In this document: piece by piece, positions 1 through 64,000 of the stretch
How positions within the stretch are numbered: position 1 is the first letter of the stretch
Layout: the number at the start of each line of letters is the position of its first letter
Origin: an uncultured Bacillota bacterium
Lineage (GTDB): Bacteria; Bacillota_I; Bacilli_A; RFN20; CAG-826
Assembly: GCA_949293555.1 (NCBI GenBank)
Contig: CASFDV010000002.1
Coordinates: 418,210-482,209, forward strand
DNA: 64,000 nt
Direction: 5' to 3'
Notes under the pieces: model-generated
What the model was told of the DNA's origin: nothing
The model's database searches: none
Seen by the model: only the letters and a program-made list of their open reading frames with translations
Program-made: the position numbers and the translations under genes

Positions 1-143
1 GCATCCTCACCTTCCTGGATCCCTGGTCGATCCTCTCCCTTCCCCTCCTTCTCCTTGGGCTCCTCATCCATGAGTACGTCCTGAGAAGGATCAGTCTCCC
101 CCAGAACGCCTCGCTCGTCCTTGAGGAGCTGAAGAGGCGATGA
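1..143 (+). CDS. 3' end of a membrane protein, probably ABC permease (partial)
   Basis: Only the last 46 codons are in the window, read from base 3 to the TGA at 141-143. The residues are very hydrophobic (a run such as SILSLPLLLLGLL) and are followed by a short basic and acidic cytoplasmic tail ending LEELKRR. The stop overlaps the ATG of the next gene, an ABC ATPase-permease, as ATGA, so the two are translationally coupled. A permease subunit of the same exporter is the natural reading, but this is inferred from context because no family motif is visible in the fragment. Confidence 0.6.
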   Translation, partial: ILTFLDPWSILSLPLLLLGLLIHEYVLRRISLPQNASLVLEELKRR

Positions 144-2113
144 TCCTCGAGGCCTCTTCCCTAAGGCTTTCGGTCGGAGGGCGCCTCCTCGTCCAGGACC
201 TATCCTTTTCCTTCAATAAGGGGCTTGTGCTTGTCGAGGGGCCTTCCGGATCAGGGAAGTCGCTCCTTCTCGACGCCTTCATGGGGATCCGCGAGCCGGA
301 CGGGGGAGAGCTAAGGCGGGGCTTCCGCTCCTTCTCCTATATGGGCCAGCGTGGGACCGTCCTTCTGGACCTCACCCTTGGCGAGAACGTCTCCTCTCTC
401 CTGGGCGTTCCTCCCGACTCTCCTGAGGTGGCTTTTCTGGCGGATGCCCTTGGCCTCTCCTCGCTGATGGGGAAAAGGGTCCTTTCCCTCTCGATCGGTG
501 AGAGGGCGAAGGCGGAGCTTCTCCTTTGCCTTCTTCGTCCGGCGGACGCCTATTTCCTGGACGAGCCCTTCTCGAGCCTCGACGCCTCATCCCGGGAAAG
601 GGTCGCTTCCTTTCTAAATTCCCTCGCCAGGGAGCATCTCGTGGTCGTCGTGAACCACCAGAAGGACACTGGCGGCCTTTCCTGGGAAGCGCGGATCTCC
701 TTTGACGGAGAAGGAGGCGTTTCCTTGGAAGAGAAAGAAGGAAATCCCAGCAATACGTCCGTGGAAGTTCCTCAAATTGAATCCCCTAGTGTCCGTTTCG
801 GGTTCCTCGACCATCTCCGGTTGTTCTTCAGGAGGAACATTTCCAGCGCGCTTCTTTTCGCGGTTCTCCCTTTCCTCGGGATGTCATCCCTATTCATGGG
901 GGTCGCGCTCACCCCCTCGGGGGACGGAACCAGGCTGGCCTTGGAGAAGGACCCCTTCTCACTATTCCGAGCGGAGCTTGACGGGCTTCCCCTGGATCCC
1001 CTGCCGGAAGAAGCCTCACTCTGGACTTTCGCTCTCTCCTTCTATAGCCCGACGGGAGTAGAGCAGGACCTGACCCTGGTCTTGGACCTTGGGAAGGAAG
1101 ACCCTGCCTCCTTCTTCCCGGAGGAAGACATCCCCGAAGGTTCCTCCCTCGTTCCTATGGAAGAGGAAGAGGAAAGCCTCCTCTCCGGCCTCCAGGAGAC
1201 CGCTCTCGTCCTGGAAGGGGCGAGGGGAGCGATCCTCTCCGTCAATCAAGGGGACTTCCTCTCGCTTCTGAACGAAGGAACGCCTGAGGAATGGAAGCTT
1301 TATGTCGAAGGGCTCTATCTCCCGATCATGGACGGGGAGTCGCTCCGCTTCCGGGGCAATGTCGTCGGCGTCGGGGAGGCGGAGCCTGATTTTCTTCCGA
1401 TTGCCCCTTCCCTTGAGGCATCCCTCTCCTGCCCGGAAGGAGGCGAGTTCCTTCTCGGAGAGGATGGGTCGAGCATAGTCGTGGAGGAAGGGGAGCCTTC
1501 CGTTTCCCTCGGCCTCTACCTTTCCCTTTCCGCGAGGGCCACGACCTTTGGGTGCGGGGGATTCGAAAGCTGGGGGAACGCGGTCCTTACGAAGGAAGGA
1601 GCGCTTTCCCTCCTGGAAGAGGCGGACATCCGCATCCTCGACCTCATCCGCGACGGAATCCCCTCCCTTTCGGTCTTCCGCATGATCTTCCTCTTGTCAG
1701 GAGGCTTTCTGCTCGCCCTATCGCTGCTCTCCCTCCTGCTTTCCCGGAAGACCCGGAGAAGGTTCCATAAAGAGGTGGGGAACGCGCTCCTCCTCGCGGG
1801 AAGGCCTGCTTGTCGCACATCGGGGGAGAGGCTCCTCATCGAGGAGATTCTTTTCCTCGCCCCTTCCCTTCTCTCACTCCTCCTTTACGCGATCGCCCTT
1901 CTCCCTCTTGCGAACTTCTGGGGCATGGAGGAGGCCTACGGGGGATATGGCTACGCGGTCGGCCCTGCGGCTTCCCACTATCTTTCGGTGGAATCCCCTC
2001 TTCCCTTTGCCACATTCGCCCCGTGGTCGCTCCTGCTCCTCCTTGCCCCTCTCGTCCTCGCCCTCATCTCATGGGGAACCCTTGTCATCCCGTCCAGAAG
2101 GGAAAGGCGCTGA
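140..2113 (+). CDS. ABC exporter, ATP-binding domain fused to permease (MacB/FtsX-like)
   Basis: This 657-aa protein has an N-terminal ABC ATPase and a C-terminal membrane part. Visible ATPase motifs are Walker A GPSGSGKS (34-41), signature LSIGE (117-121), Walker B AYFLDEP (137-143) and the switch His at 173. A first membrane helix lies near 232-255. A large acidic extracellular region follows to about 505, and about three helices complete the C terminus. That is the MacB/FtsX topology: one helix, extracytoplasmic domain, three helices. The start ATG overlaps the stop of the preceding membrane protein, so both probably form one exporter. The substrate cannot be told; such transporters usually handle lipoproteins, peptides or antimicrobials. 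The Q-loop region is less typical than the Walker motifs. Confidence 0.85.
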   Translation: MILEASSLRLSVGGRLLVQDLSFSFNKGLVLVEGPSGSGKSLLLDAFMGIREPDGGELRRGFRSFSYMGQRGTVLLDLTLGENVSSLLGVPPDSPEVAFLADALGLSSLMGKRVLSLSIGERAKAELLLCLLRPADAYFLDEPFSSLDASSRERVASFLNSLAREHLVVVVNHQKDTGGLSWEARISFDGEGGVSLEEKEGNPSNTSVEVPQIESPSVRFGFLDHLRLFFRRNISSALLFAVLPFLGMSSLFMGVALTPSGDGTRLALEKDPFSLFRAELDGLPLDPLPEEASLWTFALSFYSPTGVEQDLTLVLDLGKEDPASFFPEEDIPEGSSLVPMEEEEESLLSGLQETALVLEGARGAILSVNQGDFLSLLNEGTPEEWKLYVEGLYLPIMDGESLRFRGNVVGVGEAEPDFLPIAPSLEASLSCPEGGEFLLGEDGSSIVVEEGEPSVSLGLYLSLSARATTFGCGGFESWGNAVLTKEGALSLLEEADIRILDLIRDGIPSLSVFRMIFLLSGGFLLALSLLSLLLSRKTRRRFHKEVGNALLLAGRPACRTSGERLLIEEILFLAPSLLSLLLYAIALLPLANFWGMEEAYGGYGYAVGPAASHYLSVESPLPFATFAPWSLLLLLAPLVLALISWGTLVIPSRRERR

Positions 2114-2417
2114 ACGCAAAGGGGAATATCTCTGGAATTTGTCTTAAATATTTCTGGGCAAGATTTCTTCGCCCTCTCTCTCGGCTTGGCTATTTCCTGT
2201 CTTCGTACAGCTTACTTTGACGACGATTTCTTAAGGGTGGATCGCAACATATTGTTCCCCCTAATTTGGCTTTTTGAGAACGAAGGAGCCGGCATTCCCC
2301 CAAACAAAATGATGCTTTAGATGCAATCTGCCCGTATCCTGCCAGAGGTTTGACCTATTTGCAGCACTGGTTGAAAGTCTCCCCTTCGCCTCGATACATC
2401 GCTGCTACAATCCAAAC
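2114..2417 (+). promoter_or_regulatory. 304-bp intergenic region with leaderless-type promoter at its end
   Basis: No gene is seen here and base composition is poorer in GC than in the flanking exporter. At the right end TACAAT (2406-2411) lies six bases before the ATG at 2418. No Shine-Dalgarno sequence is present, so transcription probably starts at the start codon. No convincing -35 was found at 16-18 bp. Confidence 0.45.
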
Positions 2418-3341
2418 ATGCCGAGTTGGAGCGAGATTCTAGAGGAAGTGCAGTCGACTTCCTTGGCAAAGGGCAATGTCAGGGTTGCTCCGGATTTTGG
2501 AAAGGTTCTTTTCAAATACCTTTCCATGTTTTCTAAGTACAGGGGGCGTAACGTCATCGTTTATTACTCGGACTGGCTTAACCAAACTAAAGTGTTGAAC
2601 ATTGATATTAACGATAGCGACATGGAGGGCTTCATGAACGCTGTCTATGGGTTGGACAGAACGAGGGGGCTGGACGTTGTCCTGCACACTCCAGGCGGCA
2701 ACCCTTTGGCGACCGAAGGAATCGTCAAATACCTTCATAAAATTTTTGGGCCAGGGATCGAGGTTTTCGTTCCACGGATGGCCATGTCGGCAGGTACCAT
2801 GTTTTGCTGCGCATGTACGAAAGTATGGATGGGGAAGCAGTCTTTCCTCGGCCCCATCGATCCGCAGTTTTCCGGTGTGCCCGCCTACAATATGAAAAAG
2901 GAATTCGAAGACGCCAAGCGAGAGCTGGTTTCTAACCCCGAGACCTTCAGGAATTGGCAGATCCTTTTGTCGAAATATCCCCCTGCCTTCTATTACAAGG
3001 TTCTTGATGCCATCGAACTTTCTTCAAAGTTGGTGGAAAGTTGGCTCCTTGAATACATGTTCGGGGGGAATCCCTTATTTCTGGAGAAGGCAAAGGCGAT
3101 TACTAGGCAACTCAACGTCAACACCGGCTCTCATTCCAAGCACTTCGACATCGACGACTGCCGCAGCATTGGTTTGGCCGTGAGCGAGCTTGAGAGTGAC
3201 AATACGCTCCAGGACATCGTTCTAAGCGTATTTCATTGCCTTTCGATCATGGGGAACGCGACCAATATGAGCAAGCTGATTTGCAATCATGCGGGTAAAT
3301 CGTATATCGTCAATAGTGGCGATCGGGGAGGAGTGAGATGA
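2418..3341 (+). CDS. Serine-dehydrogenase-proteinase family protein (ClpP/SppA fold)
   Basis: The 307-aa protein matches the SDH proteinase family (ClpP/crotonase-type fold). HTPGG occurs at 90-94, the candidate nucleophile Ser124 sits in MAMSAGT, and GPIDPQ follows at 145-150. The first ~80 residues are a family-typical lead-in with no signal peptide. Related proteins are cytoplasmic or membrane-associated serine peptidases of poorly known substrate. Codons are noticeably less GC-rich than in neighbouring genes, which suggests acquisition. The start ATG has no Shine-Dalgarno sequence but follows a TACAAT hexamer by six bases. The stop overlaps the start of a 58-aa downstream gene (ATGA), so the two form an operon. 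Confidence 0.8.
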   Translation: MPSWSEILEEVQSTSLAKGNVRVAPDFGKVLFKYLSMFSKYRGRNVIVYYSDWLNQTKVLNIDINDSDMEGFMNAVYGLDRTRGLDVVLHTPGGNPLATEGIVKYLHKIFGPGIEVFVPRMAMSAGTMFCCACTKVWMGKQSFLGPIDPQFSGVPAYNMKKEFEDAKRELVSNPETFRNWQILLSKYPPAFYYKVLDAIELSSKLVESWLLEYMFGGNPLFLEKAKAITRQLNVNTGSHSKHFDIDDCRSIGLAVSELESDNTLQDIVLSVFHCLSIMGNATNMSKLICNHAGKSYIVNSGDRGGVR

Positions 3342-3514
3342 AAGGCAAGTTCGTATGTAACCCTGCTTACCCGCTTGGGCTATATTCGCCGGAAGATTTT
3401 GTCCAGGCGGTTTCTAGCCGCTTGGACGATCCTTTGCCCAATGATGTCGACGCCACTTCTCTTCTGTCTCTCCATTTCCCCTTGGAAAAGGCTTCTAAAT
3501 CGAACCCCTCGTGA
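3338..3514 (+). CDS. Small protein (58 aa) coupled to the SDH-type peptidase
   Basis: ATG at 3338 overlaps the TGA of the peptidase gene, and GGGGAGGAG lies just upstream inside that gene. The product begins MKGKFVCNPAYPLGLYSPED and ends at TGA 3512-3514. It is soluble and acidic in the middle and has no recognisable domain. I do not know its function. The tight overlap suggests a partner, adaptor or inhibitor of the peptidase, but only position supports that. Confidence 0.55.
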   Translation: MKGKFVCNPAYPLGLYSPEDFVQAVSSRLDDPLPNDVDATSLLSLHFPLEKASKSNPS

Positions 3515-3567
3515 TCGTGGGGCGTTGAAATGCCATCACCTCGCTCAGCATTCTGCATTGCTTTTTT

Positions 3568-4322
3568 TCAATACGGAATCGGTTCTCCTAGGGAAGAACC
3601 GGCGGGACGCGATGCCCAGCCTCCCTCATCCGTTCTGAACCAGATCTGAAGGCCGATCCTGTCTTCGTAGGCGGGGTATTCGTCCCCTTCGTAACGGTAG
3701 TCGCCGAGAGGGAGGGCCATGCTCGTGAAGTAGCTTCCGGAGCCCCCGAGACGCTGCCCTAGGGGAGCTTCCTCAGAATTCCTCTCCAGGGCCCAGCTTA
3801 TGAAAGGCGCGACTCTGAATTCCCAAGTGTAAAGGACGACTTCCTCCATCCCGTTCCCGCGATCGAGCCAGAGCCGCGCCTCGTCGAAGTCCTCTGGCTC
3901 GGGAGGGTAGCAGCCCGGGGATACGGGCCCGCGGTTCTGGATGGCGTTAGGGTATGCCCGGACGGAGTCTATTTCCGGGTCTCCGTCCTTTCCTTCGACC
4001 CAGTAGGAGATCTCCTCCAGGCCTTTCTTCGGACGCCCTGGCCCGACGGCGAGGTAGCCCGGGATCGCGGTCTCCTCCTCCGCCCAGCGGGGGGGAGTCC
4101 GCCGAAAACGCCGCGGATATCATAGAAGCCGTGCGGTACGAAATCCTCCTCCAGCTCTTCGCATGTCGTCCATCCGGAGCAGTAGTTGCAGGAGGAGAGG
4201 GAGGCGGCAAGGAGGAGAGAAAGGGAAAGGAGCAGCCCTCTTCCAAAGGCATTTCTCCTCGTCTTCCGCCCCGAAAAGTTCCGAGAAGAGGCGAGCGGAG
4301 AATCCTTCCTTTTTCGGTCCAT
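3568..4322 (-). pseudogene. Lipoprotein gene with a frameshift at a G7 tract
   Basis: The reading frame from ATG 4322 encodes an unusually long basic N terminus, a hydrophobic stretch and a lipobox LSSC with the lipidated Cys at residue 45, then FVPHGFYDIRG. At the seven-G run (plus-strand 4089-4095) the frame is lost. The next frame continues without stops from a Trp codon at 4086 as WAEEETAIPGYL and on to TGA 3568-3570, ending SLGEPIPY. One extra G (G8) would restore a single protein of about 250 aa. The mature domain, rich in Trp, Tyr and Glu, is not recognised. The break may be a sequencing error, a true pseudogene or a slipped-strand switch. TAAACT sits five bases before the start. Confidence 0.7.
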
Positions 4323-4588
4323 GGCTTAGTTTAACGCTAGCATTTCAGGGATTTTTATCGCGCAAGGGTTCAAAGATCTGTCGCAACCTTCGGTTCAAGA
4401 GGTTCTCCTGCCGATTGTATTGAAGGACTGGGTAGGGATTAGAGAAATCAATTCCCCCGTTTGCTTATTGTCTGCACTGGCTTCGATTCGCTTAAGAGGC
4501 AGGATTCTCCCGGAAGACCGTCTTAGCCCTGCGTGAGCGTGTTCTAACCCTGATATTCACGTCTAGGAACCTAGCAATATGCGCCTCC

Positions 4589-4617
4589 TTGCCTCCCCTC
4601 CGCTCGCTCCCTATACT
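4589..4617 (+). promoter_or_regulatory. Promoter of tRNA-Pro
   Basis: TTGCCT (4589-4594) and TATACT (4612-4617) are separated by 17 bp, and the tRNA begins ten bases later. The rest of the 4323-4626 gap holds nothing else I can identify. Confidence 0.75.
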
Positions 4618-4626
4618 TCGTCCGGC

Positions 4627-4704
4627 CGGGATGTAGCGAAGCTTGGTCATCGCGTCTGCTTTGGGAGCAGAAGACCGCGGGTTCGAATCCCGCCATCCCG
4701 ACCA
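4627..4704 (+). tRNA. tRNA-Pro(TGG)
   Basis: The acceptor stem CGGGATG (4627-4633) pairs with CATCCCG (4694-4700), followed by the discriminator A and an encoded CCA (4702-4704). The anticodon stem TCTGC/GCAGA encloses TTTGGGA, giving anticodon TGG. The T loop is GGTTCGAATCC. All four arms can be folded. Confidence 0.95.
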
Positions 4705-4715
4705 TAGGCTGGAAA

Positions 4716-4745
4716 GGCCTGGGGCAGATCCCCAGGCCGTTTTTT
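4716..4745 (+). terminator. Intrinsic terminator after tRNA-Pro
   Basis: A perfect 9-bp stem GGCCTGGGG/CCCCAGGCC with loop CAGAT is followed by G and six T residues. Confidence 0.85.
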
Positions 4746-4749
4746 CATG

Positions 4750-6966
4750 CTAGACCAAGGATCCTGCCTCCTCCTGGAAACGAATGCGCGTCCTTTCGTG
4801 GAAGGCGTCCGGCGCGACCTTGCAGCCTTGAGGGAGGAGGACGCTCCTCAAGGCGGTGCCATCGAAGGCTCCCGAACCGATGAAACGCACGCTGTCAGGG
4901 ATGCGCGCCTTTCGGAGATCCTTGCATTCAAGGAAGGCGCGTTCCCCGATCCGCTCGAGCCCCTTGGGGAGGATGATTTCCTCGACGTCCGAGGCCCCGA
5001 GGAAGAGGGATGCGGGGATTTCTTTTGCCGGTCCGAGCAGACGGATCTTCCGAGGCTGGAAGAAACCCCTGAAGTCGACCCCAGCAAGCTTTTCGAGCCC
5101 TCCTTCGACGATGAGGGTTCGTATGAAGGGGTTCTGGAGGCCCAGCGGTTCGATGCGGGCGACCGTCTTTGGGATGAAAAGGGTCCTTGGCAGGCAGGAG
5201 TCGAGCCAGCAGTCCTTCAGGATCTTCGCCTCCTCCGGGGCGCGCGCGATCTTCCCGACGGCAAGGACGACTGAGTCGTCCTCCTTCCGGAGCAGGAACC
5301 TTCCCGACTTGTCGGTGTAGAAATAAGGATTGTCCTTCGAGACGAGGAGACGCAGGGACCTTCTCGCCCGGACCGAACGGAAGGCGGAGGAGGAAATCCG
5401 CGCGAGGCTCGCGGGGAGAACGACCTTCCCTCCCATGCCGGAGCCGAAGAAGGCCATGTCTTCGATCTCCTTGACGCCCTCGGGCACATGGAGGCCGTGG
5501 AGATCTAGATTGGAGAAGGCGCCGAAGAGGATGGCCTCGGTTCCTTCCGGGATCGTGCCGGTCCCATCTCCCAGGCAAAGCATCGTCCCCTTTCCGTCCA
5601 TGAGGGCGTGCTTCCCCGCCATGCGGTGGCCTTCGCAGCCTTTCTCAAGCCGGATGGAAGAAAGCTCGGGCGGGTCCTCGAAGGCCGTCGTGAAGAAGCG
5701 GAGGGGGACATGGGCGCCTCGCTTCATGACGATCTTCCTGTAGGGAGGGAGAATCGGGTTCCTTCGGCAGCGGAGGTTCCTCGAGGAGACGACGAGCCGT
5801 CTTCCGGGGCGCGCGATCCCGGTAACGACCATCCCGTCCACGCTCTCCAGGCGCTCCGGGAGCTCGAGGAAGGGCGGGATGCGAAGGAAGGCGCCGCGCG
5901 CGATTTTCCTCGCGAGGCCGGGGATCCTGGCGTCATGGGTGGCGTAAACCACGGCGAGGTCCTCCCTCCGGAGGATGACGCCGCTTCCTTCGGGGGAGAG
6001 GAAGGCCTTGTTGTCCGGGGAGACGGAAAGGCTTTTCCTGTCCGTCCCGTCCAGGAACCAGGTGGATTCCATCTCCTCCAGCCCCTTCCCGATATGGACG
6101 GGGCAATGCTTCCGCGGGGAGAGGCCGAGGTATTCGATTTTTCTCACGGGCGAAGGGATTTCGATGGAGGAAGGATGGAGCCCCTCGTAGGAATGGTAGG
6201 CGAGCCCGGTCGCCCATTCGGGGATGATGGCCCTCCCTTCCTCATCGAGGTTTCCGATGAGCACGACCCCATCCTGGTCCGCGTAGACTCCGTCCCGGAA
6301 GAAGGCCTCGCCCCCTTCCTCGTCCGCTTCGATCCGGATGTAGGGACGGGCGATCTCATAGAGGCTGTTTCGGAAGCTGGATCCTGGCAAGCAAGGAGCC
6401 TTCCCTTGGATCCGCACCTCCCGGAGGGAGGGGGATGCGCAGGCGCCATGCTCCATCTCGACATCGGGGTTCTTGAGGACGAGCGTCTGGACCAGGAGCC
6501 CTTTGAGTGCCCCGATTTCGATCTCCTCGACGGACGAGGGGATGACAAGCGTCTTCTTCCTGAGTCCCTTGGGGAAGACGAAGCTTTCGATCTTCCTCGT
6601 CCCCTCGGGGATCGTCCCCAGGCTGAAGAAGAGGACATTTCCCTTCTTCCGGAGGAGCGCCTTGCCGTCCGGGCATTCCAGATAAGGGTTCCTGGGATCG
6701 AGTTCGATCCTGGAGATACATCCTGCCTTGCAGTCGAAGACCTGGAGGCGCCGGACGCCTTTCCCAAGGCGGAGCACCTTGGGGGAGGAGGGTTTCCCGA
6801 GGAAGGAAAGCGAAAGGCGGGCGCGCCCTTGAGGTGCCTCGAACGCGGGATCCCCGTCAATGGCCTCATGGCTAAGGCGCATCCCTGGCCCGTAGTTCCA
6901 TCGGGCGATCTTCCTTTCCCTATTAAGCTTCTCAGGATTCATAGGGGCGTTATCTACATCCTTCAT
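4750..6966 (-). CDS. Leucine-rich-repeat protein, BspA-like (paralogue 1)
   Basis: The 738-aa protein is built of irregular LRR_5/BspA-type repeats of about 23 residues. Recurring cores include IPSSVEEIEIGAL, LPASLARISSSAF and IPDSVRFIGSGAF. There is no signal peptide, lipobox or anchor, so unlike most BspA surface proteins it looks cytoplasmic. It is a full-length paralogue of the next gene upstream, sharing SLSFLGKPSSPKVLRLGK near residue 50 and the segment YADQDGVVLIGNLDEEGRA. Its ATG overlaps the upstream stop (ATGA), so it is the last gene of the MoxR/VWA/MetK-like operon. A binding or recognition role is inferred from the repeat fold and the operon; the ligand is unknown. Confidence 0.8.
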   Translation of the reverse strand: MKDVDNAPMNPEKLNRERKIARWNYGPGMRLSHEAIDGDPAFEAPQGRARLSLSFLGKPSSPKVLRLGKGVRRLQVFDCKAGCISRIELDPRNPYLECPDGKALLRKKGNVLFFSLGTIPEGTRKIESFVFPKGLRKKTLVIPSSVEEIEIGALKGLLVQTLVLKNPDVEMEHGACASPSLREVRIQGKAPCLPGSSFRNSLYEIARPYIRIEADEEGGEAFFRDGVYADQDGVVLIGNLDEEGRAIIPEWATGLAYHSYEGLHPSSIEIPSPVRKIEYLGLSPRKHCPVHIGKGLEEMESTWFLDGTDRKSLSVSPDNKAFLSPEGSGVILRREDLAVVYATHDARIPGLARKIARGAFLRIPPFLELPERLESVDGMVVTGIARPGRRLVVSSRNLRCRRNPILPPYRKIVMKRGAHVPLRFFTTAFEDPPELSSIRLEKGCEGHRMAGKHALMDGKGTMLCLGDGTGTIPEGTEAILFGAFSNLDLHGLHVPEGVKEIEDMAFFGSGMGGKVVLPASLARISSSAFRSVRARRSLRLLVSKDNPYFYTDKSGRFLLRKEDDSVVLAVGKIARAPEEAKILKDCWLDSCLPRTLFIPKTVARIEPLGLQNPFIRTLIVEGGLEKLAGVDFRGFFQPRKIRLLGPAKEIPASLFLGASDVEEIILPKGLERIGERAFLECKDLRKARIPDSVRFIGSGAFDGTALRSVLLPQGCKVAPDAFHERTRIRFQEEAGSLV

Positions 6967-9167
6967 GGTTCTTTTTTAAGATTTCCCTCTTCTTGGAAGC
7001 GCACTCTCGTATATTGTTCGAAGGCCTCCTCGCCGACCTCGCATCCCGCGGGAAGCGTTGCTTTCTTCAGCGCGGTGTTGCAAAAGGCGTAAGGCCCGAT
7101 ATAGCGGATGGTGGAGGGGAAGCTAGCGTCCGTCAGGGTCATGCAATCCGCGAAGGCATTCTCTCCGATTCGCTCGAGTCCTTCCGGGAACGTGACTTTC
7201 CCGACGCGGGAGGCGTCGTAAAAGAGGGAGTCCGGGATTTCCCTGGCAGGGCCAAGCAGGAGGAGGTTCATGATGTCGGCGCTCTCGAAGGCATCCTCCG
7301 CGAACCGTTCGAGCCCTCCTTCCACTGCCACTTCTAGGAAGTACGAGCCCCCCAGGAACTTTCCTTCGACGCGGGTCACGGTCTCGGGAATGAAGAGTTC
7401 CTTCGCGGTGTTCGATTTCAGGGAATGCTCCCGCAGTATCCTGACTTCCGGTGGAATGCGCCGGACGTCCCCGAAGGCGAGGACAAGGGTGTGGTCGTCC
7501 TTCCGGATGAGGCAGGTTCCCGTCTGGTCTACGTAGAAGTAGGGATTGTCGGGCGCGATGGAAAGGCGGGCGCCCGGGACGCCCTTATGTGAGCGGAGGG
7601 CGTTCCCGGAGATCCGCTCCAGGGTGGAGGGGAGATGGACGTGCGCCAGGGCCTCGCATTCGGAGAAAGCGAGGTCCTCGATTTCCTTCACGCCCTCGGG
7701 GACGACGATTTCCTTCGCTTCCGTCCGGTGGAAGGCCCGGAGGGCGATGATCTCCGTCCCTTGCGGGATCGTCCCGCTCCCGTCGCCGCGGCAAAGGACC
7801 CGCCCGTTTCGGTCGAGGAGGGCGTGCTTCCCCGCCAGATGGTGGCCATCGTAGCCTTCCTCCAGGCGGATGGAAGAAAGGGCGGGCGGATCGTTCCAAC
7901 TCTCGGTGAAGAAGCGGACGGGGACGCCCGCGCCTTTCCTCATGAGGATTTTCCGGAAGAAGGGGAGCGAACGGAGGGGGATGGAGCGGAGGTTCTTCGC
8001 ACGGACGATGAGCGTGCCCCTTGTGCTCCCCGAGTCTCGGAAGGCACGGTATTCGATTTTCTCGAGATGCTCGGGCAGCTCGAGGACTTGCGGGGCGCTG
8101 AGGAAGGCGTTCTGCATGATGCTTCTCGTGACCTCGGGGACTTTGCTCCCCGCCTCGGCGTAGACGAGGGCGAGGTCCGCCTTCCGGAGGATGGCGCCCG
8201 ATCCCTTCGGGGAGAGGAAGTATTTGTTCCCCGGATCGACGGAAAAGCCCTGGCCGTCGGTTCCGCCCAGAGGCAACCCCAGGCGGAAGCGCTCGAGCCC
8301 AAGCCCGATATGGAGGGAGCAGCTTTTTCTCGGGAGGAAGCCGCAGTGGTCGATTTCCTTCACGGAGGAGGGGATGTAGACGGAGGTGGGGCGGAGTCCC
8401 TCATAGGAGTGCGCGGAAAGCTTGGTCGCCCATTCGGGGACGATGGCTCCCCCTTCCTCGTCGAGGTTCCCGATGAGGACCACCCCGTCCCGAGTGGCAT
8501 AGACCCCGTCCTGGAAGAAGGCGTCCCCTCCGCTTTCTTCCGTCACGAAGCGGATGAAGGGCGAGGCTTCCGTCCTTTGGCGGAAGCACTCTCCTTCAAG
8601 GGGACAGGCCTTCCCTCGGATGCGCACTTCCTTAAGCGTCTTGGAAGCGAAGCAGCCGTAGCCGAGCCTGACCCTGGGGTTCTCCAGGATCAGGGTGTGG
8701 AGATAGGCTCCCGCGAATGCGGACGGCTTGATTAGCTTCACGGAAGAGGGGATCCGAACGGTCTTCCTGCGGAGGCCGATGGGGAAGGCGTGGGACTCGA
8801 TGACTTTCGTTCCCTCCGGGATCGGGCCCAGGGACATAAGGAGCACCATTCCCTTCTTGCGGAGGAGCGCCTTGCCGTCCTTGCACTCCAAGTGCGGATT
8901 CTCGGGGTCCACCTCGATGCGGGAGACATAGCCTCTCTCCCATGGGCTCACTTCGAACTGGCGCACATTCTTCCCGAGGCGGATCACCTTCGGGCCCGTG
9001 GGCTTTCCCGCTAAATCGAGGGACAGCCTGCTCTTTCCTGCAGGCGACTCGATGACGTTGCTTCCGTTTTCGGCGGTGCGGTAGATCTTCCCGCTGGCAA
9101 TGGAGCGCCATGTGGCGCGAAACGCCTTTTTTCGCTCCATCGCTTGATTCGAAATTCTCTTTTTCAT
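6963..9167 (-). CDS. Leucine-rich-repeat protein, BspA-like (paralogue 2)
   Basis: This 734-aa protein is collinear with its downstream neighbour from the N-terminal SLDLAGKPTGPKVIRLGK block to the C-terminal TRVRFQEEGNL. It consists of BspA-type repeats such as IPSSVKLIKPSAF, LPSTLERISGNAL and FPSTIRYIGPYAF. It too lacks a secretion signal. It starts 18 bases after the MetK-like gene and overlaps the next paralogue by ATGA. The pair probably arose by tandem duplication with divergence spread over the whole length, and each may recognise a different target. The N terminus (MKKRISNQAMERKKAF) is basic. Confidence 0.8.
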   Translation of the reverse strand: MKKRISNQAMERKKAFRATWRSIASGKIYRTAENGSNVIESPAGKSRLSLDLAGKPTGPKVIRLGKNVRQFEVSPWERGYVSRIEVDPENPHLECKDGKALLRKKGMVLLMSLGPIPEGTKVIESHAFPIGLRRKTVRIPSSVKLIKPSAFAGAYLHTLILENPRVRLGYGCFASKTLKEVRIRGKACPLEGECFRQRTEASPFIRFVTEESGGDAFFQDGVYATRDGVVLIGNLDEEGGAIVPEWATKLSAHSYEGLRPTSVYIPSSVKEIDHCGFLPRKSCSLHIGLGLERFRLGLPLGGTDGQGFSVDPGNKYFLSPKGSGAILRKADLALVYAEAGSKVPEVTRSIMQNAFLSAPQVLELPEHLEKIEYRAFRDSGSTRGTLIVRAKNLRSIPLRSLPFFRKILMRKGAGVPVRFFTESWNDPPALSSIRLEEGYDGHHLAGKHALLDRNGRVLCRGDGSGTIPQGTEIIALRAFHRTEAKEIVVPEGVKEIEDLAFSECEALAHVHLPSTLERISGNALRSHKGVPGARLSIAPDNPYFYVDQTGTCLIRKDDHTLVLAFGDVRRIPPEVRILREHSLKSNTAKELFIPETVTRVEGKFLGGSYFLEVAVEGGLERFAEDAFESADIMNLLLLGPAREIPDSLFYDASRVGKVTFPEGLERIGENAFADCMTLTDASFPSTIRYIGPYAFCNTALKKATLPAGCEVGEEAFEQYTRVRFQEEGNLKKEP

Positions 9168-9185
9168 AGGGGATTTGCTGCCTTT

Positions 9186-10277
9186 CTATATGTTCACGTC
9201 CGCGAAGAAGTAGCCTCTCTTCAGGAGGTCCAGCTTCCTGGCCTTTCGGGAGAGGAGCCGCTCGGCCGTCTTCTTGATGTCCAAGGCGGAGGGGCCGATC
9301 CTCTCGCTCGGGATCGCGGCCTTCGTGCCGAACTCGTCCATCATCTCGCAGGACAGGGCGACGGGCTTCCTCTCGCCCGGGCAGTAGGAAGCCTTCAGGA
9401 GGACGCTCCAGGCGCCCGTTTCCTTGAGGAGGCGTATCGCTTCCCTCCTTGCCGCGAAGCTCCCGGCGACGTCGGGCTTCCAGAAGTCCTTGCCGCAGAT
9501 GGCGCCCCCGCCCAGGGGGACTCCCGGCCCGTAGAAGTCGACCGCGAGCTTCTTCCCGGAAAGGCCGTTGTCCCCGTAGGGGCCTCCTTCCCGGAACGGC
9601 ATTCCCCGGTTGAAGAAGAAGCGGGAGAGGGGAAGTTCCTTGAGCGCGTCCATCCTTCCCCCGGGGAGCGAGCGGAGGGCCTCCTGCACTGCCTGATAGG
9701 CAAGCTCGAGGTTCGTCCGGGAGGAAGACTGCCCCCTCTCCTGGGCTGAGAGGATGAGCTTGCCCCATCCTTCCTCCTCCAGCACCGCCAGGAGCTTGAA
9801 GTCCGGCCCCAGGGGGGAGAGGCGGAACTTTTCCTCAAGCCTCCGCCCGAGGTAGTTTGCGAGGTAGTGGGCGAGAGGCATGTAAGAGGTCTCGCCCGTC
9901 CCTTCCGCGTAGCCGACGACCACGCATTGGTCGTCCGCATAGGGGCGGCTTTCCTTCTCCTCCTCTTCGAGAGGATCCCTCTGGATGCGGTCGATGATGC
10001 GGACGCTTCCCGGGTCCGGAGGGCACTCCTTCCCGAAGCCCGCCTCGCGGAACGTCTCGCGCACCGCGCTTCCGACGAGGGAAGGAGGGAGGGGGTCCTC
10101 CCCCTTGCCGGCGGCGATCCTCCCGGTCAGGTAGCACTCGTCCTTGAAGAGGGCGCACTCGAACTGGGCGAAGGCCCGTTCGTCCCTTTCCATCGCGATG
10201 TCCACCAGTCGCTCGACGATCTGGTCGCCCAGGCGGTCCGGGTGGGCCCGGGAGACGTACTCGGCATAGTCCTTCAT
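9186..10277 (-). CDS. Divergent S-adenosylmethionine synthetase homologue (MetK-like)
   Basis: I place the start at ATG 10277, which overlaps the previous stop as ATGA; the open frame further upstream is a shadow of that gene. The 363-aa product keeps MetK landmarks: AHPDRLGDQI at 11-20 (family GHPDK), ADDQCVVVGYA in place of GAGDQG..FGYA, GGPYGDNGLSGKK, and GGGAICGKD near 254-262. The Arg-Lys of GRK is Lys-Lys here, and the C-terminal GHFGR motif is replaced by RGYFFAD. Catalytic His, Asp and the GKD Lys are present, so activity is possible, but it may make or bind SAM or an analogue rather than serve as housekeeping MetK. It sits between a VWA/metallopeptidase gene and two LRR genes, a context unlike housekeeping metK. 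Confidence 0.75.
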   Translation of the reverse strand: MKDYAEYVSRAHPDRLGDQIVERLVDIAMERDERAFAQFECALFKDECYLTGRIAAGKGEDPLPPSLVGSAVRETFREAGFGKECPPDPGSVRIIDRIQRDPLEEEEKESRPYADDQCVVVGYAEGTGETSYMPLAHYLANYLGRRLEEKFRLSPLGPDFKLLAVLEEEGWGKLILSAQERGQSSSRTNLELAYQAVQEALRSLPGGRMDALKELPLSRFFFNRGMPFREGGPYGDNGLSGKKLAVDFYGPGVPLGGGAICGKDFWKPDVAGSFAARREAIRLLKETGAWSVLLKASYCPGERKPVALSCEMMDEFGTKAAIPSERIGPSALDIKKTAERLLSRKARKLDLLKRGYFFADVNI

Positions 10278-11578
10278 TCGAACACCTCCACGTGGCGGAA
10301 TATCCCCGGGAAAGCCTCGACTTGCCTCTCGCCGAAGAGGCCAAGCGCCACCCTCGTCCCCTTGAGGCGCTTTTCCTGCTCTTCCTCGACCTCCCCGAAC
10401 AGCCCGTCGGAGAGGACGAGGAGCCTTCCCGGCCTCCTGGAGGAGGGAAGGGAGAGGAAGTGCTCGAACACCGCCTGGATCGAGGTCGCCCTCGTCGAGG
10501 GGAAGCGTCCCGCGAGGAAGTCCTGGTAGGAAATCTCCTCGACCTCCGAGGAAAAGGCGAAGAGGCGGAGCCTCCCTTCCCGGAAGGGCTCCCGGAGGAG
10601 GGGGAGGAGCTTCTCCACTTGCCCGAGAACGGAGCCGGAGACGTCGAGGTAGACGAGCGCCTCCTCCTTCCTCTCCCGCCGGAGGAGGGGGGACCTCCAG
10701 CTGGAACGATGGAGGAGCGGATCGATCCCGAGCGCCTCGTAGGCCGCTCTCCTCCGGTCCCTGGGGTCCGGGAGGAAGGTCTCCCGCTCCCGCTCTTCCT
10801 CCTCGAGGCGGGAGCGCCACGGCCCCTTGGGCTCCAGGACGAGTCGGAGGAGCTTCCGCATCTTCGCCCTGCCTTTTTTCTCATGGGGGTCCTCGGGGAC
10901 AAGGGAGAGCATCGTCTTGTCCCCGTCGGCGGACCTCCCGACCTTGAGGAGGCCGTCGGGCCAGCCTCCCATCGCCTTCTCCAGCGCCTTCCGGAGCATC
11001 GGGCTGCCCTTCCCGACTCCCCGGTGGTCCCCGATGAGGAGGAAGCCTCCCTCGGGGAGGCCTCCCTCCATCATTTTCCTGACGATGAGGTCGTAGATTT
11101 CCTCGTAGGTGACGTGGTTCCCGAGGTAGAGCGCCTCGACGAGCGCGCGGCAGTCCTCCGGGGTGTCCTCCGCGGCGGGGCGGAGGAGGCAGCCAGGGAA
11201 GGAGCCGCTCGGGTTGTTCCCTTCGAAGAAGGAGCGGAACTCCTCGCCCGGGAAGGCGCGGACGAGGGTGGCGTTGATGACGGCGTCGAAGGCGATGTTG
11301 TCGATTTTCGTGGGATGGAGGAAGAGCCGCGTGTGGCCGAGGAGGGCGTGGTAGAGCTCGTGGAGGACGAGCATGAGGAGGTGCTCGGGGGTCTTGCACC
11401 GCTCCTCGAGGAACTTCGGGTTCAGGAGGAGCTCGGGGCGATCCCCGCAGGTCATGGCCGCGCTATCGACCCTCTTCTCCTCGAAGCGCACGCGGAAGAG
11501 GCGGAGGAACTCCTCCATGTGGAGGGAGTAGCCCGGGATCACCTCGTAGAGGGACCTTACGACGTCTTGCTCGGTCAT
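10274..11578 (-). CDS. Putative metallopeptidase with C-terminal VWA-like domain (DUF2201 type)
   Basis: This 434-aa protein has HELYHALLGH at 73-82, a zinc-peptidase HExxH signature. Its C terminus contains a VWA-like fold beginning YLDVSGSV, the DxSxS metal-adhesion motif, followed by LLVLSDGLFG. The arrangement fits the DUF2201 family of metallopeptidase-VWA proteins that accompany MoxR ATPases. In MoxR-VWA pairs the ATPase remodels or loads the VWA partner; here the partner also carries a peptidase centre. The start ATG 11578 overlaps the previous stop, with AAGGAGG about ten bases upstream. The substrate is unknown. Confidence 0.8.
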   Translation of the reverse strand: MTEQDVVRSLYEVIPGYSLHMEEFLRLFRVRFEEKRVDSAAMTCGDRPELLLNPKFLEERCKTPEHLLMLVLHELYHALLGHTRLFLHPTKIDNIAFDAVINATLVRAFPGEEFRSFFEGNNPSGSFPGCLLRPAAEDTPEDCRALVEALYLGNHVTYEEIYDLIVRKMMEGGLPEGGFLLIGDHRGVGKGSPMLRKALEKAMGGWPDGLLKVGRSADGDKTMLSLVPEDPHEKKGRAKMRKLLRLVLEPKGPWRSRLEEEERERETFLPDPRDRRRAAYEALGIDPLLHRSSWRSPLLRRERKEEALVYLDVSGSVLGQVEKLLPLLREPFREGRLRLFAFSSEVEEISYQDFLAGRFPSTRATSIQAVFEHFLSLPSSRRPGRLLVLSDGLFGEVEEEQEKRLKGTRVALGLFGERQVEAFPGIFRHVEVFE

Positions 11579-11949
11579 CCTTCTATATCCTCCTTCAGGA
11601 AGCACCAGGGGGTGTCGAACCTCGACGTGGCGTAGAGAGGTTCCTTCCCCGGGACGTAGAGCCCGCCGATCGTGCGGGAGAAGACGTTGATGAGGAGGGG
11701 GATGTCGCCGACGAGCTCGTCCCCGGGCCCCTTGGAGACGCTGATGAGGAAGCCCTGGGGGCGCGCCGCCATCTCCTCGGGGTGGGCGAGCGCCCATTCC
11801 CGGGCCGCCTCGTGGAGCTCCTCCTCCTTCTTGCAGCCGAGCAGCCGCCGGAGTTCCTTGGGCGAGAACATCAGGGTCGTCCCCGTCTTCCTGACGTCAA
11901 GCATCTCCCGGGTCCAGCCGGGGCGCCCGATGTTATGGAGGAGGCTCAA
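11575..11949 (-). CDS. Conserved small protein (124 aa) between MoxR and VWA genes
   Basis: The most likely start is TTG at 11949, which overlaps the MoxR stop (TTGA) and has AAGGAGG seven bases upstream. ATG 11904 lacks a ribosome-binding site. The product contains GTTLMFSPKELRRLLGC and FLISVSKGPGDELVGDIP, and ends CFLKEDIEG. I do not recognise the family. It is soluble, and its place between the ATPase and the VWA protein suggests a structural or adaptor subunit. Confidence 0.65.
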   Translation of the reverse strand: MSLLHNIGRPGWTREMLDVRKTGTTLMFSPKELRRLLGCKKEEELHEAAREWALAHPEEMAARPQGFLISVSKGPGDELVGDIPLLINVFSRTIGGLYVPGKEPLYATSRFDTPWCFLKEDIEG

Positions 11950-13319
11950 GCCCGGGCCTCCTTCCAGGCCTTCCGGAAGAACGCGGCGGCCTCCTCGACC
12001 TCGGCTTCTTCCTTGAAGAGGGTGCCCACGCCGCCCTGGAGGTAGTTCCCGAGGAAGGCACCCCAGGGCTCCTTCTCGTCCTGGAGGGCAATCTGGCTCG
12101 CGCGGGAGAGCGCCCGGCTGGTCCAGGGGTTGCTCCTCACTTCCTTCCTCCCGGGGGTGAGGATGGCCTGGACGTCCTCGCGGACGGTCTCCATGAAGAT
12201 GGCGGGGAGGTCCTCCTTCCCGCGGAGGAGGCGGTAGGAGAGGAAGGCGATCGCCCTCCTCTGGCAGGGCGGGAGGCGCCCGATGTCGTCGAGGAGCGTC
12301 TCCGAGAGGAACTGGCTCCCGAGCTCGTCGCGGGAGCGGAGGGCGAGGAGCGCCTGCTGGGCCGGGTCCTTTTCGCGGAGGACCTCCTTCTCGGCGCTGC
12401 TTTCCGAGCGGTTGTACTTCCATGCCTGCTCCACCGCGGCGCTGAGGAAGGGGTAGGAGACTTCCTCGTTGGCGATGTTCGGGATGGCGGAGAGGATGTG
12501 GGAGAAGGAGGCGTCGTAGAGGGATTTCTCGTCCCCGCGGAGCACCCTGAGGGCGGCGTGGACGTAGAGGAGGCTCCTTTCTATCTGGCGCATCCTCCGC
12601 GCGGAGACGTAGCCGATCCTCTCCTGGAGAAGGGGTAGGAGGTCGATGAGGTAGGAGGCGGCCTTCTCCTTCTCCTCCTTCTCGAGGCGGGCGGCTTCTT
12701 CCTTCGTCCTTTCCACGAGGGCAGGGAGGTCGATGGCCTCGGCCTTTTTCCCGAGGAGCATCCTCGCGATGTCCTCCCGTTCGAGCTCGTCGAGCGCGGG
12801 CACCATCATCACGTAGGGGAAGCGGTCCGCGAGGGCCGGGTCGAGGGGATGGGTCCCGAGGTAGCTGGGCCTCGTCCCGTCCTCGTCCTCGCGGTAGGGG
12901 TTCATGGCCGCCCAGCGGTAGCGGAGCCGCGGGAGGTCGATCCCCTGGACCCTCCTCTCGTGGATGATGGGGAAGAGCTTGTTCTGGAGCTCGGGGCGCG
13001 TGCGGTTGACCTCGTCGAAGAAGACGATCTCCGCGTCCCAGACGCTGGTGGCGCAGGGGAGGTAGCTGAGGGCGGTCTTCTCCTCGTTCAGGACGGGGAT
13101 GCCCACGAGGTCGTCGTAGTTGAGGAGGGATGCGTTATAGAAGCGGGAGACGAGCCCGAGGAGACGCGCGAGCTTCTCCAGGAGCTGGCTCTTCGCCGTC
13201 CCGTGGGGCCCGACGAGGAGGACGGGGTCGCCGCTGGCGATCGCCGCCAGGAGCGCCGGCTCGAGGTTGTCCCACCCGTAGAGGCCGAGCGACTCGGCGA
13301 GCTTGATTCTTTCTTCCAT
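11946..13319 (-). CDS. MoxR-type AAA+ ATPase
   Basis: The 457-aa protein carries Walker A GPHGTAKS (37-44), Walker B IVFFDEVNR (about 97-105), sensor AAMNP and arginine-finger segment DPALADRF, all typical of the MoxR group of AAA+ ATPases. MoxR proteins act as hexameric chaperones with VWA-domain partners, matching the downstream VWA/peptidase gene. It is the first clear gene of the minus-strand operon, read away from a WYL regulator. The C-terminal 200 residues are helical and specific to this subgroup. Confidence 0.88.
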   Translation of the reverse strand: MEERIKLAESLGLYGWDNLEPALLAAIASGDPVLLVGPHGTAKSQLLEKLARLLGLVSRFYNASLLNYDDLVGIPVLNEEKTALSYLPCATSVWDAEIVFFDEVNRTRPELQNKLFPIIHERRVQGIDLPRLRYRWAAMNPYREDEDGTRPSYLGTHPLDPALADRFPYVMMVPALDELEREDIARMLLGKKAEAIDLPALVERTKEEAARLEKEEKEKAASYLIDLLPLLQERIGYVSARRMRQIERSLLYVHAALRVLRGDEKSLYDASFSHILSAIPNIANEEVSYPFLSAAVEQAWKYNRSESSAEKEVLREKDPAQQALLALRSRDELGSQFLSETLLDDIGRLPPCQRRAIAFLSYRLLRGKEDLPAIFMETVREDVQAILTPGRKEVRSNPWTSRALSRASQIALQDEKEPWGAFLGNYLQGGVGTLFKEEAEVEEAAAFFRKAWKEARA

Positions 13320-13630
13320 CTTTCTTGTCCTTTCTCCTGTTCCTTCTTGTATTCCTGCAGTTCCTTTATGTCTTTCTAGCTATTCACAGGAATGAGGGGC
13401 ACGAGGCGAGGAAGGATGTAGAGAAGGGAAAGAAGATCCCCTTCCTTGGAGGATATGGGGGAACCCGCCTTCTGGACGGCCACCTTCCGGATTCCCCTTC
13501 CCTGGTTTTTTGTTTTCTTGTAGTCTTCGTATGCCATCGGGTCCCTCGCTTTCCACGCCCTTCCGGCGCACCTAAAGAGTAAGGGTGGTTTTGTTCAATT
13601 TCTTGGCTTTGAGTTTTGGTGTCCAAACAA
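13320..13630. promoter_or_regulatory. Divergent intergenic region between the MoxR operon and the WYL regulator
   Basis: This 311-bp region should hold the promoters of both transcription units and any operator of the WYL protein. I saw no perfect palindrome. The MoxR start is preceded by purine-rich AGGAGAAAGGA on the minus strand. A possible 53-aa minus-strand frame lies inside and is listed separately. Confidence 0.45.
13376..13537 (-). CDS. Possible small protein (53 aa) heading the MoxR operon
   Basis: An open frame from ATG 13537 to TAG 13376-13378 encodes MAYEDYKKTKNQGRGIRKVA and ends PRLVPLIPVNS. GAGGGA stands four bases before the ATG. It precedes MoxR by 57 bases on the same strand. 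Nothing recognisable is seen and it may be chance. Confidence 0.25.
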   Translation of the reverse strand: MAYEDYKKTKNQGRGIRKVAVQKAGSPISSKEGDLLSLLYILPRLVPLIPVNS

Positions 13631-15130
13631 ATGGACAGCAAACGCGAAATTGATGAAACTACCTTTGGAAGCGAATACCGTCAGGGCGCGGAGGTGGATG
13701 CCATGCGGGACATTTTCATGCAGATCATCGAGGTGCTCAGGGGGACGGACCGGGATCATCCCATGACCCAGGGGGAGATCGCCGAGAAGGTGAAAGGTCC
13801 TTCCGGGAAGCCCATCGATAGGAAGACGGTCAACGCGGCTTTCAAAGACCTGAAGGAAGAACTGGACCTCGTCGACCTCAAGAAGCAAGGGTGGTACTTG
13901 GACACGAGGGAGGGGATCTCCTACGAGATGGCCCTCCTCATCGGGGAGGCGATCATGCTTTCCCCCCATATGAGCGAGGCGGACAGGCTGAAGGCCACCG
14001 GCCTCCTTGCAGGGCTTTTCTCCACCTACGACAAGGCCAGGCTCAAGGAGGAGCTCCGCAAGGTCGAAGGTCCTGCCGGCGGGATTCCGGTGAACATCAT
14101 CGAGGACATCCATGAGGCGATCCGCGAGGGACAGCCCCTTCTTATCAAGAGGAAGGATGGTTCGAGGGTGCATCTCTTCCCGCGCTACGTGTTCTACAAG
14201 AAGGAACTCCCTGGGCTTGCCCTTTATGGCTACAAGCCCTTCGGCGTGCCGGAGGGCCTGCCGCTCGATGATATCGAGACGATCGAAGCCCAGGAAATGA
14301 AGGACTACATGAGGGATGAGCGAGGGATCCTTGTCGAAGGCGGGCCCTTCGTGCTGACGATCGACGGGCTTCCGTACTATTCCTTCTCCAAGGAGGAGCT
14401 GACGGAGAAGGAAGCGAAGGCGGCCTTCGCGGACTTCCGCTACTTCCTGGGGAGAAATACGCTTTTCCGGCTCTCTTTTGAAGAGGCGCTGTCCGGACGT
14501 CTCATCGGGAATCTCGCCCGTCTTCCCTTCCGCTATGGGGAGAAGGAGATCCGCCAGCAACTCCAAAGGGATTTGAAGGTATTCTTCTCTTACCTCTTGC
14601 TCAAGGGCGACCTCGACGATAGGAAGGCGAAGGACGTCCGGGCTTGCTTCGCCGAGGCGAGCGCATCCGTGCCCCCTTCTTCCTCAGGCGCCCTGATGAG
14701 CAATCGCCGGATCCTCGACCCCGTGGCATTCGCGCACTTGGTCCGGAGCCCGTTCATCATCAATGGCGACTGGCATCTCTCCGGCTCCGCGGCGAGCATT
14801 CCGGACCGTTATCCCCTTGATGGGGAGACGTTCGGGAACCTGGCGGATTCCATCCAAGGGAAATTCCCCCTCTTGCTAGACTCCCGCGCGTCCAGGCTCA
14901 GGCCCGACTGGTACGCCTATCCTCTTTGCTACTACCTTTACGACAAGGGGCATAGAACTGTCTTTCGGGAAAGATTGCTAAAGTACATCGACTCCTGGGA
15001 CGAAAGGGATCGCGAGGGACGTGCTGCCCTGAGGGCCATGGGCATCTTGCTCACGCGGGTTTTGAAAAGAAAGGTCCTGGCTAGGAAGGCCCTCATTGCC
15101 GCAGAGATTGGGAGCCTTCCAGTGGAATAA
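13631..15130 (+). CDS. WYL-domain transcriptional regulator
   Basis: Starting at ATG 13631 the product is 499 aa; TTG and GTG codons slightly upstream are alternatives, and no Shine-Dalgarno sequence decides. A winged-helix region (about residues 10-95) contains MTQGEIAEKVKG and RKTVNAAFKDLKEEL. A WYL-type ligand-sensing domain follows near 158-220, with IHEAIREGQPLLIKRKDG and LALYGYKPFG. A further ~250 residues at the C terminus have no known match for me. WYL proteins commonly repress or activate phage-defence operons after sensing nucleic acid or nucleotides. The divergent orientation towards the MoxR/VWA/MetK-like/LRR operon makes that operon its likely target. Confidence 0.78.
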   Translation: MDSKREIDETTFGSEYRQGAEVDAMRDIFMQIIEVLRGTDRDHPMTQGEIAEKVKGPSGKPIDRKTVNAAFKDLKEELDLVDLKKQGWYLDTREGISYEMALLIGEAIMLSPHMSEADRLKATGLLAGLFSTYDKARLKEELRKVEGPAGGIPVNIIEDIHEAIREGQPLLIKRKDGSRVHLFPRYVFYKKELPGLALYGYKPFGVPEGLPLDDIETIEAQEMKDYMRDERGILVEGGPFVLTIDGLPYYSFSKEELTEKEAKAAFADFRYFLGRNTLFRLSFEEALSGRLIGNLARLPFRYGEKEIRQQLQRDLKVFFSYLLLKGDLDDRKAKDVRACFAEASASVPPSSSGALMSNRRILDPVAFAHLVRSPFIINGDWHLSGSAASIPDRYPLDGETFGNLADSIQGKFPLLLDSRASRLRPDWYAYPLCYYLYDKGHRTVFRERLLKYIDSWDERDREGRAALRAMGILLTRVLKRKVLARKALIAAEIGSLPVE

Positions 15131-15178
15131 ATGAATTCTCGGATTTCTTGCTAGAACCTAGATGAAATCCTTGATTTC

Positions 15179-16021
15179 CTAGATTGCCGAGACCAGTTTC
15201 TGAAACCGAAGGATGACATCCAGCAGCTCTTCGTTGAAGTACTGGAGGACCTTTTCGGAGGCAAGGGGAAAGCTTTCGGGGCCATAGAAGGCCTCGGCGA
15301 TCGAGCAGGCGATCGCCCCTTCCGTATCGACGTCACCGTGCCTGGCCATCGCGAGGCGAAGGGTGTCCTCGTAGCCTTCCCCCATCAGGAAGCAGGCGAA
15401 GGCGTGGGGGACGGACTTCTCCGCGAGATCGGAGAAAGATCCCGGGAGGGAAAGGAGGAGCGCCCTCTCTTCGATCCCGGGGTAGTAGGAGGACATGTTC
15501 CTCGCGATGGCGTCCTTGCCCTTGCCCATTCTCGCGAGGTAGATGGAGGAGGCGGTCGCGAGCGCCGCCTTCATCCCTTCCTTACCATCATGGGTGACCC
15601 CGGTGACGATCCGCGCGAGGCGGAGCGTCTCCTCGAGGCTTCTTCCGAGCCAGGCGCAGGGGGAGACCCGCATCGCCCCTCCGTTCCCCTCGGAATGGTA
15701 AGGAACACGGCCCTTGCTCCTGACCCATTCCATGAACATGGCTCCGTAGCCCCCGAAGGGGTAGGCCTCGGCGTAGCGGACCAAGCATTCCTTCGTCCTG
15801 GAGGCGAGCCGGGCTTCGTATTCCGTTCCCTCTTCCACTGGCCCTGCCTGGAGGAGGGCGTCCATCACCGCAACGGTGAGGAAGGAGTCGTCGGTCAAAA
15901 ACATGCCGTCCTGGAAGAGAGAGCATCCGTACTCGAGGCTCCCTCCGAACTCCTGGACTGAGCCGTTGATGTCGCCGACGAAGGCCCCGCAGCAGATTTT
16001 CCTTGGCTCGTTCTTGTCCAT
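15179..16021 (-). CDS. ADP-ribosylglycohydrolase family protein (DraG/ARH-like)
   Basis: ATG 16021 is chosen because GGGAGG precedes it by about six bases; the product is 280 aa. The N-terminal CCGAFVGDINGSVQEF corresponds to the family G(A)xGDxxG metal site, and the C-terminal GDVDTEGAIACSIAEAFYG corresponds to the GGDTD(T) metal motif. Such enzymes remove ADP-ribose from proteins or nucleic acids, or hydrolyse related metabolites, using two metal ions. It lies between the WYL regulator and the restriction cluster and is transcribed away from the methyltransferase. No ADP-ribosyltransferase gene is seen nearby, so its partner is unknown. Confidence 0.82.
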   Translation of the reverse strand: MDKNEPRKICCGAFVGDINGSVQEFGGSLEYGCSLFQDGMFLTDDSFLTVAVMDALLQAGPVEEGTEYEARLASRTKECLVRYAEAYPFGGYGAMFMEWVRSKGRVPYHSEGNGGAMRVSPCAWLGRSLEETLRLARIVTGVTHDGKEGMKAALATASSIYLARMGKGKDAIARNMSSYYPGIEERALLLSLPGSFSDLAEKSVPHAFACFLMGEGYEDTLRLAMARHGDVDTEGAIACSIAEAFYGPESFPLASEKVLQYFNEELLDVILRFQKLVSAI

Positions 16022-16194
16022 GGCGCCCTCCCTCTTCCGGAACAGATTGTAGCGAGCGTTTGTCTGATATGCTGGATAGATTGGGTTTCTGTCCAAGAAT
16101 TTGGATAGGCATTGCTATAGCGTGCTAATTTCGCCCGCTTCTTCCGCAGGCTGGATCCTTCCCAGATCCTAAGGATCTTGATAGATTTCGCCAT

Positions 16195-17462
16195 ATGAAG
16201 CCTACGACCGTGGAACTGTTCGCTGGAGTGGGCGGGTTTCGCGTCGGGCTGAACCACGCGCGCCTCATCGAGGGGAAGACCGTCGAGGAACCTCTTTGGG
16301 AAACCCTCTTCATGAACCAATGGGAGCCGGGCTCCAGGAAGCAGGACGCGTTTTCGTGTTATTTGTTAAGATATAATTCCAGAGAGAGAGAGAGAGAGAG
16401 TCTTTAAGGAATGAAGAAGAAGGGGGAGGCACCCTTTTCTCCAACGAGGATATCGCGACGGTTCCCGCGGAGAAGGTGCCGGAGGCCGCCCTTCTGACCG
16501 CGGGCTTTCCCTGCCAGGACTATAGCGTCGCCCGGAAGACCCACGAGGAAATCGGGATCGTCGGGAAGAAGGGCGTCCTCTGGTGGGAGATCGCCCGCAT
16601 CCTGAGGGAAAGGAGGATGCCCTTCCTCCTCTTCGAGAACGTGAACCGGCTGCTCCTATCCCCGAAGAAGCAGAGGGGAAGGGATTTCGCGATCATCCTC
16701 CGCACCCTCGCGGAGCTTGGCTACGAGGCCGAGTGGAGGGTCGTGAACGCATCCGACTACGGCTTCCCCCAGCGAAGGAGGAGGACCTTCCTCCTTTGCT
16801 ACCACGGGAGGACGAGGCTGGCGGAGAGGATGAGGGAGGCCGACGTCATCTCGGAAGGAATCCTTGCCAAGGCGCTTCCGACGGAAGAGGCGAAGGAAGT
16901 CGCCCTCCACGACCTCATGGCGTTCAAGGACCTCGCGGCGGTGAGCGACCTCTTCTCGGGACCCTTCGGGAACGGGGGATATCTTCGGGAGGGGAAGGCG
17001 CACGCCTTCGAGCTCGTCACAAGGAAAGAAGAGCCTCTCCTCCTCAAGGACGTCCTTTTCCACGAAAGGGACGAGAGGCTCTACCTCTCTCCCTCGCAGG
17101 AGGAGAAGTTCGCCTTCCTCAGGGGAGCGAAGAAGATCGTCCGGAAGAGCGCGCTCGGGGAGGAGTACCTCTACCAGGAAGGAAGGATGTCGGAGTACGA
17201 CTCCGCCTATCTTCCTGCCAGGACGATGCTGACGAGCGAAGGCTCCGTGAACCGCTCCTCCCACGTGGTCAAGGACCCCGGGAACGGGAGGCTCCGCTTC
17301 CTTTCCCCGGAGGAGTGCGAGCGGCTGAACGGCTTCCCCGCCGGCTGGACCGACACCGGGATGAGCAAGGGAAGGCGCTACTTCACCATGGGGAACGCCT
17401 TGGTCACGGGGATCGTAGGAAGGATCGGGGATGCCCTCCTTCCGTACGTGAAGGAGGAATGA
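16195..17462 (+). pseudogene. DNA cytosine-5 methyltransferase, frame broken by an (AG)10 tract (probably phase-variable, OFF)
   Basis: From ATG 16195 the frame reads MKPTTVELFAGVGGF, which is methyltransferase motif I, and continues through NQWEPGSRKQDAFS. It then enters twenty bases of pure AG repeat (16381-16400) and stops at TAA 16405-16407. The frame starting at 16401 continues as SLRNEEEGGGTLFSNEDIA and contains the catalytic motif IV GFPCQDYSVA, motif VI LFENVNR and motif VIII QRRRRTFLL, to TGA 17460-17462. Nine or twelve AG units would fuse both parts into about 421 or 423 aa; ten units do not. All C5-methyltransferase motifs are otherwise intact, which favours repeat-mediated switching over decay. 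The downstream endonuclease start lies just after the stop codon. Confidence 0.88.
16381..16400 (+). repeat. (AG)10 microsatellite inside the methyltransferase gene
   Basis: Ten perfect AG units lie within the coding sequence at the break between the two methyltransferase frames. Loss of one unit or gain of two restores the frame. Confidence 0.97.
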
Positions 17463-17464
17463 GC

Positions 17465-18163
17465 ATGGACGGAAGCGAGGCCATGGCGGCGGTCTTCGGA
17501 GCGATCGAGCGCCTCCGCGGGAAAGCCATCGACTCCCTTCCGGGCGCCATTGGGCTCGATCCCAGGGGAAAGGGCTATTTGTCGGGCGCTGCTCGGCGGA
17601 GCATCGAGCTTTCCTTGGGAGGGAAGCAGTTCGGCGCCCTTCTCAAGAAGGCTTCCGCAGAAATGCGGGTACTCACCGGAAAGCGCCGTCCAAACGGGCT
17701 TTTCTTCAAGGAGAATCTTCCGTTTCCAGCGTTTTCGTTCAAGGAGATCGCCCTCACTCCATGGGAAGACTCGGGGCTGAGGAAGACCCTCTCGGAAACC
17801 AACTTCATCCTCGTCCTCCTCGACCCCGTGGACAAGTGCATCGGCTCCGTCCTTCCCCTGAAGATGGACGAGAAGACCCTCGAGGGGAAGGTGAGGGAGG
17901 CCTATCTCCGCACCCAGTCCATCCTTCTTTCCGGGGACATCGTGCGGGAGGCGAAGGAGGGGCGCCATCTTTCGAACTTCCCGGGCGAGGCGGAGAAAGA
18001 AGGGAACCCCGTCCACGTGAGGCCCCATGGGAGAGACTCCAGGGACAGGGACCTCCTTCCTGTGCCGGACCGCCTCACAGGCCTTAAGGATTATCCGCGG
18101 CAGGCCTTCTGGATCAGCCGCTGGTATATGGACTCTTTGCTGAAAGGAGAAGGGAATGGCTGA
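17465..18163 (+). CDS. MutH/Sau3AI-family restriction endonuclease
   Basis: ATG 17465 has AAGGAGG seven bases upstream; an earlier ATG at 17459 is too close to it. The 232-aa product has LDPRGKGYLSGAARRSIEL near the N terminus, then LPFPAFSFKEIALTPWEDS and LRKTLSETNFILVLL. The C terminus has HVRPHGRDSRDRD and the ending QAFWISRWYM. These segments match the MutH/Sau3AI nuclease family. Position directly after a C5 methyltransferase makes it the restriction partner. Sau3AI cuts GATC, but the specificity here cannot be read from sequence. If the methyltransferase is OFF, this gene would need to be silent or coupled. Confidence 0.78.
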   Translation: MDGSEAMAAVFGAIERLRGKAIDSLPGAIGLDPRGKGYLSGAARRSIELSLGGKQFGALLKKASAEMRVLTGKRRPNGLFFKENLPFPAFSFKEIALTPWEDSGLRKTLSETNFILVLLDPVDKCIGSVLPLKMDEKTLEGKVREAYLRTQSILLSGDIVREAKEGRHLSNFPGEAEKEGNPVHVRPHGRDSRDRDLLPVPDRLTGLKDYPRQAFWISRWYMDSLLKGEGNG

Positions 18164-19394
18164 GGATTTGATTATCAGGGGGACGTATCGGATCCGTCCC
18201 ATCGAGAATGAGTTCAAGAGATTTCCGTTCCGGGGGAAATCGGATAACTACCAAGTTTACGAAATCCCGCTGGATGCCATTTTCTACAACGATCTAAACG
18301 GGCGGATCGTCACCATCATCCAGGCGGACGAGGCTCGAAGGGGCAAGAGCGTCGACTACGGGGCCCTTCGCCGAGAGGATCCCGAGGAGTACCAGCGCCG
18401 TTTCGAGGAGTTCATCGAAAAACAGAACCCCGGGAAGCTTCAGGAACTGAGGAGGAACATCGCCCTGTTCGGGCAGCTGGAGCCCGGGATCATCCTGACC
18501 GACGGGCGGATCATCGACGGCAACCGACGGTATACCGCGCTTCGAAAGAACGCCCGCGATTCCGGGGAGACGCTCTTTTTCCACGCCGCCGTGCTTCCCG
18601 CGCCCGAGGCCGAGGACAAGGAGGGCTGGCGCTATATCAAGATGCTTGAGCTCCAGATCGCCCTTGCGAAGATGCAGCCCCTCGAGTACACGCCGATCGC
18701 AAGGCTGGCGGACTTCTATCGAGCGACCAGGGACCCGAACACCGTCGGCCTTCTTTCGTCCAAGGAATACCAAAGGAACGCCGGCATGACGGTTGGGGAC
18801 CTCAAGAAGCTCTCCGACGAGCTCGACATCGCCCTGGACTTCCTCGAATGGAAGGGAACGCCCCTTTCCTTTGAGTACCTGGAACGGAAGGCGATGGACG
18901 GCCCGCTCCGCGAGATCATCAAGTACCGCCGGAAATGGACTGAGGCGGAGTACGAGGGGATGAAATCCTCCATCTACACCTTCCTTGACGAAGGGGACGG
19001 GGATATGACGAGGAAAATCCGGGAGTATCTCAAGTATCTCTGGGATTCCCCTACCGCGAGGGAAAAGGCGAGATCCTTCTCCCTTCCGACTCTCACGGAA
19101 GAAAGGGCGGGCGATGCCCTGGGCAAGGGCGTCTCGGACGAGATGCTCCGCGACGCCGAGGAATCCGTCTTCGTCGATCTCGACTACATTTCCGCGCAAG
19201 GGCTCCTCGATAAGTCGTCGAAAGCCTATAGGGCGCTCAACGATTTCCTCGCCTTCGAGAACATCCGCGCGCTTGGATCCCTGAGCAAGAGCGAGCAGGA
19301 AGAACTGAAGAACCGTCTAAAGGCAATCCGGACGCTTTGCCTGGAGGACCGCGCGCTGGCGCGCTGGGCGTTCGGGGAGGAAGAGAAGGACTAG
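18156..19394 (+). CDS. ParB/Srx-fold protein
   Basis: The 412-aa protein has a ParB-like N-terminal domain: a lead-in YQVYEIPLDAIFYNDLNGRI, then FGQLEPGIILTDGRIIDGNRRYTALR near 106-131, where DGNRR is the family nucleotide/nuclease motif. The C-terminal 230 residues are helical and not recognised. It overlaps the endonuclease end by eight bases and is followed by an overlapping helicase start, with AAAGGAG before its ATG. In this setting it is more likely an effector or DNA-binding subunit of the defence cluster than a chromosome-partition protein. No ParA is present. Confidence 0.75.
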   Translation: MAEDLIIRGTYRIRPIENEFKRFPFRGKSDNYQVYEIPLDAIFYNDLNGRIVTIIQADEARRGKSVDYGALRREDPEEYQRRFEEFIEKQNPGKLQELRRNIALFGQLEPGIILTDGRIIDGNRRYTALRKNARDSGETLFFHAAVLPAPEAEDKEGWRYIKMLELQIALAKMQPLEYTPIARLADFYRATRDPNTVGLLSSKEYQRNAGMTVGDLKKLSDELDIALDFLEWKGTPLSFEYLERKAMDGPLREIIKYRRKWTEAEYEGMKSSIYTFLDEGDGDMTRKIREYLKYLWDSPTAREKARSFSLPTLTEERAGDALGKGVSDEMLRDAEESVFVDLDYISAQGLLDKSSKAYRALNDFLAFENIRALGSLSKSEQEELKNRLKAIRTLCLEDRALARWAFGEEEKD

Positions 19395-21928
19395 TGGGCC
19401 TCCGCGACATCCCGTACGGGATCGGCTACGACCCCCTGAAGCGAGGGGAGGAGCCCTTGGAGGGCTTCTATATCCCCGCCCTGAAGGAATCGTGCCGCTT
19501 CGACCGGCTCAGCTGCTACTTTACCCTGGGTTCCCTCGCCCTTCTTGGGAGAGGGCTCGCGCCTTTCTTCCTTCAGGGAGGAAGGATGAGGCTTCTTCTC
19601 ACCCGCGAGATCGGGGAGGAAGAGATTGACGCGATCAGGAGGGGGGAGAGGCTGAGGAAGGAGGTCGAGGACGGCCTCCTGGCATCCTTGGAAGGGGCGA
19701 TCACCCCGGACTTCTCGAACTTATCCTATTTGATCGCCTCGGGGCGATGCGAGGTGCGGCTGCTCTTCCTTCCCCGAGGAACGGGGCTCGCCCATTACAA
19801 GATAGGGGTTTTCTACGACAAGGAAGGCGACTACGTCTCCTTCAATGGCTCCGAGAACGACACCGAGGCAGGGCTTCTCATGAACGGGGAACTCGTGAAC
19901 GTCTTCCGTTCCTGGCTCCACCCCGAGCTTGCCAAGGACCCCAGGGAACGCTTCGACTCCATGTGGGAGAACCGCTACAGCGATCGCCTTGTCTCCGTTC
20001 CTCCGACCGAAAGGATCCTGGCGAGGCTGAAGTCCGGCTCCCGGGGCGCGCTCCTCGAGACGCCGGAGGGGACCGCCGAGATCCTGGAAGGGATCCTCCT
20101 TGACGTCGGGAGGGAAGGCGTGTTCCTCGAGGACCATACGAGAGGGAGGTTCCTCGACCAGTACCGGAACAGATACATGCCCCGCTATTGGGAAAGGAAG
20201 GATGGGAAGTGGCGCTTTTCCTATCCTTCCCGCAGGAAGGCCATCCGGCTTCTTTCCGACTATTACTCAAGGGTTCCGGGACTGCCCTTTCTTCTCGGGG
20301 AAGGCGCCTCCGAATATCTTGAGGGAGGAGACTACGACCTTGAGAAGAAGCGGGAGCTCGCGCTTGCCTTCAAGGAAGGGAGGGAAAGCGCGGAGGTCAC
20401 CGAGCAGTACGAGTCCTTCAAGAGGATCGTCCGCCAGGAAAGCCCGGCTCCCTTCCGGGAACGCCAGCTGAGGAACGCCTTCTTCCATTTGCTTCTGGAG
20501 CGTTCCTTCGACTTCTCCGTCCCGGGGACGGGGAAGACCTGGATCGCGCTCGCCCTATACGCCTACCTCCGTCATTTCGGGCTGGCGAGCCATATCGCCG
20601 TCATCTGCCCCTATAGCGCCTATGATTCATGGGACAGGGAGAACCGGACGATATTCCCGCAGAACCCTATCTCTTTTGAAAGAATCGAGGACCCTTCCCA
20701 TATCGGAGAGAGCGAGGGGTGGCTCCTCAACTACGAAAAGCTCACGGAAAGGAACGCGCTTCTCCTCAAGGACGCGCTCATCGGAAAGAGGACCTTCCTC
20801 GTGATCGACGAGTCCCACCGCGTGAAGAATCCCCATGGCCAAAGGGCGCGCTCCCTCCTCCGCATGGTGGATGAGTCCGACTTCCCGCCTCGCTTCCGGC
20901 TCCTGCTATCCGGCACTCCTCTTCCCAACAGCTTCCGGGATCTCTTCACCCAGCTTTCCCTTCTCTACCCCGACGAGATGGAAGAAGGGCTGAGGGACTT
21001 CTCCCTCGACCGGCTCGCCGAGGCGGACGGGGATGCCGTCCTTGCCGATCGGATCAACGAGGAGCTTTCCTCCCTCTTCGTCCGCACGGGGAAGGAGGAG
21101 ATGGGCGTTCCTCCCGCCGACCCTGACGACAGGACGACCTTGCGCGTCCCCTTGACCCCGGAGGAGTCCTCGCTTCTGAGGGAAGTGTATCTTTCGACTT
21201 CCTCGAGCTTCCTCCTCCGCTTCATCCGCCTTCTGCAGGCAACGACCAACCCTCGTCTCCTGGAAGAAAGGATCGACTGGGCGGAGCTGGGGGAAGAAGA
21301 GGAAGGGTGTCCCTCCGTTTCCTCGGAACCCCTTGGGGAGAAAGTCCTGAAGGCGGCGAGGGGCATCGGCCTTTCCTCAAAGACGAAAGCCGCCCTCGGC
21401 CTCGCGGAGAAAGAAACGAAGGAAGGAAAGAAGCTCGTCTTCTGGACGATGTTCCGCGGGACTATTGATCTTATAGAAGAGGAGCTCAGGAGGAGGGGAG
21501 TGCCCGTCCTCGTCGTCGACGGGCGCGTGGACGTGGAGGAGCGGGAACGAAGGGTCTCCCGGTTCCGTGAGGGAGGGCCCGCGGTCCTCCTTACGAACGC
21601 GCAGACGCTCGGGGAGTCCGTCTCCCTGCACATGGCGGCCCACGAGGCCATTTACCTTGAATATGGGTACAACCTCGCCCACCTCCTCCAGAGCAAGGAC
21701 AGGATCCACCGCGTGGGGCTTCCGGAGGGGACAAGGACTCGCTACTACTTCGCGATCGGGGAGAGCGTGGACTCCCGTTTCCCTACGCTCGACCTTGCCG
21801 TGCTGGCCGCCCTCGACCGCAAAGCGGAACGCATGAGAAAAAGCCTCGGGGAAGGAAAGCTCATGGTGGAAGAGTCTTCTCCCGAGGAGGAGGCGAGGGA
21901 CATCCTTCTCTCCGCCGGGACGCCCTGA
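19394..21928 (+). CDS. SNF2-family helicase with N-terminal phospholipase-D-like nuclease domain
   Basis: I use GTG 19394, which overlaps the previous TAG. The 844-aa product starts with a PLD-like domain (HYKIGVFYD near 133, FNGSENDTE). A SNF2 helicase follows, with Walker A VPGTGKT near 375, DESH box LVIDESHRVKN near 470, LLSGTPLPNS, and the C-terminal QSKDRIHRVG near 771. One HxK motif is clear, so PLD activity may need dimerisation. It is the last gene of the methyltransferase-endonuclease-ParB-like operon. PLD plus SNF2 plus a C5 methyltransferase recalls DISARM parts, but the gene set here differs. Confidence 0.85.
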   Translation: MGLRDIPYGIGYDPLKRGEEPLEGFYIPALKESCRFDRLSCYFTLGSLALLGRGLAPFFLQGGRMRLLLTREIGEEEIDAIRRGERLRKEVEDGLLASLEGAITPDFSNLSYLIASGRCEVRLLFLPRGTGLAHYKIGVFYDKEGDYVSFNGSENDTEAGLLMNGELVNVFRSWLHPELAKDPRERFDSMWENRYSDRLVSVPPTERILARLKSGSRGALLETPEGTAEILEGILLDVGREGVFLEDHTRGRFLDQYRNRYMPRYWERKDGKWRFSYPSRRKAIRLLSDYYSRVPGLPFLLGEGASEYLEGGDYDLEKKRELALAFKEGRESAEVTEQYESFKRIVRQESPAPFRERQLRNAFFHLLLERSFDFSVPGTGKTWIALALYAYLRHFGLASHIAVICPYSAYDSWDRENRTIFPQNPISFERIEDPSHIGESEGWLLNYEKLTERNALLLKDALIGKRTFLVIDESHRVKNPHGQRARSLLRMVDESDFPPRFRLLLSGTPLPNSFRDLFTQLSLLYPDEMEEGLRDFSLDRLAEADGDAVLADRINEELSSLFVRTGKEEMGVPPADPDDRTTLRVPLTPEESSLLREVYLSTSSSFLLRFIRLLQATTNPRLLEERIDWAELGEEEEGCPSVSSEPLGEKVLKAARGIGLSSKTKAALGLAEKETKEGKKLVFWTMFRGTIDLIEEELRRRGVPVLVVDGRVDVEERERRVSRFREGGPAVLLTNAQTLGESVSLHMAAHEAIYLEYGYNLAHLLQSKDRIHRVGLPEGTRTRYYFAIGESVDSRFPTLDLAVLAALDRKAERMRKSLGEGKLMVEESSPEEEARDILLSAGTP

Positions 21929-21965
21929 CGAATTGTTCTCAACGTCAAGATCTATCCATGAATGG

Positions 21966-21995
21966 AAGTTGTAGAATTCTACAAGTTTTCACTAT
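21966..21995 (+). repeat. Left direct repeat with 16-bp palindrome, upstream of DUF4143 ATPase
   Basis: Thirty bases match 23348-23377 with one difference. Inside lies the perfect palindrome TTGTAGAATTCTACAA (21969-21984). Confidence 0.9.
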
Positions 21996-22012
21996 GGGAC
22001 TCTGAATTACGG

Positions 22013-22018
22013 TATCCT
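22013..22018 (+). promoter_or_regulatory. -10 of DUF4143 ATPase gene (leaderless type)
   Basis: TATCCT lies six bases before ATG 22025, and no Shine-Dalgarno sequence is present. The palindrome lies just upstream in the expected -35 to upstream region, so it could act as an operator. Confidence 0.5.
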
Positions 22019-22024
22019 ATCCCC

Positions 22025-23323
22025 ATGATCAAAAGAGACAGGTATCTTGACCGTCTTTGGCGGTCCCGTGGCAATGGATTCCCCAAGGTAATCACCGGGC
22101 TCAGGCGCTGCGGGAAATCGTATCTTCTCGATCATCTTTTCCGGGACAAGCTTGTTCAATCCGGGGTTCATGAAGATGAAATCCTTTCCATCCGGCTGGA
22201 CGATGATAAAAACGCCCACCTTCGGAATCCCCTTCTTTTAGGCTCCTATGTGCGGGAGAAGGCGGTTGGGAAAGAACGCCTCTACGTTTTCCTGGACGAA
22301 ATCCAAGAGGTCGTCCCCGTGCCTAATCCAGGCTTTTCCGGATTGGTTTCCCCAGAGGCCAAGGGGAGTCTGATCAGCTTCGTCGACGTCGTGCTGGGCC
22401 TTTCCCGAGAGGAGAACATCGACCTTTATGTGACGGGGAGCAACTCCAAGTTCCTTTCCTCGGACATCGTCACGGAATTCCGGGACAAATCCACCCAGAT
22501 CCGGGTCCGCCCCCTCTCGTTCGAGGAGTATTCCGCCCATAGCCGCCTTTCTCACTACGAGGCCTTGTACGAATACATGCGCTTCGGCGGCATGCCGAGA
22601 TTCGCCGACGGGAGCGAGGAGGAACGTAAGGAGTATCTCGCACAGCTCCTCAAGATGACCTACGCGCGGGACATCGTCGAACGGAACAATCTCAGGAGGG
22701 AAAGCGCCTTGTTCGACTTGCTCACCGTGCTTTCGGATGAGGCGGGAATGCTCGTGAGCCCAGCGAAGATCGCCGGGGCGATGCGCGTCTCGGGCAGGTC
22801 GGAGTCCGACGAGGGGCTCATCGCCCGCTATGTTTCCTTCCTGGAGGACTCCTTCCTTGTCGAAAAGGCCTTTCGTTTCGAGATTCGCAGGAAGAAACGG
22901 ATCGGCGCCCTCTGGAAGTGCTATTTCACTGACCTGGGAATCAGGAACGCCGCCCTTTCCTTCTCGCGGTTCGACGAAGGCCGCCTTCTTGAGAACCTCG
23001 TCTACAACGAACTCCTTTACCACGGCTATTCCGTCTCGATTGGGATGCTGGACACCGTTGGCAAGGACAAGGCCGGAAGGAGCGTCCGCGAAACCCTTGA
23101 GATCGATTTCCGCGTCGAGAAGGGGAATCGCCTCTTCTATGTCCAAGTCTCCGCCGACCCCTTCGGGGAGAAGGCGAGGGCGCGCGAGGTCCGGCCATTC
23201 CTCAGGGCAAAGGATTCGATCCCCAAGATCATCGTGACGAGCCGTCCTATCCCCGAGATGCGGGATGAGTATGGCTTCCTTTGGATGAGCGCGACGGATT
23301 TTCTGTTGAAGTACATCTCCTAG
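22025..23323 (+). CDS. ATP-binding protein, AAA_14/DUF4143 family
   Basis: The 432-aa protein has Walker A GLRRCGKS (25-32), Walker B LYVFLDEIQ (about 86-94), a sensor segment YVTGSNSKFLSS and the DUF4143 C-terminal domain ending in a restriction-nuclease-like core (LEIDFRVEK). The family is very common in gut bacteria and archaea and is of unknown biological role. The start MIKRDRYL is supported by a -10 hexamer six bases upstream. The gene stands alone between two copies of a 30-bp repeat, between convergent helicase genes, which suggests a single-gene mobile cassette or a conserved autoregulated unit. Confidence 0.85.
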   Translation: MIKRDRYLDRLWRSRGNGFPKVITGLRRCGKSYLLDHLFRDKLVQSGVHEDEILSIRLDDDKNAHLRNPLLLGSYVREKAVGKERLYVFLDEIQEVVPVPNPGFSGLVSPEAKGSLISFVDVVLGLSREENIDLYVTGSNSKFLSSDIVTEFRDKSTQIRVRPLSFEEYSAHSRLSHYEALYEYMRFGGMPRFADGSEEERKEYLAQLLKMTYARDIVERNNLRRESALFDLLTVLSDEAGMLVSPAKIAGAMRVSGRSESDEGLIARYVSFLEDSFLVEKAFRFEIRRKKRIGALWKCYFTDLGIRNAALSFSRFDEGRLLENLVYNELLYHGYSVSIGMLDTVGKDKAGRSVRETLEIDFRVEKGNRLFYVQVSADPFGEKARAREVRPFLRAKDSIPKIIVTSRPIPEMRDEYGFLWMSATDFLLKYIS

Positions 23324-23347
23324 AAGCCTTTTAACCACAATGATGAA

Positions 23348-23377
23348 AAGTTGTAGAATTCTACAAGTTCTCACTAT
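23348..23377 (+). repeat. Right direct repeat with 16-bp palindrome, downstream of DUF4143 ATPase
   Basis: This is the second copy of the 30-bp repeat, again containing TTGTAGAATTCTACAA (23351-23366). It lies 24 bases after the ATPase stop, in the gap before the convergent helicase. Confidence 0.9.
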
Positions 23378-23395
23378 TGGATCGTCGAAATTGTC

Positions 23396-26389
23396 TTAAT
23401 CTGGCCTCTCGCTTTCCTTTTCCGCATCGAGCCTCAGATAGTCGTAGATGTCCTTCCGGACAGGATGCTGGAGGATGAGGGGGAACTCGACAACATCCTG
23501 CCCGCCTCTCATCTTCGCTTCCCGAGGACCCTCCTCCTGGTCGATCCTCGCCTCTCCTAGATATAGGAACGCGCCACCGTCCTCGCCCCTCTTCCTCGTC
23601 AGGAAAAGGGGGATTCTTCCGCCTTCATCGTGAAGTCGGATCAGCTTCCGGATCTCAGGGCTTTCCAAGGTGAGGTCGTTTCGCGAAACCCAGAGGAAGT
23701 GGGATGGGTCCAGGAGCTTGTCCTGGTAGGCGATGGATTCCTCCTCCTTCACGTCCTTCTGGTACGTCACGAATATCGGCGTCGCCCTTTCTCTTTCGAG
23801 CACCTGGTATCCGTAGAAGGTGTTCGTGTAGTCCTTCTCCGCGAAGAGAAGCCGCGTGACGTCGAACCTCCGGTACTGCTCGTAAGGGACGAAGCCCCAG
23901 GGGCCTTCCCTTTTTGCCCCGAACCTCGACTTCCTGTAGTGGAAGGCGATCTCAAGGAGCCAGTCCATCTGCTTCCGGAACCAAGGGGATGACCGATAGG
24001 ACTGTAGAACCCAAGGAGAAAGCTCCGCGATTCCGGCTTCAAATTTCCCGAATTGCGACATTCCTTCGATTTTCCTGCCTCCGCGGAAACCTCCCCCGAA
24101 GAAGGTGCGGAGAAATCCATCCGCCTGGGAAGGGATGGCCTCTCCCCACTCTCTCAGGAGGGTTTCCTCGAACGTTCCTCCCCTGAGGGGAATCCCTCGC
24201 TCCGGTCCTTGCAAGAGAAGTTTGAGAAGGAGGGGCTCGAACGCCCTCATCCCGTTCCCGACGAGCGGGGAGAGGTAGGAGAGAAGCCCGTTCTCCCTCG
24301 GAGGAAGGGAAGGGAAGTCCTCCGGCCTTATCCGGTGGAGGAACTCCTGGTAGTTGTGGTGCCTAAGGTCGCCGGTCCTGTCCAGGAAGAAGCGGGCGGA
24401 ATAGGGCGAGAGGAGCTCGAAGTCCTTCAAAGAAGGAACCCTGGGCGCATCCTTCCCTTTTCCTTGGATCCGTCGCGAGAGGTCCTCCCAGGCTTCTTCC
24501 AGGCGTCTATTGCCGAGGAGCTTCGACTTCGCGATCGAACGCATCACCCTTTCCCGCGCGACCTTGTCGAACTGGATCGTGCTCACCCCAGGGAGGAAGG
24601 GGTTCTCCATCATCGTGAGGAGGGAGCAATGCCCTTCCATCTTCCTCGTGAAGGAGGCGGGGATCAGGTAGTTGCCCTTCTCGTAGTTCCCGATGAAGTC
24701 GAGGACGACGACGTATTCCTTCCCCCTGGCAAGGCGGAGCCCCCTTCCCAGCTGCTGGAGGAAGACGATGGGGGAGTCAGTGGGCCTTGCCATGATGATC
24801 TGGTTGACGTTGGGGATGTCGACGCCTTCGTTGAGGACGTCCAAGGCGACGAGCATGTCGAGCGCATCCTCTCCTTCTGGTCCGTCCAGCCGCTCGATGC
24901 GGGCGTTCCTTTCGCGGAGGGGTGTCGCCGCGGTGATCCCTTCCGCGCGGATCCCCAGCTTCCGGAGGGCAAGGGCGACTTCTTCCACCTTCCGCGCCCC
25001 TTTTCTCTCCGATCCTCTCCCGGAGACGAAGACGAGAGCCCTCAGGCGGTCTCCCGAGTAGCCGAAGTAGCGGCTCTTCTCGACAATCTGCCTCGCCATC
25101 TCCTCCGGCTCCAGGGCGGAGAAGTCCTCGAAGTCCCTCTCCTGCCCGTCGATGGTTATCTTCCCGATCCCGAAGTAGGAGAAGGGCACGAGCATCTTCT
25201 CCTCCAGGGCGTCGGGAAGGCGGATTTCCAGAATGATGTCGTTGTCGAAGAGCCCGTATAGGTCGTAGCCGTCGCTCCTGTCGGGAGTGGCGCTCATGCC
25301 GAGGAGGAAGGAAGGCTCGAAATGGCCGATGATGTCCTGGTAATGGTTTTCCCCGACGCGGTGCACCTCGTCGATGACGACCATGTCGAATTCGTCCTTC
25401 CGGAAGCGGGAGAGATGCTCCTCCCTCCTTATGGTGTCGAAGGTCGCGAAGACGAAGTCGGCGGCCTCGGCGTCCCCTTTCTCCGAGCCTCCGTAGAAGG
25501 CCTGCCTCCGCCCGGGCATGAGGCGGCGGTACGCCTCCATCGCCTGCCGGAGGATCCGTTCGCGGTGGGATATATAAAGGAGACGCCCCACCCTGATCGT
25601 CTTCAGTTCCCGGACCGCGTAGGCGGAGGCGAAGGTCTTCCCGGTGCCGGTCGCCGCGATCAGGAGGCCCTTCTTAAACCCTTTCCCGATGACATCCTCG
25701 AGCCTCCTTAAGAACGTCCTTTGAAGATCGTTTGGATGGAAATCCAATGCAGAAAGCCCCTCTTCTTCCGAATATTCCCGTTCCTTATGCGCCTCTTCCC
25801 ATTCTTTTTCGTAGGAGGGGAGCGCCTCCTCCAGCGCTTCCCCGAGCCCCCAGAGCCTTTCGAAATCCTTGAGGATGTCCCTGAGCGCCTCCCCTTCCTC
25901 CTGCGAGACCATCTCGCTGTTCCATTCGTTGTTCTCGATAAGGGCGCTCTCGGTGATGTTGCTGGAGCCGACGATCGCCTTCCAGTAGGGCGTCCCGTCC
26001 TTCGTCCTCATGCGGAAGAGGTAGCCTTTCGTATGGAAGCCGGGCTTCCCTCCTCCCGTCCGGTAGAGCCTTCCATCCACCCCGTCCATCATGAGGATGT
26101 CGCGGAGGGCCCGCGGCTCCGTGAAGGCGAGGTAGTCCGAGGTGAGGATCCTGCCCTTCGCCCCCCTTGCGACCGCCTCCCCCATCTTGAGCTTCAGCTT
26201 CAGGAGGCCCTGGGCGTTCACGAAGGCGACGGAGAAGAGGAACTCCTCGCACTCCTCGAGATTCCTGTTGATCGCGGAAAGGACGGAGACGGCCTCCTCC
26301 CGGGAATTGCGGACGAAGCGCGGGAGCACGAGCTCGCCCCGCTCCCCTCGGAGGTATTCCTCCTCAAGCGCCCTCCACTTCCCTTCCAT
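23396..26389 (-). CDS. DEAD/DEAH-box helicase with PLD-like N terminus and DUF3427-type C terminus
   Basis: The 997-aa protein starts at MEGKWRALEEEY. A PLD-like domain has FHTKGYLFRM and IVGSSNITESAL. A superfamily-2 helicase follows with Walker A AATGTGKTFAS near 242, VIDEVHRV near 337, MSATPDRSDG, and QQLGRGLR near 551. The C terminus fits DUF3427 and ends in a segment resembling restriction-linked proteins. Such helicases are frequent in defence islands. The upstream part of the open frame is antisense to the malic enzyme gene and is not coding. The ribosome-binding site is weak (CGAGG adjacent to the ATG), so the exact start is uncertain. It is convergent with the DUF4143 gene. Confidence 0.85.
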   Translation of the reverse strand: MEGKWRALEEEYLRGERGELVLPRFVRNSREEAVSVLSAINRNLEECEEFLFSVAFVNAQGLLKLKLKMGEAVARGAKGRILTSDYLAFTEPRALRDILMMDGVDGRLYRTGGGKPGFHTKGYLFRMRTKDGTPYWKAIVGSSNITESALIENNEWNSEMVSQEEGEALRDILKDFERLWGLGEALEEALPSYEKEWEEAHKEREYSEEEGLSALDFHPNDLQRTFLRRLEDVIGKGFKKGLLIAATGTGKTFASAYAVRELKTIRVGRLLYISHRERILRQAMEAYRRLMPGRRQAFYGGSEKGDAEAADFVFATFDTIRREEHLSRFRKDEFDMVVIDEVHRVGENHYQDIIGHFEPSFLLGMSATPDRSDGYDLYGLFDNDIILEIRLPDALEEKMLVPFSYFGIGKITIDGQERDFEDFSALEPEEMARQIVEKSRYFGYSGDRLRALVFVSGRGSERKGARKVEEVALALRKLGIRAEGITAATPLRERNARIERLDGPEGEDALDMLVALDVLNEGVDIPNVNQIIMARPTDSPIVFLQQLGRGLRLARGKEYVVVLDFIGNYEKGNYLIPASFTRKMEGHCSLLTMMENPFLPGVSTIQFDKVARERVMRSIAKSKLLGNRRLEEAWEDLSRRIQGKGKDAPRVPSLKDFELLSPYSARFFLDRTGDLRHHNYQEFLHRIRPEDFPSLPPRENGLLSYLSPLVGNGMRAFEPLLLKLLLQGPERGIPLRGGTFEETLLREWGEAIPSQADGFLRTFFGGGFRGGRKIEGMSQFGKFEAGIAELSPWVLQSYRSSPWFRKQMDWLLEIAFHYRKSRFGAKREGPWGFVPYEQYRRFDVTRLLFAEKDYTNTFYGYQVLERERATPIFVTYQKDVKEEESIAYQDKLLDPSHFLWVSRNDLTLESPEIRKLIRLHDEGGRIPLFLTRKRGEDGGAFLYLGEARIDQEEGPREAKMRGGQDVVEFPLILQHPVRKDIYDYLRLDAEKESERPD

Positions 26390-26491
26390 CCTCGAAGAGC
26401 TTACCAGGCATGGATCCCGGGATCCAGGGCGCTTCCCCCCGCCTCTTGCCTTTCCTATCATTCCTAAGGAAGGACGGAAGGAGGCTCGGGA

Positions 26492-27670
26492 ATGGCAAAG
26501 CCAGGGGAAGCGCTGAGGAAGCATCGGGAGTGGAGGGGCAAGGTCGGGACGAAGGTCCTCGTGCCCCTGGAGGGGAAGGACGACCTTTCCCTCGCCTATA
26601 CCCCGGGAGTGGCCGAGGCATGCCTCGCAATCCGGGAGGACCCTTCCCTTTCCTTCGCCCTCACGAGGAGGTGGAACACGGTCGCCGTCATCACGGACGG
26701 GACCGCCGTCCTCGGGCTCGGGGACATCGGCCCGGAGGCAGGGATGCCCGTGATGGAAGGGAAGTGCGCCCTCTTCCGCGAGTTCGGGGGAGTGGACGCC
26801 GTGCCCATATGCCTCAGGACGAAGGACCCGGAGGAAATCGTCCGCACCATTCGCCTTCTTTCCGGCTCCTTCGGCGGCGTGAACCTCGAGGACATCTCCG
26901 CGCCCCGCTGCTTCGCGATCGAAAGAAGCCTCCAGGATCTCGGGATCCCCGTCTTCCACGACGACCAGCACGGGACCGCCATCGTCCTCGCCGCCGGGCT
27001 CATGAACGCCCTCAAGGTCGTGGGGAAGAGGCTCGATGACGTCCGCATCGTCCTCAACGGGCCCGGGGCAGCCGGCCTTGCGATCGCCCGCTTCCTCCTG
27101 TCGCTGGGGGCCAGGAACATTGTTCTCGTCGGGCTCCAGGGGATCCTCGCCCCCGGGGACCCCTCCCTCAATCCCGCCCAGGAGGAGCTGGCCCTCCTCA
27201 CGAACAGTGAAGGGAGGAAGGGAGGCCTCAAGGACGCTCTCTTGGGAGCGGACGTCTTCATCGGCGTGTCCGCGGGGCATGTCCTCACGGGGGACATGGT
27301 ACGTGTCATGGGGAAGGACCCCATCGTCTTCGCCCTGGCGAACCCCGTCCCCGAGATCGAGCCCGAGGAAGCGCGGGAAGCGGGCGCCAAGGTCGTCGCG
27401 ACCGGCTCCAGCGAGCACCCGAACCAGGTGAACAATCTCCTCTGCTTTCCCGGCCTTTTCCGCGGAGCGCTCGACGCGGGGGCCACCAGGATCACCGAGG
27501 GGATGATGAGGAAGGCCGCCGAGGCTCTTTCCTCCTACATCCCGGAGGGCGGGCTCGGGCCGGAGAGGATCCTTCCCTCGCCCTTGGATAGGAACGCCCA
27601 CAAGGCGGTCGCCGAGGCCGTCCGCGCGGAGGCCATCAAGGAAGGCGTCGCCCGTTCTTCCTCCCGATAA
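26492..27670 (+). CDS. NAD(P)-dependent malic enzyme
   Basis: This 392-aa protein oxidatively decarboxylates malate to pyruvate. Family segments visible are LAYTPGVAEAC, the metal/substrate region VFHDDQHGTAIV, the nucleotide-binding VLNGPGAAGLAIARFLL, and FALANPVPEIEPEEA with TGSSEHPNQVNN. GPGAAG replaces the usual GAGAAG. Length fits the short bacterial type without a phosphotransacetylase tail. GGAAGGAGG lies eight bases before the ATG. It stands alone between the defence helicase (divergent) and a repeat-flanked HipA-like gene that begins right after its stop. Confidence 0.93.
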   Translation: MAKPGEALRKHREWRGKVGTKVLVPLEGKDDLSLAYTPGVAEACLAIREDPSLSFALTRRWNTVAVITDGTAVLGLGDIGPEAGMPVMEGKCALFREFGGVDAVPICLRTKDPEEIVRTIRLLSGSFGGVNLEDISAPRCFAIERSLQDLGIPVFHDDQHGTAIVLAAGLMNALKVVGKRLDDVRIVLNGPGAAGLAIARFLLSLGARNIVLVGLQGILAPGDPSLNPAQEELALLTNSEGRKGGLKDALLGADVFIGVSAGHVLTGDMVRVMGKDPIVFALANPVPEIEPEEAREAGAKVVATGSSEHPNQVNNLLCFPGLFRGALDAGATRITEGMMRKAAEALSSYIPEGGLGPERILPSPLDRNAHKAVAEAVRAEAIKEGVARSSSR

Positions 27671-27675
27671 CCCAT

Positions 27676-27703
27676 TGACCCAACTTGAAATGTAGGTTAC
27701 AGA
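27676..27703 (+). repeat. Left 28-bp direct repeat flanking the HipA-like gene
   Basis: This copy differs from 29024-29051 at one base. It begins six bases after the malic enzyme stop codon and contains the -35 of the HipA-like gene. Confidence 0.88.
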
Positions 27704-27713
27704 CCCGCATACT
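27685..27713 (+). promoter_or_regulatory. Promoter of HipA-like gene (leaderless type)
   Basis: TTGAAA (27685-27690) and CATACT (27708-27713) are spaced 17 bp, and the ATG follows after six bases. The -35 lies inside the direct repeat. In the right-hand copy the same hexamer is changed to CTGGAA/TGGAAA. Confidence 0.65.
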
Positions 27714-27719
27714 CCCCTC

Positions 27720-29018
27720 ATGGACGACCGCCGTTCGCTCGAGGAGAAGATAGCCGCCCTTCCCAAAGGGTATTTGTCCCGCAAGAAGATCAATGGGAAG
27801 GAGCGCTTTTACCTTCAGTGGAGGGAAGGGGGCAGGGTCCGCTCCAAGTACGTCCCCGGGAACAAGGTGGAGGAGACGCGCCTCCTTCTCAAGGAGCGCA
27901 AGGCATTGGAGGAGGCCCTTTCCTCCCTCCCCGAGGACCGCCCGCTCCCTCGCCTTGGGAACCATGCCCGTGCCCTCACCGGGGATCTGATGTCGGGGGA
28001 CGAGCCAGCGGCTTCCTTCAAGGACGGGAGGCTCCTTTGGAAAAGCCCGCTGGCGCCTTTGTTCTTTCTCCGGAGCGACGACCTCGCCGCCTGGCTTTCC
28101 TCGCGCGCCATCGACCAGCATCGCGCCCATTCGCGAATCCTCAAGAAGGCGCTTCGCATCGCCCCGCGGGACGACCTCGCGGCATCTCTCGCCGTCCATG
28201 GGGCTACCCTGACCGACGACTACTGGTTCCGGCCGCTTCGATCGAGGACGCGATACGAGGACATCCTCTTCCGGACCGACCGCTATGCCGAGATGACCTT
28301 CTCGGGGGATGCCGGGATGCTCGCGAAGCCTCCCTCCCGCACTCCCGAGCTCACCCTCGGCGGGTCCTTCGAGAAATGCTGGCGGCTTTCCGAGGGGCGC
28401 TGGCGGATGGAAAAGGCCGGCACTGGCGCGGAACTTTTCGCCGAATGGTTTTGCGCGCGGATCGCCCCTTCCTTCGGCGTCCGCTCCGCAACCTACGAGG
28501 CCCGCCCCTCCTCGGTCATCTCCCCGAACTTCGCCGACGAGGCGAATTTCGAGCCCGTTTCCTCCCTGACGGGGGACGACGACTCCTTCCAGACGGTGTT
28601 TCGCGCTCTCATTCCCTTCGGAGAGAACGTCCTTGAGGAATACCTCCTGCTGATGCGGTTCGACGCCGTCGTCGGGAACGTCGACCGCCATAGCGAGAAC
28701 ATGGGGCTTCTGCGGGAACGCGGGACCGGGAAGGTCCTTGGCATGGCCCCGAGCTTCGACTGTAACCTCGCCCTGTTCTCGCGCGGGGCCCCTCCCTCGC
28801 CCCGGAGGGAGAAGGACGGGCTCATCCGCATGTTCCGCAAGTTCCTCAGGGAAGATAGGGATGCCCTCCGTCTCTTCTCCTCCTTGCCCCCTATCGCCTT
28901 CTCCCGCGAAAGGATGGAGGAGGCGCTCCAAGGCAACATATATCCCTTCCCGGGGGAAGGCTTCCTCTTCGAATACCTGGAGACAGGAATCGCGCGCCTT
29001 CTTGAGCCGATCGCGTAA
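27720..29018 (+). CDS. HipA-like kinase-fold protein
   Basis: The 432-aa product has an N-terminal segment LPKGYLSRKKINGKERFYLQ resembling a small DUF6788-type DNA- or RNA-associated module, then a HipA-like kinase domain. The catalytic-loop counterpart is GNVDRHSENMGLL near 319-331, and the metal-binding counterpart is APSFDCNLALF near 342. HipA kinases phosphorylate tRNA synthetases or other targets and are usually paired with a HipB antitoxin. No HipB gene is adjacent, so this is a stand-alone member. It is framed by direct repeats and sits between the malic enzyme and groES, which suggests insertion as a cassette. Confidence 0.75.
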   Translation: MDDRRSLEEKIAALPKGYLSRKKINGKERFYLQWREGGRVRSKYVPGNKVEETRLLLKERKALEEALSSLPEDRPLPRLGNHARALTGDLMSGDEPAASFKDGRLLWKSPLAPLFFLRSDDLAAWLSSRAIDQHRAHSRILKKALRIAPRDDLAASLAVHGATLTDDYWFRPLRSRTRYEDILFRTDRYAEMTFSGDAGMLAKPPSRTPELTLGGSFEKCWRLSEGRWRMEKAGTGAELFAEWFCARIAPSFGVRSATYEARPSSVISPNFADEANFEPVSSLTGDDDSFQTVFRALIPFGENVLEEYLLLMRFDAVVGNVDRHSENMGLLRERGTGKVLGMAPSFDCNLALFSRGAPPSPRREKDGLIRMFRKFLREDRDALRLFSSLPPIAFSRERMEEALQGNIYPFPGEGFLFEYLETGIARLLEPIA

Positions 29019-29051
29019 CCTACTGACCCAACTGGAAATGTAGGTTACAGA
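29015..29051 (+). repeat. Right direct repeat with inverted repeat, after HipA-like gene
   Basis: The 28-bp direct repeat copy is 29024-29051. Here GTAACCTAC (29015-29023, overlapping the stop codon) and GTAGGTTAC (29040-29048) form a 9-bp inverted repeat with a 16-base spacer. The left copy retains only part of the left arm. Confidence 0.85.
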
Positions 29052-29067
29052 ACTCCATCGAAAGAAA

Positions 29068-29094
29068 TTAGCACTCGCCCCTTGACCTTGCTAA
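29068..29094 (+). promoter_or_regulatory. CIRCE-like HrcA operator (degenerate right half)
   Basis: TTAGCACTC (29068-29076), nine bases, then CCTTGCTAA (29086-29094). The CIRCE consensus is TTAGCACTC-N9-GAGTGCTAA. The left half is perfect and the right half keeps the last six positions. It overlaps the groES promoter, as expected for HrcA repression. Confidence 0.75.
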
Positions 29095-29109
29095 AAGCGT
29101 GCCTACAAT
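29082..29109 (+). promoter_or_regulatory. Promoter of groES-groEL
   Basis: TTGACC (29082-29087), 16 bp, TACAAT (29104-29109). The -35 lies within the CIRCE-like site. Confidence 0.75.
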
Positions 29110-29154
29110 ACGCCGTGTAGCCAGGGGACTGGCATCAGGAGGATCAAAGCGAAC

Positions 29155-29436
29155 ATGATCAAACCGCTCAACGACTACCTTCTCATCGAGAAGGCTCCCA
29201 ACGAGAAGAAGGTGGGATCCATCATCCTCGCCTCGGAGAAGAAGACCGGGAACGTCGCGACTGTCGTCGCCATCGGCCCGGGCAAGAAGGACAAGGACGG
29301 GAAGCTCGTCCCGATCGAAGGGCTCAAGGAAGGGGACAAGGTCATCTACCGCGAATATAGCGGCACCGACTACGAGGAAGGGGACAGGAAGTACCTCCTC
29401 ATCAAGGCGGAGGACATCCTCGCCGTCCTCGAGTAA
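29155..29436 (+). CDS. groES: Co-chaperonin GroES
   Basis: The 93-aa protein shows the GroES core: IKPLNDYLLIEK at the start, VATVVAIGPGKK in the middle, and GDKVIYREYSGTDY and YLLIKAEDILAV at the end. It caps GroEL and closes the folding chamber. AGGAGG precedes the ATG, and groEL follows 22 bases later. Expression is probably heat-inducible through the CIRCE-like element. Confidence 0.97.
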   Translation: MIKPLNDYLLIEKAPNEKKVGSIILASEKKTGNVATVVAIGPGKKDKDGKLVPIEGLKEGDKVIYREYSGTDYEEGDRKYLLIKAEDILAVLE

Positions 29437-29455
29437 GAAGGAAGGAAGGAACTAG

Positions 29456-31084
<1,629 letters not shown>

Positions 31085-31108
31085 TCCCTGGAAGGGAAGG
31101 GAACCACG

Positions 31109-31137
31109 GGGGAGGGCGTGCCCTCCCCTTTCCTTTT
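31109..31137 (+). terminator. Terminator after groEL
   Basis: GGGGAGGGC and GCCCTCCCC form a tight hairpin followed by TTTCCTTTT. Confidence 0.7.
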
Positions 31138-31178
31138 CCCTCCGCCCCGTATAGGATTGCGCCTCAGCGGAGGCACGT

Positions 31179-32447
31179 ATGGAAAACATTGTCGACGAAC
31201 TTAGGTGGCGCGGGCTGATCGAGCAGTTCAGCGACGAGGAGAAGGTGCGGGAGCTTTTCTCGACCCCGCAGACCGTCTACTGCGGCTTCGACCCCTCGGC
31301 CTCCTCGATGCACCTGGGGAACTTCGTGATGATCTCGCTCCTCATGCGCCTCCAGAGGGCCGGCCACAGGATCATCGCCCTCGTCGGGGGCGCGACCGGC
31401 ATGATCGGCGACCCTTCCGGGAAGAGCAAGGAGAGGAATCTCCAGGGCAAGGAGGCCCTCCAGGCGAACACCGCTAGCATCCGCGCCCAGCTGGAGCGCT
31501 TCCTCGACCTCGAGGACCCGCGGAAGGGCATCATCCTCAACAACTACGACTGGCTCGGGGAGATGGCCCTCATCGACTTCCTCCGCGACTACGGGAAGCA
31601 TTTCTCCGTGAACTACATGCTTTCGAAGGAAATCGTGCGCTCGCGCCTTGATTCGGGCATCTCCTTCACCGAGTTCAGCTACCAGATCCTCCAGTCCGTG
31701 GACTTCCTCCGGCTCTATGACACCGAGGGATGCCGCATCCAGGTGGGCGGGAACGACCAGTGGGGGAACCTCACGAGCGGGCTCGAGCTCATCCGGAAGG
31801 CGAGGGGCGAGGAAGCCTCCTGCGCGGCGATGACCGCGCGGCTCATCACGCGGGCGGACGGCAAGAAGTTCGGGAAGTCGGAGGACGGGGCCCTCTTCCT
31901 CGACCCGAAGCTCACGAGCCCCTACAAGCTCTACCAGTACTTCATCAACTGCACGGACGAGGACGCGGTGCGCTACCTCAAGGTGTTCACCTTCCTCGGG
32001 AGGGAGGAGATCGAGGCCATCGAGAAGGAGCACCTCGCCTCCCCCGGCATGCGGATCGCCCAGAAGAGGCTCGCCTCCGAGGTCGTCTCCCTCATCCACG
32101 GGGAAGAGGCGAGGAAGGACGCGGTCGCCCTCACCGAGGCCCTTTTCTCCGGCAAGGTGGAGGGGCTGAGCAAGGAGCAGCTGGACGAGATCTACCTCGG
32201 GAAGGAAGAGATCCTCGTCCCCGCGGGGACGCCGGTCCTCGACGCGCTCATCCTCGTCGGGATGGCTCCTTCCAAGACCCAGGCGCGCACCCTCCTCTCG
32301 CAGGGGAGCGTCTCCCTGAACGGCAGGAGGATCGAACCCTCCGAGTGGGAGGGGCTCCGTCTCGAGGGGAAGGACGCCCTCCCGGGAAAGAGGCTCCTCT
32401 TCCGGAAGGGGAAGAAGAACTACTACCTCGCCACTCTTGGCGACTAG
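31179..32447 (+). CDS. tyrS: Tyrosyl-tRNA synthetase
   Basis: This 422-aa class I synthetase charges tRNA-Tyr. It has the HIGH-type motif SMHLGNF (45-48 core), tyrosine-pocket segment YQILQSVDF, GNDQWGN, and the KMSKS-type motif KKFGKS near 229. A C-terminal S4-like RNA-binding domain is seen (TQARTLLSQGSVSLNGRR). GGAGG lies upstream of the ATG. The leader is under 100 bases and has no T-box motif. It is monocistronic with its own terminator. Confidence 0.97.
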   Translation: MENIVDELRWRGLIEQFSDEEKVRELFSTPQTVYCGFDPSASSMHLGNFVMISLLMRLQRAGHRIIALVGGATGMIGDPSGKSKERNLQGKEALQANTASIRAQLERFLDLEDPRKGIILNNYDWLGEMALIDFLRDYGKHFSVNYMLSKEIVRSRLDSGISFTEFSYQILQSVDFLRLYDTEGCRIQVGGNDQWGNLTSGLELIRKARGEEASCAAMTARLITRADGKKFGKSEDGALFLDPKLTSPYKLYQYFINCTDEDAVRYLKVFTFLGREEIEAIEKEHLASPGMRIAQKRLASEVVSLIHGEEARKDAVALTEALFSGKVEGLSKEQLDEIYLGKEEILVPAGTPVLDALILVGMAPSKTQARTLLSQGSVSLNGRRIEPSEWEGLRLEGKDALPGKRLLFRKGKKNYYLATLGD

Positions 32448-32469
32448 GGGCCTCCGGGCTCCTTTTTTC
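32446..32469 (+). terminator. Terminator after tyrS
   Basis: AGGGGCC/GGCTCCT hairpin (one G-T pair), overlapping the stop codon, followed by a run of T residues. Confidence 0.75.
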
Positions 32470-32498
32470 TTGCTTTTGGAAGGGAATTCGCCCATGTT
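32470..32498 (+). promoter_or_regulatory. Promoter of the 482-aa hypothetical gene (leaderless type)
   Basis: TTGCTT (32470-32475), 17 bp, CATGTT (32493-32498), then six bases to ATG 32505. No Shine-Dalgarno sequence. Confidence 0.55.
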
Positions 32499-32504
32499 TT
32501 CCTC

Positions 32505-33953
32505 ATGGAAAACGAAAACAGGCTCGGGGAGGAGTTCCTCGCGGTCCTCCGCTCGGAGGGCAAAGTGATCGACGAGGGGGCCTTCTACCTCGTGGAAGTA
32601 TCCCCTTCCTGGACACTCCTCCTTTCCCCTTATCCTGGAGGGGCGGAGTTCCGTTTCGAACGAAAGGCCGGGGAAAGCCTCATCCATAGCGAGCGCTTCC
32701 TTCTCCAGGAGAGGCTCCAGGACGCCCTTTATAAGGCTGGCGCGCCGAACCTCCTCGAGCTGGAGTACGAGGTAGGCTCGCCCTTCCTCCTCGGGAGGCT
32801 CTCCTTCGCCCGGGACCAGGAAGGATTGGAGAAGTTCCGCCTCAATCTCGCGCGGATGCTCGGCGCGGTCGATTTCGTCGAGGCCTGCCTCGAAGGCAAG
32901 GTCGCAAAAGATGTCGAAAGCGACGTCGAGGAGACGAAGTCCGCGCTCACCATCGCCGCGCTCCAGGAAGGCCTCGTCCTCGACGAGGTGGGCCCGGGGA
33001 AGTACACGGTCGCCGACGGGGAAGACCCCGGCTTCCCCTGGGGGAGGCTCGAGATCGCGCGAAGGCTCGACAATGCGGTCGAGGCGACATTCTTCGTCCT
33101 CATCAGCGCCGGGATGGACTCCGAAGCCTTGCCTTTCCTTTCTTCCCTCAAGGACGACATGGGTTTCCTCAGGAAGGCCTACGATCCCTGGCTCGTCGAA
33201 CCCGAGGCTGGGTTTAGTTGGAAAGATGCGGATGCCTTCCTTTTCCGCGCGGTAGGGGAGCGCGGGATTTCCGAGGAAGGGCTGGGGACGCTCCTCGCGC
33301 ACGCGTCGTCCCTCTGGTCCTACCTGTCCGCCGGATACCGCTACGGGAACGACCTCATCGACCCCCTCAACTGGAAGAAGGCGGGCTCCACGGGCTCCCT
33401 TAGGGTTTTCAAGCGCGCCCTCGAGGACAAGCGGCTCGAAGAACCGATCACCGCCCTCACGAGGGCGGTCGGGATACGTCTTGCGGACTATCACCTGTAT
33501 GACGACCGGCTCCAGGAGCTTGAAGGAGTCGGGGACGGCTTCTCCTTCCTCGAAGGCGACGTCCAGGCTGAGATTCTCTTCCTTCCCTCCTCCAACTTCT
33601 GTCCGATGGTGTCCTACGCGCTCAGGAAGAAGCTTCCTCCTGGCTTCGATCCCAGAGCGATCCCGGGGTTGGAGAAGGAGCTTCACGCGGTAAACGCGGT
33701 CCTTCCTTACGCGAGCCTCTCCCTCGAGGGAAAGGACGGGAGGATGCTTGTCCTGCGGTCGCACGCGGTCTTCCCTGAGAGAACGGAAGGGAAGTGGGAA
33801 GGGGATGCCGTGACGATCGTTGAGGAAATGATGCGCTCGACGAGGCTTCTTGAACGGATGCCCTCGATCCTCATGGAAGAAAGGCCCTGGAGGAAGGTGG
33901 AGTACGCCCTTCTTGACCTTGGGCTCTACGACAGGATCTCACTTGAGCCTTGA
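32505..33953 (+). CDS. Hypothetical cytoplasmic protein (482 aa)
   Basis: I do not recognise this protein. It is acidic, has no signal peptide or membrane helix, and is rich in Leu and Glu. Two stretches (about 1-120 and 140-250) might be related modules, with YLVEVSPSWTLLLSPYPGG in the first and KYTVADGEDPGFPWGRLEIA in the second, reminiscent of small single-domain stress proteins but not matched. It overlaps the convergent XRE regulator gene by 15 bases at its end. The start is supported by a promoter whose +1 would fall on the ATG. Confidence 0.7.
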   Translation: MENENRLGEEFLAVLRSEGKVIDEGAFYLVEVSPSWTLLLSPYPGGAEFRFERKAGESLIHSERFLLQERLQDALYKAGAPNLLELEYEVGSPFLLGRLSFARDQEGLEKFRLNLARMLGAVDFVEACLEGKVAKDVESDVEETKSALTIAALQEGLVLDEVGPGKYTVADGEDPGFPWGRLEIARRLDNAVEATFFVLISAGMDSEALPFLSSLKDDMGFLRKAYDPWLVEPEAGFSWKDADAFLFRAVGERGISEEGLGTLLAHASSLWSYLSAGYRYGNDLIDPLNWKKAGSTGSLRVFKRALEDKRLEEPITALTRAVGIRLADYHLYDDRLQELEGVGDGFSFLEGDVQAEILFLPSSNFCPMVSYALRKKLPPGFDPRAIPGLEKELHAVNAVLPYASLSLEGKDGRMLVLRSHAVFPERTEGKWEGDAVTIVEEMMRSTRLLERMPSILMEERPWRKVEYALLDLGLYDRISLEP

Positions 33954-34529
33954 GAAGAGGAGAAGCCCGACCTCGAGGGGGACGCCTACGAGGAAGATGA
34001 ACCACACCTGTTCGCCTTGGTAGACATAGAAGTGCACGCACACGGCGAGGATCATCGTCCAGATGAAGAGGGACATGAGGATCCAGAAGGCGAGGTTCCT
34101 TCCCCAGAAATGGTGGTCCATGAAGCCCGTCAGGAAGAAGCAGATGGGCGCGGCCCATAGGAAGTAGACCCAGGCGTTCTGGTCCTCGCCGATGAGGATG
34201 TTATAGAGATAGATGACGATAGCGCAGAGGATGATGAAGGTCGCCGCCATGCAGGTGATGACGATCTTGTTCATGTTCGAGCGCTCGTCCTTCATCTCGC
34301 GCCGCTTCTCCTTCGCCGCGTTCTCCGTGATGAGGAAATCCACGGAAACCCCGTAGAAGTCGCCTATCTTCTTCAAAACATCAACGTGAGGGAGCGCGTT
34401 CCCGAGCTCCCACTTGGACAGGGACTTATCGCTATAGCCGATTTGCTCGGCAAGCTCCTGCTGGGTGAGCTTCTTCCTTTTCCGGAGTTCGGCGAGGTTC
34501 GCGCCGACGATCTTGGCCATTTCTTCCAT
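33939..34529 (-). CDS. XRE-family membrane-anchored transcriptional regulator
   Basis: From ATG 34529 the 196-aa product has an N-terminal helix-turn-helix (IVGANLAELRKRKKLTQQEL then YSDKSLSKWELG) and a dimer-type tail FYGVSVDFLI. Four hydrophobic segments follow between about residue 85 and the C terminus. This arrangement suggests a membrane-tethered repressor that senses an envelope signal. A good promoter lies upstream with a leaderless geometry. A second start at MAKIVG, three codons on, has GGAAGAA before it. It shares a 12-base sequence with the promoter region of the secreted-protein gene to its right, a possible target. Confidence 0.85.
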   Translation of the reverse strand: MEEMAKIVGANLAELRKRKKLTQQELAEQIGYSDKSLSKWELGNALPHVDVLKKIGDFYGVSVDFLITENAAKEKRREMKDERSNMNKIVITCMAATFIILCAIVIYLYNILIGEDQNAWVYFLWAAPICFFLTGFMDHHFWGRNLAFWILMSLFIWTMILAVCVHFYVYQGEQVWFIFLVGVPLEVGLLLFSRLK

Positions 34530-34536
34530 GGGAGCA

Positions 34537-34564
34537 AATATAGGTGTCTTGCCGGAAGAGGCAA
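34537..34564 (-). promoter_or_regulatory. Promoter of XRE regulator (leaderless type)
   Basis: On the minus strand TTGCCT (34564-34559), 16 bp, TATATT (34542-34537), then seven bases to the ATG. The -10 lies in CACCTATATTTG (34546-34535), which recurs on the plus strand at 34846-34857. Confidence 0.6.
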
Positions 34565-34604
34565 GGGGGAGGATGGAAAGGCAGGAGAGTTCAACCCTAG
34601 ACAA

Positions 34605-34880
34605 CGTATAGCGAAAAATGCGATGGGAGCGCTTTCTTCATAAATACTGGACTATCGGTTCTACTAGCCTCCCAATTCCTCTTTCCCTTTCTATTTCAAC
34701 GGAAATTTGAATTGCAGATGAAAAAGAACGGTTTGTATTTCGCACAAATAAGTCTCGTCCCAATCGGATGTTTCTTAATTCTCCAATTCGTAGAGCGCCT
34801 ATCTACGCCCCCGGAACTGCCTATGGATGGCATCCGCGAACGCCCCACCTATATTTGTAGTCGGCCAAGGAGGCCAATTT
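34605..34880 (+). promoter_or_regulatory. Intergenic region with promoter for the 307-aa secreted-protein gene
   Basis: Base composition drops here and no gene is seen. CACCTATATTTG (34846-34857) contains TATATT as a likely -10. AAGGAGG (34867-34873) precedes ATG 34881 by seven bases. Confidence 0.5.
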
Positions 34881-35804
34881 ATGCAAAAGAAGACAAAAGT
34901 CGGGATCGCGATCGCTTCCAGCGTGCTCGTCGTCGCCCTCGGGGTGACGGGCGGGCTTTTGATCGCCGGGGCGCTAGAGCCTTCCCGTCAATACGACTTC
35001 GGATCCGAAGGCGCCATGGATCGCGAGGAGGTTCTCGAGGCCTATGAGCATCTCGGCGACTCCAAGAATGTCGACTATACGGAGGAGTTCACTCCTGCGG
35101 AGGCGGCGAACGTCGCCTACGGGCTCTTTGAAAGGAACGAGCGGTTCGCCACGAGGGGAGAAGGACTTGCGACCGCTCTCTTCGGGGTGAAGCAGGAGAT
35201 CTTCTCCACCCAGATCCGCGAGGGCGAAAACTACTTCGAGGAAAGCAACAGCAAGAGCTCCTTCGTGAACGTCGCCTGGCGCATGTACGAGGAAGGGGAC
35301 GAGACCGTCCAGTACAAAGGCGTCGTGGGCGAGGACGTCGAGGAGGCGACCTTCGAGGAAGAAGGGGTCACCTACGACAACGAGGAATATAGCGAGCGCA
35401 TGGGAAGGAACGTCCATAGCGTCGAGACCTACGTCATCAATTCCGAGACCGTCCTCATGGGCGAGAAGGAAGGGGAGATGCACGGGGTCACCTCCTTCGA
35501 GAAGACTGAGGACGGCTACCGTCTCGAGCTCGAGCTGGATCCCGCGACTTCCGTCGTCAACTATGTCCGCCAGATGAAGACCATCTCGAACCTCGCCGAG
35601 TACCCCTACTTCCACTGGGTCCACCTGACCTTCGAGCTTCGCGAGGACCTCACCCTCGTCTCCCTTGTCGCCGAGGAAAGCTACAAGGCGAAGCTCAGCT
35701 CCATCATCAGCAGCGACGTCACCAGCAGCCTGACGACCACCTTCCATGTCGGCAAGAACTACGACATCCCGCTCCTGAACGCGCCTACGCTTCTCTCTAT
35801 TTAA
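34881..35804 (+). CDS. Secreted or membrane-anchored protein of unknown function (307 aa)
   Basis: ATG 34881 is fixed by AAGGAGG seven bases upstream. The N terminus MQKKTKVGIAIAS is followed by a hydrophobic segment to about residue 30, a signal peptide or single anchor. The extracellular part is acidic with many Glu and Tyr residues and ends near TTTFHVGKNYDIPLLNAP. No family is recognised. The downstream neighbour is a large lipoprotein 32 bases away, so the two may be co-expressed at the cell surface. Confidence 0.75.
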   Translation: MQKKTKVGIAIASSVLVVALGVTGGLLIAGALEPSRQYDFGSEGAMDREEVLEAYEHLGDSKNVDYTEEFTPAEAANVAYGLFERNERFATRGEGLATALFGVKQEIFSTQIREGENYFEESNSKSSFVNVAWRMYEEGDETVQYKGVVGEDVEEATFEEEGVTYDNEEYSERMGRNVHSVETYVINSETVLMGEKEGEMHGVTSFEKTEDGYRLELELDPATSVVNYVRQMKTISNLAEYPYFHWVHLTFELREDLTLVSLVAEESYKAKLSSIISSDVTSSLTTTFHVGKNYDIPLLNAPTLLSI

Positions 35805-35836
35805 GAAATAATGCTTGAACTACGGAGGTTTTCACT

Positions 35837-38749
35837 ATGAACAAGAAAGCACTTCCTCTCCTGCTCCTCGGCTCCGGAGCCCTCCTTCTTGCTTCCTGCG
35901 GAGGGAACGAGGTCACTTCCTCCTCCTCTTCCTCCTCCAGCAAGGACGAGGCTTCCTCCAGCCAGGGGCCCATCGTCTCCAACGAGGAGAAGCTCATGAC
36001 GAACCTTCTCTCGATGGAGTCGATCTTCGGCGCCTTCGAGCTCCAGGCCGTGATCCCGGGCTCCTCCGCCCTCGCCCTTCCGCAGACGGTTGAGGTCTAC
36101 GGGGACCTCGCCATCCGGATGGAGACCCTCGAGGACCTTTCCCTGTCCTTCCCCGGCGAGCTCCATTGGAACGACAGCATCGTCCCCTTCGACCTTACCT
36201 ACGCGGACGGCACGGCATATCTCTCCGCGGGGCTTCCGAACGCCGGGACGGACCGGCTCAGGATTTCCTCCACGATCGATGAGATCGCCGACCTCGGGAC
36301 CTTCCTCGGCGAAGCCCTGGGTGTCGAGATTCCTTCCTTCGGGGACGTCGGAGGGGCGGAGGACATCCTTTCCTCCATCTCGCTGACCGAGCACCCCAGC
36401 GCGCAGTACGCCCATGCCTTCACCCTGACGATCGGCGGCGCGGACGGCCTCGCCCTCGAGCTAGGCACCGACGAGGACATGAACCTCACCATCGTCGAAG
36501 GGAACTTCCTTGCAGGGGACGCCTCGGTCCGCCTTTCCTACGGCTGCGAGCTCAATAGCGAGGACTGCCCCGCGATCAGCGCTCCTTCCGACAAGGACGA
36601 CTACCAGAGCCTCGGAACCCTCGCCCCCATCGCCGAGAGCATCCTCGCCCTTGCCAACGAAAAGAAGGCTTCCTTCGCCCTCTCCGTGGACGAGCTCAGC
36701 ATCGACGGGAAGGGTTCCGTCGGGACGGGCTCCGGCATCCTCCTTTCCGCGGAAGGGTCGATCGACCGCACGAATTCCCTCATGGACGCGACCCTTTCCT
36801 TCCAGGCGGAGGGGGCGGATTCCATGAGGACGGTCCGGGTCCGCTCCGAGAAGGAGAAGGCCTACCTCAACTACAGCGACTCCCTGAAGCTCAGCTTCCC
36901 GCAGGAGGAGCTCGATGAGTTCACCGCCCTCCTCATGGAAGACTTCCCGCTTGAGGAAGGGCTCCTCCAGGAACTGATGGACATCATCCTCGGAAGCGAG
37001 GCCATCGCTTCCCTTCTGATGGGGGACTACTCCGCCCTCCTCGACCTTGCCACCGGGATCCGCCAGGGGAACGGGGTGATCGAGGTCGACCTCGACCTTT
37101 CCTCCTTCAGCGTCGGGGACGAGGCGGCGATGACGGTGACCCTCGCCAGCGACCGCATCCTTTCCCTCGACGTCGACGGCCTCGAGTGGCCCTACTACGG
37201 GGCGAGGCTCGGCTTCACGCTCGACCTCCTACCCTACGAGGAGATTTCCTTCGACGGGACGGGATATGCGGAAGTGACGGGCCTCCCGAGCGTCTACTCC
37301 CAGTTCTCCGCCCTTGTCGAAGGCGGACGCGCCCTCATCGGCGTCACCGCCGACCTCGGGACCCCGGAGGAGCCGGAGACCCTCGAGGGCAAGGTCTACG
37401 CGGACGGAGTCGCGGGCTCCGCCTCCCTCGCCCTCGACTACAAGGAAACCTTCGTTCCCGTCTCCGAGGACGGGACGGAAGGGACCCCGCTTCCCGTGGA
37501 GCACAAGATCCTCGCCGACTACATCCCCGGCGCGATGGATAGCGAGACCGGGATCATGGGCGAGGGCGTCCTCGCCGTCGACTACGACGTCCTCGGGAAC
37601 AACACCGAGGAGTCCGAGAGCCATCTCAAGGGCGCGATCGGGACGGACGCCATCTCCTCGATGGGCGAGACGGTTAACTCGCTCCTTGGCGAGGGCTCCC
37701 GCTTCCTCCCGCTTCTTGAGAATTCCCTCGAGAACATCGCCCTCCTGTCCGCGATCAAGAAGGCCGGCGAGGGGAACTACGAGCCTCTCCTCGCGCTTGA
37801 CTTCGTGAAGGAGGCGAGGAACACCGGGAACGGCCTTTCCATCGTCCTCTCCGGCTCCCCCTTCGGGACGGAGGACGCCGAGATCCTCGTCACCCAGAGC
37901 GAGACGGGGGAGATCACTTCGATCGCCCTCGAGGACTTCGTCTTCACCCTCTCTTCCTTCGACGGGGAGCTTCCCTACCAGACCGACTACCTGACCGCCA
38001 AGGACTCCTACCTCGACCTCAGCCCCATGGGAGGGCTCCTCGACGCGCTTGCCAAGGACGCCCAGCTCGACGCGCATCATCTGAGACTGACGCTTGATAT
38101 GAACCTTCTTGTCGTCAACCAGTCTGTGACCGCGGACTTCTACATCGATTCCAAGGATGTTGAGAATCCTTCGGCCTACGCCGATATCGCGATTGTTCAT
38201 AAAAATGTTCTAGGTGCGGCCGAAAGCGAAGTCGCCTCTAAACTAGCGATCGATTCGACCGGCATTTACCTCGAGAAGGCCACCACTAAGTCCGGGAATA
38301 CCACCACGACCAAGGAGTCCTGGACCCTCGAGGAATTCTCCGCGGATGCGATGCCGATTGTCATGAGCATCCTCGACCTTGGGTCTTCCTTCTCCTCCAT
38401 GATCACCCCGATCACCGATCACCCTGCCTACTACGACACCCTCCTCAAAGGTTTCTCTTACGACAGCGAGGCCAATGCCTACTCCCTTACCGCCGCCATC
38501 GAGCCGCTCCTTATGATGAAGATGAAATTCCTTGGGCAGTCCTTCTCCTTCGGCGACCTGAACGCGACGCTCACCTTGAATGAAGAAGGCTACCTCTCGA
38601 AGGTGGATTTCACCGCCAACGTAATGGCCACGATGAATGTTCCCGGCTCTCTTGAACTTCTCGACATCGGGGATCCCATCCCCTCGGAGAAGACCGAGGC
38701 GAAGGACGCGCTCATCGCATCCTTCCTCGAAACCGCTCCCGCGAACTAG
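35837..38749 (+). CDS. Large lipoprotein of unknown function (970 aa)
   Basis: The protein begins MNKKALPLLLLGSGALLLASC, with the lipobox LASC and lipid-accepting Cys at 21. A Ser-rich linker (eight Ser in a row near 28-35) follows, typical of surface lipoproteins. The remaining ~920 residues are acidic, with repeated strand-like segments (for example LDLSSFSVGDEAAMTVTLAS) that suggest a repetitive beta-rich architecture. I cannot name a family. GGAGG lies before the ATG, and a strong terminator follows the gene. Confidence 0.8.
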   Translation: MNKKALPLLLLGSGALLLASCGGNEVTSSSSSSSSKDEASSSQGPIVSNEEKLMTNLLSMESIFGAFELQAVIPGSSALALPQTVEVYGDLAIRMETLEDLSLSFPGELHWNDSIVPFDLTYADGTAYLSAGLPNAGTDRLRISSTIDEIADLGTFLGEALGVEIPSFGDVGGAEDILSSISLTEHPSAQYAHAFTLTIGGADGLALELGTDEDMNLTIVEGNFLAGDASVRLSYGCELNSEDCPAISAPSDKDDYQSLGTLAPIAESILALANEKKASFALSVDELSIDGKGSVGTGSGILLSAEGSIDRTNSLMDATLSFQAEGADSMRTVRVRSEKEKAYLNYSDSLKLSFPQEELDEFTALLMEDFPLEEGLLQELMDIILGSEAIASLLMGDYSALLDLATGIRQGNGVIEVDLDLSSFSVGDEAAMTVTLASDRILSLDVDGLEWPYYGARLGFTLDLLPYEEISFDGTGYAEVTGLPSVYSQFSALVEGGRALIGVTADLGTPEEPETLEGKVYADGVAGSASLALDYKETFVPVSEDGTEGTPLPVEHKILADYIPGAMDSETGIMGEGVLAVDYDVLGNNTEESESHLKGAIGTDAISSMGETVNSLLGEGSRFLPLLENSLENIALLSAIKKAGEGNYEPLLALDFVKEARNTGNGLSIVLSGSPFGTEDAEILVTQSETGEITSIALEDFVFTLSSFDGELPYQTDYLTAKDSYLDLSPMGGLLDALAKDAQLDAHHLRLTLDMNLLVVNQSVTADFYIDSKDVENPSAYADIAIVHKNVLGAAESEVASKLAIDSTGIYLEKATTKSGNTTTTKESWTLEEFSADAMPIVMSILDLGSSFSSMITPITDHPAYYDTLLKGFSYDSEANAYSLTAAIEPLLMMKMKFLGQSFSFGDLNATLTLNEEGYLSKVDFTANVMATMNVPGSLELLDIGDPIPSEKTEAKDALIASFLETAPAN

Positions 38750-38767
38750 GGAAGAAGACGTCCTGAT

Positions 38768-38796
38768 GCCCGGCGAGGTTCGCTGGGCCTTTTTTT
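38768..38796 (+). terminator. Terminator after the 970-aa lipoprotein gene
   Basis: GCCCGGCGA/TCGCTGGGC stem (9 bp, one G-T pair), loop GGT, then C and seven T. Confidence 0.85.
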
Positions 38797-39098
38797 CAAA
38801 GAAGATCCAAAAGTCGCATGCGAATGAAGGTTGGACGAGAAGAGGAGTAGAGCAACGTGAGAACACCGACTTCGACTGTCGCGTTAACTCGGATATGTTG
38901 TAGCCAAGGCCAGCGATTTCTGCCGTAGGCATAGGCATGACCATATGTGGAATTCGTTTGCAGTCCTTTGGAAAATAGGAGGGAAGGAGACGGAAGAAAA
39001 TATGAACGACAATGTGGATGCCCTCTCATTGCTTCATTACCTAGGGCGGAAGAGGGGCCGCCACTATTACCGGAAATGGGCCGTTATCGCGCCTATGC

Positions 39099-40346
39099 TT
39101 GGCGCTCAGGTACAGGGGAAGCGGCAAGGTATCCGTAGGCTTCGCCCCTCTGGAAAAAGAATCCCCTGAGAAAACTCTTGAACGGGTATTTGGCATTCCC
39201 CAAAACAAAGCTAGACTTTTCGAAACAGCCTTCCAAGAAGTGATTTCTGGGGATGGAGACGAACTCAAGAACATCCTTTCCCTGAAAAGCTCCGTTCTTT
39301 GCTGCCTTCTTCATCTTTACGACAAGACAGGGACTACATTGGACCTGGCCGATGAGGACGGACGCTTTTCGTTCCATGTCGATTCAGTGAAGTTCGAAGA
39401 AAAGAACTCCGTCTTCCCTTTGGGGAACGAGAACAGCAATCATGTGTCGCCGATGTCTAACGTAGACGCGATGCTTCTAGGGAAAGACGAGGAGAGGCAT
39501 GAAGTCCGTCTCTATTTGGAAAGCAAGTTCACCGAGTACATCGACCGTTACGAGACCTATCGTTCCTCCCCTGACAAGAACGCTTCCTACATGCCGTTCT
39601 ATGAGAAATGGCTCTCTTCCATTCCTGGCATTACCATCGTCAACAAGGAAGGCGTGAATCACTTCATCAGCCAGTCTCCGCGATACCTGGAAGGGATAAA
39701 GCAAATCTGCTCGCACGTTCTCGGAATGATGTCCGCGAGAGCCTCCTTTGATGGAGACATGTATTTCGGGGAAGTCGTCTGTCCTTTGAAAGGGAAGCGA
39801 CTCGATGCTTTCCGCCAGGACTATAGGCTGCTTGCGATGAGGATTAATGAGCGTGTCGGCCATCTAGGGATCCATATGTTTCCTGACCTCCTCTTCTATG
39901 GAAGGGATATCAAGGCTAGTGACCCCAAGGCGCGCCTCTTTTATGGGGAGAGCGAGCTTCCGGATGTCGGAGCCTTCTTCTATATTTATGGCCGCATCCT
40001 GCGGGTTAAGGAGCCTTTTGTGCCGGAAGAAGGGAACCGCTTTGCAAACGGGAGGATCGGCCACGAGGAGCTATACCGCCTTTTACAACTGAAAGGTTAC
40101 ATGGCCGCCCTGGATCATGACGACTATTCCTACTGGCCGAGAGGGCGCGTCATCTACGACCTTGAGGCAGGCCAAACCCTCGTTTACATGGATTCTTGCA
40201 TTATTTCCGAGCCAACCGCGAGGAAGGCCGTGGAGAAAGCATTCCGACTTGGGGAAGATGCGGTCTTTCTGAAGGACGAGCACTACCGCTGCCACCGCTG
40301 CGATAAGCAAATCAGGCGGTGGGACGAGGAAGATAACTCTTTCTAG
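39099..40346 (+). CDS. PD-(D/E)XK nuclease-fold protein (PGN_0703-like), N terminus possibly frameshifted
   Basis: In the frame ending at 40346 the segment NVDAMLLGKD followed by RLYLESKFTEYID carries the D...ExK signature of PD-(D/E)XK nucleases, as in the PGN_0703 family of restriction-like proteins. The C terminus has YRCHRCDKQIRR, a probable metal-binding pair. The only start in this frame is TTG 39099, without a ribosome-binding site. A better start, ATG 39002 with AAGGAG and GGAAG upstream, opens another frame reading MNDNVDALSLLHYLGRKRG; skipping one base near 39110 would join it to the main frame. Codons are less GC-rich than in neighbouring genes, suggesting acquisition. Confidence 0.65.
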   Translation: MALRYRGSGKVSVGFAPLEKESPEKTLERVFGIPQNKARLFETAFQEVISGDGDELKNILSLKSSVLCCLLHLYDKTGTTLDLADEDGRFSFHVDSVKFEEKNSVFPLGNENSNHVSPMSNVDAMLLGKDEERHEVRLYLESKFTEYIDRYETYRSSPDKNASYMPFYEKWLSSIPGITIVNKEGVNHFISQSPRYLEGIKQICSHVLGMMSARASFDGDMYFGEVVCPLKGKRLDAFRQDYRLLAMRINERVGHLGIHMFPDLLFYGRDIKASDPKARLFYGESELPDVGAFFYIYGRILRVKEPFVPEEGNRFANGRIGHEELYRLLQLKGYMAALDHDDYSYWPRGRVIYDLEAGQTLVYMDSCIISEPTARKAVEKAFRLGEDAVFLKDEHYRCHRCDKQIRRWDEEDNSF

Positions 40347-40380
40347 TCCATTCGATTTCTGAGAATCGCGTTCGATTCGC

Positions 40381-40403
40381 AAAAAGCGTCCCCGAGAGGC
40401 GCC
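40381..40403 (-). terminator. Probable terminator of the ECF/methyltransferase gene
   Basis: Minus-strand hairpin (imperfect GCG-rich stem) followed by five T. The opposite strand is also T-rich after the stem, so it may serve both convergent genes. Confidence 0.5.
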
Positions 40404-40415
40404 TTTCCTCTCTTC

Positions 40416-41567
40416 TTACCGCCTCCGGAGGCTGAGGAGATAGCCCCTCCCGTCCTCGCCGCTCACCTTCTCTTTCCGGAAGGAAAGCCAGAGCCTCGTC
40501 CATTCTCTTCCTGGGGATTTGAGAGGTCTTGAAAGCCTTGCCTTGTCCTTGCCCTCGAGGATGCCGTTCAGCTCTTTCCTCGGCCTGTCCTGGAGGATTA
40601 GGAGGCGTCCGTTCTCCCGGAGGAGGTCCTTCGCTTTCCTTCTGAACGCCCGGGTGTCGAGGAAGTGGGGGTAGGAGTCAAGGAGGACGATGACGTCGTA
40701 GGGCTCCTTGTCCTCGTAGGCAAGGAAGTCGGCGACCTCGTAAAGGGATTCATGCGTGGGATCCTTCGCCCGCGCCCTTTCGACCATGCGGAGGGAGACG
40801 TCGATCGCATGGACGTCGTAGCCTTGGGCGAGGAGGATTCTCGCCAATGCCCCGTCCCCGCATCCGACCTCGAGGATCCGCTCCTCCTTCCGGAGGGCGC
40901 ATTTCTCAAGAAGGCGCATGATCTCCGCTTTCTGGGCGGTCGTCTTCTCGGGATAGGAAAGGGCCGCCCCGTTGAAGTATTCGGCCTCTCTTCTTGCAAG
41001 CGCCTTTCCTTCGAGATAAGGAAGGAAGGAGCGGTCCTCGCTCCTTAGGAATCCCGTCTCCGTGAGGGCGGCAAGAAGCGCCGGCACCACGGTGAACTGG
41101 ATGAGGAGCCCCGGCCAGGCGGTGACGAAGTAGGTCGTGAAGAAGAGGGCGAACCCATAGGCATCCCCCCTTCCCGTATAAAGGGCGAGGTCGTAGATCC
41201 CCTTCCCGCATTTCCCGATGAGGAGGGCGAGGACGAGGGTTAGGTATATGTCCAGGAGATACACCTTCGTCTTAATCACCTTGTAGAACACCCCGGAGAA
41301 AAAGCCGTAGAGCCCGATCTCTAGGACCATCCCCGGCATCATCGCCAGCGCGGGCATCCCGGTGAGGAGCGAGCTCAATAGAGGGGACATCGCCCCTACG
41401 AAGAGCCCCCAGAGAGGCCCGAGCATGAATCCCGCGATCAGCGCGGGGATATGCATGGGGAGGAACACCTGCCCCGCGTTCGGGATCCCGTGGAAGGCCA
41501 TCGGGAGGAGGATTCCGAGGGCGAGGAGGAGGGCGGCTTCCGCCATCTTTCGTACCTGGCTTCTCAT
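40416..41567 (-). CDS. ECF transporter S component fused to class I SAM methyltransferase
   Basis: ATG 41567 is chosen because GGCGGAG lies upstream; the longer frame is a shadow of rpsD. The first ~190 residues contain several membrane helices with ALGILLPMAFHGIPNAGQVF and MHIPALIAGFMLGPLWGLFVG, the pattern of an energy-coupling-factor S component. After a linker, residues from about 210 form a Rossmann methyltransferase with motif I ILEVGCGDGALA near 232 and VIVLLDSYPHFLD later. S components bind vitamins or related small molecules, so fusion to a methyltransferase suggests modification of the imported compound. Substrate is unknown. Confidence 0.82.
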   Translation of the reverse strand: MRSQVRKMAEAALLLALGILLPMAFHGIPNAGQVFLPMHIPALIAGFMLGPLWGLFVGAMSPLLSSLLTGMPALAMMPGMVLEIGLYGFFSGVFYKVIKTKVYLLDIYLTLVLALLIGKCGKGIYDLALYTGRGDAYGFALFFTTYFVTAWPGLLIQFTVVPALLAALTETGFLRSEDRSFLPYLEGKALARREAEYFNGAALSYPEKTTAQKAEIMRLLEKCALRKEERILEVGCGDGALARILLAQGYDVHAIDVSLRMVERARAKDPTHESLYEVADFLAYEDKEPYDVIVLLDSYPHFLDTRAFRRKAKDLLRENGRLLILQDRPRKELNGILEGKDKARLSRPLKSPGREWTRLWLSFRKEKVSGEDGRGYLLSLRRR

Positions 41568-41628
41568 GGCGGGAATTCTACTCCGCCTGTAAATCCCCCA
41601 TAGCAGGGGAGAACTGCAAGGATTCAGG

Positions 41629-41652
41629 AAAAGGCCCGCGTTCCCGCGGGCC
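41629..41652 (-). terminator. Terminator after rpsD
   Basis: Minus strand: GGCCCGCG, loop GGAA, CGCGGGCC, then TTTT. The stem is perfect. Confidence 0.8.
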
Positions 41653-41677
41653 CTTCTTCTCGTTCCCCGGGAGGGAA

Positions 41678-42283
41678 CTACATGAGGCGGTTGTAGTACT
41701 CGATGATCTGCGACTCGTTGATCTCGCGCGGAAGCTCGTTCCTCTCGGGGAGGCGGGCGAAGACGCCCTGGAACTTCTCGGGATCGATCGTGACGAAGGG
41801 CGCGATCTGGGGCTTGCCCTCGAGCGACTCCTTGACGACCTTGAGCGAGCCGCCGTCCTTGATGGCGACGACGTCGTTCACCGAGCAAAGGTAGCTCGCG
41901 ATGTCGACCTTCTTCCCGTTCACGGTCACGTGCCCGTGGTTGACGAGCTGCCTCGCGGCCCTCCTCGTGCGGGCGAAGCCCATGCGGTAGACGAGGTTGT
42001 CGAGCCTGCTCTCGAGGATGCGGAAGAAGGCGAGGCCGGTGACGGTCTTCTCCTTCTTCGCGAGGGTGAAGAGGCGGCGGAACTGCCGCTCGTTCACTCC
42101 GTAGAGCTCGCGGAGCTTCTGCTTCTCGAGAAGCTGGGCGCCGTACTCGCTCGGCTTCCTCTTGCGGTCCTGGCCGTGCTGGCCGGGGCCATAGGGACGC
42201 CTCTTGGTCTCATCCCCGGTGCCGAGGATGCTGAAGCCGAAGCGGCGGCTCTTCTTCCAGGTCGAACCTGTGTATCTGGACAT
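41678..42283 (-). CDS. rpsD: Ribosomal protein S4
   Basis: The 201-aa protein starts MSRYTGSTWKKSRRFG and has the S4 RNA-binding domain (SRLDNLVYRMGFARTRRAAR, NHGHVTVNGKKVDI). It organises the 5' domain of 16S rRNA in the small subunit. AGGAGG precedes the ATG. It is monocistronic, with a strong promoter and an approximately 145-base leader, and a terminator after the gene. Its neighbourhood with tyrS upstream and ezrA-nifZ-thiI echoes Bacilli gene order. Confidence 0.98.
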   Translation of the reverse strand: MSRYTGSTWKKSRRFGFSILGTGDETKRRPYGPGQHGQDRKRKPSEYGAQLLEKQKLRELYGVNERQFRRLFTLAKKEKTVTGLAFFRILESRLDNLVYRMGFARTRRAARQLVNHGHVTVNGKKVDIASYLCSVNDVVAIKDGGSLKVVKESLEGKPQIAPFVTIDPEKFQGVFARLPERNELPREINESQIIEYYNRLM

Positions 42284-42430
42284 ATCTCTTTCCTCCTTCT
42301 GTCCACGCCAGAACAAGGGGCCCTCCCCATCCTCCCGGGTGCCGTCCCTTCGCCCGGCGAGCACCGGGTTACTGATCTTCGCTTCCAGGACGGCGTCAGG
42401 CGGAGGCGTGAGGGGCCTGCTCCTTGCGCT
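42284..42430 (-). promoter_or_regulatory. rpsD leader, candidate S4 autoregulatory RNA
   Basis: The transcript leader of about 145 bases holds no gene and contains complementary GC-rich segments such as ACCCGGTGC and GCACCCGGG. S4 represses its own mRNA through structured leaders in Firmicutes. Whether this leader has that fold was not established. Confidence 0.4.
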
Positions 42431-42435
42431 CGCGC

Positions 42436-42464
42436 ATTATCCACGCGCGCCCCCGGCTCGTCAA
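42436..42464 (-). promoter_or_regulatory. Promoter of rpsD
   Basis: Minus strand TTGACG (42464-42459), 17 bp, GATAAT (42441-42436), a near-consensus sigma-A promoter. Confidence 0.88.
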
Positions 42465-42485
42465 CCCGTCGGTCATGGCCAGTTG

Positions 42486-43162
42486 TTATCGGGCGGCCTG
42501 TCTCGAGCTATCCGGCATCCAGGCTTGCTCGAGGGAGGAAGCGACCCGCGACAGGAAGGCGTCTTCTTCCTCCGCGAGCTCCCGGTCGACGTTGAGGGAA
42601 AGTCCCGCATAGCGGAACCAGCCTTCCCATGAGGAGGAGGAAGGCGCGCCCCCCATTTCGAAGAAAAGCGTTCCCTTGAGGGCAAGGGTCATGCCCTCGT
42701 GGACGTAGCAGGCGGAGAAGGAGGGCCGTTCGATGCTGAGGTTCGGGCAGCCTTCGTCGCCATACAGGGCGTGCGTCAGGAACTCTTGGATCTCGTCTGG
42801 CCCGTAAAGCCCCTCGATCGCGCACCCGCAGGAACCCGAGATGGAGAAGCTCTTGCTCCACCCTTCAGGGCAATCATCCAAGGCCTCGAGACCGGGGGCG
42901 AAGGAATATGCCTTGCCGTTGTAGGAAGAGAGAATCCCTGGCAGATCCCCTTTCAAATCGGAGAAAGACGTATACACGCTCCGATGAGGGATCCACGTGA
43001 GGTCGTCGCTCATCGGATGGGAGGAAGAGGGAGGGGCGCTATGCTGCTTTCCCCCGAGGAAACCGACGAAAGAGCCGGCGCGAAAGGCTCGCCCCCGCAG
43101 GAGGCGAGGCAAAAGAGAGCGACTCCGCTTACCATCAATGGTTTCAGGCCGGGTTCCTTCAT
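42486..43162 (-). pseudogene. Lipoprotein gene with an apparent frameshift
   Basis: From ATG 43162 the frame reads MKEPGLKPLMVSGVALFCLASCGG, a lipoprotein signal with lipobox LASC, then stops at TGA 43010-43012 after about 50 codons. A different frame, open before and after this point, carries the body (DDLTWIPHRSVYTSF, CAIEGLYGPDEIQEFLTHAL) to TAA 42486-42488. One added C in the C4 run near 43034-43037 would join the two. The body could start alone at ATG 43013, which overlaps that stop as ATGA, but then it would lack any export signal. TATAGT sits six bases before ATG 43162. The mature domain is not recognised. Confidence 0.65.
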
Positions 43163-43168
43163 GCCGGG

Positions 43169-43174
43169 ACTATA
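43169..43174 (-). promoter_or_regulatory. -10 of the lipoprotein gene (leaderless type)
   Basis: Minus-strand TATAGT, six bases before ATG 43162. No -35 was recognised. The gap 43175-43381 holds no gene. Confidence 0.45.
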
Positions 43175-43381
43175 ACGAATTTTTAAGGTGAGCAGGGCGT
43201 ACATCTCCCCGTGCAACCATTAGGAAAGCGGCGCCTTATTCTCTCGCTCCCGGCCGGTCCTTCCTTGCTACGACGATCTGGGCGTTGACCCCTTGCCACG
43301 TGGCCCGGGGATCGAGGAACCCGGAAAGGGATGGTGAATCCGAACGTCTCCGCGCCTATGCCCGCGCCCCCGCATGGATGA

Positions 43382-43387
43382 TACAAT
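43382..43387 (+). promoter_or_regulatory. -10 of ezrA (leaderless type)
   Basis: TACAAT, seven bases before GTG 43395. No Shine-Dalgarno sequence and no convincing -35. Confidence 0.5.
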
Positions 43388-43394
43388 CTAGCCT

Positions 43395-45137
43395 GTGAAG
43401 AACCTTGCCATTGTCCTATCCCTCCAGACGGGGGACATCATCCTCATCGCGATCCTCGCCCTCCTGGCGGTGATCGCCCTCGTGCTCCTCTATTTCCTCT
43501 GGTTCCGGAACTACCGGCTGAGGAAGCAGGCCCAGGAGCTATGCGCGACCTACGAGAAGCACCACGCGATCCTCGAAGGCCAGGTCGCCCAGTACTTCTC
43601 CCGCCTCCAGCGCATCGCCCAGCTGAACCTCCACTACCAGGAGGAGGCGAGCGAATGGGAGAGGAAGCTCCGCTCCTTCCGCGAGAACGTGGACGAGAGG
43701 GCCGCCCAGGCGGCCGCCCTCCTTAGCGAGGAGGCGGAGCGCCACGACGCCCGCGCCCTCCGGCAGGACCTTCCCGAGAGCCGCCGCCTCATCGCCGAGC
43801 ACGCCTCGGGGGTGAACGAGCTCTACCAGGCGCTCCACAAGAAGCTCGAGAGGGAGGAGGAATGCCGCGCCCTCCTCGTCGACGCCCGCGCCGCCCTCCG
43901 GGACGTCAAGCAGTCCTTCTACCGCCAGAAGGAGGCGATGGCCCTCCTCGTCCCTCCCTTCGAGTCGGTGTTCCGCCGGCTCGAGGACCTTCTTTCCGAA
44001 TGCGAGGAGAAGGTCGAGGGGGCCGACTACGAAAGCGCGGGGGAGACGCTCCGGAAGGAAGTCCACCCCGTCGTGGACGCCATCCGGAAGGCGCTCCCGA
44101 CCCTTCCTTCCCTTTCCCTCGAGATCACGAGGCTCCTCCCGGAGAAGCTCGGGAACCTCGAGGACCTCTTCCGCCGCATGAAGGCGGAGGATTACGCCCT
44201 CGACGGGGTCGCCGGGGAGCGCGACATCAAGGAGCTCCACGAGCGCCTCGACGCCCTCAGGGAACGCCTCGTCTCCCTCGGCTTCCAAGGGCTCCAGGAG
44301 GACGCCGAGCACCTCGAGGGCCTCGTCAAGGAGTTCCAGGCGCGCCTGGAAGGCGAGATCGAGGCGAGAAGGAAGTTCGAAGGCGGCGTGGAAAGCGCCC
44401 ACCGCCGGGAGCAGCTGATCGCCAAGGAGTTCATCTCCCTCTCCCACAGCCTCCAGGGCGTCCGCGCGATCTACCTCCTCGGCCAGGAGGAAGAGGACAA
44501 GATCAACAACATCCAGAACCTCGTGAGCCAGGCCGCCGCGAGCCGGCGCGTCCTCGACACCTGCGTCCATAGCGTCCCGCGCCAGCCCTACGGAAGCCTC
44601 CTCGAGCGTATGGAGCAGCTCGTGGCGCAGGAGGAGGAGAGCGAGAAGGCCCTCCATGAGTTCCACGACTACCTGAGCTCCCTCAAGGAAGATAGCGAGA
44701 AAGCCGCGCGCCTCCTCCACGAGGCCTCCGTCCTCCTGGAGGAAAGCGAGTGGCGCGTCGAGGCGCTCCCGCTCGTCCCGCTCCGCGAGCCCCTCATCAA
44801 GGAGGACGAGGAGATCCACGCCCTCCTCGACGAGCTCTCGGCCCTCCTCAGGAACCCGCCCATCGACGTAAGGAAGGCGAGCGCACTCCGCGAGGAGGCG
44901 GAAAGGAGGGCGCGGGCCCTCCATCAGAAGGCCCGCGAGCTCTTCGACGGGGAGAGGAAGTGCGGGGCGAGGCTCCTCCTCGCCAACGCCTGGCGGAGCG
45001 ACAGCCCCGAGATCGAGAACCTCCTCCTCCAGGCCGAGGCCCTCTACCGCAAGGGGGAGTTTTCCGCCGCCATCGCCCTCATCGAGGAAAGCCAGGGGAA
45101 GGCCCTCTTCCGCGAAGGAAGGGGCGGCCCCCGGTGA
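43395..45137 (+). CDS. ezrA: Septation-ring regulator EzrA-like protein
   Basis: The 580-aa protein has one N-terminal membrane helix (about 14-37, IILIAILALLAVIALVLLYF), followed by an almost continuous coiled coil rich in Glu, Arg and Leu. That is the EzrA layout: membrane tether and spectrin-like cytoplasmic rod that modulates FtsZ ring assembly. Length is close to the 560-570 aa of Bacillus EzrA. It is followed by overlapping nifZ and thiI, the same order as in Bacillus, which strengthens the call. The start is GTG with a -10 hexamer seven bases upstream and no ribosome-binding site. Confidence 0.85.
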   Translation: MKNLAIVLSLQTGDIILIAILALLAVIALVLLYFLWFRNYRLRKQAQELCATYEKHHAILEGQVAQYFSRLQRIAQLNLHYQEEASEWERKLRSFRENVDERAAQAAALLSEEAERHDARALRQDLPESRRLIAEHASGVNELYQALHKKLEREEECRALLVDARAALRDVKQSFYRQKEAMALLVPPFESVFRRLEDLLSECEEKVEGADYESAGETLRKEVHPVVDAIRKALPTLPSLSLEITRLLPEKLGNLEDLFRRMKAEDYALDGVAGERDIKELHERLDALRERLVSLGFQGLQEDAEHLEGLVKEFQARLEGEIEARRKFEGGVESAHRREQLIAKEFISLSHSLQGVRAIYLLGQEEEDKINNIQNLVSQAAASRRVLDTCVHSVPRQPYGSLLERMEQLVAQEEESEKALHEFHDYLSSLKEDSEKAARLLHEASVLLEESEWRVEALPLVPLREPLIKEDEEIHALLDELSALLRNPPIDVRKASALREEAERRARALHQKARELFDGERKCGARLLLANAWRSDSPEIENLLLQAEALYRKGEFSAAIALIEESQGKALFREGRGGPR

Positions 45138-46276
45138 TCTATTTCGACAGCGCCGCCACCCTCCCCCTCCGGAAGGAGGCGGGGGAGGCCTATCTTTCGG
45201 AATCCCTCGCCCACTTCGGGAACGCGAACAGCCCCCATGCCTTCGGGCGCGAGAGCGCGCGCTCCCTCGAGCGGGCGCGGAAGGGAATCCTCCGCCTCCT
45301 CGGGATCGAGGGCACGCACCGCCTCCTCTTCCTCTCGGGCGCGACGGAGGCGAACAACCTCGCCCTCAAGGGCGTCGCCCGCGCCTATCGCTCGCGCGGA
45401 AAGAGGATCATCTCCTCCTCCGGGGAGCATGAGTCCGTCCTCGAGCCCCTCAAGGCCCTGGCGAAGGAAGGCTTCGATGTCGTCCTTCTCCCGCTTGATG
45501 CGGCGACGGGGACGATCCGCCTCGAGGACCTGGGGGCCGCCCTCGACGAGAGGACGATCCTCGTCTCCCTCATGGCGGTCAACAACGAGACCGGCGCCAT
45601 CACCCCCCTCCAGGAAGTCTGCGAGCTCCTCCGGGGCCATCCCAAGTGCTACCTCCATAGCGACTTCACCCAGGGGGCCTTCAAGGGGCTTCCCTATCCC
45701 TATGGGACCGCCGACCTCCTCTCCATGAGCGCCCATAAGTTCGGGGGCCCCAAGGGGACGGGTTTCCTCGCCCTCCGGAAGGACGTCCTCCCTTCCCCCC
45801 TCATGGAAGGGGGCGGGCAGGAGGAAGGGCTCCGCCCCGGGACGAGCGACGTCCCGTCCGCCCTCGCCTCATGGAAGGCGCTCGGGCTTGCCAAGGGCGA
45901 GGAGAAGGAAGCCATCCGGAGGGCCTCCTCGATCAAGGCGAAGATCCTCGGCTACCTCTCCTCCCGTCCCGAGGACTTCCTCGTGAACTCCCCGGAGGGG
46001 GGGAGCCCCTTCCTCCTCGACTTCTCGCTCCGCCACAAGAAGGCGTCCGTCGTCGAGGAAGCCCTCTCGCTCCGGGGGATCTACGTCTCGACGACCTCCG
46101 CCTGCTCGAGCAGGAGGGACCTCCCGAGCCACGTCCTCCTCGCGATGGGGAGGAAGGAGGAGGAGGCGAGGAACGCCATCCGCCTCAGCTTCTCGCTCCT
46201 GAACGAGGAGGAGGACGCCCCGAAGTTCATCTCCGCCCTCGAGGACATCATGAAGGAGACCATCGACTCGCTATGA
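45134..46276 (+). CDS. nifZ: Cysteine desulfurase (NifZ/IscS type)
   Basis: GTG 45134 overlaps the ezrA stop. The 380-aa PLP enzyme takes sulfur from cysteine as a persulfide and passes it on. It shows SGATEANNLALKG, the PLP-lysine motif SAHKFGGPKG near 201, and the catalytic Cys in TTSACSSR near 323. The next gene, thiI, overlaps it, so sulfur transfer to ThiI for tRNA 4-thiouridine is its likely job, as for Bacillus NifZ. Confidence 0.93.
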   Translation: MIYFDSAATLPLRKEAGEAYLSESLAHFGNANSPHAFGRESARSLERARKGILRLLGIEGTHRLLFLSGATEANNLALKGVARAYRSRGKRIISSSGEHESVLEPLKALAKEGFDVVLLPLDAATGTIRLEDLGAALDERTILVSLMAVNNETGAITPLQEVCELLRGHPKCYLHSDFTQGAFKGLPYPYGTADLLSMSAHKFGGPKGTGFLALRKDVLPSPLMEGGGQEEGLRPGTSDVPSALASWKALGLAKGEEKEAIRRASSIKAKILGYLSSRPEDFLVNSPEGGSPFLLDFSLRHKKASVVEEALSLRGIYVSTTSACSSRRDLPSHVLLAMGRKEEEARNAIRLSFSLLNEEEDAPKFISALEDIMKETIDSL

Positions 46277-47478
46277 ACGTATCCCACCTCCTGCTCCACT
46301 ACGGCGAGCTCTCGACGAAGGGCCTCAACAAGAAGGCTTTCATCCAGCGCCTCGTCCAGAACGTCAACCGCGCCCTCAAGGATCCCTTCCCCGGCCTGAA
46401 GGCGCGCGGGGATAACGCCCACGCCTACGTCCCCGTCGGGGAGGGGACCGACCTCGGCGCCCTCCTTTCCCTTCTCCTCAAGATCCCCGGGATCCAGCGG
46501 GTCACCCCCGTCCTTTGCGCGGGAAGGAGCCTCGAGGAGCTCCAGGAAGCGGCCCTCCGGGCGATCGAGGGGGAGGAGTTCCGCACCTTCAAGGTGGAGG
46601 TCAGGCGGCCGGACCACAGCTACCCCATGTCCGGCTACGAGGTCGCGCGCGCCCTCGGGGGGACGATCCTCCGCGCCAGGAAAGGCGCCAAGGTGGACGT
46701 CCATAACCCCGAGAGGACCCTTCTCGTCGAGATCCGCGAGAAGGAATGCTATCTCTCCTGCCGCACCTACAAGGGCGCCGGAGGCTACCCCGTCGGCTCC
46801 GGGGGACGGGCCCTCATGCTTCTTTCCGGGGGGATCGACTCCCCGGTCGCGAGCTACCTCCTCATGAGGCGGGGCCTCGTCCTCGACTTCCTCCACTTCG
46901 CCGCCCCTCCCTACACGAGCGAGGCGGTCCTGGAGAAGCTCGCGGACATCCTCGATGCCCTCGCTCCCTACCAGGGGAAGGTCCACCTCCACGTGGTCCC
47001 CTTCACGAAGGTGCAGCTTTCCATCTACTCGCACGCCGCGGAGCCCTACTGCATCACCCTCCTCCGGCGGATGATGATGCGGATCGCCCAGGAGTTCGCC
47101 GAGCGGAGGGGGCTTCCCGCCCTCGGGACGGGGGAGTCCCTCGGCCAGGTCGCGAGCCAGACCGTCGAGTCGCTCCGCGCGATCAACGAGGTCGTCTCGC
47201 TCCCCGTCCTCCGGCCCTGCCTGGCGATGGACAAGACGGACATCCTGGAGCTTTCCAAGGAGCTCGGCACCTACGAGATCTCGATCCGGCCCTACGAGGA
47301 CTGCTGCACCATCTTCAAGCCGAAGAAGCCCAAGACCCGCCCGAAGAGGGAGGAATGCCGCTTCTTCGAGGGGAAGTGGGACTTCATGAAGGAAATCCAG
47401 GAAGCGGTGGACGGCATCGCCTCCTACAAGGTCGAGGAAGGGAGGCTCGTGCCTCTCGGGAAGGAGAAGACGGAATGA
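46273..47478 (+). CDS. thiI: tRNA 4-thiouridine synthetase ThiI
   Basis: The 401-aa protein has an N-terminal ferredoxin-like/THUMP region (HYGELSTKGLNKKAF; VDVHNPERTLLVEIRE) and a PP-loop ATPase with SGGIDSP near 185. It lacks the rhodanese domain of the E. coli enzyme, like Bacillus ThiI. DCCTIF provides candidate sulfur-relay cysteines. It adenylates U8 of tRNA and inserts sulfur delivered by NifZ. Its ATG overlaps the nifZ stop, and its stop overlaps the mgsA start. Confidence 0.95.
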   Translation: MNVSHLLLHYGELSTKGLNKKAFIQRLVQNVNRALKDPFPGLKARGDNAHAYVPVGEGTDLGALLSLLLKIPGIQRVTPVLCAGRSLEELQEAALRAIEGEEFRTFKVEVRRPDHSYPMSGYEVARALGGTILRARKGAKVDVHNPERTLLVEIREKECYLSCRTYKGAGGYPVGSGGRALMLLSGGIDSPVASYLLMRRGLVLDFLHFAAPPYTSEAVLEKLADILDALAPYQGKVHLHVVPFTKVQLSIYSHAAEPYCITLLRRMMMRIAQEFAERRGLPALGTGESLGQVASQTVESLRAINEVVSLPVLRPCLAMDKTDILELSKELGTYEISIRPYEDCCTIFKPKKPKTRPKREECRFFEGKWDFMKEIQEAVDGIASYKVEEGRLVPLGKEKTE

Positions 47479-47849
47479 AAAGGATCGCCCTCATCGCGCA
47501 CGACCACAAGAAGGCGGAGATGATCGCCTGGGCCTTCGAGAACAAGGAGATACTCGCCCGCCACGAGCTATCGGGGACGGGCACGACCGCGAAGCTCGTC
47601 ATGAAGGAGACCGGGCTCAAGGTCCATCCCTATCTCTCCGGCCCCCTGGGCGGGGACCAGCAGATCGGGGCCGCCATCGCCGAGGGGAGGATCGACGTCT
47701 GCGTCTTCTTCTGGGACCCTCTCGAGAGCCAGCCCCACGATCCGGACGTGAAGGCGCTTCTTAGGATCGCCGCGGTCTACGACATCCCGATCGCCACCAC
47801 CAAGACCGGCGCGGAATACCTCATCCATTCGCCTCTCCTCGAGGACTGA
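47475..47849 (+). CDS. mgsA: Methylglyoxal synthase
   Basis: This 124-aa enzyme converts dihydroxyacetone phosphate to methylglyoxal and phosphate. It shows IALIAHDHKKAEM, TGTTAKLV and SGPLGGDQQIGA, with the catalytic Asp in VFFWDPL and the phosphate-binding segments intact. It overlaps thiI by ATGA, an unusual partnership that is probably only co-transcription. A terminator follows. Confidence 0.95.
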   Translation: MKRIALIAHDHKKAEMIAWAFENKEILARHELSGTGTTAKLVMKETGLKVHPYLSGPLGGDQQIGAAIAEGRIDVCVFFWDPLESQPHDPDVKALLRIAAVYDIPIATTKTGAEYLIHSPLLED

Positions 47850-47868
47850 GGCGCTCGCTTTCCGAGAA

Positions 47869-47894
47869 TTATCCCTAGGTTTTGCCAGGGATAA
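47869..47894 (+). repeat. Inverted repeat TTATCCCT/AGGGATAA
   Basis: An 8-bp perfect inverted repeat with a 10-base spacer, between mgsA and its terminator. Possible mRNA 3' structure; no T run follows. Confidence 0.6.
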
Positions 47895-47897
47895 CGG

Positions 47898-47927
47898 AAA
47901 AGGGACCCGCCCGGAGCGGGTCCCTTT
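47898..47927. terminator. Bidirectional terminator between mgsA and rplT
   Basis: GGGACCCGC, loop CCGGA, GCGGGTCCC, flanked by AAAA and TTT, so it can serve both convergent units. Confidence 0.85.
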
Positions 47928-47946
47928 CCCAATCGCCTTCCTGGGC

Positions 47947-48318
47947 CTAGGCCCTGGCGGCCTTCGCCTTCTCGACGAGCGCCTTGAAGGCCTCGGGGTC
48001 GCGGATCGCGATCTCGGAGAGCATCTTGCGGTTGATGCCCGTCCCGCCCTTGGTGAGGACGCCGGCCTTGACGAGGCCGCCCATGAAGGCGCTGTAGCTG
48101 ATGCCGTTCTGATGGCAGGCCGCGTTGATGCGGCGGATCCAGAGCTTGCGGAAGTTGCTCTTCTCCTGCTTGCGGCCGATGTAGCTGTACCTCCAGGAGC
48201 GGAGGACCTGCTCCTTGGCGGTCTTGAAGAGGAGGTGCTTGGAGCCGAAGTAGCCCTCGGCGGACTTCAGGATCCTTTTCCTGCGGGCCCTGGTCTGGAC
48301 ACTGTTCTTGACGCGCAT
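47947..48318 (-). CDS. rplT: Ribosomal protein L20
   Basis: The 123-aa protein starts [20 protein letters not shown] and contains [20 protein letters not shown], diagnostic of L20. It binds 23S rRNA early in large-subunit assembly and in Firmicutes represses its own operon. It is the last gene of infC-rpmI-rplT and ends before a bidirectional terminator. Length slightly exceeds the usual 118 aa because of an Ala/Lys tail. Confidence 0.98.
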
Positions 48319-48327
48319 ATCGTTCTC

Positions 48328-48522
48328 CTACTTCTTGTACATTCCCTCGAGGCGGTGCATGTCGCGCTCGTGGACGAGGGTCCTCTTGCTGAGGTGCTTC
48401 CGCTGCTTGCGGGTCTTGTTGGGGGCGAAGTGGCCCATGTAGGCCTTCTTCCGCTTGAGCTTGCCGGTGCCGGTGACCTTGATCCTCTTGGCGAGGGTCC
48501 GGCTGGATTTCATCTTTGCCAT
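48328..48522 (-). CDS. rpmI: Ribosomal protein L35
   Basis: The 64-aa basic protein MAKMKSSRTLAKRIKVTGTG, with HLSKRTLVHERD further on, matches L35. It lies between infC and rplT in the standard order, with an 18-base gap to infC that contains its ribosome-binding site GGAGAG. Confidence 0.97.
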   Translation of the reverse strand: MAKMKSSRTLAKRIKVTGTGKLKRKKAYMGHFAPNKTRKQRKHLSKRTLVHERDMHRLEGMYKK

Positions 48523-48539
48523 GTTCTCTCTCCTTGTCG

Positions 48540-49088
48540 CTACTTCTTCTTCGGGCCGATGTTCATCTTCAGCCACTTGCCTTCCCAGAAGGCAGGCTTC
48601 TCGACCTGGCCGATGTCCTGGAGCACTTCCCAGAAGCGCTGGAGGACGGCCTCGCCGATCTCCTTGTGCGCCATCTGGCGCCCGCGGAAGACGACGCACA
48701 CCTGGACCTTGCTCCCGTCCTCGAGAAGCTCGCGGGCCTTCCTGGCCTTGGTCTCGATGTCATGCTGGCCGATCGAGGGGGAGAGCTGGATCTGCCTTAG
48801 CTCGTTCCCCTTGTTCCCGCGCTTGGCGGCCCTGTCGGACTTCTGCTTCTCGAAGCGGTACTTCCCGTAGTCGAGGATCTTGCACACCGGGGGGTTCCCC
48901 TGGGGCGCGATGCAGAAGAGGTCGAGGTTGTAGCTCTGGGCGAGGGACAATGCTGCGCGGGAGCTCATTACCCCCAGGGATTCCCCGTCCGGCGAGATCA
49001 CGCGCACCTCCGGGAAGCGGATGTTCTCGTTGATCGGGTCCACGCGCTTTTGCGGCCTTCTCTGGTCCCTTGGATTGAAGTAAGCGAT
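48540..49088 (-). CDS. infC: Translation initiation factor IF-3, AUC start codon
   Basis: The product is 182 aa when started at ATC 49088. That codon has AAGGAGG nine bases upstream and begins AYFNPRDQRRPQKRVDPINENIR; the GTG at 49043 would cut off this N-terminal region and has no ribosome-binding site. Rare AUU/AUC starts let IF-3 repress its own synthesis. Family blocks are DLFCIAPQGNPPVCKILDYG and LSPSIGQHDIETK. IF-3 keeps 30S subunits free and checks start codons. It heads the infC-rpmI-rplT operon. Confidence 0.93.
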   Translation of the reverse strand: MAYFNPRDQRRPQKRVDPINENIRFPEVRVISPDGESLGVMSSRAALSLAQSYNLDLFCIAPQGNPPVCKILDYGKYRFEKQKSDRAAKRGNKGNELRQIQLSPSIGQHDIETKARKARELLEDGSKVQVCVVFRGRQMAHKEIGEAVLQRFWEVLQDIGQVEKPAFWEGKWLKMNIGPKKK

Positions 49089-49247
49089 GTTCGGTTTCCT
49101 CCTTCTTGATCGAAAGGGCGCGGAAGCCCGCGCCCTTGATGATCTATTCCATGGAGGACGAACCGCGTCGTCTCCTCTGGGTAGCCATCGTGCCGAGGTC
49201 CTGGGGACCTCCGGCGAGCCGGACGGGCTTCTTTCTACCTATCGACG
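49089..49247 (-). promoter_or_regulatory. Leader of infC operon with terminator-like hairpin (candidate L20 leader)
   Basis: The approximately 160-base leader ends with AAGGGCGCGG, loop GCTT, CCGCGCCCTT, then TCGATC (plus-strand 49112-49135), a hairpin ahead of the infC ribosome-binding site. L20-controlled attenuation is known for this operon in Firmicutes. The full pseudoknot was not worked out. Confidence 0.55.
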
Positions 49248-49253
49248 TGGCGA

Positions 49254-49281
49254 ATTATCCACGGGAGGGAGGCTCTGTCAA
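49254..49281 (-). promoter_or_regulatory. Promoter of infC-rpmI-rplT
   Basis: Minus strand TTGACA (49281-49276), 16 bp, GATAAT (49259-49254). It overlaps the 3' end of the upstream HAD gene. Confidence 0.85.
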
Positions 49282-49908
49282 CTCCCATTCGTCGAGCCTA
49301 TCGAGCGCCCCGGAAAGAAGGTTCCTCAAACCGGGGGAGGGCTCGTCCAGGTCCTTCACGTAGTAGGTCCGGATTCCCGCGCGGATCGCGGAGAGGGCCC
49401 CCGCGGGCGCGTCCTCGAAGGCCAGGCACTCCTCCGGGAGGGAATTGGTCCTCTCCAGGGCGAGGAGATAGGGGTCCGGGAAGGGCTTGCCCCTCCTGGC
49501 CTCCCGCGCGGAGACGATCTCGTCGAAGGGGTTCCCGAGCCCCGCCTTCCCAAGAAGAGGGAGGATCCTTTCCTTCGGGGTCTGGGTGACGAGGGCGAGG
49601 CGATATCCTTCCTCGCTGAGCGTCCGGAGCCCTTCCCTCGCCCCTTCCTTCACGCGGGGAGGGGAAAGGAGCATCTCCTCCTTCATCCCCTGGTCCCTTC
49701 TCCTCCTTAGCTCCCCAAGGGGGGCCTCCTCGCCGAACCACTTATGGAGAAGCAAGTCCGCGAGGGTCCTGTCAAGGCTCCTGAGCATGAGGAAATCCGC
49801 CTTTTCGATAGGGAGATGCAGGGAAAGGGCGGCTTTCCTCCAATGCTTCTGGTAGAGCCTCTCGGTGTCGAGGATGGTCCCGTCGAGGTCGAGGAAGGCG
49901 GTCCTTAT
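49255..49908 (-). CDS. HAD-superfamily phosphatase (beta-phosphoglucomutase-like)
   Basis: The domain begins RTAFLDLDGTILDTE, with both HAD nucleophile Asp residues, followed by an alpha-helical cap, LVTQTPKERI (motif II region), KPFPDPY (motif III Lys) and AFEDAPAGALSAIRAG (motif IV). It probably removes phosphate from a sugar phosphate or nucleotide. No ATG, GTG or TTG lies where translation should begin. ATA 49908, overlapping the clpP stop as ATAA, is at the expected position with GGGAG upstream. The nearest standard start is TTG 49992, inside clpP, which would add 28 residues. The start is therefore open. Confidence 0.8.
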   Translation of the reverse strand: MRTAFLDLDGTILDTERLYQKHWRKAALSLHLPIEKADFLMLRSLDRTLADLLLHKWFGEEAPLGELRRRRDQGMKEEMLLSPPRVKEGAREGLRTLSEEGYRLALVTQTPKERILPLLGKAGLGNPFDEIVSAREARRGKPFPDPYLLALERTNSLPEECLAFEDAPAGALSAIRAGIRTYYVKDLDEPSPGLRNLLSGALDRLDEWELTEPPSRG

Positions 49909-50477
49909 AGACGCTTCTCCCCGCCGAGGATCTCGTCGATGATCCCGAGCTCCAGGGCCTCCTCGGGGGAGAGGTAGGTGTCGAGGCGGCAAGCCTCATG
50001 GAACCTCGCTTGGTCGGCCTTGCCGTTGCTCCGCTCGGCGAGGAAGCGCTCGGCGCCTTCCCGCGTGCTCTTGATCCGGTCGGCGAGCACCTGGAAGTCC
50101 TCCTGGCGGACGCTTTCCTCGGCGGTCACGAGGGACGGCTGGTGGATCATGATGAGGGAGTGGGGGAGGGCGTAGCGCTTCCTTCCCGCGGCGAGGATGA
50201 TGGCCGCCATCGAGGCCGCGGTGCCGTAGCAGATCGTGTCCACGGGCGCGGAGATCGCGTTCATCGTGTCGATGATGGTCCAGCCCGCGGGGACCGAGCC
50301 TCCGCCGCTATCGATGTAGAGCGTGATCGGCTTCTCGCGGCTCTCCTCGTTCATCTGGAGGAGCATCATCATCGTGTTGAGGGCCATCTGCCCGTTCACC
50401 TCGCCCACGAGGGGGATGTTGCGGCTCCTGATGAAGTTGTCGACGGATTCGTTGAGGAAGTAGCTCTTCTCTCCCAT
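49905..50477 (-). CDS. clpP: ATP-dependent Clp protease proteolytic subunit
   Basis: The 190-aa serine peptidase has the catalytic triad Ser89 (GTAASMAA), His112 (LIMIHQP) and Asp166 (CRLDTYLS). It forms the barrel that degrades proteins fed by Clp ATPases. Its ATG is one base after the stop of the VirD4-like gene, and its ribosome-binding site GGAG lies inside that gene, so the two are tightly co-expressed. GTAASM replaces the usual GMAASM. Confidence 0.93.
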   Translation of the reverse strand: MGEKSYFLNESVDNFIRSRNIPLVGEVNGQMALNTMMMLLQMNEESREKPITLYIDSGGGSVPAGWTIIDTMNAISAPVDTICYGTAASMAAIILAAGRKRYALPHSLIMIHQPSLVTAEESVRQEDFQVLADRIKSTREGAERFLAERSNGKADQARFHEACRLDTYLSPEEALELGIIDEILGGEKRL

Positions 50478-50478
50478 C

Positions 50479-52164
50479 CTATTCTCCTTTCTTGCCCATC
50501 AGGGCGTTGACGAAGCGGCGGCGCTCCTGGGCGAGGGAATCGCTCTTGCCGCCTTCCTTGGCGATCGGGCGGAGGAAGCGGTCGCGGTAGCTCGGCCCCC
50601 TCTCGCCTTTTTCCCTGGAGGCGATGAACTCGGCGATTTCCTGGGTCCTCGTCCTGGCGGGGATGAGGAGCTCCTCCCCGATCTCGAGCCGCCCGCCCTG
50701 GCGCCTTTCCGGGAGGCGGATGTCGACGGGCGGAAGCTTCGCCTTCCCTTCCTCGTCGACGAGCGCGGGGTAGAGGCTATAGTCGGCAAGGCTCGCGAGA
50801 TACGGCCGCATCCGCGGCATCATGACCAGGGCGTTCACTTTGGGGAAGCAGGGCCCGATGCGCTCGATGTCGGAGAGGGTGAGGAGGGGCTTCCCGTCTT
50901 CGTCGGCCCCGACGTACTGCTGGATCTCGGTGAGCATCGAGGTCTCGCGGCTATAGAGGTAGACCCACGTCTGGCAGTTCGTCTTGATCGTCTCCGCGTC
51001 GGCCTTGCCGTAGCGCCCTTCCAGCTGGGCGTTGCTCTGGAGGACGAGGTGGAAGCGGATGTTCCGCGAGCGCGCGGCGCTGATCATGTCGGTCATGTCG
51101 GGGATCGCCGGGATGTTCGCGAACTCGTCGAGGAGGAAGTTCAGCCTCCGGGGAAGCTTCCGCCCGGGGGAGCGGGAGGCCATCGCGATGGCCTCGCTAT
51201 ACATCTCCTTCACGAAGGAGGCGGTGATGAAGTCGAAGTTGCTCTTCTCGTCGGGGACGATGATGAAGATGGCGATCTTCCCTTCCTTCTCGCCAAGCCT
51301 TCCGATCGAGAAAGTGCTCTCGGAGGTGAGGTTCAGGGCCGCGTCGCTGTTGGCGAAGCAGTCGATCGCCGACTGGGCCATCGAGGTGATGCAGCGCCTC
51401 GTGTTCGGGGCGTTCCCGAAGACGGGGGCGAGGTTCCCGCGGATCCTCGAGTTGTCGGGGAGGGCGTTCACCAGCGTGCGGAGCGCGCGGTTGGTCATCG
51501 GGTCCCCGTCCCCGTCCCCGCTCACCGCGTTGATCATGGTCATGAGGGTGGAGAGGGTCTCCATGTTGCAGTCCTGGGGGCCGCTCGCCACCGCCATCAG
51601 GAGCTCGATCGCCCCCTGGAGCATGTGGTCGGCGGAGTGCTGCCAGTAAGGGTCCTGCGCGGACTGGAAGGGGGTGGTCAGCATCTTGGTGAGGTCGACG
51701 ACGAGCTCGACGGCCCCGTCGACGTCCCCCTTCTCGTAGCGCTCGTAGGCGGAAAGGAGCGGGTTCCAGCGGTTGGAGCGCGACATGTCGCGGAAGTTGA
51801 TGCAGCGCACCTCGTAGCCGAGCTTCTCGAGATAGCCGCTCGTGAGGTCGAAGATCTCGCCCTTGGGGTCGCTGACGACCAGGTTCTCGCCCTTCTCGGC
51901 GATCGAGAGGAGGGTCGGTACGAGGACGGCCCTCGTCTTCATCGAGCCGGTCGCCCCGATGATGAGGCTATGGGTGTCGCCCCCTAGGACCTCCGCCTCC
52001 TTCCCGTCGGTGAGGACGGGGATCCCTGAGTCCTTCGGTTCCTTCCCCGACCCGAAACGGACGGGGGAGAGGATGCCGGAAAGGCGGATCTCCTCCTCCG
52101 TCGCGAAGCGGTTCTCGAAGGTGTGGTCCCCGAAGATCCTGCTGTAGCGGTATTCGTTCGCCAT
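50479..52164 (-). CDS. VirD4/TraG-like ATPase without membrane anchor
   Basis: The 561-aa protein has Walker A IGATGSMKT (about 69-77), VVSDPKGEIFDLTSGYLEKLG, Walker B LNFLLDEFANIP near 345 and VLQSNAQLEGRYG, which are hallmarks of type IV coupling proteins. The N-terminal membrane helices of that family are absent. No relaxase, VirB4 or other conjugation gene is in the window. The ATG has AGGAGG upstream. It lies between a 283-aa gene and clpP, all co-oriented and nearly touching. A pump or protein-handling motor is possible; coupling to ClpP is only suggested by position. Confidence 0.85.
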   Translation of the reverse strand: MANEYRYSRIFGDHTFENRFATEEEIRLSGILSPVRFGSGKEPKDSGIPVLTDGKEAEVLGGDTHSLIIGATGSMKTRAVLVPTLLSIAEKGENLVVSDPKGEIFDLTSGYLEKLGYEVRCINFRDMSRSNRWNPLLSAYERYEKGDVDGAVELVVDLTKMLTTPFQSAQDPYWQHSADHMLQGAIELLMAVASGPQDCNMETLSTLMTMINAVSGDGDGDPMTNRALRTLVNALPDNSRIRGNLAPVFGNAPNTRRCITSMAQSAIDCFANSDAALNLTSESTFSIGRLGEKEGKIAIFIIVPDEKSNFDFITASFVKEMYSEAIAMASRSPGRKLPRRLNFLLDEFANIPAIPDMTDMISAARSRNIRFHLVLQSNAQLEGRYGKADAETIKTNCQTWVYLYSRETSMLTEIQQYVGADEDGKPLLTLSDIERIGPCFPKVNALVMMPRMRPYLASLADYSLYPALVDEEGKAKLPPVDIRLPERRQGGRLEIGEELLIPARTRTQEIAEFIASREKGERGPSYRDRFLRPIAKEGGKSDSLAQERRRFVNALMGKKGE

Positions 52165-52175
52165 GTCTGACCCTC

Positions 52176-53027
52176 CTAGATGAGGCCGATGCGGCCGAGC
52201 CTCGCCCCTCGTTCCGCGCTGAGGCGGAAACGTTCCGCCCACTCTCCCCCGGGGAGGAAGAGGGAGGCGGCCTCCTTGTCGAGGACGGGCTTCCCCTCCT
52301 TGGCGCGGACGTAGCACTCGTAGCGGATGTCCTCGGCAAGCCTCCTGGCGCTATCGAGCCCCTGGTTCCCCCGGGCGGAAAGGATGAAGGAGGAAGTCTC
52401 CTCGAGGAGGGGACGCGCCTCCTCCTTCACCTCGATCCCGGACCTCTCGATCCTTTCCAAGAGGTAGGAGAGGAAGTCCTCCTTGCGGACGCTCGGGCCG
52501 AGCCTCGCCCATTCCAGGCGGAGGCGGTGCAGGAGGTCGAGGAAGGCGTCCTCGTTCTTGTTCTGGTCCTGGCAGGTCGAGAGGAAGACGATGACGGCGT
52601 CCTTGTCGATCGTCTGGAGGAAGGTCAGGAAGTCCGTGAACTTCTGCGCCGAGGTGCCCCTCCTCTCCACCCAGTCGGTGATCTCGATCCCGAGGATGCC
52701 CTTGAAGGGGCGGCCCATGTGGGAGAGGTTCTTCCGGTATATGTCGAAGAAGTCGCGGGAGCTGAGGAAGCGCCCGTCCTCCTCGAGGAGCTCGAGGAAG
52801 TAGGAGTAGCAGGGCATCGGCCCCTCGAAGGAAAGGAGGCCCGTGCCCTTGAGGGTCTCGTGGATCCTCCTCAGGAGGGCGTCGAAGTCCTCCTCTTCCG
52901 AAAGGACCATGTATAGGTCCGGGATGAGCTTCCCCTTGGGGGATGCTCCCGCGGGCAGGCGGATCGCGGACCACTCCGCGAGGATTTCCCCGAGCTCGCG
53001 GGGAGAGGCAAGGGCGTTCTTTTCCAT
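52176..53027 (-). CDS. Hypothetical protein (283 aa) upstream of VirD4-like ATPase
   Basis: I do not recognise this protein. It is soluble. A middle segment GILGIEITDWVERRGTSAQK, then AVIVFLSTCQDQNKNEDAF and a helical C-terminal half, recalls the arrangement of AAA+ sensor and lid regions, but no Walker A is present. It ends 11 bases before the VirD4-like start. Its own start, ATG 53027, has TAGAAT seven bases upstream, and the promoter region is shared divergently with the 454-aa membrane-protein gene. A role as partner of the VirD4-like ATPase is inferred. Confidence 0.65.
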   Translation of the reverse strand: MEKNALASPRELGEILAEWSAIRLPAGASPKGKLIPDLYMVLSEEEDFDALLRRIHETLKGTGLLSFEGPMPCYSYFLELLEEDGRFLSSRDFFDIYRKNLSHMGRPFKGILGIEITDWVERRGTSAQKFTDFLTFLQTIDKDAVIVFLSTCQDQNKNEDAFLDLLHRLRLEWARLGPSVRKEDFLSYLLERIERSGIEVKEEARPLLEETSSFILSARGNQGLDSARRLAEDIRYECYVRAKEGKPVLDKEAASLFLPGGEWAERFRLSAERGARLGRIGLI

Positions 53028-53081
53028 TTCCTGGATTCTACCATCCCCGGCCCCTCCCTATTCAAGGACGGGCGGGGGAAG

Positions 53082-53087
53082 TATCAT
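53082..53087 (+). promoter_or_regulatory. -10 of the 454-aa membrane-protein gene (leaderless type)
   Basis: TATCAT, six bases before ATG 53094, with a weak TATTCA 17 bp further upstream (53059-53064). On the other strand TTGAAT at the same place may be the -35 of the divergent gene. Confidence 0.5.
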
Positions 53088-53093
53088 CGCCCC

Positions 53094-54458
53094 ATGAGCA
53101 AGACGAAGGAAGCGGCCCCCCTTGCGGGCGAGCGGCTCGCGGAGAAAAACCTCGAGGAAGAGGCGAAGGCGGCCAGCGCGGAGCTTTCCGAGATCATCTC
53201 GGGGAGCGGCTACGACCTTTCCCTCCGGAAGGCGGAGGAAGCCCTGAGCAAGCGCGCCAAGGGCGAGAAGATGCGCTCCCTCCTGGGGACGGAGGGCCTC
53301 GACCCTTCCTCCTTCCTTGCCCGCGTCTCCGATAAATGCATCAAGGAGCTCGCCGCCCTTCCCGAGAGGAAGGATGGGGAGCCTTTCCCATGGGAGCCCT
53401 TCCTCCTCGCGTGGTGCCGCTTCTTCCTCCTCTACACGAGGCTCCGGCGGGACCGCGACATCATCCTTCTCTACGACCTTCTTTTCGAAGGGGACCGCAA
53501 CAAGGTCGGGAAGACGGACGAGGACAGCGCCCTCGTCTCCTCCTTCCGCGCCGCCTTCAAGAAGGCCTATCCCGAGGGAGGCTCCTACCTCAGGATCGCC
53601 GCCAGGAACATGCTCGAGCATCTCCGCCTCATGGCGAAGGCCCAGATCTACGGCCCTTCCAAGGACCTCATCGAGGCGACCCGCGCGATCGCGAAGGACG
53701 GGGGGCAGGACGGCTTCTCGAACCACCACGGGGAAGCGGTCGCGGACTACTACTCCCTCCATCTTGAGGACGCGATCGTCCCGGAAGGGGACGAGGAGAA
53801 GGGGAAGCCCCTTCCCGACAAGTCCGGGCGCGAGGCGCTTAGGCGCCTTCGCCCCTACGGGAAGACCCTCGCCCCGGAAATCCTCGAGGCGGCCTCCTTG
53901 ATGCAGAAGGTCGTCCTTTCCCAGGAAGGGAAGAAGTACGCGAAGTTCCACCTCACCTACGGACGCCTCCTCGCCCTCCTCGGGGAAGGGGAGGATGCCG
54001 GGCGCGAGATCCGCGAGGGGATCGCCCTCCTCGGGAAAGGGCCCGAGGGCCTTTCGAGCCTCGCCCGCTACGAGAGCTACCTCCGCGAGGTGACCGGGGT
54101 CTCCTCCTTCTACCAGACGGAGTTCGAGATCCTCGCCCTCAAGGACGCCGAGGAGCAGCTGAAGAACGAGAAGATCACGAACATCGCCTACGTCTCGATC
54201 TTCTCCACCCTCGTCGGCTTCGTCACTGCGACCGTCTCCGCGCTTTCGGGGATCGAGCAAATCGATTCCCTCGCCATCCTCGTCTCCCTCCTCGCCCTGT
54301 CCGTCTCCTTCCTCATCTCCCTCGTCCTCCTCTTCATCCTCGTCGTGAACAAGAAGGGGGTGAGGCGCCACAAGGCGGCCTACCTCATCATCGTCCTCGC
54401 CCTAATCCTTTCCTTCATCGGCTTCTTCCTCATCCTGAGCAGGCTGGGGATCGTCTGA
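53094..54458 (+). CDS. Membrane protein with large cytoplasmic helical domain (454 aa)
   Basis: About 360 residues of charged, helical, TPR-like character (for example AKFHLTYGRLLALLGEGEDA) precede three hydrophobic segments at the C terminus (IAYVSIFSTLVGFVTATVSA; LAILVSLLALSVSFLISLV; AAYLIIVLALILSFIGFFL). No family is recognised. The stop overlaps the ATG of a PP2C phosphatase gene, so the phosphatase may act with it at the membrane. The pair is divergent to the VirD4-like unit. Confidence 0.75.
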   Translation: MSKTKEAAPLAGERLAEKNLEEEAKAASAELSEIISGSGYDLSLRKAEEALSKRAKGEKMRSLLGTEGLDPSSFLARVSDKCIKELAALPERKDGEPFPWEPFLLAWCRFFLLYTRLRRDRDIILLYDLLFEGDRNKVGKTDEDSALVSSFRAAFKKAYPEGGSYLRIAARNMLEHLRLMAKAQIYGPSKDLIEATRAIAKDGGQDGFSNHHGEAVADYYSLHLEDAIVPEGDEEKGKPLPDKSGREALRRLRPYGKTLAPEILEAASLMQKVVLSQEGKKYAKFHLTYGRLLALLGEGEDAGREIREGIALLGKGPEGLSSLARYESYLREVTGVSSFYQTEFEILALKDAEEQLKNEKITNIAYVSIFSTLVGFVTATVSALSGIEQIDSLAILVSLLALSVSFLISLVLLFILVVNKKGVRRHKAAYLIIVLALILSFIGFFLILSRLGIV

Positions 54459-55258
54459 TGGAAGTCGTCGCGAGGACGCGCTCCGCGGGGAAGTGGAACG
54501 AGGACGGCTACATCGCCGCCGAGTACTTCTTCGCGGTCATGGACGGGGCGACGGGCCTCGGGGACAGCCATTTCGAGCCGACCGACGCGATGTGGCTCGT
54601 CAAGTCCTTCGTCCGGGACCTGAACCCCGGAATCGAGGATTTGACCGCGGAACTGCAGAGGCTTTCGCGGGTCTACGGGGAACGCTTCGCCAAGAAGACG
54701 GACACGAAGGACCCCGCGGAGATGCCCTCGATGGGCCTGGCGATGGCGAGGGTCGAGGAGAAGGAGCTCCACCTCTGGATGCTCGGGGACGTCGAGATCT
54801 ACCTCGAGGAGAAGGACGGGACCACCCTCTCCTTCCGCGACAAGAACCTACCGCGGATCGACGAGTCCGCGCTCCAGGAGATGAGAAGGATTGCCGAAGA
54901 GAAGGGAATCACCCCTAGGGAAGCCCGCCCCCTCATCCAGGAGAGGCTCCGCGAGAACCGCCGCCTCATGAACGGCCTCGGGGGCTACCGCGTGTTCGGC
55001 CTTCCCGCCGCGGGAGCGATCCTTCCCTTCGAGACGAAGGTGCCCCTGGAGAAGGTCCGCTTCCTCGGGATGGCGACGGACGGCATCCTCCAGGCGGTGG
55101 ACACCTTCCATCTCATGGATAGGAAGGCCTTGTTCCACGCGCCGTTCCGGAGGACGAGGCGGGCGATCCTCGAGGCGGCGGCCAAGGACCCCGACTTCGT
55201 GGAGCATCCCCGCTTCAAGGACATCGACGACATGACCCTCCTCACCGTGACCTTCTAA
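54458..55258 (+). CDS. PP2C-family serine/threonine phosphatase
   Basis: The 266-aa protein shows the PP2C metal-site motif AVMDGATGLG near 27-36, LWMLGDVEIY for the core strand, GMATDGILQAVD for the third motif, and a C-terminal DIDDMTLLTVTF for the last metal Asp. It lacks the N-terminal K(R)xxNED form exactly but has KWNEDG at 12-17. It should dephosphorylate Ser/Thr proteins using Mg or Mn. It overlaps the membrane-protein gene by ATGA. No Ser/Thr kinase gene is nearby. Confidence 0.83.
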   Translation: MEVVARTRSAGKWNEDGYIAAEYFFAVMDGATGLGDSHFEPTDAMWLVKSFVRDLNPGIEDLTAELQRLSRVYGERFAKKTDTKDPAEMPSMGLAMARVEEKELHLWMLGDVEIYLEEKDGTTLSFRDKNLPRIDESALQEMRRIAEEKGITPREARPLIQERLRENRRLMNGLGGYRVFGLPAAGAILPFETKVPLEKVRFLGMATDGILQAVDTFHLMDRKALFHAPFRRTRRAILEAAAKDPDFVEHPRFKDIDDMTLLTVTF

Positions 55259-55341
55259 AACCCCGCATCTTGCGATTTTCCCCAAGTTTAGATTGCCTTG
55301 GTTTAGAACTTACGCTATTTTGATGGGGAAAGGGGGCAAGG

Positions 55342-55875
55342 ATGGAGCTCAAGGGGGATTCTTTAAGGTATTCCGTCTACGACACCGCCGCGGGGGACAT
55401 GACCCTCATCGGCACGAGGAAGCGGCTGGTGAAGGTCCTTTTCGGAAGCCACGACCCCGCGGGGATCCCCCATGGGGAGACGACGCTCCTTTATGACGCC
55501 ATCTGCGAGCTGAACCAGTATTTCTTCGGCCAGAGGAAGAGCTTCGACCTCCCCTTCCTCCTGGAATGCGAGGACTTCGAGAGGAAGGTGTACGAGTACG
55601 TTCTCTCGATCCCCTACGGAGAGACGAGGACGGAGAAGGAGGCCCTCCAGGCCCTTTCCTCCAGGAAGGGCGTCCAGGCCCTCAGGGCCGCGCTCAGGAA
55701 CAACCCCCTTCCCATCTTCATCCCGTGCCACAGGGTCGTGAGGGACGAAGGGGAGAGCCTCGCCCAGGAAGGCTACCCCGCGGGCGTCGAGATATGCGAG
55801 AGCCTCCTCGAGATGGAGCGCTCCGGCGGGAAGCGCTACCGCCCGGGACGCTACCTCCACCCTTCGATCGGCTAG
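55342..55875 (+). CDS. ogt: Methylated-DNA-protein cysteine methyltransferase
   Basis: The 177-aa suicide enzyme removes alkyl groups from O6-alkylguanine. The active-site motif is IPCHRVV, with Cys at about 129, and the DNA-binding helix region SIPYGETRTEKEAL precedes it. The N-terminal region is of the short Ogt type without an Ada domain. AAAGGGGGCAAGG lies before the ATG. It shares a terminator with the convergent thrS. Confidence 0.92.
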   Translation: MELKGDSLRYSVYDTAAGDMTLIGTRKRLVKVLFGSHDPAGIPHGETTLLYDAICELNQYFFGQRKSFDLPFLLECEDFERKVYEYVLSIPYGETRTEKEALQALSSRKGVQALRAALRNNPLPIFIPCHRVVRDEGESLAQEGYPAGVEICESLLEMERSGGKRYRPGRYLHPSIG

Positions 55876-55886
55876 CGAAAAGGAAA

Positions 55887-55924
55887 GGGGTTCCGCTGGA
55901 TTTCCCGGCAGGAACCCCTTTTTT
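55887..55924. terminator. Terminator between ogt and thrS
   Basis: GGGGTTCC ... GGAACCCC hairpin followed by six T on the plus strand; CCCCTTTCCTTTT follows on the minus strand, so it may work both ways. Confidence 0.8.
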
Positions 55925-55930
55925 CGTCGG

Positions 55931-57832
55931 CTATTTCCGTTCCCGGACTTCCTTGGAGAGACGTTCCAGCGCTTCCTCGAGAGGAAGGGACTCCTGCTTC
56001 TCCGAGCCATAGGCGCGGAGGTTGACCGTCCTTCCTTCCTTCTCCTTGTCCCCGAGGACGAGGACGTAGGGGAGCTTCTCCACCTGGCTCTTCCGGAGCC
56101 GGTAGCCGAGCTTCTCCTCGCTATCGTCGATCTCCGCGGGGACGCCCGCCTTCCCGAGGAGGGCGAGGACTTCCTTCGCGTATTCCCCGTGGGCGTCGCG
56201 CTTGACGGGGAGGATACGCGCCGCCTTGGGCGCGAGCCAGGCGGGGAAGGCGCCCCCGTAGTTCTCGGTGATGATGCCGATGAAGCGCTCGATCGATCCG
56301 AAGACGACGCGGTGGAGCATCACGGGCTCCTTCTTCTCGCCGTTCTCGTCGACGTAGGTGCACCCGAAACGATGGGGCAGGTTCAGGTCGAGCTGGATGG
56401 TCCCGCACTGCCAGGTCCTGCCCATCGAGTCCTTCAGCTTGAAGTCGAGCTTCGGCCCGTAGAAGGCCCCGTCCCCGGGGTTCACCTGATACTCGTGCCC
56501 GGAGTCGATGCAGGCCTTCGCGAGGGCCTCCTCCGCCTTGTCCCAGAACTCGGGGGTGCCGATATAGCCCTCCTCCGGCCTCGTGGAAAGGACGATGCGG
56601 TAGGAAAGGCCGAACTTCTCGTACACCTCGTCGAAGAGGGCCATGATGTTCTTGACCTCGTCCTCGATCTGGTCCTCGCGGATGAAGACGTGGGAGTCGT
56701 CCTGGGTGAAGGCGCGGACGCGGAAGAGCCCGTTCAGGGCGCCCGAGGCCTCGTGGCGGTGCACGTGCCCCAGCTCCGCGTAGCGAAGCGGCAGCTCCCG
56801 GTAGCTATGGATCTCGTTCTTGTAGACGAGGATCGCCCCCGGGCAGTTCATCGGCTTGATCGCGAAGTCCCGGTCGTCGATCTTGGTGACGTACATGTTC
56901 TCCTTGTAGTGGTCCCAGTGGCCGGAGGTCTCCCAAAGCTCGCGCGAGAGGATGGTCGGGGTCTCGATCTCCTGGTAGCCGTACTTATGGTGGATCTCCC
57001 TCCAGTAGGAGAGGAGGTGGTTCTTGAGCTCCATCCCCTTGGGGAGGAAGAAGGGGAAGCCGGGGCCGTACTCGCTGATGAAGAAGAGCCCGAGCTCCTT
57101 CCCGAGCCTCCGGTGGTCGTTCCTCTTCCTCTTCTCGAGAAGCGCGAGGTAGCCCTCCAGCTCCTCCTTGCTCCAGAACGAGGTCCCGTAGATCCTCGTC
57201 AGCTGCTTGTTCCTGCTATCGCCCCGCCAGTAGGCGCCGGCGACGGAAAGAAGTCTGAAGTGCTTTATGTAGCCGGTCGAGGGGACATGGGGCCCGCGGC
57301 AGAGGTCGAGGAAGTCGCCCTGGCGGTAGAGGCTGATGCCTTCGGCCCCGTGCTCCTTGATGAGCTCGTCCTTGTAGGGATCCCCGGGGAAGAGGGAAAG
57401 GGCCTCTTCCATGGAGCACTCCACCCGTTCGAAGGGGATGTTCTCCTTGGAAAGCTTCCGCATCTCCTCTTCGATCCGCGGGAGGTCGCTTTCGGCGATG
57501 ACCTTCCCTTCCCCGGGGTCAACGTCGTAGTAGAAGCCTTCCTCGATGGCCGGCCCCACCCCGAAGCGGGCCTCGGGGTACAGGTGGCGGATCGCCTGCG
57601 CCATGAGGTGCGAGGTCGAGTGGTTGAGGAGATGGAACGCCTCCTTGCTCCCCATGAGGATCGGGGAAAGCTCGTCCCCGGGAACAATGGCCTCCCGGAG
57701 GGAACGCTCCCTCTCCTTCCCCTGGAGGGCGACGACCTCCTTCTTCCTCTCCGGGTCGAACTCCTTCACGAGGTCGAAGCCATTCGCCCCGTCCTTGATT
57801 TCGATTTCCTTTCCTTCGTAGCGGATCTGCAT
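55931..57832 (-). CDS. thrS: Threonyl-tRNA synthetase
   Basis: The 633-aa class II synthetase has a TGS domain (1-60), the editing domain with HSTSHLMAQAIRHLYP, catalytic core motifs GPGFPFFLPKGMELKN and FRVRAFTQDDSHVF, and a C-terminal anticodon-binding domain. Zinc ligands Cys (MNCPG) and His are kept. GGAGG precedes the ATG. Expression is controlled by a T-box leader that reads uncharged tRNA-Thr. Confidence 0.98.
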   Translation of the reverse strand: MQIRYEGKEIEIKDGANGFDLVKEFDPERKKEVVALQGKERERSLREAIVPGDELSPILMGSKEAFHLLNHSTSHLMAQAIRHLYPEARFGVGPAIEEGFYYDVDPGEGKVIAESDLPRIEEEMRKLSKENIPFERVECSMEEALSLFPGDPYKDELIKEHGAEGISLYRQGDFLDLCRGPHVPSTGYIKHFRLLSVAGAYWRGDSRNKQLTRIYGTSFWSKEELEGYLALLEKRKRNDHRRLGKELGLFFISEYGPGFPFFLPKGMELKNHLLSYWREIHHKYGYQEIETPTILSRELWETSGHWDHYKENMYVTKIDDRDFAIKPMNCPGAILVYKNEIHSYRELPLRYAELGHVHRHEASGALNGLFRVRAFTQDDSHVFIREDQIEDEVKNIMALFDEVYEKFGLSYRIVLSTRPEEGYIGTPEFWDKAEEALAKACIDSGHEYQVNPGDGAFYGPKLDFKLKDSMGRTWQCGTIQLDLNLPHRFGCTYVDENGEKKEPVMLHRVVFGSIERFIGIITENYGGAFPAWLAPKAARILPVKRDAHGEYAKEVLALLGKAGVPAEIDDSEEKLGYRLRKSQVEKLPYVLVLGDKEKEGRTVNLRAYGSEKQESLPLEEALERLSKEVRERK

Positions 57833-58030
57833 GGATATTCCTCCTTCCCACGAAAAGAAAGCGCCCCGACAAGGGCGCTTCCGCGCGGTTCCACCTTGCT
57901 TGCGGGACTCTTTATGCCCCGCCTCTCTTCCCCTTAACGCGGTCGGACTCGCCGCCCTCCTCGGGCGGATGCTCCGGAGCGGTGCTCCATGGGGACTTCC
58001 CCTTGAGCGTGTCTCCTTCTTCGCAAGGAG
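57833..58030 (-). promoter_or_regulatory. T-box leader of thrS
   Basis: The T-box sequence AGGTGGAACCGCG is at 57896-57884 on the minus strand. A terminator hairpin GCGCCC/GGGGCGC with TTTCTTTT follows at 57878-57850, just before the thrS ribosome-binding site. Upstream, GGAGC-ACC-GCTCC exposes a Thr codon triplet that might be the specifier, though I could not confirm stem I. Confidence 0.88.
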
Positions 58031-58058
58031 ACTATAGCCCGGGGGACGGGGACTTCAA
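58031..58058 (-). promoter_or_regulatory. Promoter of thrS
   Basis: Minus strand TTGAAG (58058-58053), 16 bp, TATAGT (58036-58031), leading into the T-box. Confidence 0.75.
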
Positions 58059-58443
58059 GAGGCATCTTATGGGTCTTTTCCTCGCTGATAAGAGAAAGCA
58101 TTTAAGGGTGTTAACGAAATGGCTCTCGCCTTCGTCCTCATGGAACCACTTGAGTTTGCCGTCCGTCATAGCGAACGGGAACGCCGTTTGGATGTACTGC
58201 TAAGTTACTAAATTAACTTCTCGATAGTACCTCTCGAGAAGCAAGAGGAAACGTGATTTCCTCTGTTGCCATCGGTGTTTTCACACTTATTTTGATTTTA
58301 GGGAAGACGTAGTGCCTGAAGACGTAGTGCCTAATCTGAATACTGGTTTAGTGAGGGAAGTCCAGGACGAGCGCCTCCGTCTCGTCGATTTGAAGACCAT
58401 GTTCTCGATTGACTGAATCCTTCTCCTCTGTCCGGAAGGTCGC
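58059..58443. other. Intergenic region with a 15-bp tandem duplication
   Basis: No convincing gene is seen in these 385 bases, and base composition is lower in GC. GAAGACGTAGTGCCT is repeated exactly twice in tandem at 58303-58317 and 58318-58332. CTCTCGAGAAG-type short palindromes occur near 58230. Nothing else is recognised. Confidence 0.6.
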
Positions 58444-58923
58444 TTAGGAAAGGGAACCCGTCGGAGGCCAGTCACCTTCCCAGCCGTCGGGAGGCCCGAC
58501 CATCCAGCAATTCCATGTCAGCGTGTAGAAGCATTCCCTGTCTTCTTCGATGGGCGTCCCGGAAAAGGGCTCGCTCAGGCGCCGGGAATAGTTGATTGCG
58601 CCATAGGTGCCCGCTCCCGCGGTGTACCAAGGGCAGACATCCTCGGGGTAGAGGTCGATCGGCGTCTTGTTGGCGAGCTCCCTTCCTATGTCTTGCGTGT
58701 CCTCGACGGAAGGCACGAACCCCTTCGGGAAGGTCATCTCTAGGCGATAGAGGTCGCCGGCAAGGTAAGTGTATGGATATGGGCCGCCTAAGGTTACCTC
58801 TGCGGTCAGGACGAATGTGATGGTTACCGTCCTACCCTCTTCTTCCTCGGGGACGCATCCTCCCAGCGTCCCGACGAGGAAAGGCAGCATAAGGAGGACT
58901 AGCCGTTTCTTTTTGCTTTCCAT
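58444..58923 (-). CDS. Small lipoprotein (159 aa)
   Basis: The product begins MESKKKRLVLLMLPFLVGTLGGC, a lipoprotein signal with lipobox LGGC and Cys at 23. The mature part has a strand-rich start (TVTITFVLTAEVTLGG) and a Trp/Tyr/Gly-rich C terminus (CFYTLTWNCWMVGPP). I cannot assign a family. The start codon follows a well-spaced promoter by five bases and has no ribosome-binding site. Confidence 0.75.
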   Translation of the reverse strand: MESKKKRLVLLMLPFLVGTLGGCVPEEEEGRTVTITFVLTAEVTLGGPYPYTYLAGDLYRLEMTFPKGFVPSVEDTQDIGRELANKTPIDLYPEDVCPWYTAGAGTYGAINYSRRLSEPFSGTPIEEDRECFYTLTWNCWMVGPPDGWEGDWPPTGSLS

Positions 58924-58928
58924 ACTTT

Positions 58929-58957
58929 AATATCAGGCAAGAGACCCTCGATTACAA
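58929..58957 (-). promoter_or_regulatory. Promoter of the 159-aa lipoprotein (leaderless type)
   Basis: Minus strand TTGTAA (58957-58952), 17 bp, GATATT (58934-58929), five bases to ATG 58923. Confidence 0.6.
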
Positions 58958-58965
58958 CATTGAGG

Positions 58966-58997
58966 CCAAAAGAAAAGGGCCGCCCTTCCGGGCGGCC
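58966..58997 (-). terminator. Terminator after the pfkA-pyk-ROK operon
   Basis: Minus strand GGCCGCCC, loop GGAA, GGGCGGCC, then CTTTTCTTTT. Confidence 0.85.
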
Positions 58998-59014
58998 GGT
59001 CTCGCATGTCGTCC

Positions 59015-59854
59015 CTACATGTTCTGGAATCCGTAGACGGCGGCGCCCAATAGCCCTGCCTCCTGCCCGAGCGCGCAAGGCTCGATCCGGATCCCCGGGA
59101 CGGCGGCCTTCATGTCCTCGAGGAAGAGGTCCTGGGACTTCATCACGCCCCCCGTGAGGGCGAAGAGCCCGGGGGAGAAGGTCTCCTCGATCATGCGGAA
59201 CCAGTCGGCGAAGAGGCGGAGCCAGTCCCGGTACACCCGCTCGGCGAGCTCGTGGCCGTTCTTCTTGAGCTCGAAGAACTCGCGGGAGCTCTGGACGTTG
59301 AGCCCGTTCATCGCCGCCAGGCGCACGATCCCCGTCCCCGAGCACATGTGCTCGAACTCGTGGCATTCCCCGCGGTAGCTCATCATCGTGTGCCCGACCT
59401 CGTAGGAGGTGCTCTTGAGCCTTCCCCCGACGGTCAGGGCGCCCCCGACCCCGGTGGAGATGGTGACGAAGTAGAGGGAGGGCTCCTCCTTGTGCTCCCC
59501 GATGTTCGCCTCGGCCAGGGCCGCCGCCTCGGCGTCGTTGATGACGTAGGCGGGCCTCCCGAACCGTTCCTGGAGGTACTCGGCGAGCGGGACGTTCTCG
59601 ATGTGGACGTTGGGGAGGGCGTAGATGTAGCCGTCGTAGCGCACCCTTCCCGGGACCCCCATCGCGAGGCAGCCCACCTCCTCAAGTGAGGGGAGGGCCT
59701 CCGCGACGGTGTCCCCGACGTTCTTGAGGAAGAGCTCCGTGTTCCCGACGACGGTCGGGCGGATCAAGACCTTCTCGATCTCGAACTTCTCGTTGACGAG
59801 GGCGACCCTCGTGTTGGTGCCCCCGATGTCGAGGGCGGCTACCTTCCTTCCCAT
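59015..59854 (-). CDS. ROK-family sugar kinase (probable glucokinase)
   Basis: The 279-aa protein has the ROK phosphate-binding start AALDIGGTNTRVAL, NDAEAAALAE with the catalytic Asp, and ISTGVGGALTVGG. A partial zinc site remains, with GH in YEVGHTMMS and ECHEFEHMCSGTG replacing the usual CxCGxxGCxE. It overlaps the pyk stop (TAATG) and lies in one operon with pfkA and pyk, so phosphorylation of glucose for glycolysis is likely. Other hexoses cannot be excluded. Confidence 0.87.
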   Translation of the reverse strand: MGRKVAALDIGGTNTRVALVNEKFEIEKVLIRPTVVGNTELFLKNVGDTVAEALPSLEEVGCLAMGVPGRVRYDGYIYALPNVHIENVPLAEYLQERFGRPAYVINDAEAAALAEANIGEHKEEPSLYFVTISTGVGGALTVGGRLKSTSYEVGHTMMSYRGECHEFEHMCSGTGIVRLAAMNGLNVQSSREFFELKKNGHELAERVYRDWLRLFADWFRMIEETFSPGLFALTGGVMKSQDLFLEDMKAAVPGIRIEPCALGQEAGLLGAAVYGFQNM

Positions 59855-61311
59855 TAGTCCAGCTCCTTCAGGGGGCTCACGTTCAGTATGCGCATGAAGT
59901 TCGTGCGCCCGACCCCCACCGGCGTGCCCCCGGCGATGATGATGGGGGAGTTGTCCTTGATCCCGAGGTCCCGCGCGATCTTGAGCGCGAGCACCTCCAT
60001 CTCCTCGATGAAGTCCGGCATCGGGGTCTTGAGGAGCACCGAGTAGGCGCCCCACGCCCAGCCTGCCTGGAGGGCGGTCCTCCTGCTGTTGGTCACCGAG
60101 ATGACGGGGCAGCAGGGCCGGGCCTTGCTGATCCTCCTCGTGCTGTTCCCGCGGATCGTGAAGTTGACGATGAGCTTCGCCCCGATGAGGAGGGCGGTCG
60201 TCGCGATGGAATTGGCGATCGCGTCGTTGACCGTGTGCTCGGAGGTCTCGAAGGCCTCCCGCGCGAGCTCCGCGTAGGGGAGCTCCCGCTCCATGGCCTT
60301 CGCGATCGAGGCTTGCATCCGCACCGACTCCACCGGGTACTTCCCGGAGGCGCTCTCGCCCGAGAGCATCACGCAGTCGCTGCTCTCGTCGATCGCGGTG
60401 GCGACGTCCGAGACCTCCGCCCTCGTGGGACGGGGGTGCGTGGTCATCGAGTCCAGCATCTGGGTCGCCGTGATGACGGGCTTTCCGAGCTTCCGGCAAA
60501 GGGCGATGATCCGGCGCTGGACGAGGGGGACCTCCTCCGGCGGGATCTCGTCCCCGAGGTCGCCCCTGGCCACCATGATGCCGTCGGCTACCTCGCAAAT
60601 CCTCTCGATCTTCTCGACCCCCTCGGGGTTCTCGATCTTGGCGAAGATGGGCATGTCGGGACGGCCGTGCTTTGCAAGGATCGCCCGCATCTCCTGGATG
60701 TCCTCGGGCCTTCTCACGAAGGAGGCGAAGACGCAGTCGAAGTCCTCCTCGCAGGCGAACCTCAGGTCCTTCTCGTCCTGCTCGGAGATGAAGGGCATCG
60801 AGAGGCGCGAGCAGGGGGCGTTCATCCCCTTCTGGTCCTTCAGGTAGTGGGCGTTATGCGCCCGGACGAGTAGCTCCCTCCTCTCCTCGTCCTTCCCGAT
60901 GACGTCGAGCTGGAGGTTCCCGTCGTCCACGAGGACGTAGTCGCCGACATTGACGTCGTCGTAGAGCCCCTTGTAGCTGCAGGAGAAGCGCTCGGAGTTC
61001 CCGAGGCAGGGCTCCATCGAGATCCGCATCTCGTGGCCCTCGGGGACGTCGACCTTGCCCCCTTCCATCATCCCGGTCCGGATCTCCGGGCCCTTCGTGT
61101 CGAGCGCGACGGGGAGGAGGATCCCGTACTTCTCCTCGAAGGAGCGGGCGATGAGGAGCTTCTTCCTCTGCTGCTCGTGCGTCCCGTGGCTGAAGTTCAG
61201 CCGCATGACGTTCATCCCCTCCTCGTAGAGCCTGAGGACCATCTCCGGGGTCTCGCTCGCGGGGCCGATGGTGCAGATGACCTTCGTCTTCTTGCTGATG
61301 TCCAGGCGCAT
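59854..61311 (-). CDS. pyk: Pyruvate kinase
   Basis: The 485-aa enzyme shows KVICTIGPASETPE, MNVMRLNFSHGTHEQ, DTKGPEIRTG, the catalytic IFAKIENPEGVEKI, and DGIMVARGDLGDEIP with VITATQMLDSMT. It makes ATP and pyruvate from phosphoenolpyruvate. The C terminus lacks the extra PEP-utiliser domain present in Bacillus pyruvate kinases. It starts 15 bases after pfkA and overlaps the ROK gene. Confidence 0.97.
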   Translation of the reverse strand: MRLDISKKTKVICTIGPASETPEMVLRLYEEGMNVMRLNFSHGTHEQQRKKLLIARSFEEKYGILLPVALDTKGPEIRTGMMEGGKVDVPEGHEMRISMEPCLGNSERFSCSYKGLYDDVNVGDYVLVDDGNLQLDVIGKDEERRELLVRAHNAHYLKDQKGMNAPCSRLSMPFISEQDEKDLRFACEEDFDCVFASFVRRPEDIQEMRAILAKHGRPDMPIFAKIENPEGVEKIERICEVADGIMVARGDLGDEIPPEEVPLVQRRIIALCRKLGKPVITATQMLDSMTTHPRPTRAEVSDVATAIDESSDCVMLSGESASGKYPVESVRMQASIAKAMERELPYAELAREAFETSEHTVNDAIANSIATTALLIGAKLIVNFTIRGNSTRRISKARPCCPVISVTNSRRTALQAGWAWGAYSVLLKTPMPDFIEEMEVLALKIARDLGIKDNSPIIIAGGTPVGVGRTNFMRILNVSPLKELD

Positions 61312-61326
61312 CCAGTTACCTCCTTG

Positions 61327-62380
<1,054 letters not shown>

Positions 62381-62386
62381 TAGGCC

Positions 62387-63622
62387 ATGCACGAGCTCCC
62401 GCCTGACGCCTCCTTCCTGATCCACAGGGCGCGCCCCCTCCACTCCATGGACGTGGAAAGCCTGTCTTTCCTCTACCTCCCGATCCTCGGCTACAAGGGG
62501 CTGGGGCTTTATCTTTCCCTGAACGGGCTTTCCTCCCTGGGCGAGGAGATGCCCCTCGCGCGGCTCCTTTCGGAGCTGGGCGCCTCGAAGGGGGAGTTCC
62601 TCTCCCTCCTTTCCCCTCTGGAAGGGCTGAGCCTCGCGAGGACGTACCGGAAGGGCTCCCTTCATGAGATCCGCCTCCTTCCTCCCGCCTCCCCCCGGGA
62701 CTTCCTCCGGAATCCCGTCCTCGGCGGGAACCTCGTCCTTTCCCGCGGGAAGGAGAGGGCGAGGAAGGCCCGCGACCACTTCCTCCCGCCTCCGGTCCAG
62801 GAGGGGATGGAGGAGATAAGCGAGGACTACGGGAGCGCCTTCCTCAAGGACGCCCCCCTTTCCTACGACCCTTCCCTCGGGGACATCCCGAGCGACCGCC
62901 CGCACGTAAGGGCCCCCTTCGACGAGCCGCGCTTCTTCAAGGCGCTCAAGGAGAGCCTTCCGGAAAGCGATCCCTCCCTTTTCTCGGAGGAGGAAAGGAA
63001 GAACCTCGGCCGCCTCATGGCGCTATATTCCCTCGACGAGGAGACGCTCGCCCGGCTCCTTCCTTCCGCGACCATCCTCCGGAACCCCAAGGGGAAGAAG
63101 GTCGACTTCCGGAAGCTCGGCGACCTCGCCCTCCAGGAACGTTCCTTCCTCATGGAGGGGCGGAGGCGGAAGGAAAGGCGCGCCATCCCCGGGAAGGGGG
63201 ACGTCGCCGAGGAGCTTAGGGCGATGGAGTCCCTCTCGCCCGTGGACTACCTCTCCCGCCTCCAGGGCGGGACGAGGCCGGCATCCGCCGACGCCCGCCT
63301 CGTGGACAGGATCTCGCGGGAGATGGGCCTGCCCTTCCCGGTGATAAACGCCCTCATGAACTACCTCGTCCTCCATTACGAGGGGAAGATCTCCGCCCCC
63401 CTCGCGGAGAAGATCGCCGGGACCCTCCTCAGGAACAACATCGAGACCGCGATGGACGCGATCGACTTCCTGAACGCCTCGAAGGGAAGGGGCAGGAAGG
63501 AGAGAGCCGCTCGGGAAGAAAGCGCTCCCGTTAAGCCCGCCCCCGAGGAAGAGGCCGCCCATGAGGAAGAAGGGGAGATGTCCGACGAGGAGCTGATGCG
63601 CCTCCTGGGGATGAAGGAATGA
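62387..63622 (+). CDS. dnaB: Replication initiation protein DnaB (Bacilli type, DnaD-like domains)
   Basis: The 411-aa protein fits the DnaB/DnaD helicase-loader family: a winged-helix-like N terminus (SLSFLYLPILGYKGLGLYL) and a C-terminal DnaD-like domain (FPVINALMNYLVLHYEGK, NNIETAMDAIDFLN), then an acidic tail EEGEMSDEELMRLLGMKE. Its stop overlaps the dnaI start, the arrangement known from Bacillus, where DnaB, DnaD and DnaI load the replicative helicase at oriC and restarted forks. The start has a -10 six bases upstream and no ribosome-binding site. Confidence 0.85.
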   Translation: MHELPPDASFLIHRARPLHSMDVESLSFLYLPILGYKGLGLYLSLNGLSSLGEEMPLARLLSELGASKGEFLSLLSPLEGLSLARTYRKGSLHEIRLLPPASPRDFLRNPVLGGNLVLSRGKERARKARDHFLPPPVQEGMEEISEDYGSAFLKDAPLSYDPSLGDIPSDRPHVRAPFDEPRFFKALKESLPESDPSLFSEEERKNLGRLMALYSLDEETLARLLPSATILRNPKGKKVDFRKLGDLALQERSFLMEGRRRKERRAIPGKGDVAEELRAMESLSPVDYLSRLQGGTRPASADARLVDRISREMGLPFPVINALMNYLVLHYEGKISAPLAEKIAGTLLRNNIETAMDAIDFLNASKGRGRKERAAREESAPVKPAPEEEAAHEEEGEMSDEELMRLLGMKE

Positions 63623-64000
63623 GGGACGGTCAGGAAAAGAACGCGAAGGACCTCCTGATAGAGGTGTCCGGGTCCCTCCGGGGGAGGGGAGGGGAGAAGG
63701 AATCGCTCCTTTCCTCGATCCTCGGCGACCAAAGGGTCATGGAGGAGTACCGGCGGCTCGGCTTCAAGGAGGAGGAGGCGGGGGACTGGCTCGTCGCCCT
63801 CTCTTCCTACCAGGAGTCCCTCGACATTTGCGCGAAGTGCCCCGGGCTCCGGGAATGCCCCGCGCCGGTGAGGCACTGCCGCTACACGCTACGCGTGGAC
63901 GACGACGGCGCCCTCGGCGTCGCCCTCGGCCTATGCGACCTCCGGAGAAGCCGGGAAATCATGCAGAACGCCTTCCTTTTCCGCGATTTCCCGCAGGAAT
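63619..64000 (+). CDS. dnaI: Helicase loader DnaI, N-terminal part (partial)
   Basis: ATG 63619 overlaps the dnaB stop. The 127 codons in the window cover the N-terminal helicase-binding domain with its zinc-ligand cysteines in ICAKCPGLRECPAPVRHC and the following GVALGLCDLRR. The AAA+ ATPase domain lies beyond the window. Position after dnaB supports the call. Confidence 0.85.
   Translation, partial: MRDGQEKNAKDLLIEVSGSLRGRGGEKESLLSSILGDQRVMEEYRRLGFKEEEAGDWLVALSSYQESLDICAKCPGLRECPAPVRHCRYTLRVDDDGALGVALGLCDLRRSREIMQNAFLFRDFPQE

What the first reader, a model, noticed from the sequence alone, without database searches (positions are those of the whole stretch)
4750..15130. Candidate new conflict system: WYL / MoxR / 124-aa / HExxH-VWA / MetK-like / two LRR proteins
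Six genes on one strand overlap or nearly touch, with a divergent WYL regulator. MoxR plus VWA is a known chaperone pair. Adding a zinc-peptidase centre, a SAM-synthetase homologue and two large cytoplasmic LRR proteins makes a set I do not know as a described system. WYL regulators often control phage defence, and the locus abuts a restriction island. A possible logic is LRR proteins as sensors, MoxR/VWA-peptidase as remodelling effector, and the MetK-like enzyme making or sensing SAM or an analogue. That logic is inference.
Basis: inference. Interest (0 to 1): 0.85.

Follow-up and report, generated by a model that had tools for sequence, protein, structure and literature searches.

The report
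MoxR–VWA module with altered SAM-synthetase
A mobile bacterial gene cluster pairs a protein-remodelling motor with a relative of the enzyme that makes SAM, whose methionine pocket looks rebuilt, hinting at a new adenosine-based chemistry in bacterial conflict.

Summary
The genes are real: MoxR, a 124-aa protein, an HExxH–VWA protein, a MetK-like protein and two LRR proteins on one strand, junctions overlapping 4 nt or 18 nt apart, plus a divergent gene. The 'WYL' label failed profile tests. The order MoxR–p124–VWA–MetK-like recurs in three genera of two families; a fourth genus in a third family shows VWA–MetK-like at a contig end. A VWA profile hits strongly in 7 of 279 genomes of the order. 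MetK-like genes occur in 5 of 274, always beside this VWA gene, with a wide score gap to ordinary MetK (603 against 159 bits). Housekeeping metK lies elsewhere. The LRR pair occurs only in two sister species; other lineages carry a macro-domain, ADP-ribosylglycohydrolase or HD protein. The module moves between families and species. All five MetK-like proteins keep ATP-site residues but replace methionine contacts (E55R, Q98D/E, I102 lost); E55 is kept in 49 of 49 other MetK rows that cover it. Best reading: a MoxR–VWA conflict or stress module whose MetK-like enzyme adenosylates something other than methionine. Defence is untested. It is a new variant of MoxR–vWA systems; I found no description of this enzyme partner.

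The parts
11946..13319 (-). MoxR-type AAA+ ATPase (457 aa), core
   Evidence: AAA_5 E 8.4e-16, bpMoxR 27.6 bits at cut-off 27; homologues in 8 loci
11575..11949 (-). p124, small protein of unknown fold, probable adaptor (inferred), core
   Evidence: TTG start overlapping the MoxR stop; homologues in 7 of 8 loci where its place is visible; no PDB fold match
10274..11578 (-). zincin-like HExxH plus VWA protein (434 aa), core
   Evidence: VWA_CoxE above cut-off; HExxH in 8 of 8 full-length homologues, DxSGS in 9 of 9
9186..10277 (-). MetK-like enzyme (363 aa) with kept ATP-site and replaced methionine-site residues, core
6963..9167 (-). LRR_5 protein 2 (734 aa), lineage-specific accessory
   Evidence: LRR_5 E 8.2e-41; within the system only in window and G032
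4750..6966 (-). LRR_5 protein 1 (738 aa), 50% identical to protein 2, lineage-specific accessory
   Evidence: LRR_5 E 2.7e-25
13616..15130 (+). divergent gene (504 aa), possible regulator; WYL not confirmed

Best explanation
The locus is a horizontally moving MoxR-VWA-centred conflict or stress module. Shown: a four-gene core (MoxR ATPase, p124, zincin-VWA protein, MetK-like enzyme) keeps its order across genera and families, and the MetK-like enzyme keeps the ATP-site residues of SAM synthetase while its methionine contacts are replaced. Inferred: the MoxR hexamer with the VWA protein, and p124 as adaptor, forms an ATP-driven switch that remodels or cleaves a target and thereby sets the MetK-like enzyme free or holds it in check. 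Inferred: that enzyme lets an acceptor other than methionine attack C5' of ATP, giving an adenosylated product that acts as a signal, a modification, or a drain on ATP. Inferred: lineage-specific partners (LRR pair here; macro-domain or ADP-ribosylglycohydrolase elsewhere) sense the trigger or clear the product. The whole is most likely directed against mobile elements, which is not shown.
For: Core gene order is conserved in window/G032, G044 and G142; in G067 VWA and MetK-like are visible at a contig end. MetK-like genes were found in 5 of 274 genomes of the order, each next to this VWA gene. Patchy: strong VWA hits in 7 of 279, and in the other draws only G315 and G523 are added. Transfer between families: MetK-like of G142 (family f1) is 70% identical to that of G067 (f5) and 37% to the window's (f1), while housekeeping MetK gives 57% and 56%. 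Exchange between species: against G032, housekeeping DNA is 90%, the system 93.0%, the neighbouring island 96.4%. Purifying selection: dN/dS 0.17-0.44 in seven genes. Residues: H14, D16, D118, D163, K165, F230, D238, K245, K265, K269, D271 kept 5 of 5; E55R 5 of 5, Q98D/E 5 of 5, I102 lost 5 of 5, against E, Q and I in 29 of 29 distinct ordinary MetKs and E55 in 20 of 20 further rows that cover it, Q98 and I102 in 21 of 22. Roles of E55, Q98 and I102 in methionine binding: PMC3853416 (passages) and PMC1282579 (passages). Defence-like neighbours: window, Cas9-CRISPR at G142, DndD fragment and DndE at G315.
Against: No function was measured. Archaeal SAM synthetases bind methionine with other residues (PMC3853416), so lost E55 and Q98 do not prove a new substrate. 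One truncated ordinary second copy (L040, 301 aa) also shows E at 98 and V at 102. Q98 and I102 lie beside alignment gaps. The AlphaFold model is of middling confidence (mean pLDDT 67.9) and gave no residue geometry. MetK-like is absent from G315, G523, G122 and G123, so the MoxR-VWA part exists without it in 4 of 9 genomes. I recognised no defence neighbour at G044 (read by eye), and G523's neighbour had no PADLOC match. No background rate for defence neighbours was computed. The core has no PADLOC match beyond weak AAA hits, and the VWA protein has no match in plasmids or phages.
Confidence: 0.45

Rival explanations
1. The MetK-like enzyme is a divergent but true SAM synthetase that gives a defence or stress module its own SAM supply, for instance for methylation in the neighbouring restriction island or to escape SAM-degrading phage enzymes.
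For: MAT fold and ATP-site residues kept; restriction-like neighbours in the window; a phage metK with a methyltransferase gene downstream shows that mobile elements carry metK; archaeal MATs bind methionine by other residues.
Against: E55R and Q98D/E in 5 of 5 and loss of the I102 stretch; no methyltransferase gene seen as a shared member of the recurrent loci by reading their ORFs.
Confidence: 0.25
2. The MoxR-VWA pair is a maturation chaperone (like NorQ-NorD or CoxD-CoxE) for a metal or cofactor enzyme, and the MetK-like protein makes or loads a specialised cofactor; no conflict role.
For: Characterised MoxR-VWA pairs insert metals or remodel enzymes (listings and passages).
Against: I saw no cofactor enzyme shared by the loci; patchy and transferred.
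Confidence: 0.12
3. Only MoxR-p124-VWA is the functional unit; MetK-like, LRR, macro and other genes are exchangeable cargo with unrelated jobs.
For: G315 and G523 have MoxR-p122-VWA without MetK-like; G122 and G123 have an HD protein instead; an LRR gene and a homologue of the divergent gene stand alone in G018.
Against: MetK-like was found nowhere else in the 274 genomes searched, and its start overlaps or abuts the VWA stop in window, G044 and G142.
Confidence: 0.15
4. Chance neighbours in a genome island.
For: Only two sister species share all seven genes.
Against: Four-gene order in three genera of two families at 32-48% identity.
Confidence: 0.03

Closest known systems
MoxR-vWA-centred ternary conflict systems (VMAP, iSTAND, FtsH, beta-propeller; Kaur et al. 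2020, PMC7159879, passages read)
   Same: MoxR ATPase and VWA partner with exchangeable genes; nucleotide- and ADP-ribose-related enzymes among partners; bpMoxR profile matches just over its cut-off.
   Different: No VMAP, iSTAND or beta-propeller component found in the window's genes; the VWA part is C-terminal behind a zincin-like domain instead of carrying C-terminal effectors; the partner is MetK-like ('MetK' and 'AdoMet' do not occur in that paper's main text); found here in small-genome Bacillota.
DUF2201 (putative metallopeptidase plus VWA-like) family with a MoxR gene
   Same: N-terminal HExxH part, VWA part, MoxR gene alongside.
   Different: Of six proteins of the present family scanned, one (L060) passes the DUF2201_N cut-off and none matches the DUF2201 VWA-like model; those of G576 and G286 match both.
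Methionine adenosyltransferase (MetK)
   Same: Fold, HPD motif, ATP-site residues.
   Different: E55R, Q98D/E, I102 loss, K17R, R244K; shorter C-terminus; separate deep clade; 92.9 bits against an equivalog cut-off of 309.4.
SAM-AMP signalling of type III CRISPR (PMC12255297, listing and start of abstract only)
   Same: A signal built from ATP and SAM in defence.
   Different: There the CRISPR Cas10 subunit makes it; I saw no such gene in the loci read. Analogy only.

Membership tests
MoxR-vWA ternary conflict systems | MoxR AAA+ ATPase | tested here: met
   AAA_5 E 8.4e-16; bpMoxR 27.6 bits against 27
MoxR-vWA ternary conflict systems | VWA domain with metal-site motif | tested here: met
   VWA_CoxE 27.4 bits against 26.4 in the window protein, above cut-off also in L061, below or absent in L036, L058, L060, L067; DxSGS in 9 of 9
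MoxR-vWA ternary conflict systems | third component of a known type (VMAP, iSTAND, FtsH, beta-propeller) | tested here: not met
   No such match in p124, MetK-like, LRR or divergent protein by Pfam, NCBIfam or PADLOC; G142 alone has an AAA plus M41 peptidase gene upstream
MoxR-vWA ternary conflict systems | effector domains C-terminal to the VWA domain | tested here: not met
   VWA match 342-481 of 507 in the ORF read ends near its C-terminus; extra part is N-terminal
DUF2201 metallopeptidase-VWA family | DUF2201_N and DUF2201 profiles over their cut-offs | tested here: not met
   Window 19.1 bits against 23.2; of six scanned only L060 passes DUF2201_N; none matches PF09967
DUF2201 metallopeptidase-VWA family | HExxH motif followed by VWA | tested here: met
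   8 of 8 full-length homologues; G067 is cut before the motif
Methionine adenosyltransferase | fold and ATP/catalytic residues | tested here: met
   R244 is K and K17 is R; model matches MAT structures, TM about 0.58
Methionine adenosyltransferase | methionine-binding residues E55, Q98, I102 of the bacterial enzyme | tested here: not met
   5 of 5 changed; Q98 and I102 stand beside gaps
Methionine adenosyltransferase | SAM formation | not testable with these tools
   needs an assay
WYL-domain regulator | PF13280 match | tested here: not met
   None in P0007 at E<=0.05 nor in all of G000 at E<=0.001, although the model rings in 3 of 13 genomes of the genus
Anti-phage defence system | protection against phage or plasmid | not testable with these tools
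   Only genomic context:

The most novel reading that the evidence does not exclude
The MetK-like proteins are members of an undescribed adenosyltransferase family that uses SAM-synthetase chemistry on an acceptor other than methionine, producing a new adenosylated signal or modification gated by a MoxR-VWA peptidase in an anti-mobile-element system, with macro-domain or ADP-ribosylglycohydrolase partners removing the product.
Probability: 0.25. Interest if true: 0.88.

Novelty: new variant of a known kind. Interest (0 to 1): 0.62.

Why it matters
MoxR-VWA pairs are widespread chaperone switches whose outputs are often unknown. A conserved partner with the SAM-synthetase fold, kept ATP-site residues and a rebuilt acceptor site gives a concrete, testable enzymatic output. 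If the product is not SAM, it would be a new reaction for a fold that PMC1282579 (passages) treats as the main, possibly the only, route to SAM, and perhaps a new immune signal. If it is SAM, it would show a defence-type module that carries its own SAM supply.

Tried and rejected
Rejected: housekeeping metK in a chance cluster. Rejected: recent duplicate of metK; the five MetK-like rows are split from the 34 other rows at 100/100, though long branches were flagged there. Rejected as a general feature: 'two LRR proteins', since the ORFs read at G044 and G142 show none beside the core. Not supported: WYL. Led nowhere: p124 fold search in PDB (best E 9.3); VWA in plasmids and phages (no match); viral contigs with VWA and MetK profiles (none, one weak 23% locus whose ORFs were only listed); genome-contig scan with MetK-like (the sister species and a Pelagibacteraceae record at 26%, whose MetK keeps E55 and Q98); profile of the divergent gene's family against the 466-aa G142 protein (probability 41%, undecided). 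Tblastn of MetK-like in plasmids and phages found records at 26-31% in the rows listed, mostly annotated as ordinary metK, not followed further except H26 and H35. Second MetK copies of G004, G029, G038 and G050 keep E55 and Q98. Second or fragmentary copies of G056, G024, G015 and G037 had been dropped by the filter and were added: those that cover site 55 keep E; a truncated copy of G024 (L040) has E at 98 and V at 102; the G056 copy has W at 230, the G037 fragment Q at 165. The regions fetched around these copies had no MoxR, VWA, p124 or LRR match by tblastn at E<=1e-3. Literature: I did not find a MoxR-VWA-MetK association in the searches, which cover only an open-licence library and, in the longer lists, only the rows shown.
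Full report
OBSERVATION. The window is G000:C2:418210-482209 of a 1.34-Mb, six-contig genome; the nearest named record, 96% identical in the MetK-like protein, is titled 'uncultured Firmicutes bacterium' (CASEPN010000001.1). On the minus strand lie MoxR (11946-13319), p124 (11575-11949, TTG start overlapping the MoxR stop), an HExxH-VWA protein (10274-11578), a MetK-like protein (9186-10277) and two LRR_5 proteins (6963-9167 and 4750-6966, 50% identical to each other). By coordinates four junctions overlap by 4 nt and one has an 18-nt gap. A divergent gene lies at 13616-15130. Pfam supports the MoxR, VWA, SAM-synthetase and LRR_5 assignments, and only weakly the metallopeptidase part. The WYL label is not supported: no Pfam family for this protein, and PF13280 finds nothing in the whole genome. 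By eye the gene has a helix-turn-helix-like start; that is recall, not a test.

RECURRENCE. The sister species G032 has all seven genes; six are 93.6-95.9% identical, the divergent one 53%. A VWA profile (A1) over 279 genomes of the order gives 10 genomes at E<=0.001, of which seven are strong: G000, G032, G044, G142, G067, G122, G123. Over 395 genomes of the class it adds G315 and G523 as strong hits; a phylum draw of 392 and a second class draw of 394 add none, and the 43 genomes of the G315 order add three weak hits. These draws overlap. A MetK-like profile (A8) over 274 genomes of the order gives five hits at 603-646 bits (G142, G044, G067, G032, G000); the next is 158.8 bits, and that protein (L082) has ordinary residues. 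All five lie directly downstream of this VWA gene. G315, G523, G122 and G123 have only matches of 126-135 bits. So 5 of 9 genomes with a strong VWA hit carry MetK-like. In the VWA tree G315 and G523 group with MetK-bearing systems while G122 and G123 are the outer pair, so MetK-like may have been lost in the former (midpoint root, long branches flagged).

GENE ORDER. G044: MoxR, p124, VWA, MetK-like, then a macro-domain gene 29 nt on (Pfam Macro E 3.3e-8). G142: MoxR, a 152-aa p124 homologue, VWA, MetK-like; upstream on the same strand an ADP-ribosylglycohydrolase (E 6.5e-36), a HAD_SAK_2 plus FtsK_gamma protein, an AAA plus Peptidase_M41 protein and a 466-aa protein without Pfam match. G067: VWA cut by the contig end, MetK-like, an FtsK-like gene and a 445-aa protein without a Pfam match. 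G315 and G523: MoxR, p122, VWA, no MetK-like beside them. G122: MoxR, p136, VWA; G123: MoxR and VWA overlapping, with no room for p124; both have an HD-like protein and a 128-aa HTH_3 protein nearby (the protein of G122 matches HD_4 at E 0.0056, below cut-off, that of G123 has no Pfam match; their likeness to ppGpp hydrolases is recalled). p124 is thus seen in 7 of 8 loci where its place is visible; the most distant (G122) is supported by hhalign E 8.6e-6. So the full four-gene order stands in three genera of two families, and VWA-MetK-like in a fourth genus of a third family. The large LRR pair occurs only in the window and G032; G315 has a 179-aa LRR_5 gene upstream of MoxR, and LRR_5 proteins are common in these genomes (candidates).

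MOBILITY AND SELECTION. MetK-like of G142 (family f1) is 70% identical to that of G067 (f5) but 37% to that of the window (f1); housekeeping MetK gives 57% and 56%. VWA behaves alike: 72% and 39%. This indicates transfer between families. Between the window and G032, an 18-kb housekeeping stretch is 90.4% identical and the far flank 89.8%, the system 93.0% and the adjoining island (15200-33012) 96.4%, so the region has probably been exchanged between the species. dN/dS between the two is 0.17-0.44 for the seven genes; the divergent gene has dS 1.02 against 0.05-0.19 for the others, which suggests allelic replacement.

CONTEXT. Window: PADLOC type IV restriction enzyme E 6.5e-137 (23396-27793), PbeA-like N-terminus plus SNF2 helicase (19337-21928), weak type II restriction match (16583-18163), PDC-S01 E 3.8e-98 (21962-23323). 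G142: a repeat array with 66-nt period, 30 copies in the stretch read, then Cas9 and Cas1. G315: DndD fragment and DndE. G067: the FtsK-like gene matches mads_8 at E 1.7e-15. G044: none recognised by eye. G523: no PADLOC match of the neighbour. G122 and G123 were scanned only in part. I did not compute how often such neighbours occur by chance.

THE METK-LIKE ENZYME. In an alignment with E. coli MetK (L109; crystal numbering = full length minus 1) and 33 other MetK rows, 29 of them distinct (28 from chromosomal loci, including second copies, and one phage), the five MetK-like proteins keep H14, D16, D118, D163, K165, F230, D238, K245, K265, K269 and D271. They differ in 5 of 5 at E55 (R), Q98 (D or E), I102 (gap), K17 (R) and R244 (K); 29 of 29 distinct others keep E55, Q98, I102, K17 and R244. 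That set had lost some copies to a motif filter; 22 further rows, those included, were then added (two of them repeat genes, L083 = L006 and L115 = L135): E55 is kept in 20 of 20 that cover it, Q98 and I102 in 21 of 22, the exception being a truncated second copy of G024. E55 contacts the methionine amino group, Q98 and K269 its carboxylate, and I102 its side chain (PMC3853416, passages; see also PMC1282579, passages). E55R stands in an ungapped stretch; Q98 and I102 are next to gaps, so those two are less sure. PMC3853416 also says that archaeal enzymes bind methionine with other residues, so the change does not by itself prove a new substrate. A profile search finds MAT structures (best E 9e-37); the predicted model has mean pLDDT 67.9 and matches MAT with TM near 0.58. 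The NCBIfam metK equivalog scores 92.9 against a cut-off of 309.4. The five form one side of the tree at 100/100 with a long branch.

MECHANISM (inferred). MoxR with VWA works as an ATP-driven remodelling pair in known cases (NorQ-NorD, CoxD-CoxE, RavA-ViaA; abstract starts, passages) and as a threshold switch in predicted conflict systems (PMC7159879 and PMC8195603, passages). The present VWA protein adds an HExxH part, so cleavage of a target is plausible. The MetK-like enzyme, encoded last in the core, is the likeliest output. The swapped charges at the acceptor site suggest an acceptor other than methionine, or methionine in another pose. Two lineages add enzymes of ADP-ribose chemistry, which fits a nucleotide product, but n is two and they differ in kind and position. 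The LRR pair may sense the trigger in this lineage; G018 carries an LRR gene and a homologue of the divergent gene side by side, with no core gene seen among the ORFs of its 18.5-kb contig, so these may be a separate unit.

KNOWN OR NEW. It works like, but was not shown to belong to, the MoxR-vWA ternary systems: the third components and C-terminal effectors that mark them were tested and not met. It is not a member of the metK equivalog family by its cut-off. I found no description of a MoxR-VWA-MetK set in the open-licence library; subscription papers were mostly not covered. Genomes of other phyla were reached only by the genome-contig scan, whose peptide patterns find close relatives, so the true range is unknown.

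Noticed in passing
L106 (G018:C1) 13134-17464: HTH_3 gene, a 794-aa LRR_5 protein and a homologue of the window's divergent gene lie together, with no MoxR, VWA or MetK-like gene seen on the contig: a possible separate LRR-regulator unit.
   Followed up: partly
L061 5147-9667 and L060 9094-13304: Outgroup MoxR-VWA systems (p136 in L061 only) lie beside an HD-like protein that resembles ppGpp hydrolases (recalled) and a 128-aa HTH_3 protein, in place of MetK-like.
   Followed up: partly
L058 12270-18983 and L130 2476-7400: G142 locus: ADP-ribosylglycohydrolase, HAD_SAK_2/FtsK_gamma, AAA-M41 protein (PADLOC IetA match) between the core and a 66-nt-period CRISPR array with Cas9 and Cas1.
   Followed up: partly
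window 13616-15130 against L033 5136-6671: The divergent gene has dS 1.02 between sister species while its neighbours have 0.05-0.19, a sign of allelic replacement.
   Followed up: partly
window 16583-27793: Two large proteins (19337-21928, 23396-27793) share PbeA-type PADLOC matches, one with an SNF2 helicase, one over a type IV restriction model; with 16583-19394 they may form one restriction system.
   Followed up: no
L008, L010, L012, L014, L039, L040: Several relatives carry a second, often shorter metK with mostly ordinary methionine-site residues; the G056 copy (L039) has W instead of F at 230, the G024 copy (L040) is truncated.
   Followed up: partly
L111 (Streptococcus phage Javan244) 1501-2538: A phage metK followed by an adenine methyltransferase gene; 79 of 106 phage records with a MetK match have names beginning with 'Streptococcus'.
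   Followed up: no
L067 693-1354: DndD C-terminal fragment and DndE directly downstream of a MetK-less MoxR-p122-VWA set.
   Followed up: no

Follow-up and report, generated by a model that had tools for sequence, protein, structure and literature searches.

A direct repeat pair of 34 bp, with 32/34 agreement between its copies, brackets the AAA_14-DUF4143 gene at 22025-23323 of the window (the whole 64,000-nucleotide stretch analyzed here), and the two copies are probably private operators of the ATPase that is encoded between them. An earlier, sequence-only reading had described the pair as 30 bases with one mismatch, which are contained in the longer repeat, and the perfect 16-bp palindrome that it had reported for each copy was located in both. 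The features of the locus are as follows.

21966-21999, + strand: op2, the upstream repeat copy AAGTTGTAGAATTCTACAAGTTTTCACTATGGGA, proposed operator 5′ of the gene, with a core palindrome conserved before homologues
21969-21984: op2 core, perfect 16-bp palindrome TTGTAGAATTCTACAA, from a palindrome search of window and genome
22013-22018, + strand: possible -10-like hexamer TATCCT (weak, read by eye), just ahead of the start codon
22025-23323, + strand: AAA_14-DUF4143 ATPase gene, Q-type, PADLOC PDC-S01, from Pfam, PADLOC PDLC04787 and homologue alignment
22082-22531, + strand: AAA_14 ATPase domain, from Pfam
22667-23155, + strand: DUF4143 region, from Pfam
23144-23152, + strand: Q374-V-S376 replacing ExK of the PD-(D/E)XK nuclease motif, predicted catalytically dead
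23348-23381, + strand: op3, the downstream repeat copy AAGTTGTAGAATTCTACAAGTTCTCACTATTGGA, beginning 25 bp past the stop codon
23351-23366: op3 core, perfect 16-bp palindrome TTGTAGAATTCTACAA, from the same palindrome search

A search of the window with TTGTAGAATTCTACAA at up to three mismatches gave two matches, both in the repeats, where 0.02 were expected, and at up to two mismatches the same two were the only matches in the whole 1.34-Mb genome (G000). The near relative G030 carries the same gene together with both repeat copies. op2 ends 25 bp before the ATG at 22025, which is most likely the start of the gene since homologues align from MIxR; an alternative longer ORF from 21962 would span op2. 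A scan for consensus promoters returned none ahead of the gene. Upstream, the gene adjoins an SNF2/PLD-type gene, and downstream a DEAD/ResIII-DUF3427 helicase in convergent orientation, so that op3 lies between two converging genes. The surrounding region (16476-26467) is restriction-like in content, with a C5 methylase, the SNF2/PLD helicase and the DEAD/ResIII-DUF3427 helicase, the last of which matches a type IV methyl-directed restriction model.

The identification of the product as a DUF4143 ATPase was confirmed, as both Pfam domains score over their curated cut-offs (AAA_14, 89.9 bits against 27, 1.7e-25; DUF4143, 55 bits against 28.1, 1.1e-14). The protein also matches the PADLOC PDC-S01 model PDLC04787 at 8.8e-98, while a sequence search of the PDB gave no match up to E = 1 and Pfam found no transposase or recombinase domain in it. 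Alignment showed Qx(S/A/C/T) in place of ExK in the nuclease-like domain throughout the Q-type branch to which this protein belongs; in the window protein D361 of the PD-(D/E)XK motif is kept and the E and K are replaced by Q374 and S376, and the domain is thus predicted to be catalytically dead.

The palindrome recurs before homologues of the protein. In other genera and at unrelated loci, TGTAGAATTCTACA or one of its symmetric variants (TGTGTAATTACACA, TGTGTATTTACACA, TATAGAATTCTATA and TGCAAGTTCTTGCA) precedes the ATG of homologues with 43-53% identity, at a distance of about 28-30 bp and with a TATAAT-like box on one side and the Shine-Dalgarno sequence on the other. In a systematic count, 51 of 81 branch members had a palindrome whose arms were 6 bp or longer within the 90 bp upstream, where 10 would be expected. 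When the same measure was applied within the genus, the Q-type members were enriched (10/21 vs 3.3 expected) and the ExK members showed no excess (12/85 vs 11.8 expected). The upstream palindrome is, on these counts, confined to the Q-type DUF4143 branch that lacks ExK. The palindrome cores are short, and shared ancestry accounts for part of their conservation. A second upstream copy was present in 34 of 93 genes, 31 of them at 64-68 or 73-78 bp, and shuffled controls gave none as good; the two spacing clusters are about one helical turn apart, but one cluster largely drives the test for helical phase. No upstream op1 was recognizable in the window lineage. Read by eye, many homologue sites are nested dyads in which an A-rich spacer separates an outer arm from an inner palindrome, and their symmetry score was in modest excess over that of shuffled sites (12.5 vs 10.4). 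Operator similarity grows with protein identity, and in the relative G017 eight paralogues have eight dissimilar operators; the putative operator site thus tracks the protein, changing its sequence yet staying symmetric. The site upstream of these genes is therefore conserved, symmetric, fixed in its position at the promoter and specific to the protein lineage, as the sequence of an autoregulated gene would have it, and the sequence-only reading's proposal of paired operators through which the protein regulates itself is well supported across several genera. That the repeat might occur at random elsewhere, or be lacking from homologues, had been named as what would refute the earlier reading; the repeat proved private, and homologues carry the palindrome upstream.

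Two further dyads were noted in other settings. A conserved dyad, GTAGAAnGCTAC, with outer arms lies at about 5087-5128 of L187 and about 7957-7998 of L183, with no Q-type gene directly adjoining, and is possibly another orphan operator. In G013, two tandem copies of TGTAGAATTCTACACTTTTGGTAGTTG stand about 90 bp apart (L017:1400-1530), away from a recognized DUF4143 start. A scan of viral contigs for a palindrome followed by N23 and ATG was set aside, as tandem repeats are present in four of the five contigs and none of the five encodes a relative.

The downstream copy is the more variable partner. A copy of a gene's own operator was found downstream in 10 of 77 family members, about one in nine having it near the stop codon, against 0.2% in the null; the ten include the window gene and its orthologue in G030, as well as L263, which is followed by a tandem DUF4143 gene. 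The downstream copies lie mostly near the stop codon. Relatives on viral contigs are independent cases of such a copy: in L272 it is 35 bp long and 6 bp past the stop, in L273 it is 41 bp long and 12 bp past the stop, and in L275 and L277, which are near-identical to each other, it is 13 bp past the stop. The downstream neighbors are codirectional in some members and convergent in others, and since they are convergent here and in several other cases, the downstream copy is not simply the neighbor's operator. It is optional, being absent from most branch members. In the third species, G022, the gene is spread over two contigs, one of which encodes a protein 85% identical over 230 aa. Both palindromes are kept there with the same kind of change at the center, the downstream one being inverted, and the downstream intergenic sequence no longer aligns though the palindrome persists. 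Such persistence speaks against a passive duplication; it suggests that the downstream copy has a function or that gene conversion has acted. On balance we favor a functional downstream copy, going by sequence comparison, and op3 may also insulate the window locus, as had been suggested earlier.

Flanking repeats were then surveyed across the genus, in which DUF4143 genes are numerous (14 in the window genome, 42 in G017). Among 113 genes, strong gene-hugging repeats recur; each has a sequence of its own, and most contain a dyad. L015, another gene of the window genome, lies between exact 40-bp repeats that are unrelated in sequence to those of the window gene and have a dyad of their own. Flank pairs scoring at least 38 were found for 10 of 102 genes, against 0.2% expected from mismatched flank pairs of similar composition; the window gene was missed in this test because of its start annotation. 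Repeat-flanked genes made up 9 of 26 non-ExK genes and 3 of 87 ExK genes (Fisher p = 7e-5, a value that is optimistic because the rows are related, L001 and L020 being orthologues and L053 giving one row to each class, and because the repeat-bearing rows were picked by survey score). The repeats of L033 (ExK) and L053 (two genes, one of them ExK) consist of other motifs, which are found in more than one genome and may be part of a different element.

Close repeat pairs were much rarer among control genes of 750-2000 bp, where three cases stood out: a HipA-like gene of the window, a terminator-like pair and an AlbA_2 gene. The HipA-like gene (27720-29018, weak HipA_C) has 36-bp direct repeats bearing a dyad at 27668-27703 and 29016-29051, the upstream copy beginning at the stop codon of a malic-enzyme-like gene and the downstream copy at its own stop codon. 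It resembles the window ATPase gene in having repeats at both ends and differs in family and in the repeat itself. Its orthologues occur in G030 and G022 only, and no empty site was found for it near GroES, as only G000, G030 and G022 have the gene. The AlbA_2/HATPase gene of G017 (L064:5406-6884) is flanked on either side by clusters of repeats similar to CCTAGAAA, which resemble operator arrays.

If the repeats are operators, a symmetric oligomer of the Q-type ATPase would bind the dyads and repress the promoter of its own gene. With the downstream copy bound too, repression would become stronger, through gene looping or a roadblock at the gene end; paired sites in general could cooperate, loop or form a roadblock. 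The complex might be switched, and repression relieved, by an infection signal or by the binding or hydrolysis of ATP, and loss of the gene by recombination between the sites would be a side effect. Precedents for such an arrangement are well known, in that the phage lambda cI gene sits between OL and OR, lac has multiple operators, and operators can loop to one another. The likeness lies in several symmetric operators that bracket a gene or control it, a nuclease-like ATPase predicted to be catalytically dead taking the place of the repressor; there is no sequence relation, and the window protein differs in being an ATPase with a nuclease-like domain and with an own operator for each paralogue.

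A different explanation is that the repeats are the ends of a one-gene mobile unit, which inserts at a single copy or leaves one behind through the action of its own protein or of a host recombinase on the dyads. We consider this unlikely, although single-copy sites speak for it at other genes. At the junction between BipA and a glycosyltransferase, G000 and G030 hold the L015 gene between two exact 40-bp copies, whereas in G022 the gene is absent and one repeat copy remains at 35/39; in addition, G000 has a lone operator copy of the L149 gene, the gene itself being present, of the two genomes, in G030 only. These two sites without a gene indicate that paired sites may allow loss or gain. The patchy distribution of the family, the 42 genes of G017 and, in another genus, the occurrence of near-identical members at separate loci are likewise in keeping with mobility. 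However, more distant genomes with the BipA-glycosyltransferase junction lack the L015 repeat, and in another genome L068 is flanked by a similar one (CGTTCGGATTGTCGCAC...), so that the lone copy can equally be what remained when a gene between direct repeats was lost. Most simply, the L015 repeat travels with its protein and the G022 copy is such a remnant, insertion of the gene into a single copy being possible. At the window locus no empty site was found in G000, G030 and G022, the only genomes with the close helicase neighbor, all three of which have the window gene or parts of it. Against mobility there also stand the inverted downstream copy of G022, the loss of the ExK motif in the Q-type branch, the absence of a transposase or recombinase domain in Pfam, and the fact that the repeat follows the protein and not the target. 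The mobile cassette proposed by the sequence-only reading is thus weakly supported. Sites with one repeat copy and no gene, which it had suggested looking for, were seen for the L015 and L149 genes; such a cassette is possible for relatives and unsupported at the window locus.

Several mobile-looking arrangements were seen along the way. In genus g3 (L231, L232, L215, L220, L221 and L222), near-identical DUF4143 genes stand at different loci amid defense-like genes, in arrays in which a recurrent junction (CCCGCATCGTGCTCCA ... hairpin, T-run) separates the genes and gives the look of a cassette array. The mobile copies there end well beyond the operator, which speaks against a mobile unit bounded by the repeats. 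An integron cassette was rejected, for the g3 arrays too, as no integrase match exceeded the TIGR02249 cut-off in six genomes; the g3 arrays also had no Rfam match. A 2,630-bp circular record of Prevotella nigrescens (L301, NZ_CP133466.1) encodes a Q-type ATPase and a specificity-domain gene; since it may be a product of assembly, it was set aside and does not count toward excision. REP-associated transposases (RAYT) are HUH-type enzymes that act on many dispersed repeats. They share with the window locus the single gene with palindromes at both ends, and differ in that the window genome has two copies only and the protein family is unrelated.

The palindromes could instead act as RNA, with a hairpin in the 5′ UTR controlling translation and a hairpin after the stop protecting or ending the mRNA. 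The position of the palindrome in AT-rich relatives, between the TATAAT-like box and the Shine-Dalgarno sequence, would suit this, but we judge it very improbable: the second upstream copy stands upstream of the promoter and so is not a 5′ UTR hairpin, no terminator-like site was found at op3, there was no Rfam match, and op2 of the window precedes the possible -10 box (weak, by eye). Still less probable is that the repeats are a target-site duplication, a functionless chromosomal sequence copied on insertion of the gene, as suggested by repeats that abut the gene, often few bases from the stop codon, and by the single-copy sites at L015 and the L149 gene; the repeats hold the branch's conserved promoter palindrome at unrelated loci and carry dyads, their copies are kept or changed together in G022 and may be inverted (L264, L057), and 34-45 bp is an unusual length for such a duplication.

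The alignment column most associated with the operator half-site is residue 345, in the C-terminal nuclease-like domain, with the pairings TAG-V, TGT-F/Y and CGT-N. Residue and half-site switch together on the tree in four independent pairs, too few for significance, and among held-out proteins four of six agree with the pairing while L270 and L283 disagree. Residue 345 as a half-site determinant is a lead, not a result.

The window protein belongs with the AAA_14-DUF4143 family named PDC-S01, a single-gene candidate for defense against phages, and here, as noted, the gene neighborhood is restriction-like. PDC-S01, an ATPase fused to a PD-(D/E)XK fold, was the fourth most common defense system in prokaryotes in a 2026 survey of archaeal immunity, which gave 29,494 bacterial and 9,986 archaeal cases; most such defense candidates await validation (PMC12988326). 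A rumen survey recorded 10,358 cases of PDC-S01 (PMC13356809). Among the PADLOC models, Q-type proteins matched best with PDLC04787 and the two ExK proteins tested with PDLC04790. The name PDC-S01 covers both kinds, and the Q-type branch differs in lacking ExK and in having putative private operators. A literature search, with many journals outside its coverage, returned no description of operators or repeats at DUF4143 genes, and in the literature covered DUF4143 was met by name only in a Thermus Argonaute paper.

A broader reading, which we hold tentatively and think rather doubtful, is that the large Q-type branch consists of mutually orthogonal, self-bracketing DNA-binding ATPases that are not nucleases. 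Each paralogue would have a private nested-dyad site at its promoter and in some cases another behind the gene, and jointly these sites would mark out a minimal unit, selfish or immunity-like, open to loss, and perhaps to gain, between the operators that it owns. PDC-S01 is abundant among defense candidates yet without an established mechanism, and the loss of ExK together with private operators, gained or kept, would split it in two and predict different functions for the two kinds. The putative front operator is tied to the protein branch in many bacteria, which makes both the control of these genes and their status as defense genes directly testable. Since the predicted DNA target of each Q-type protein is written beside its own gene, it offers an immediate experimental handle, and the dozens of protein-operator pairs with differing specificities would provide a natural collection from which the rules of DNA recognition by this fold could be learned.
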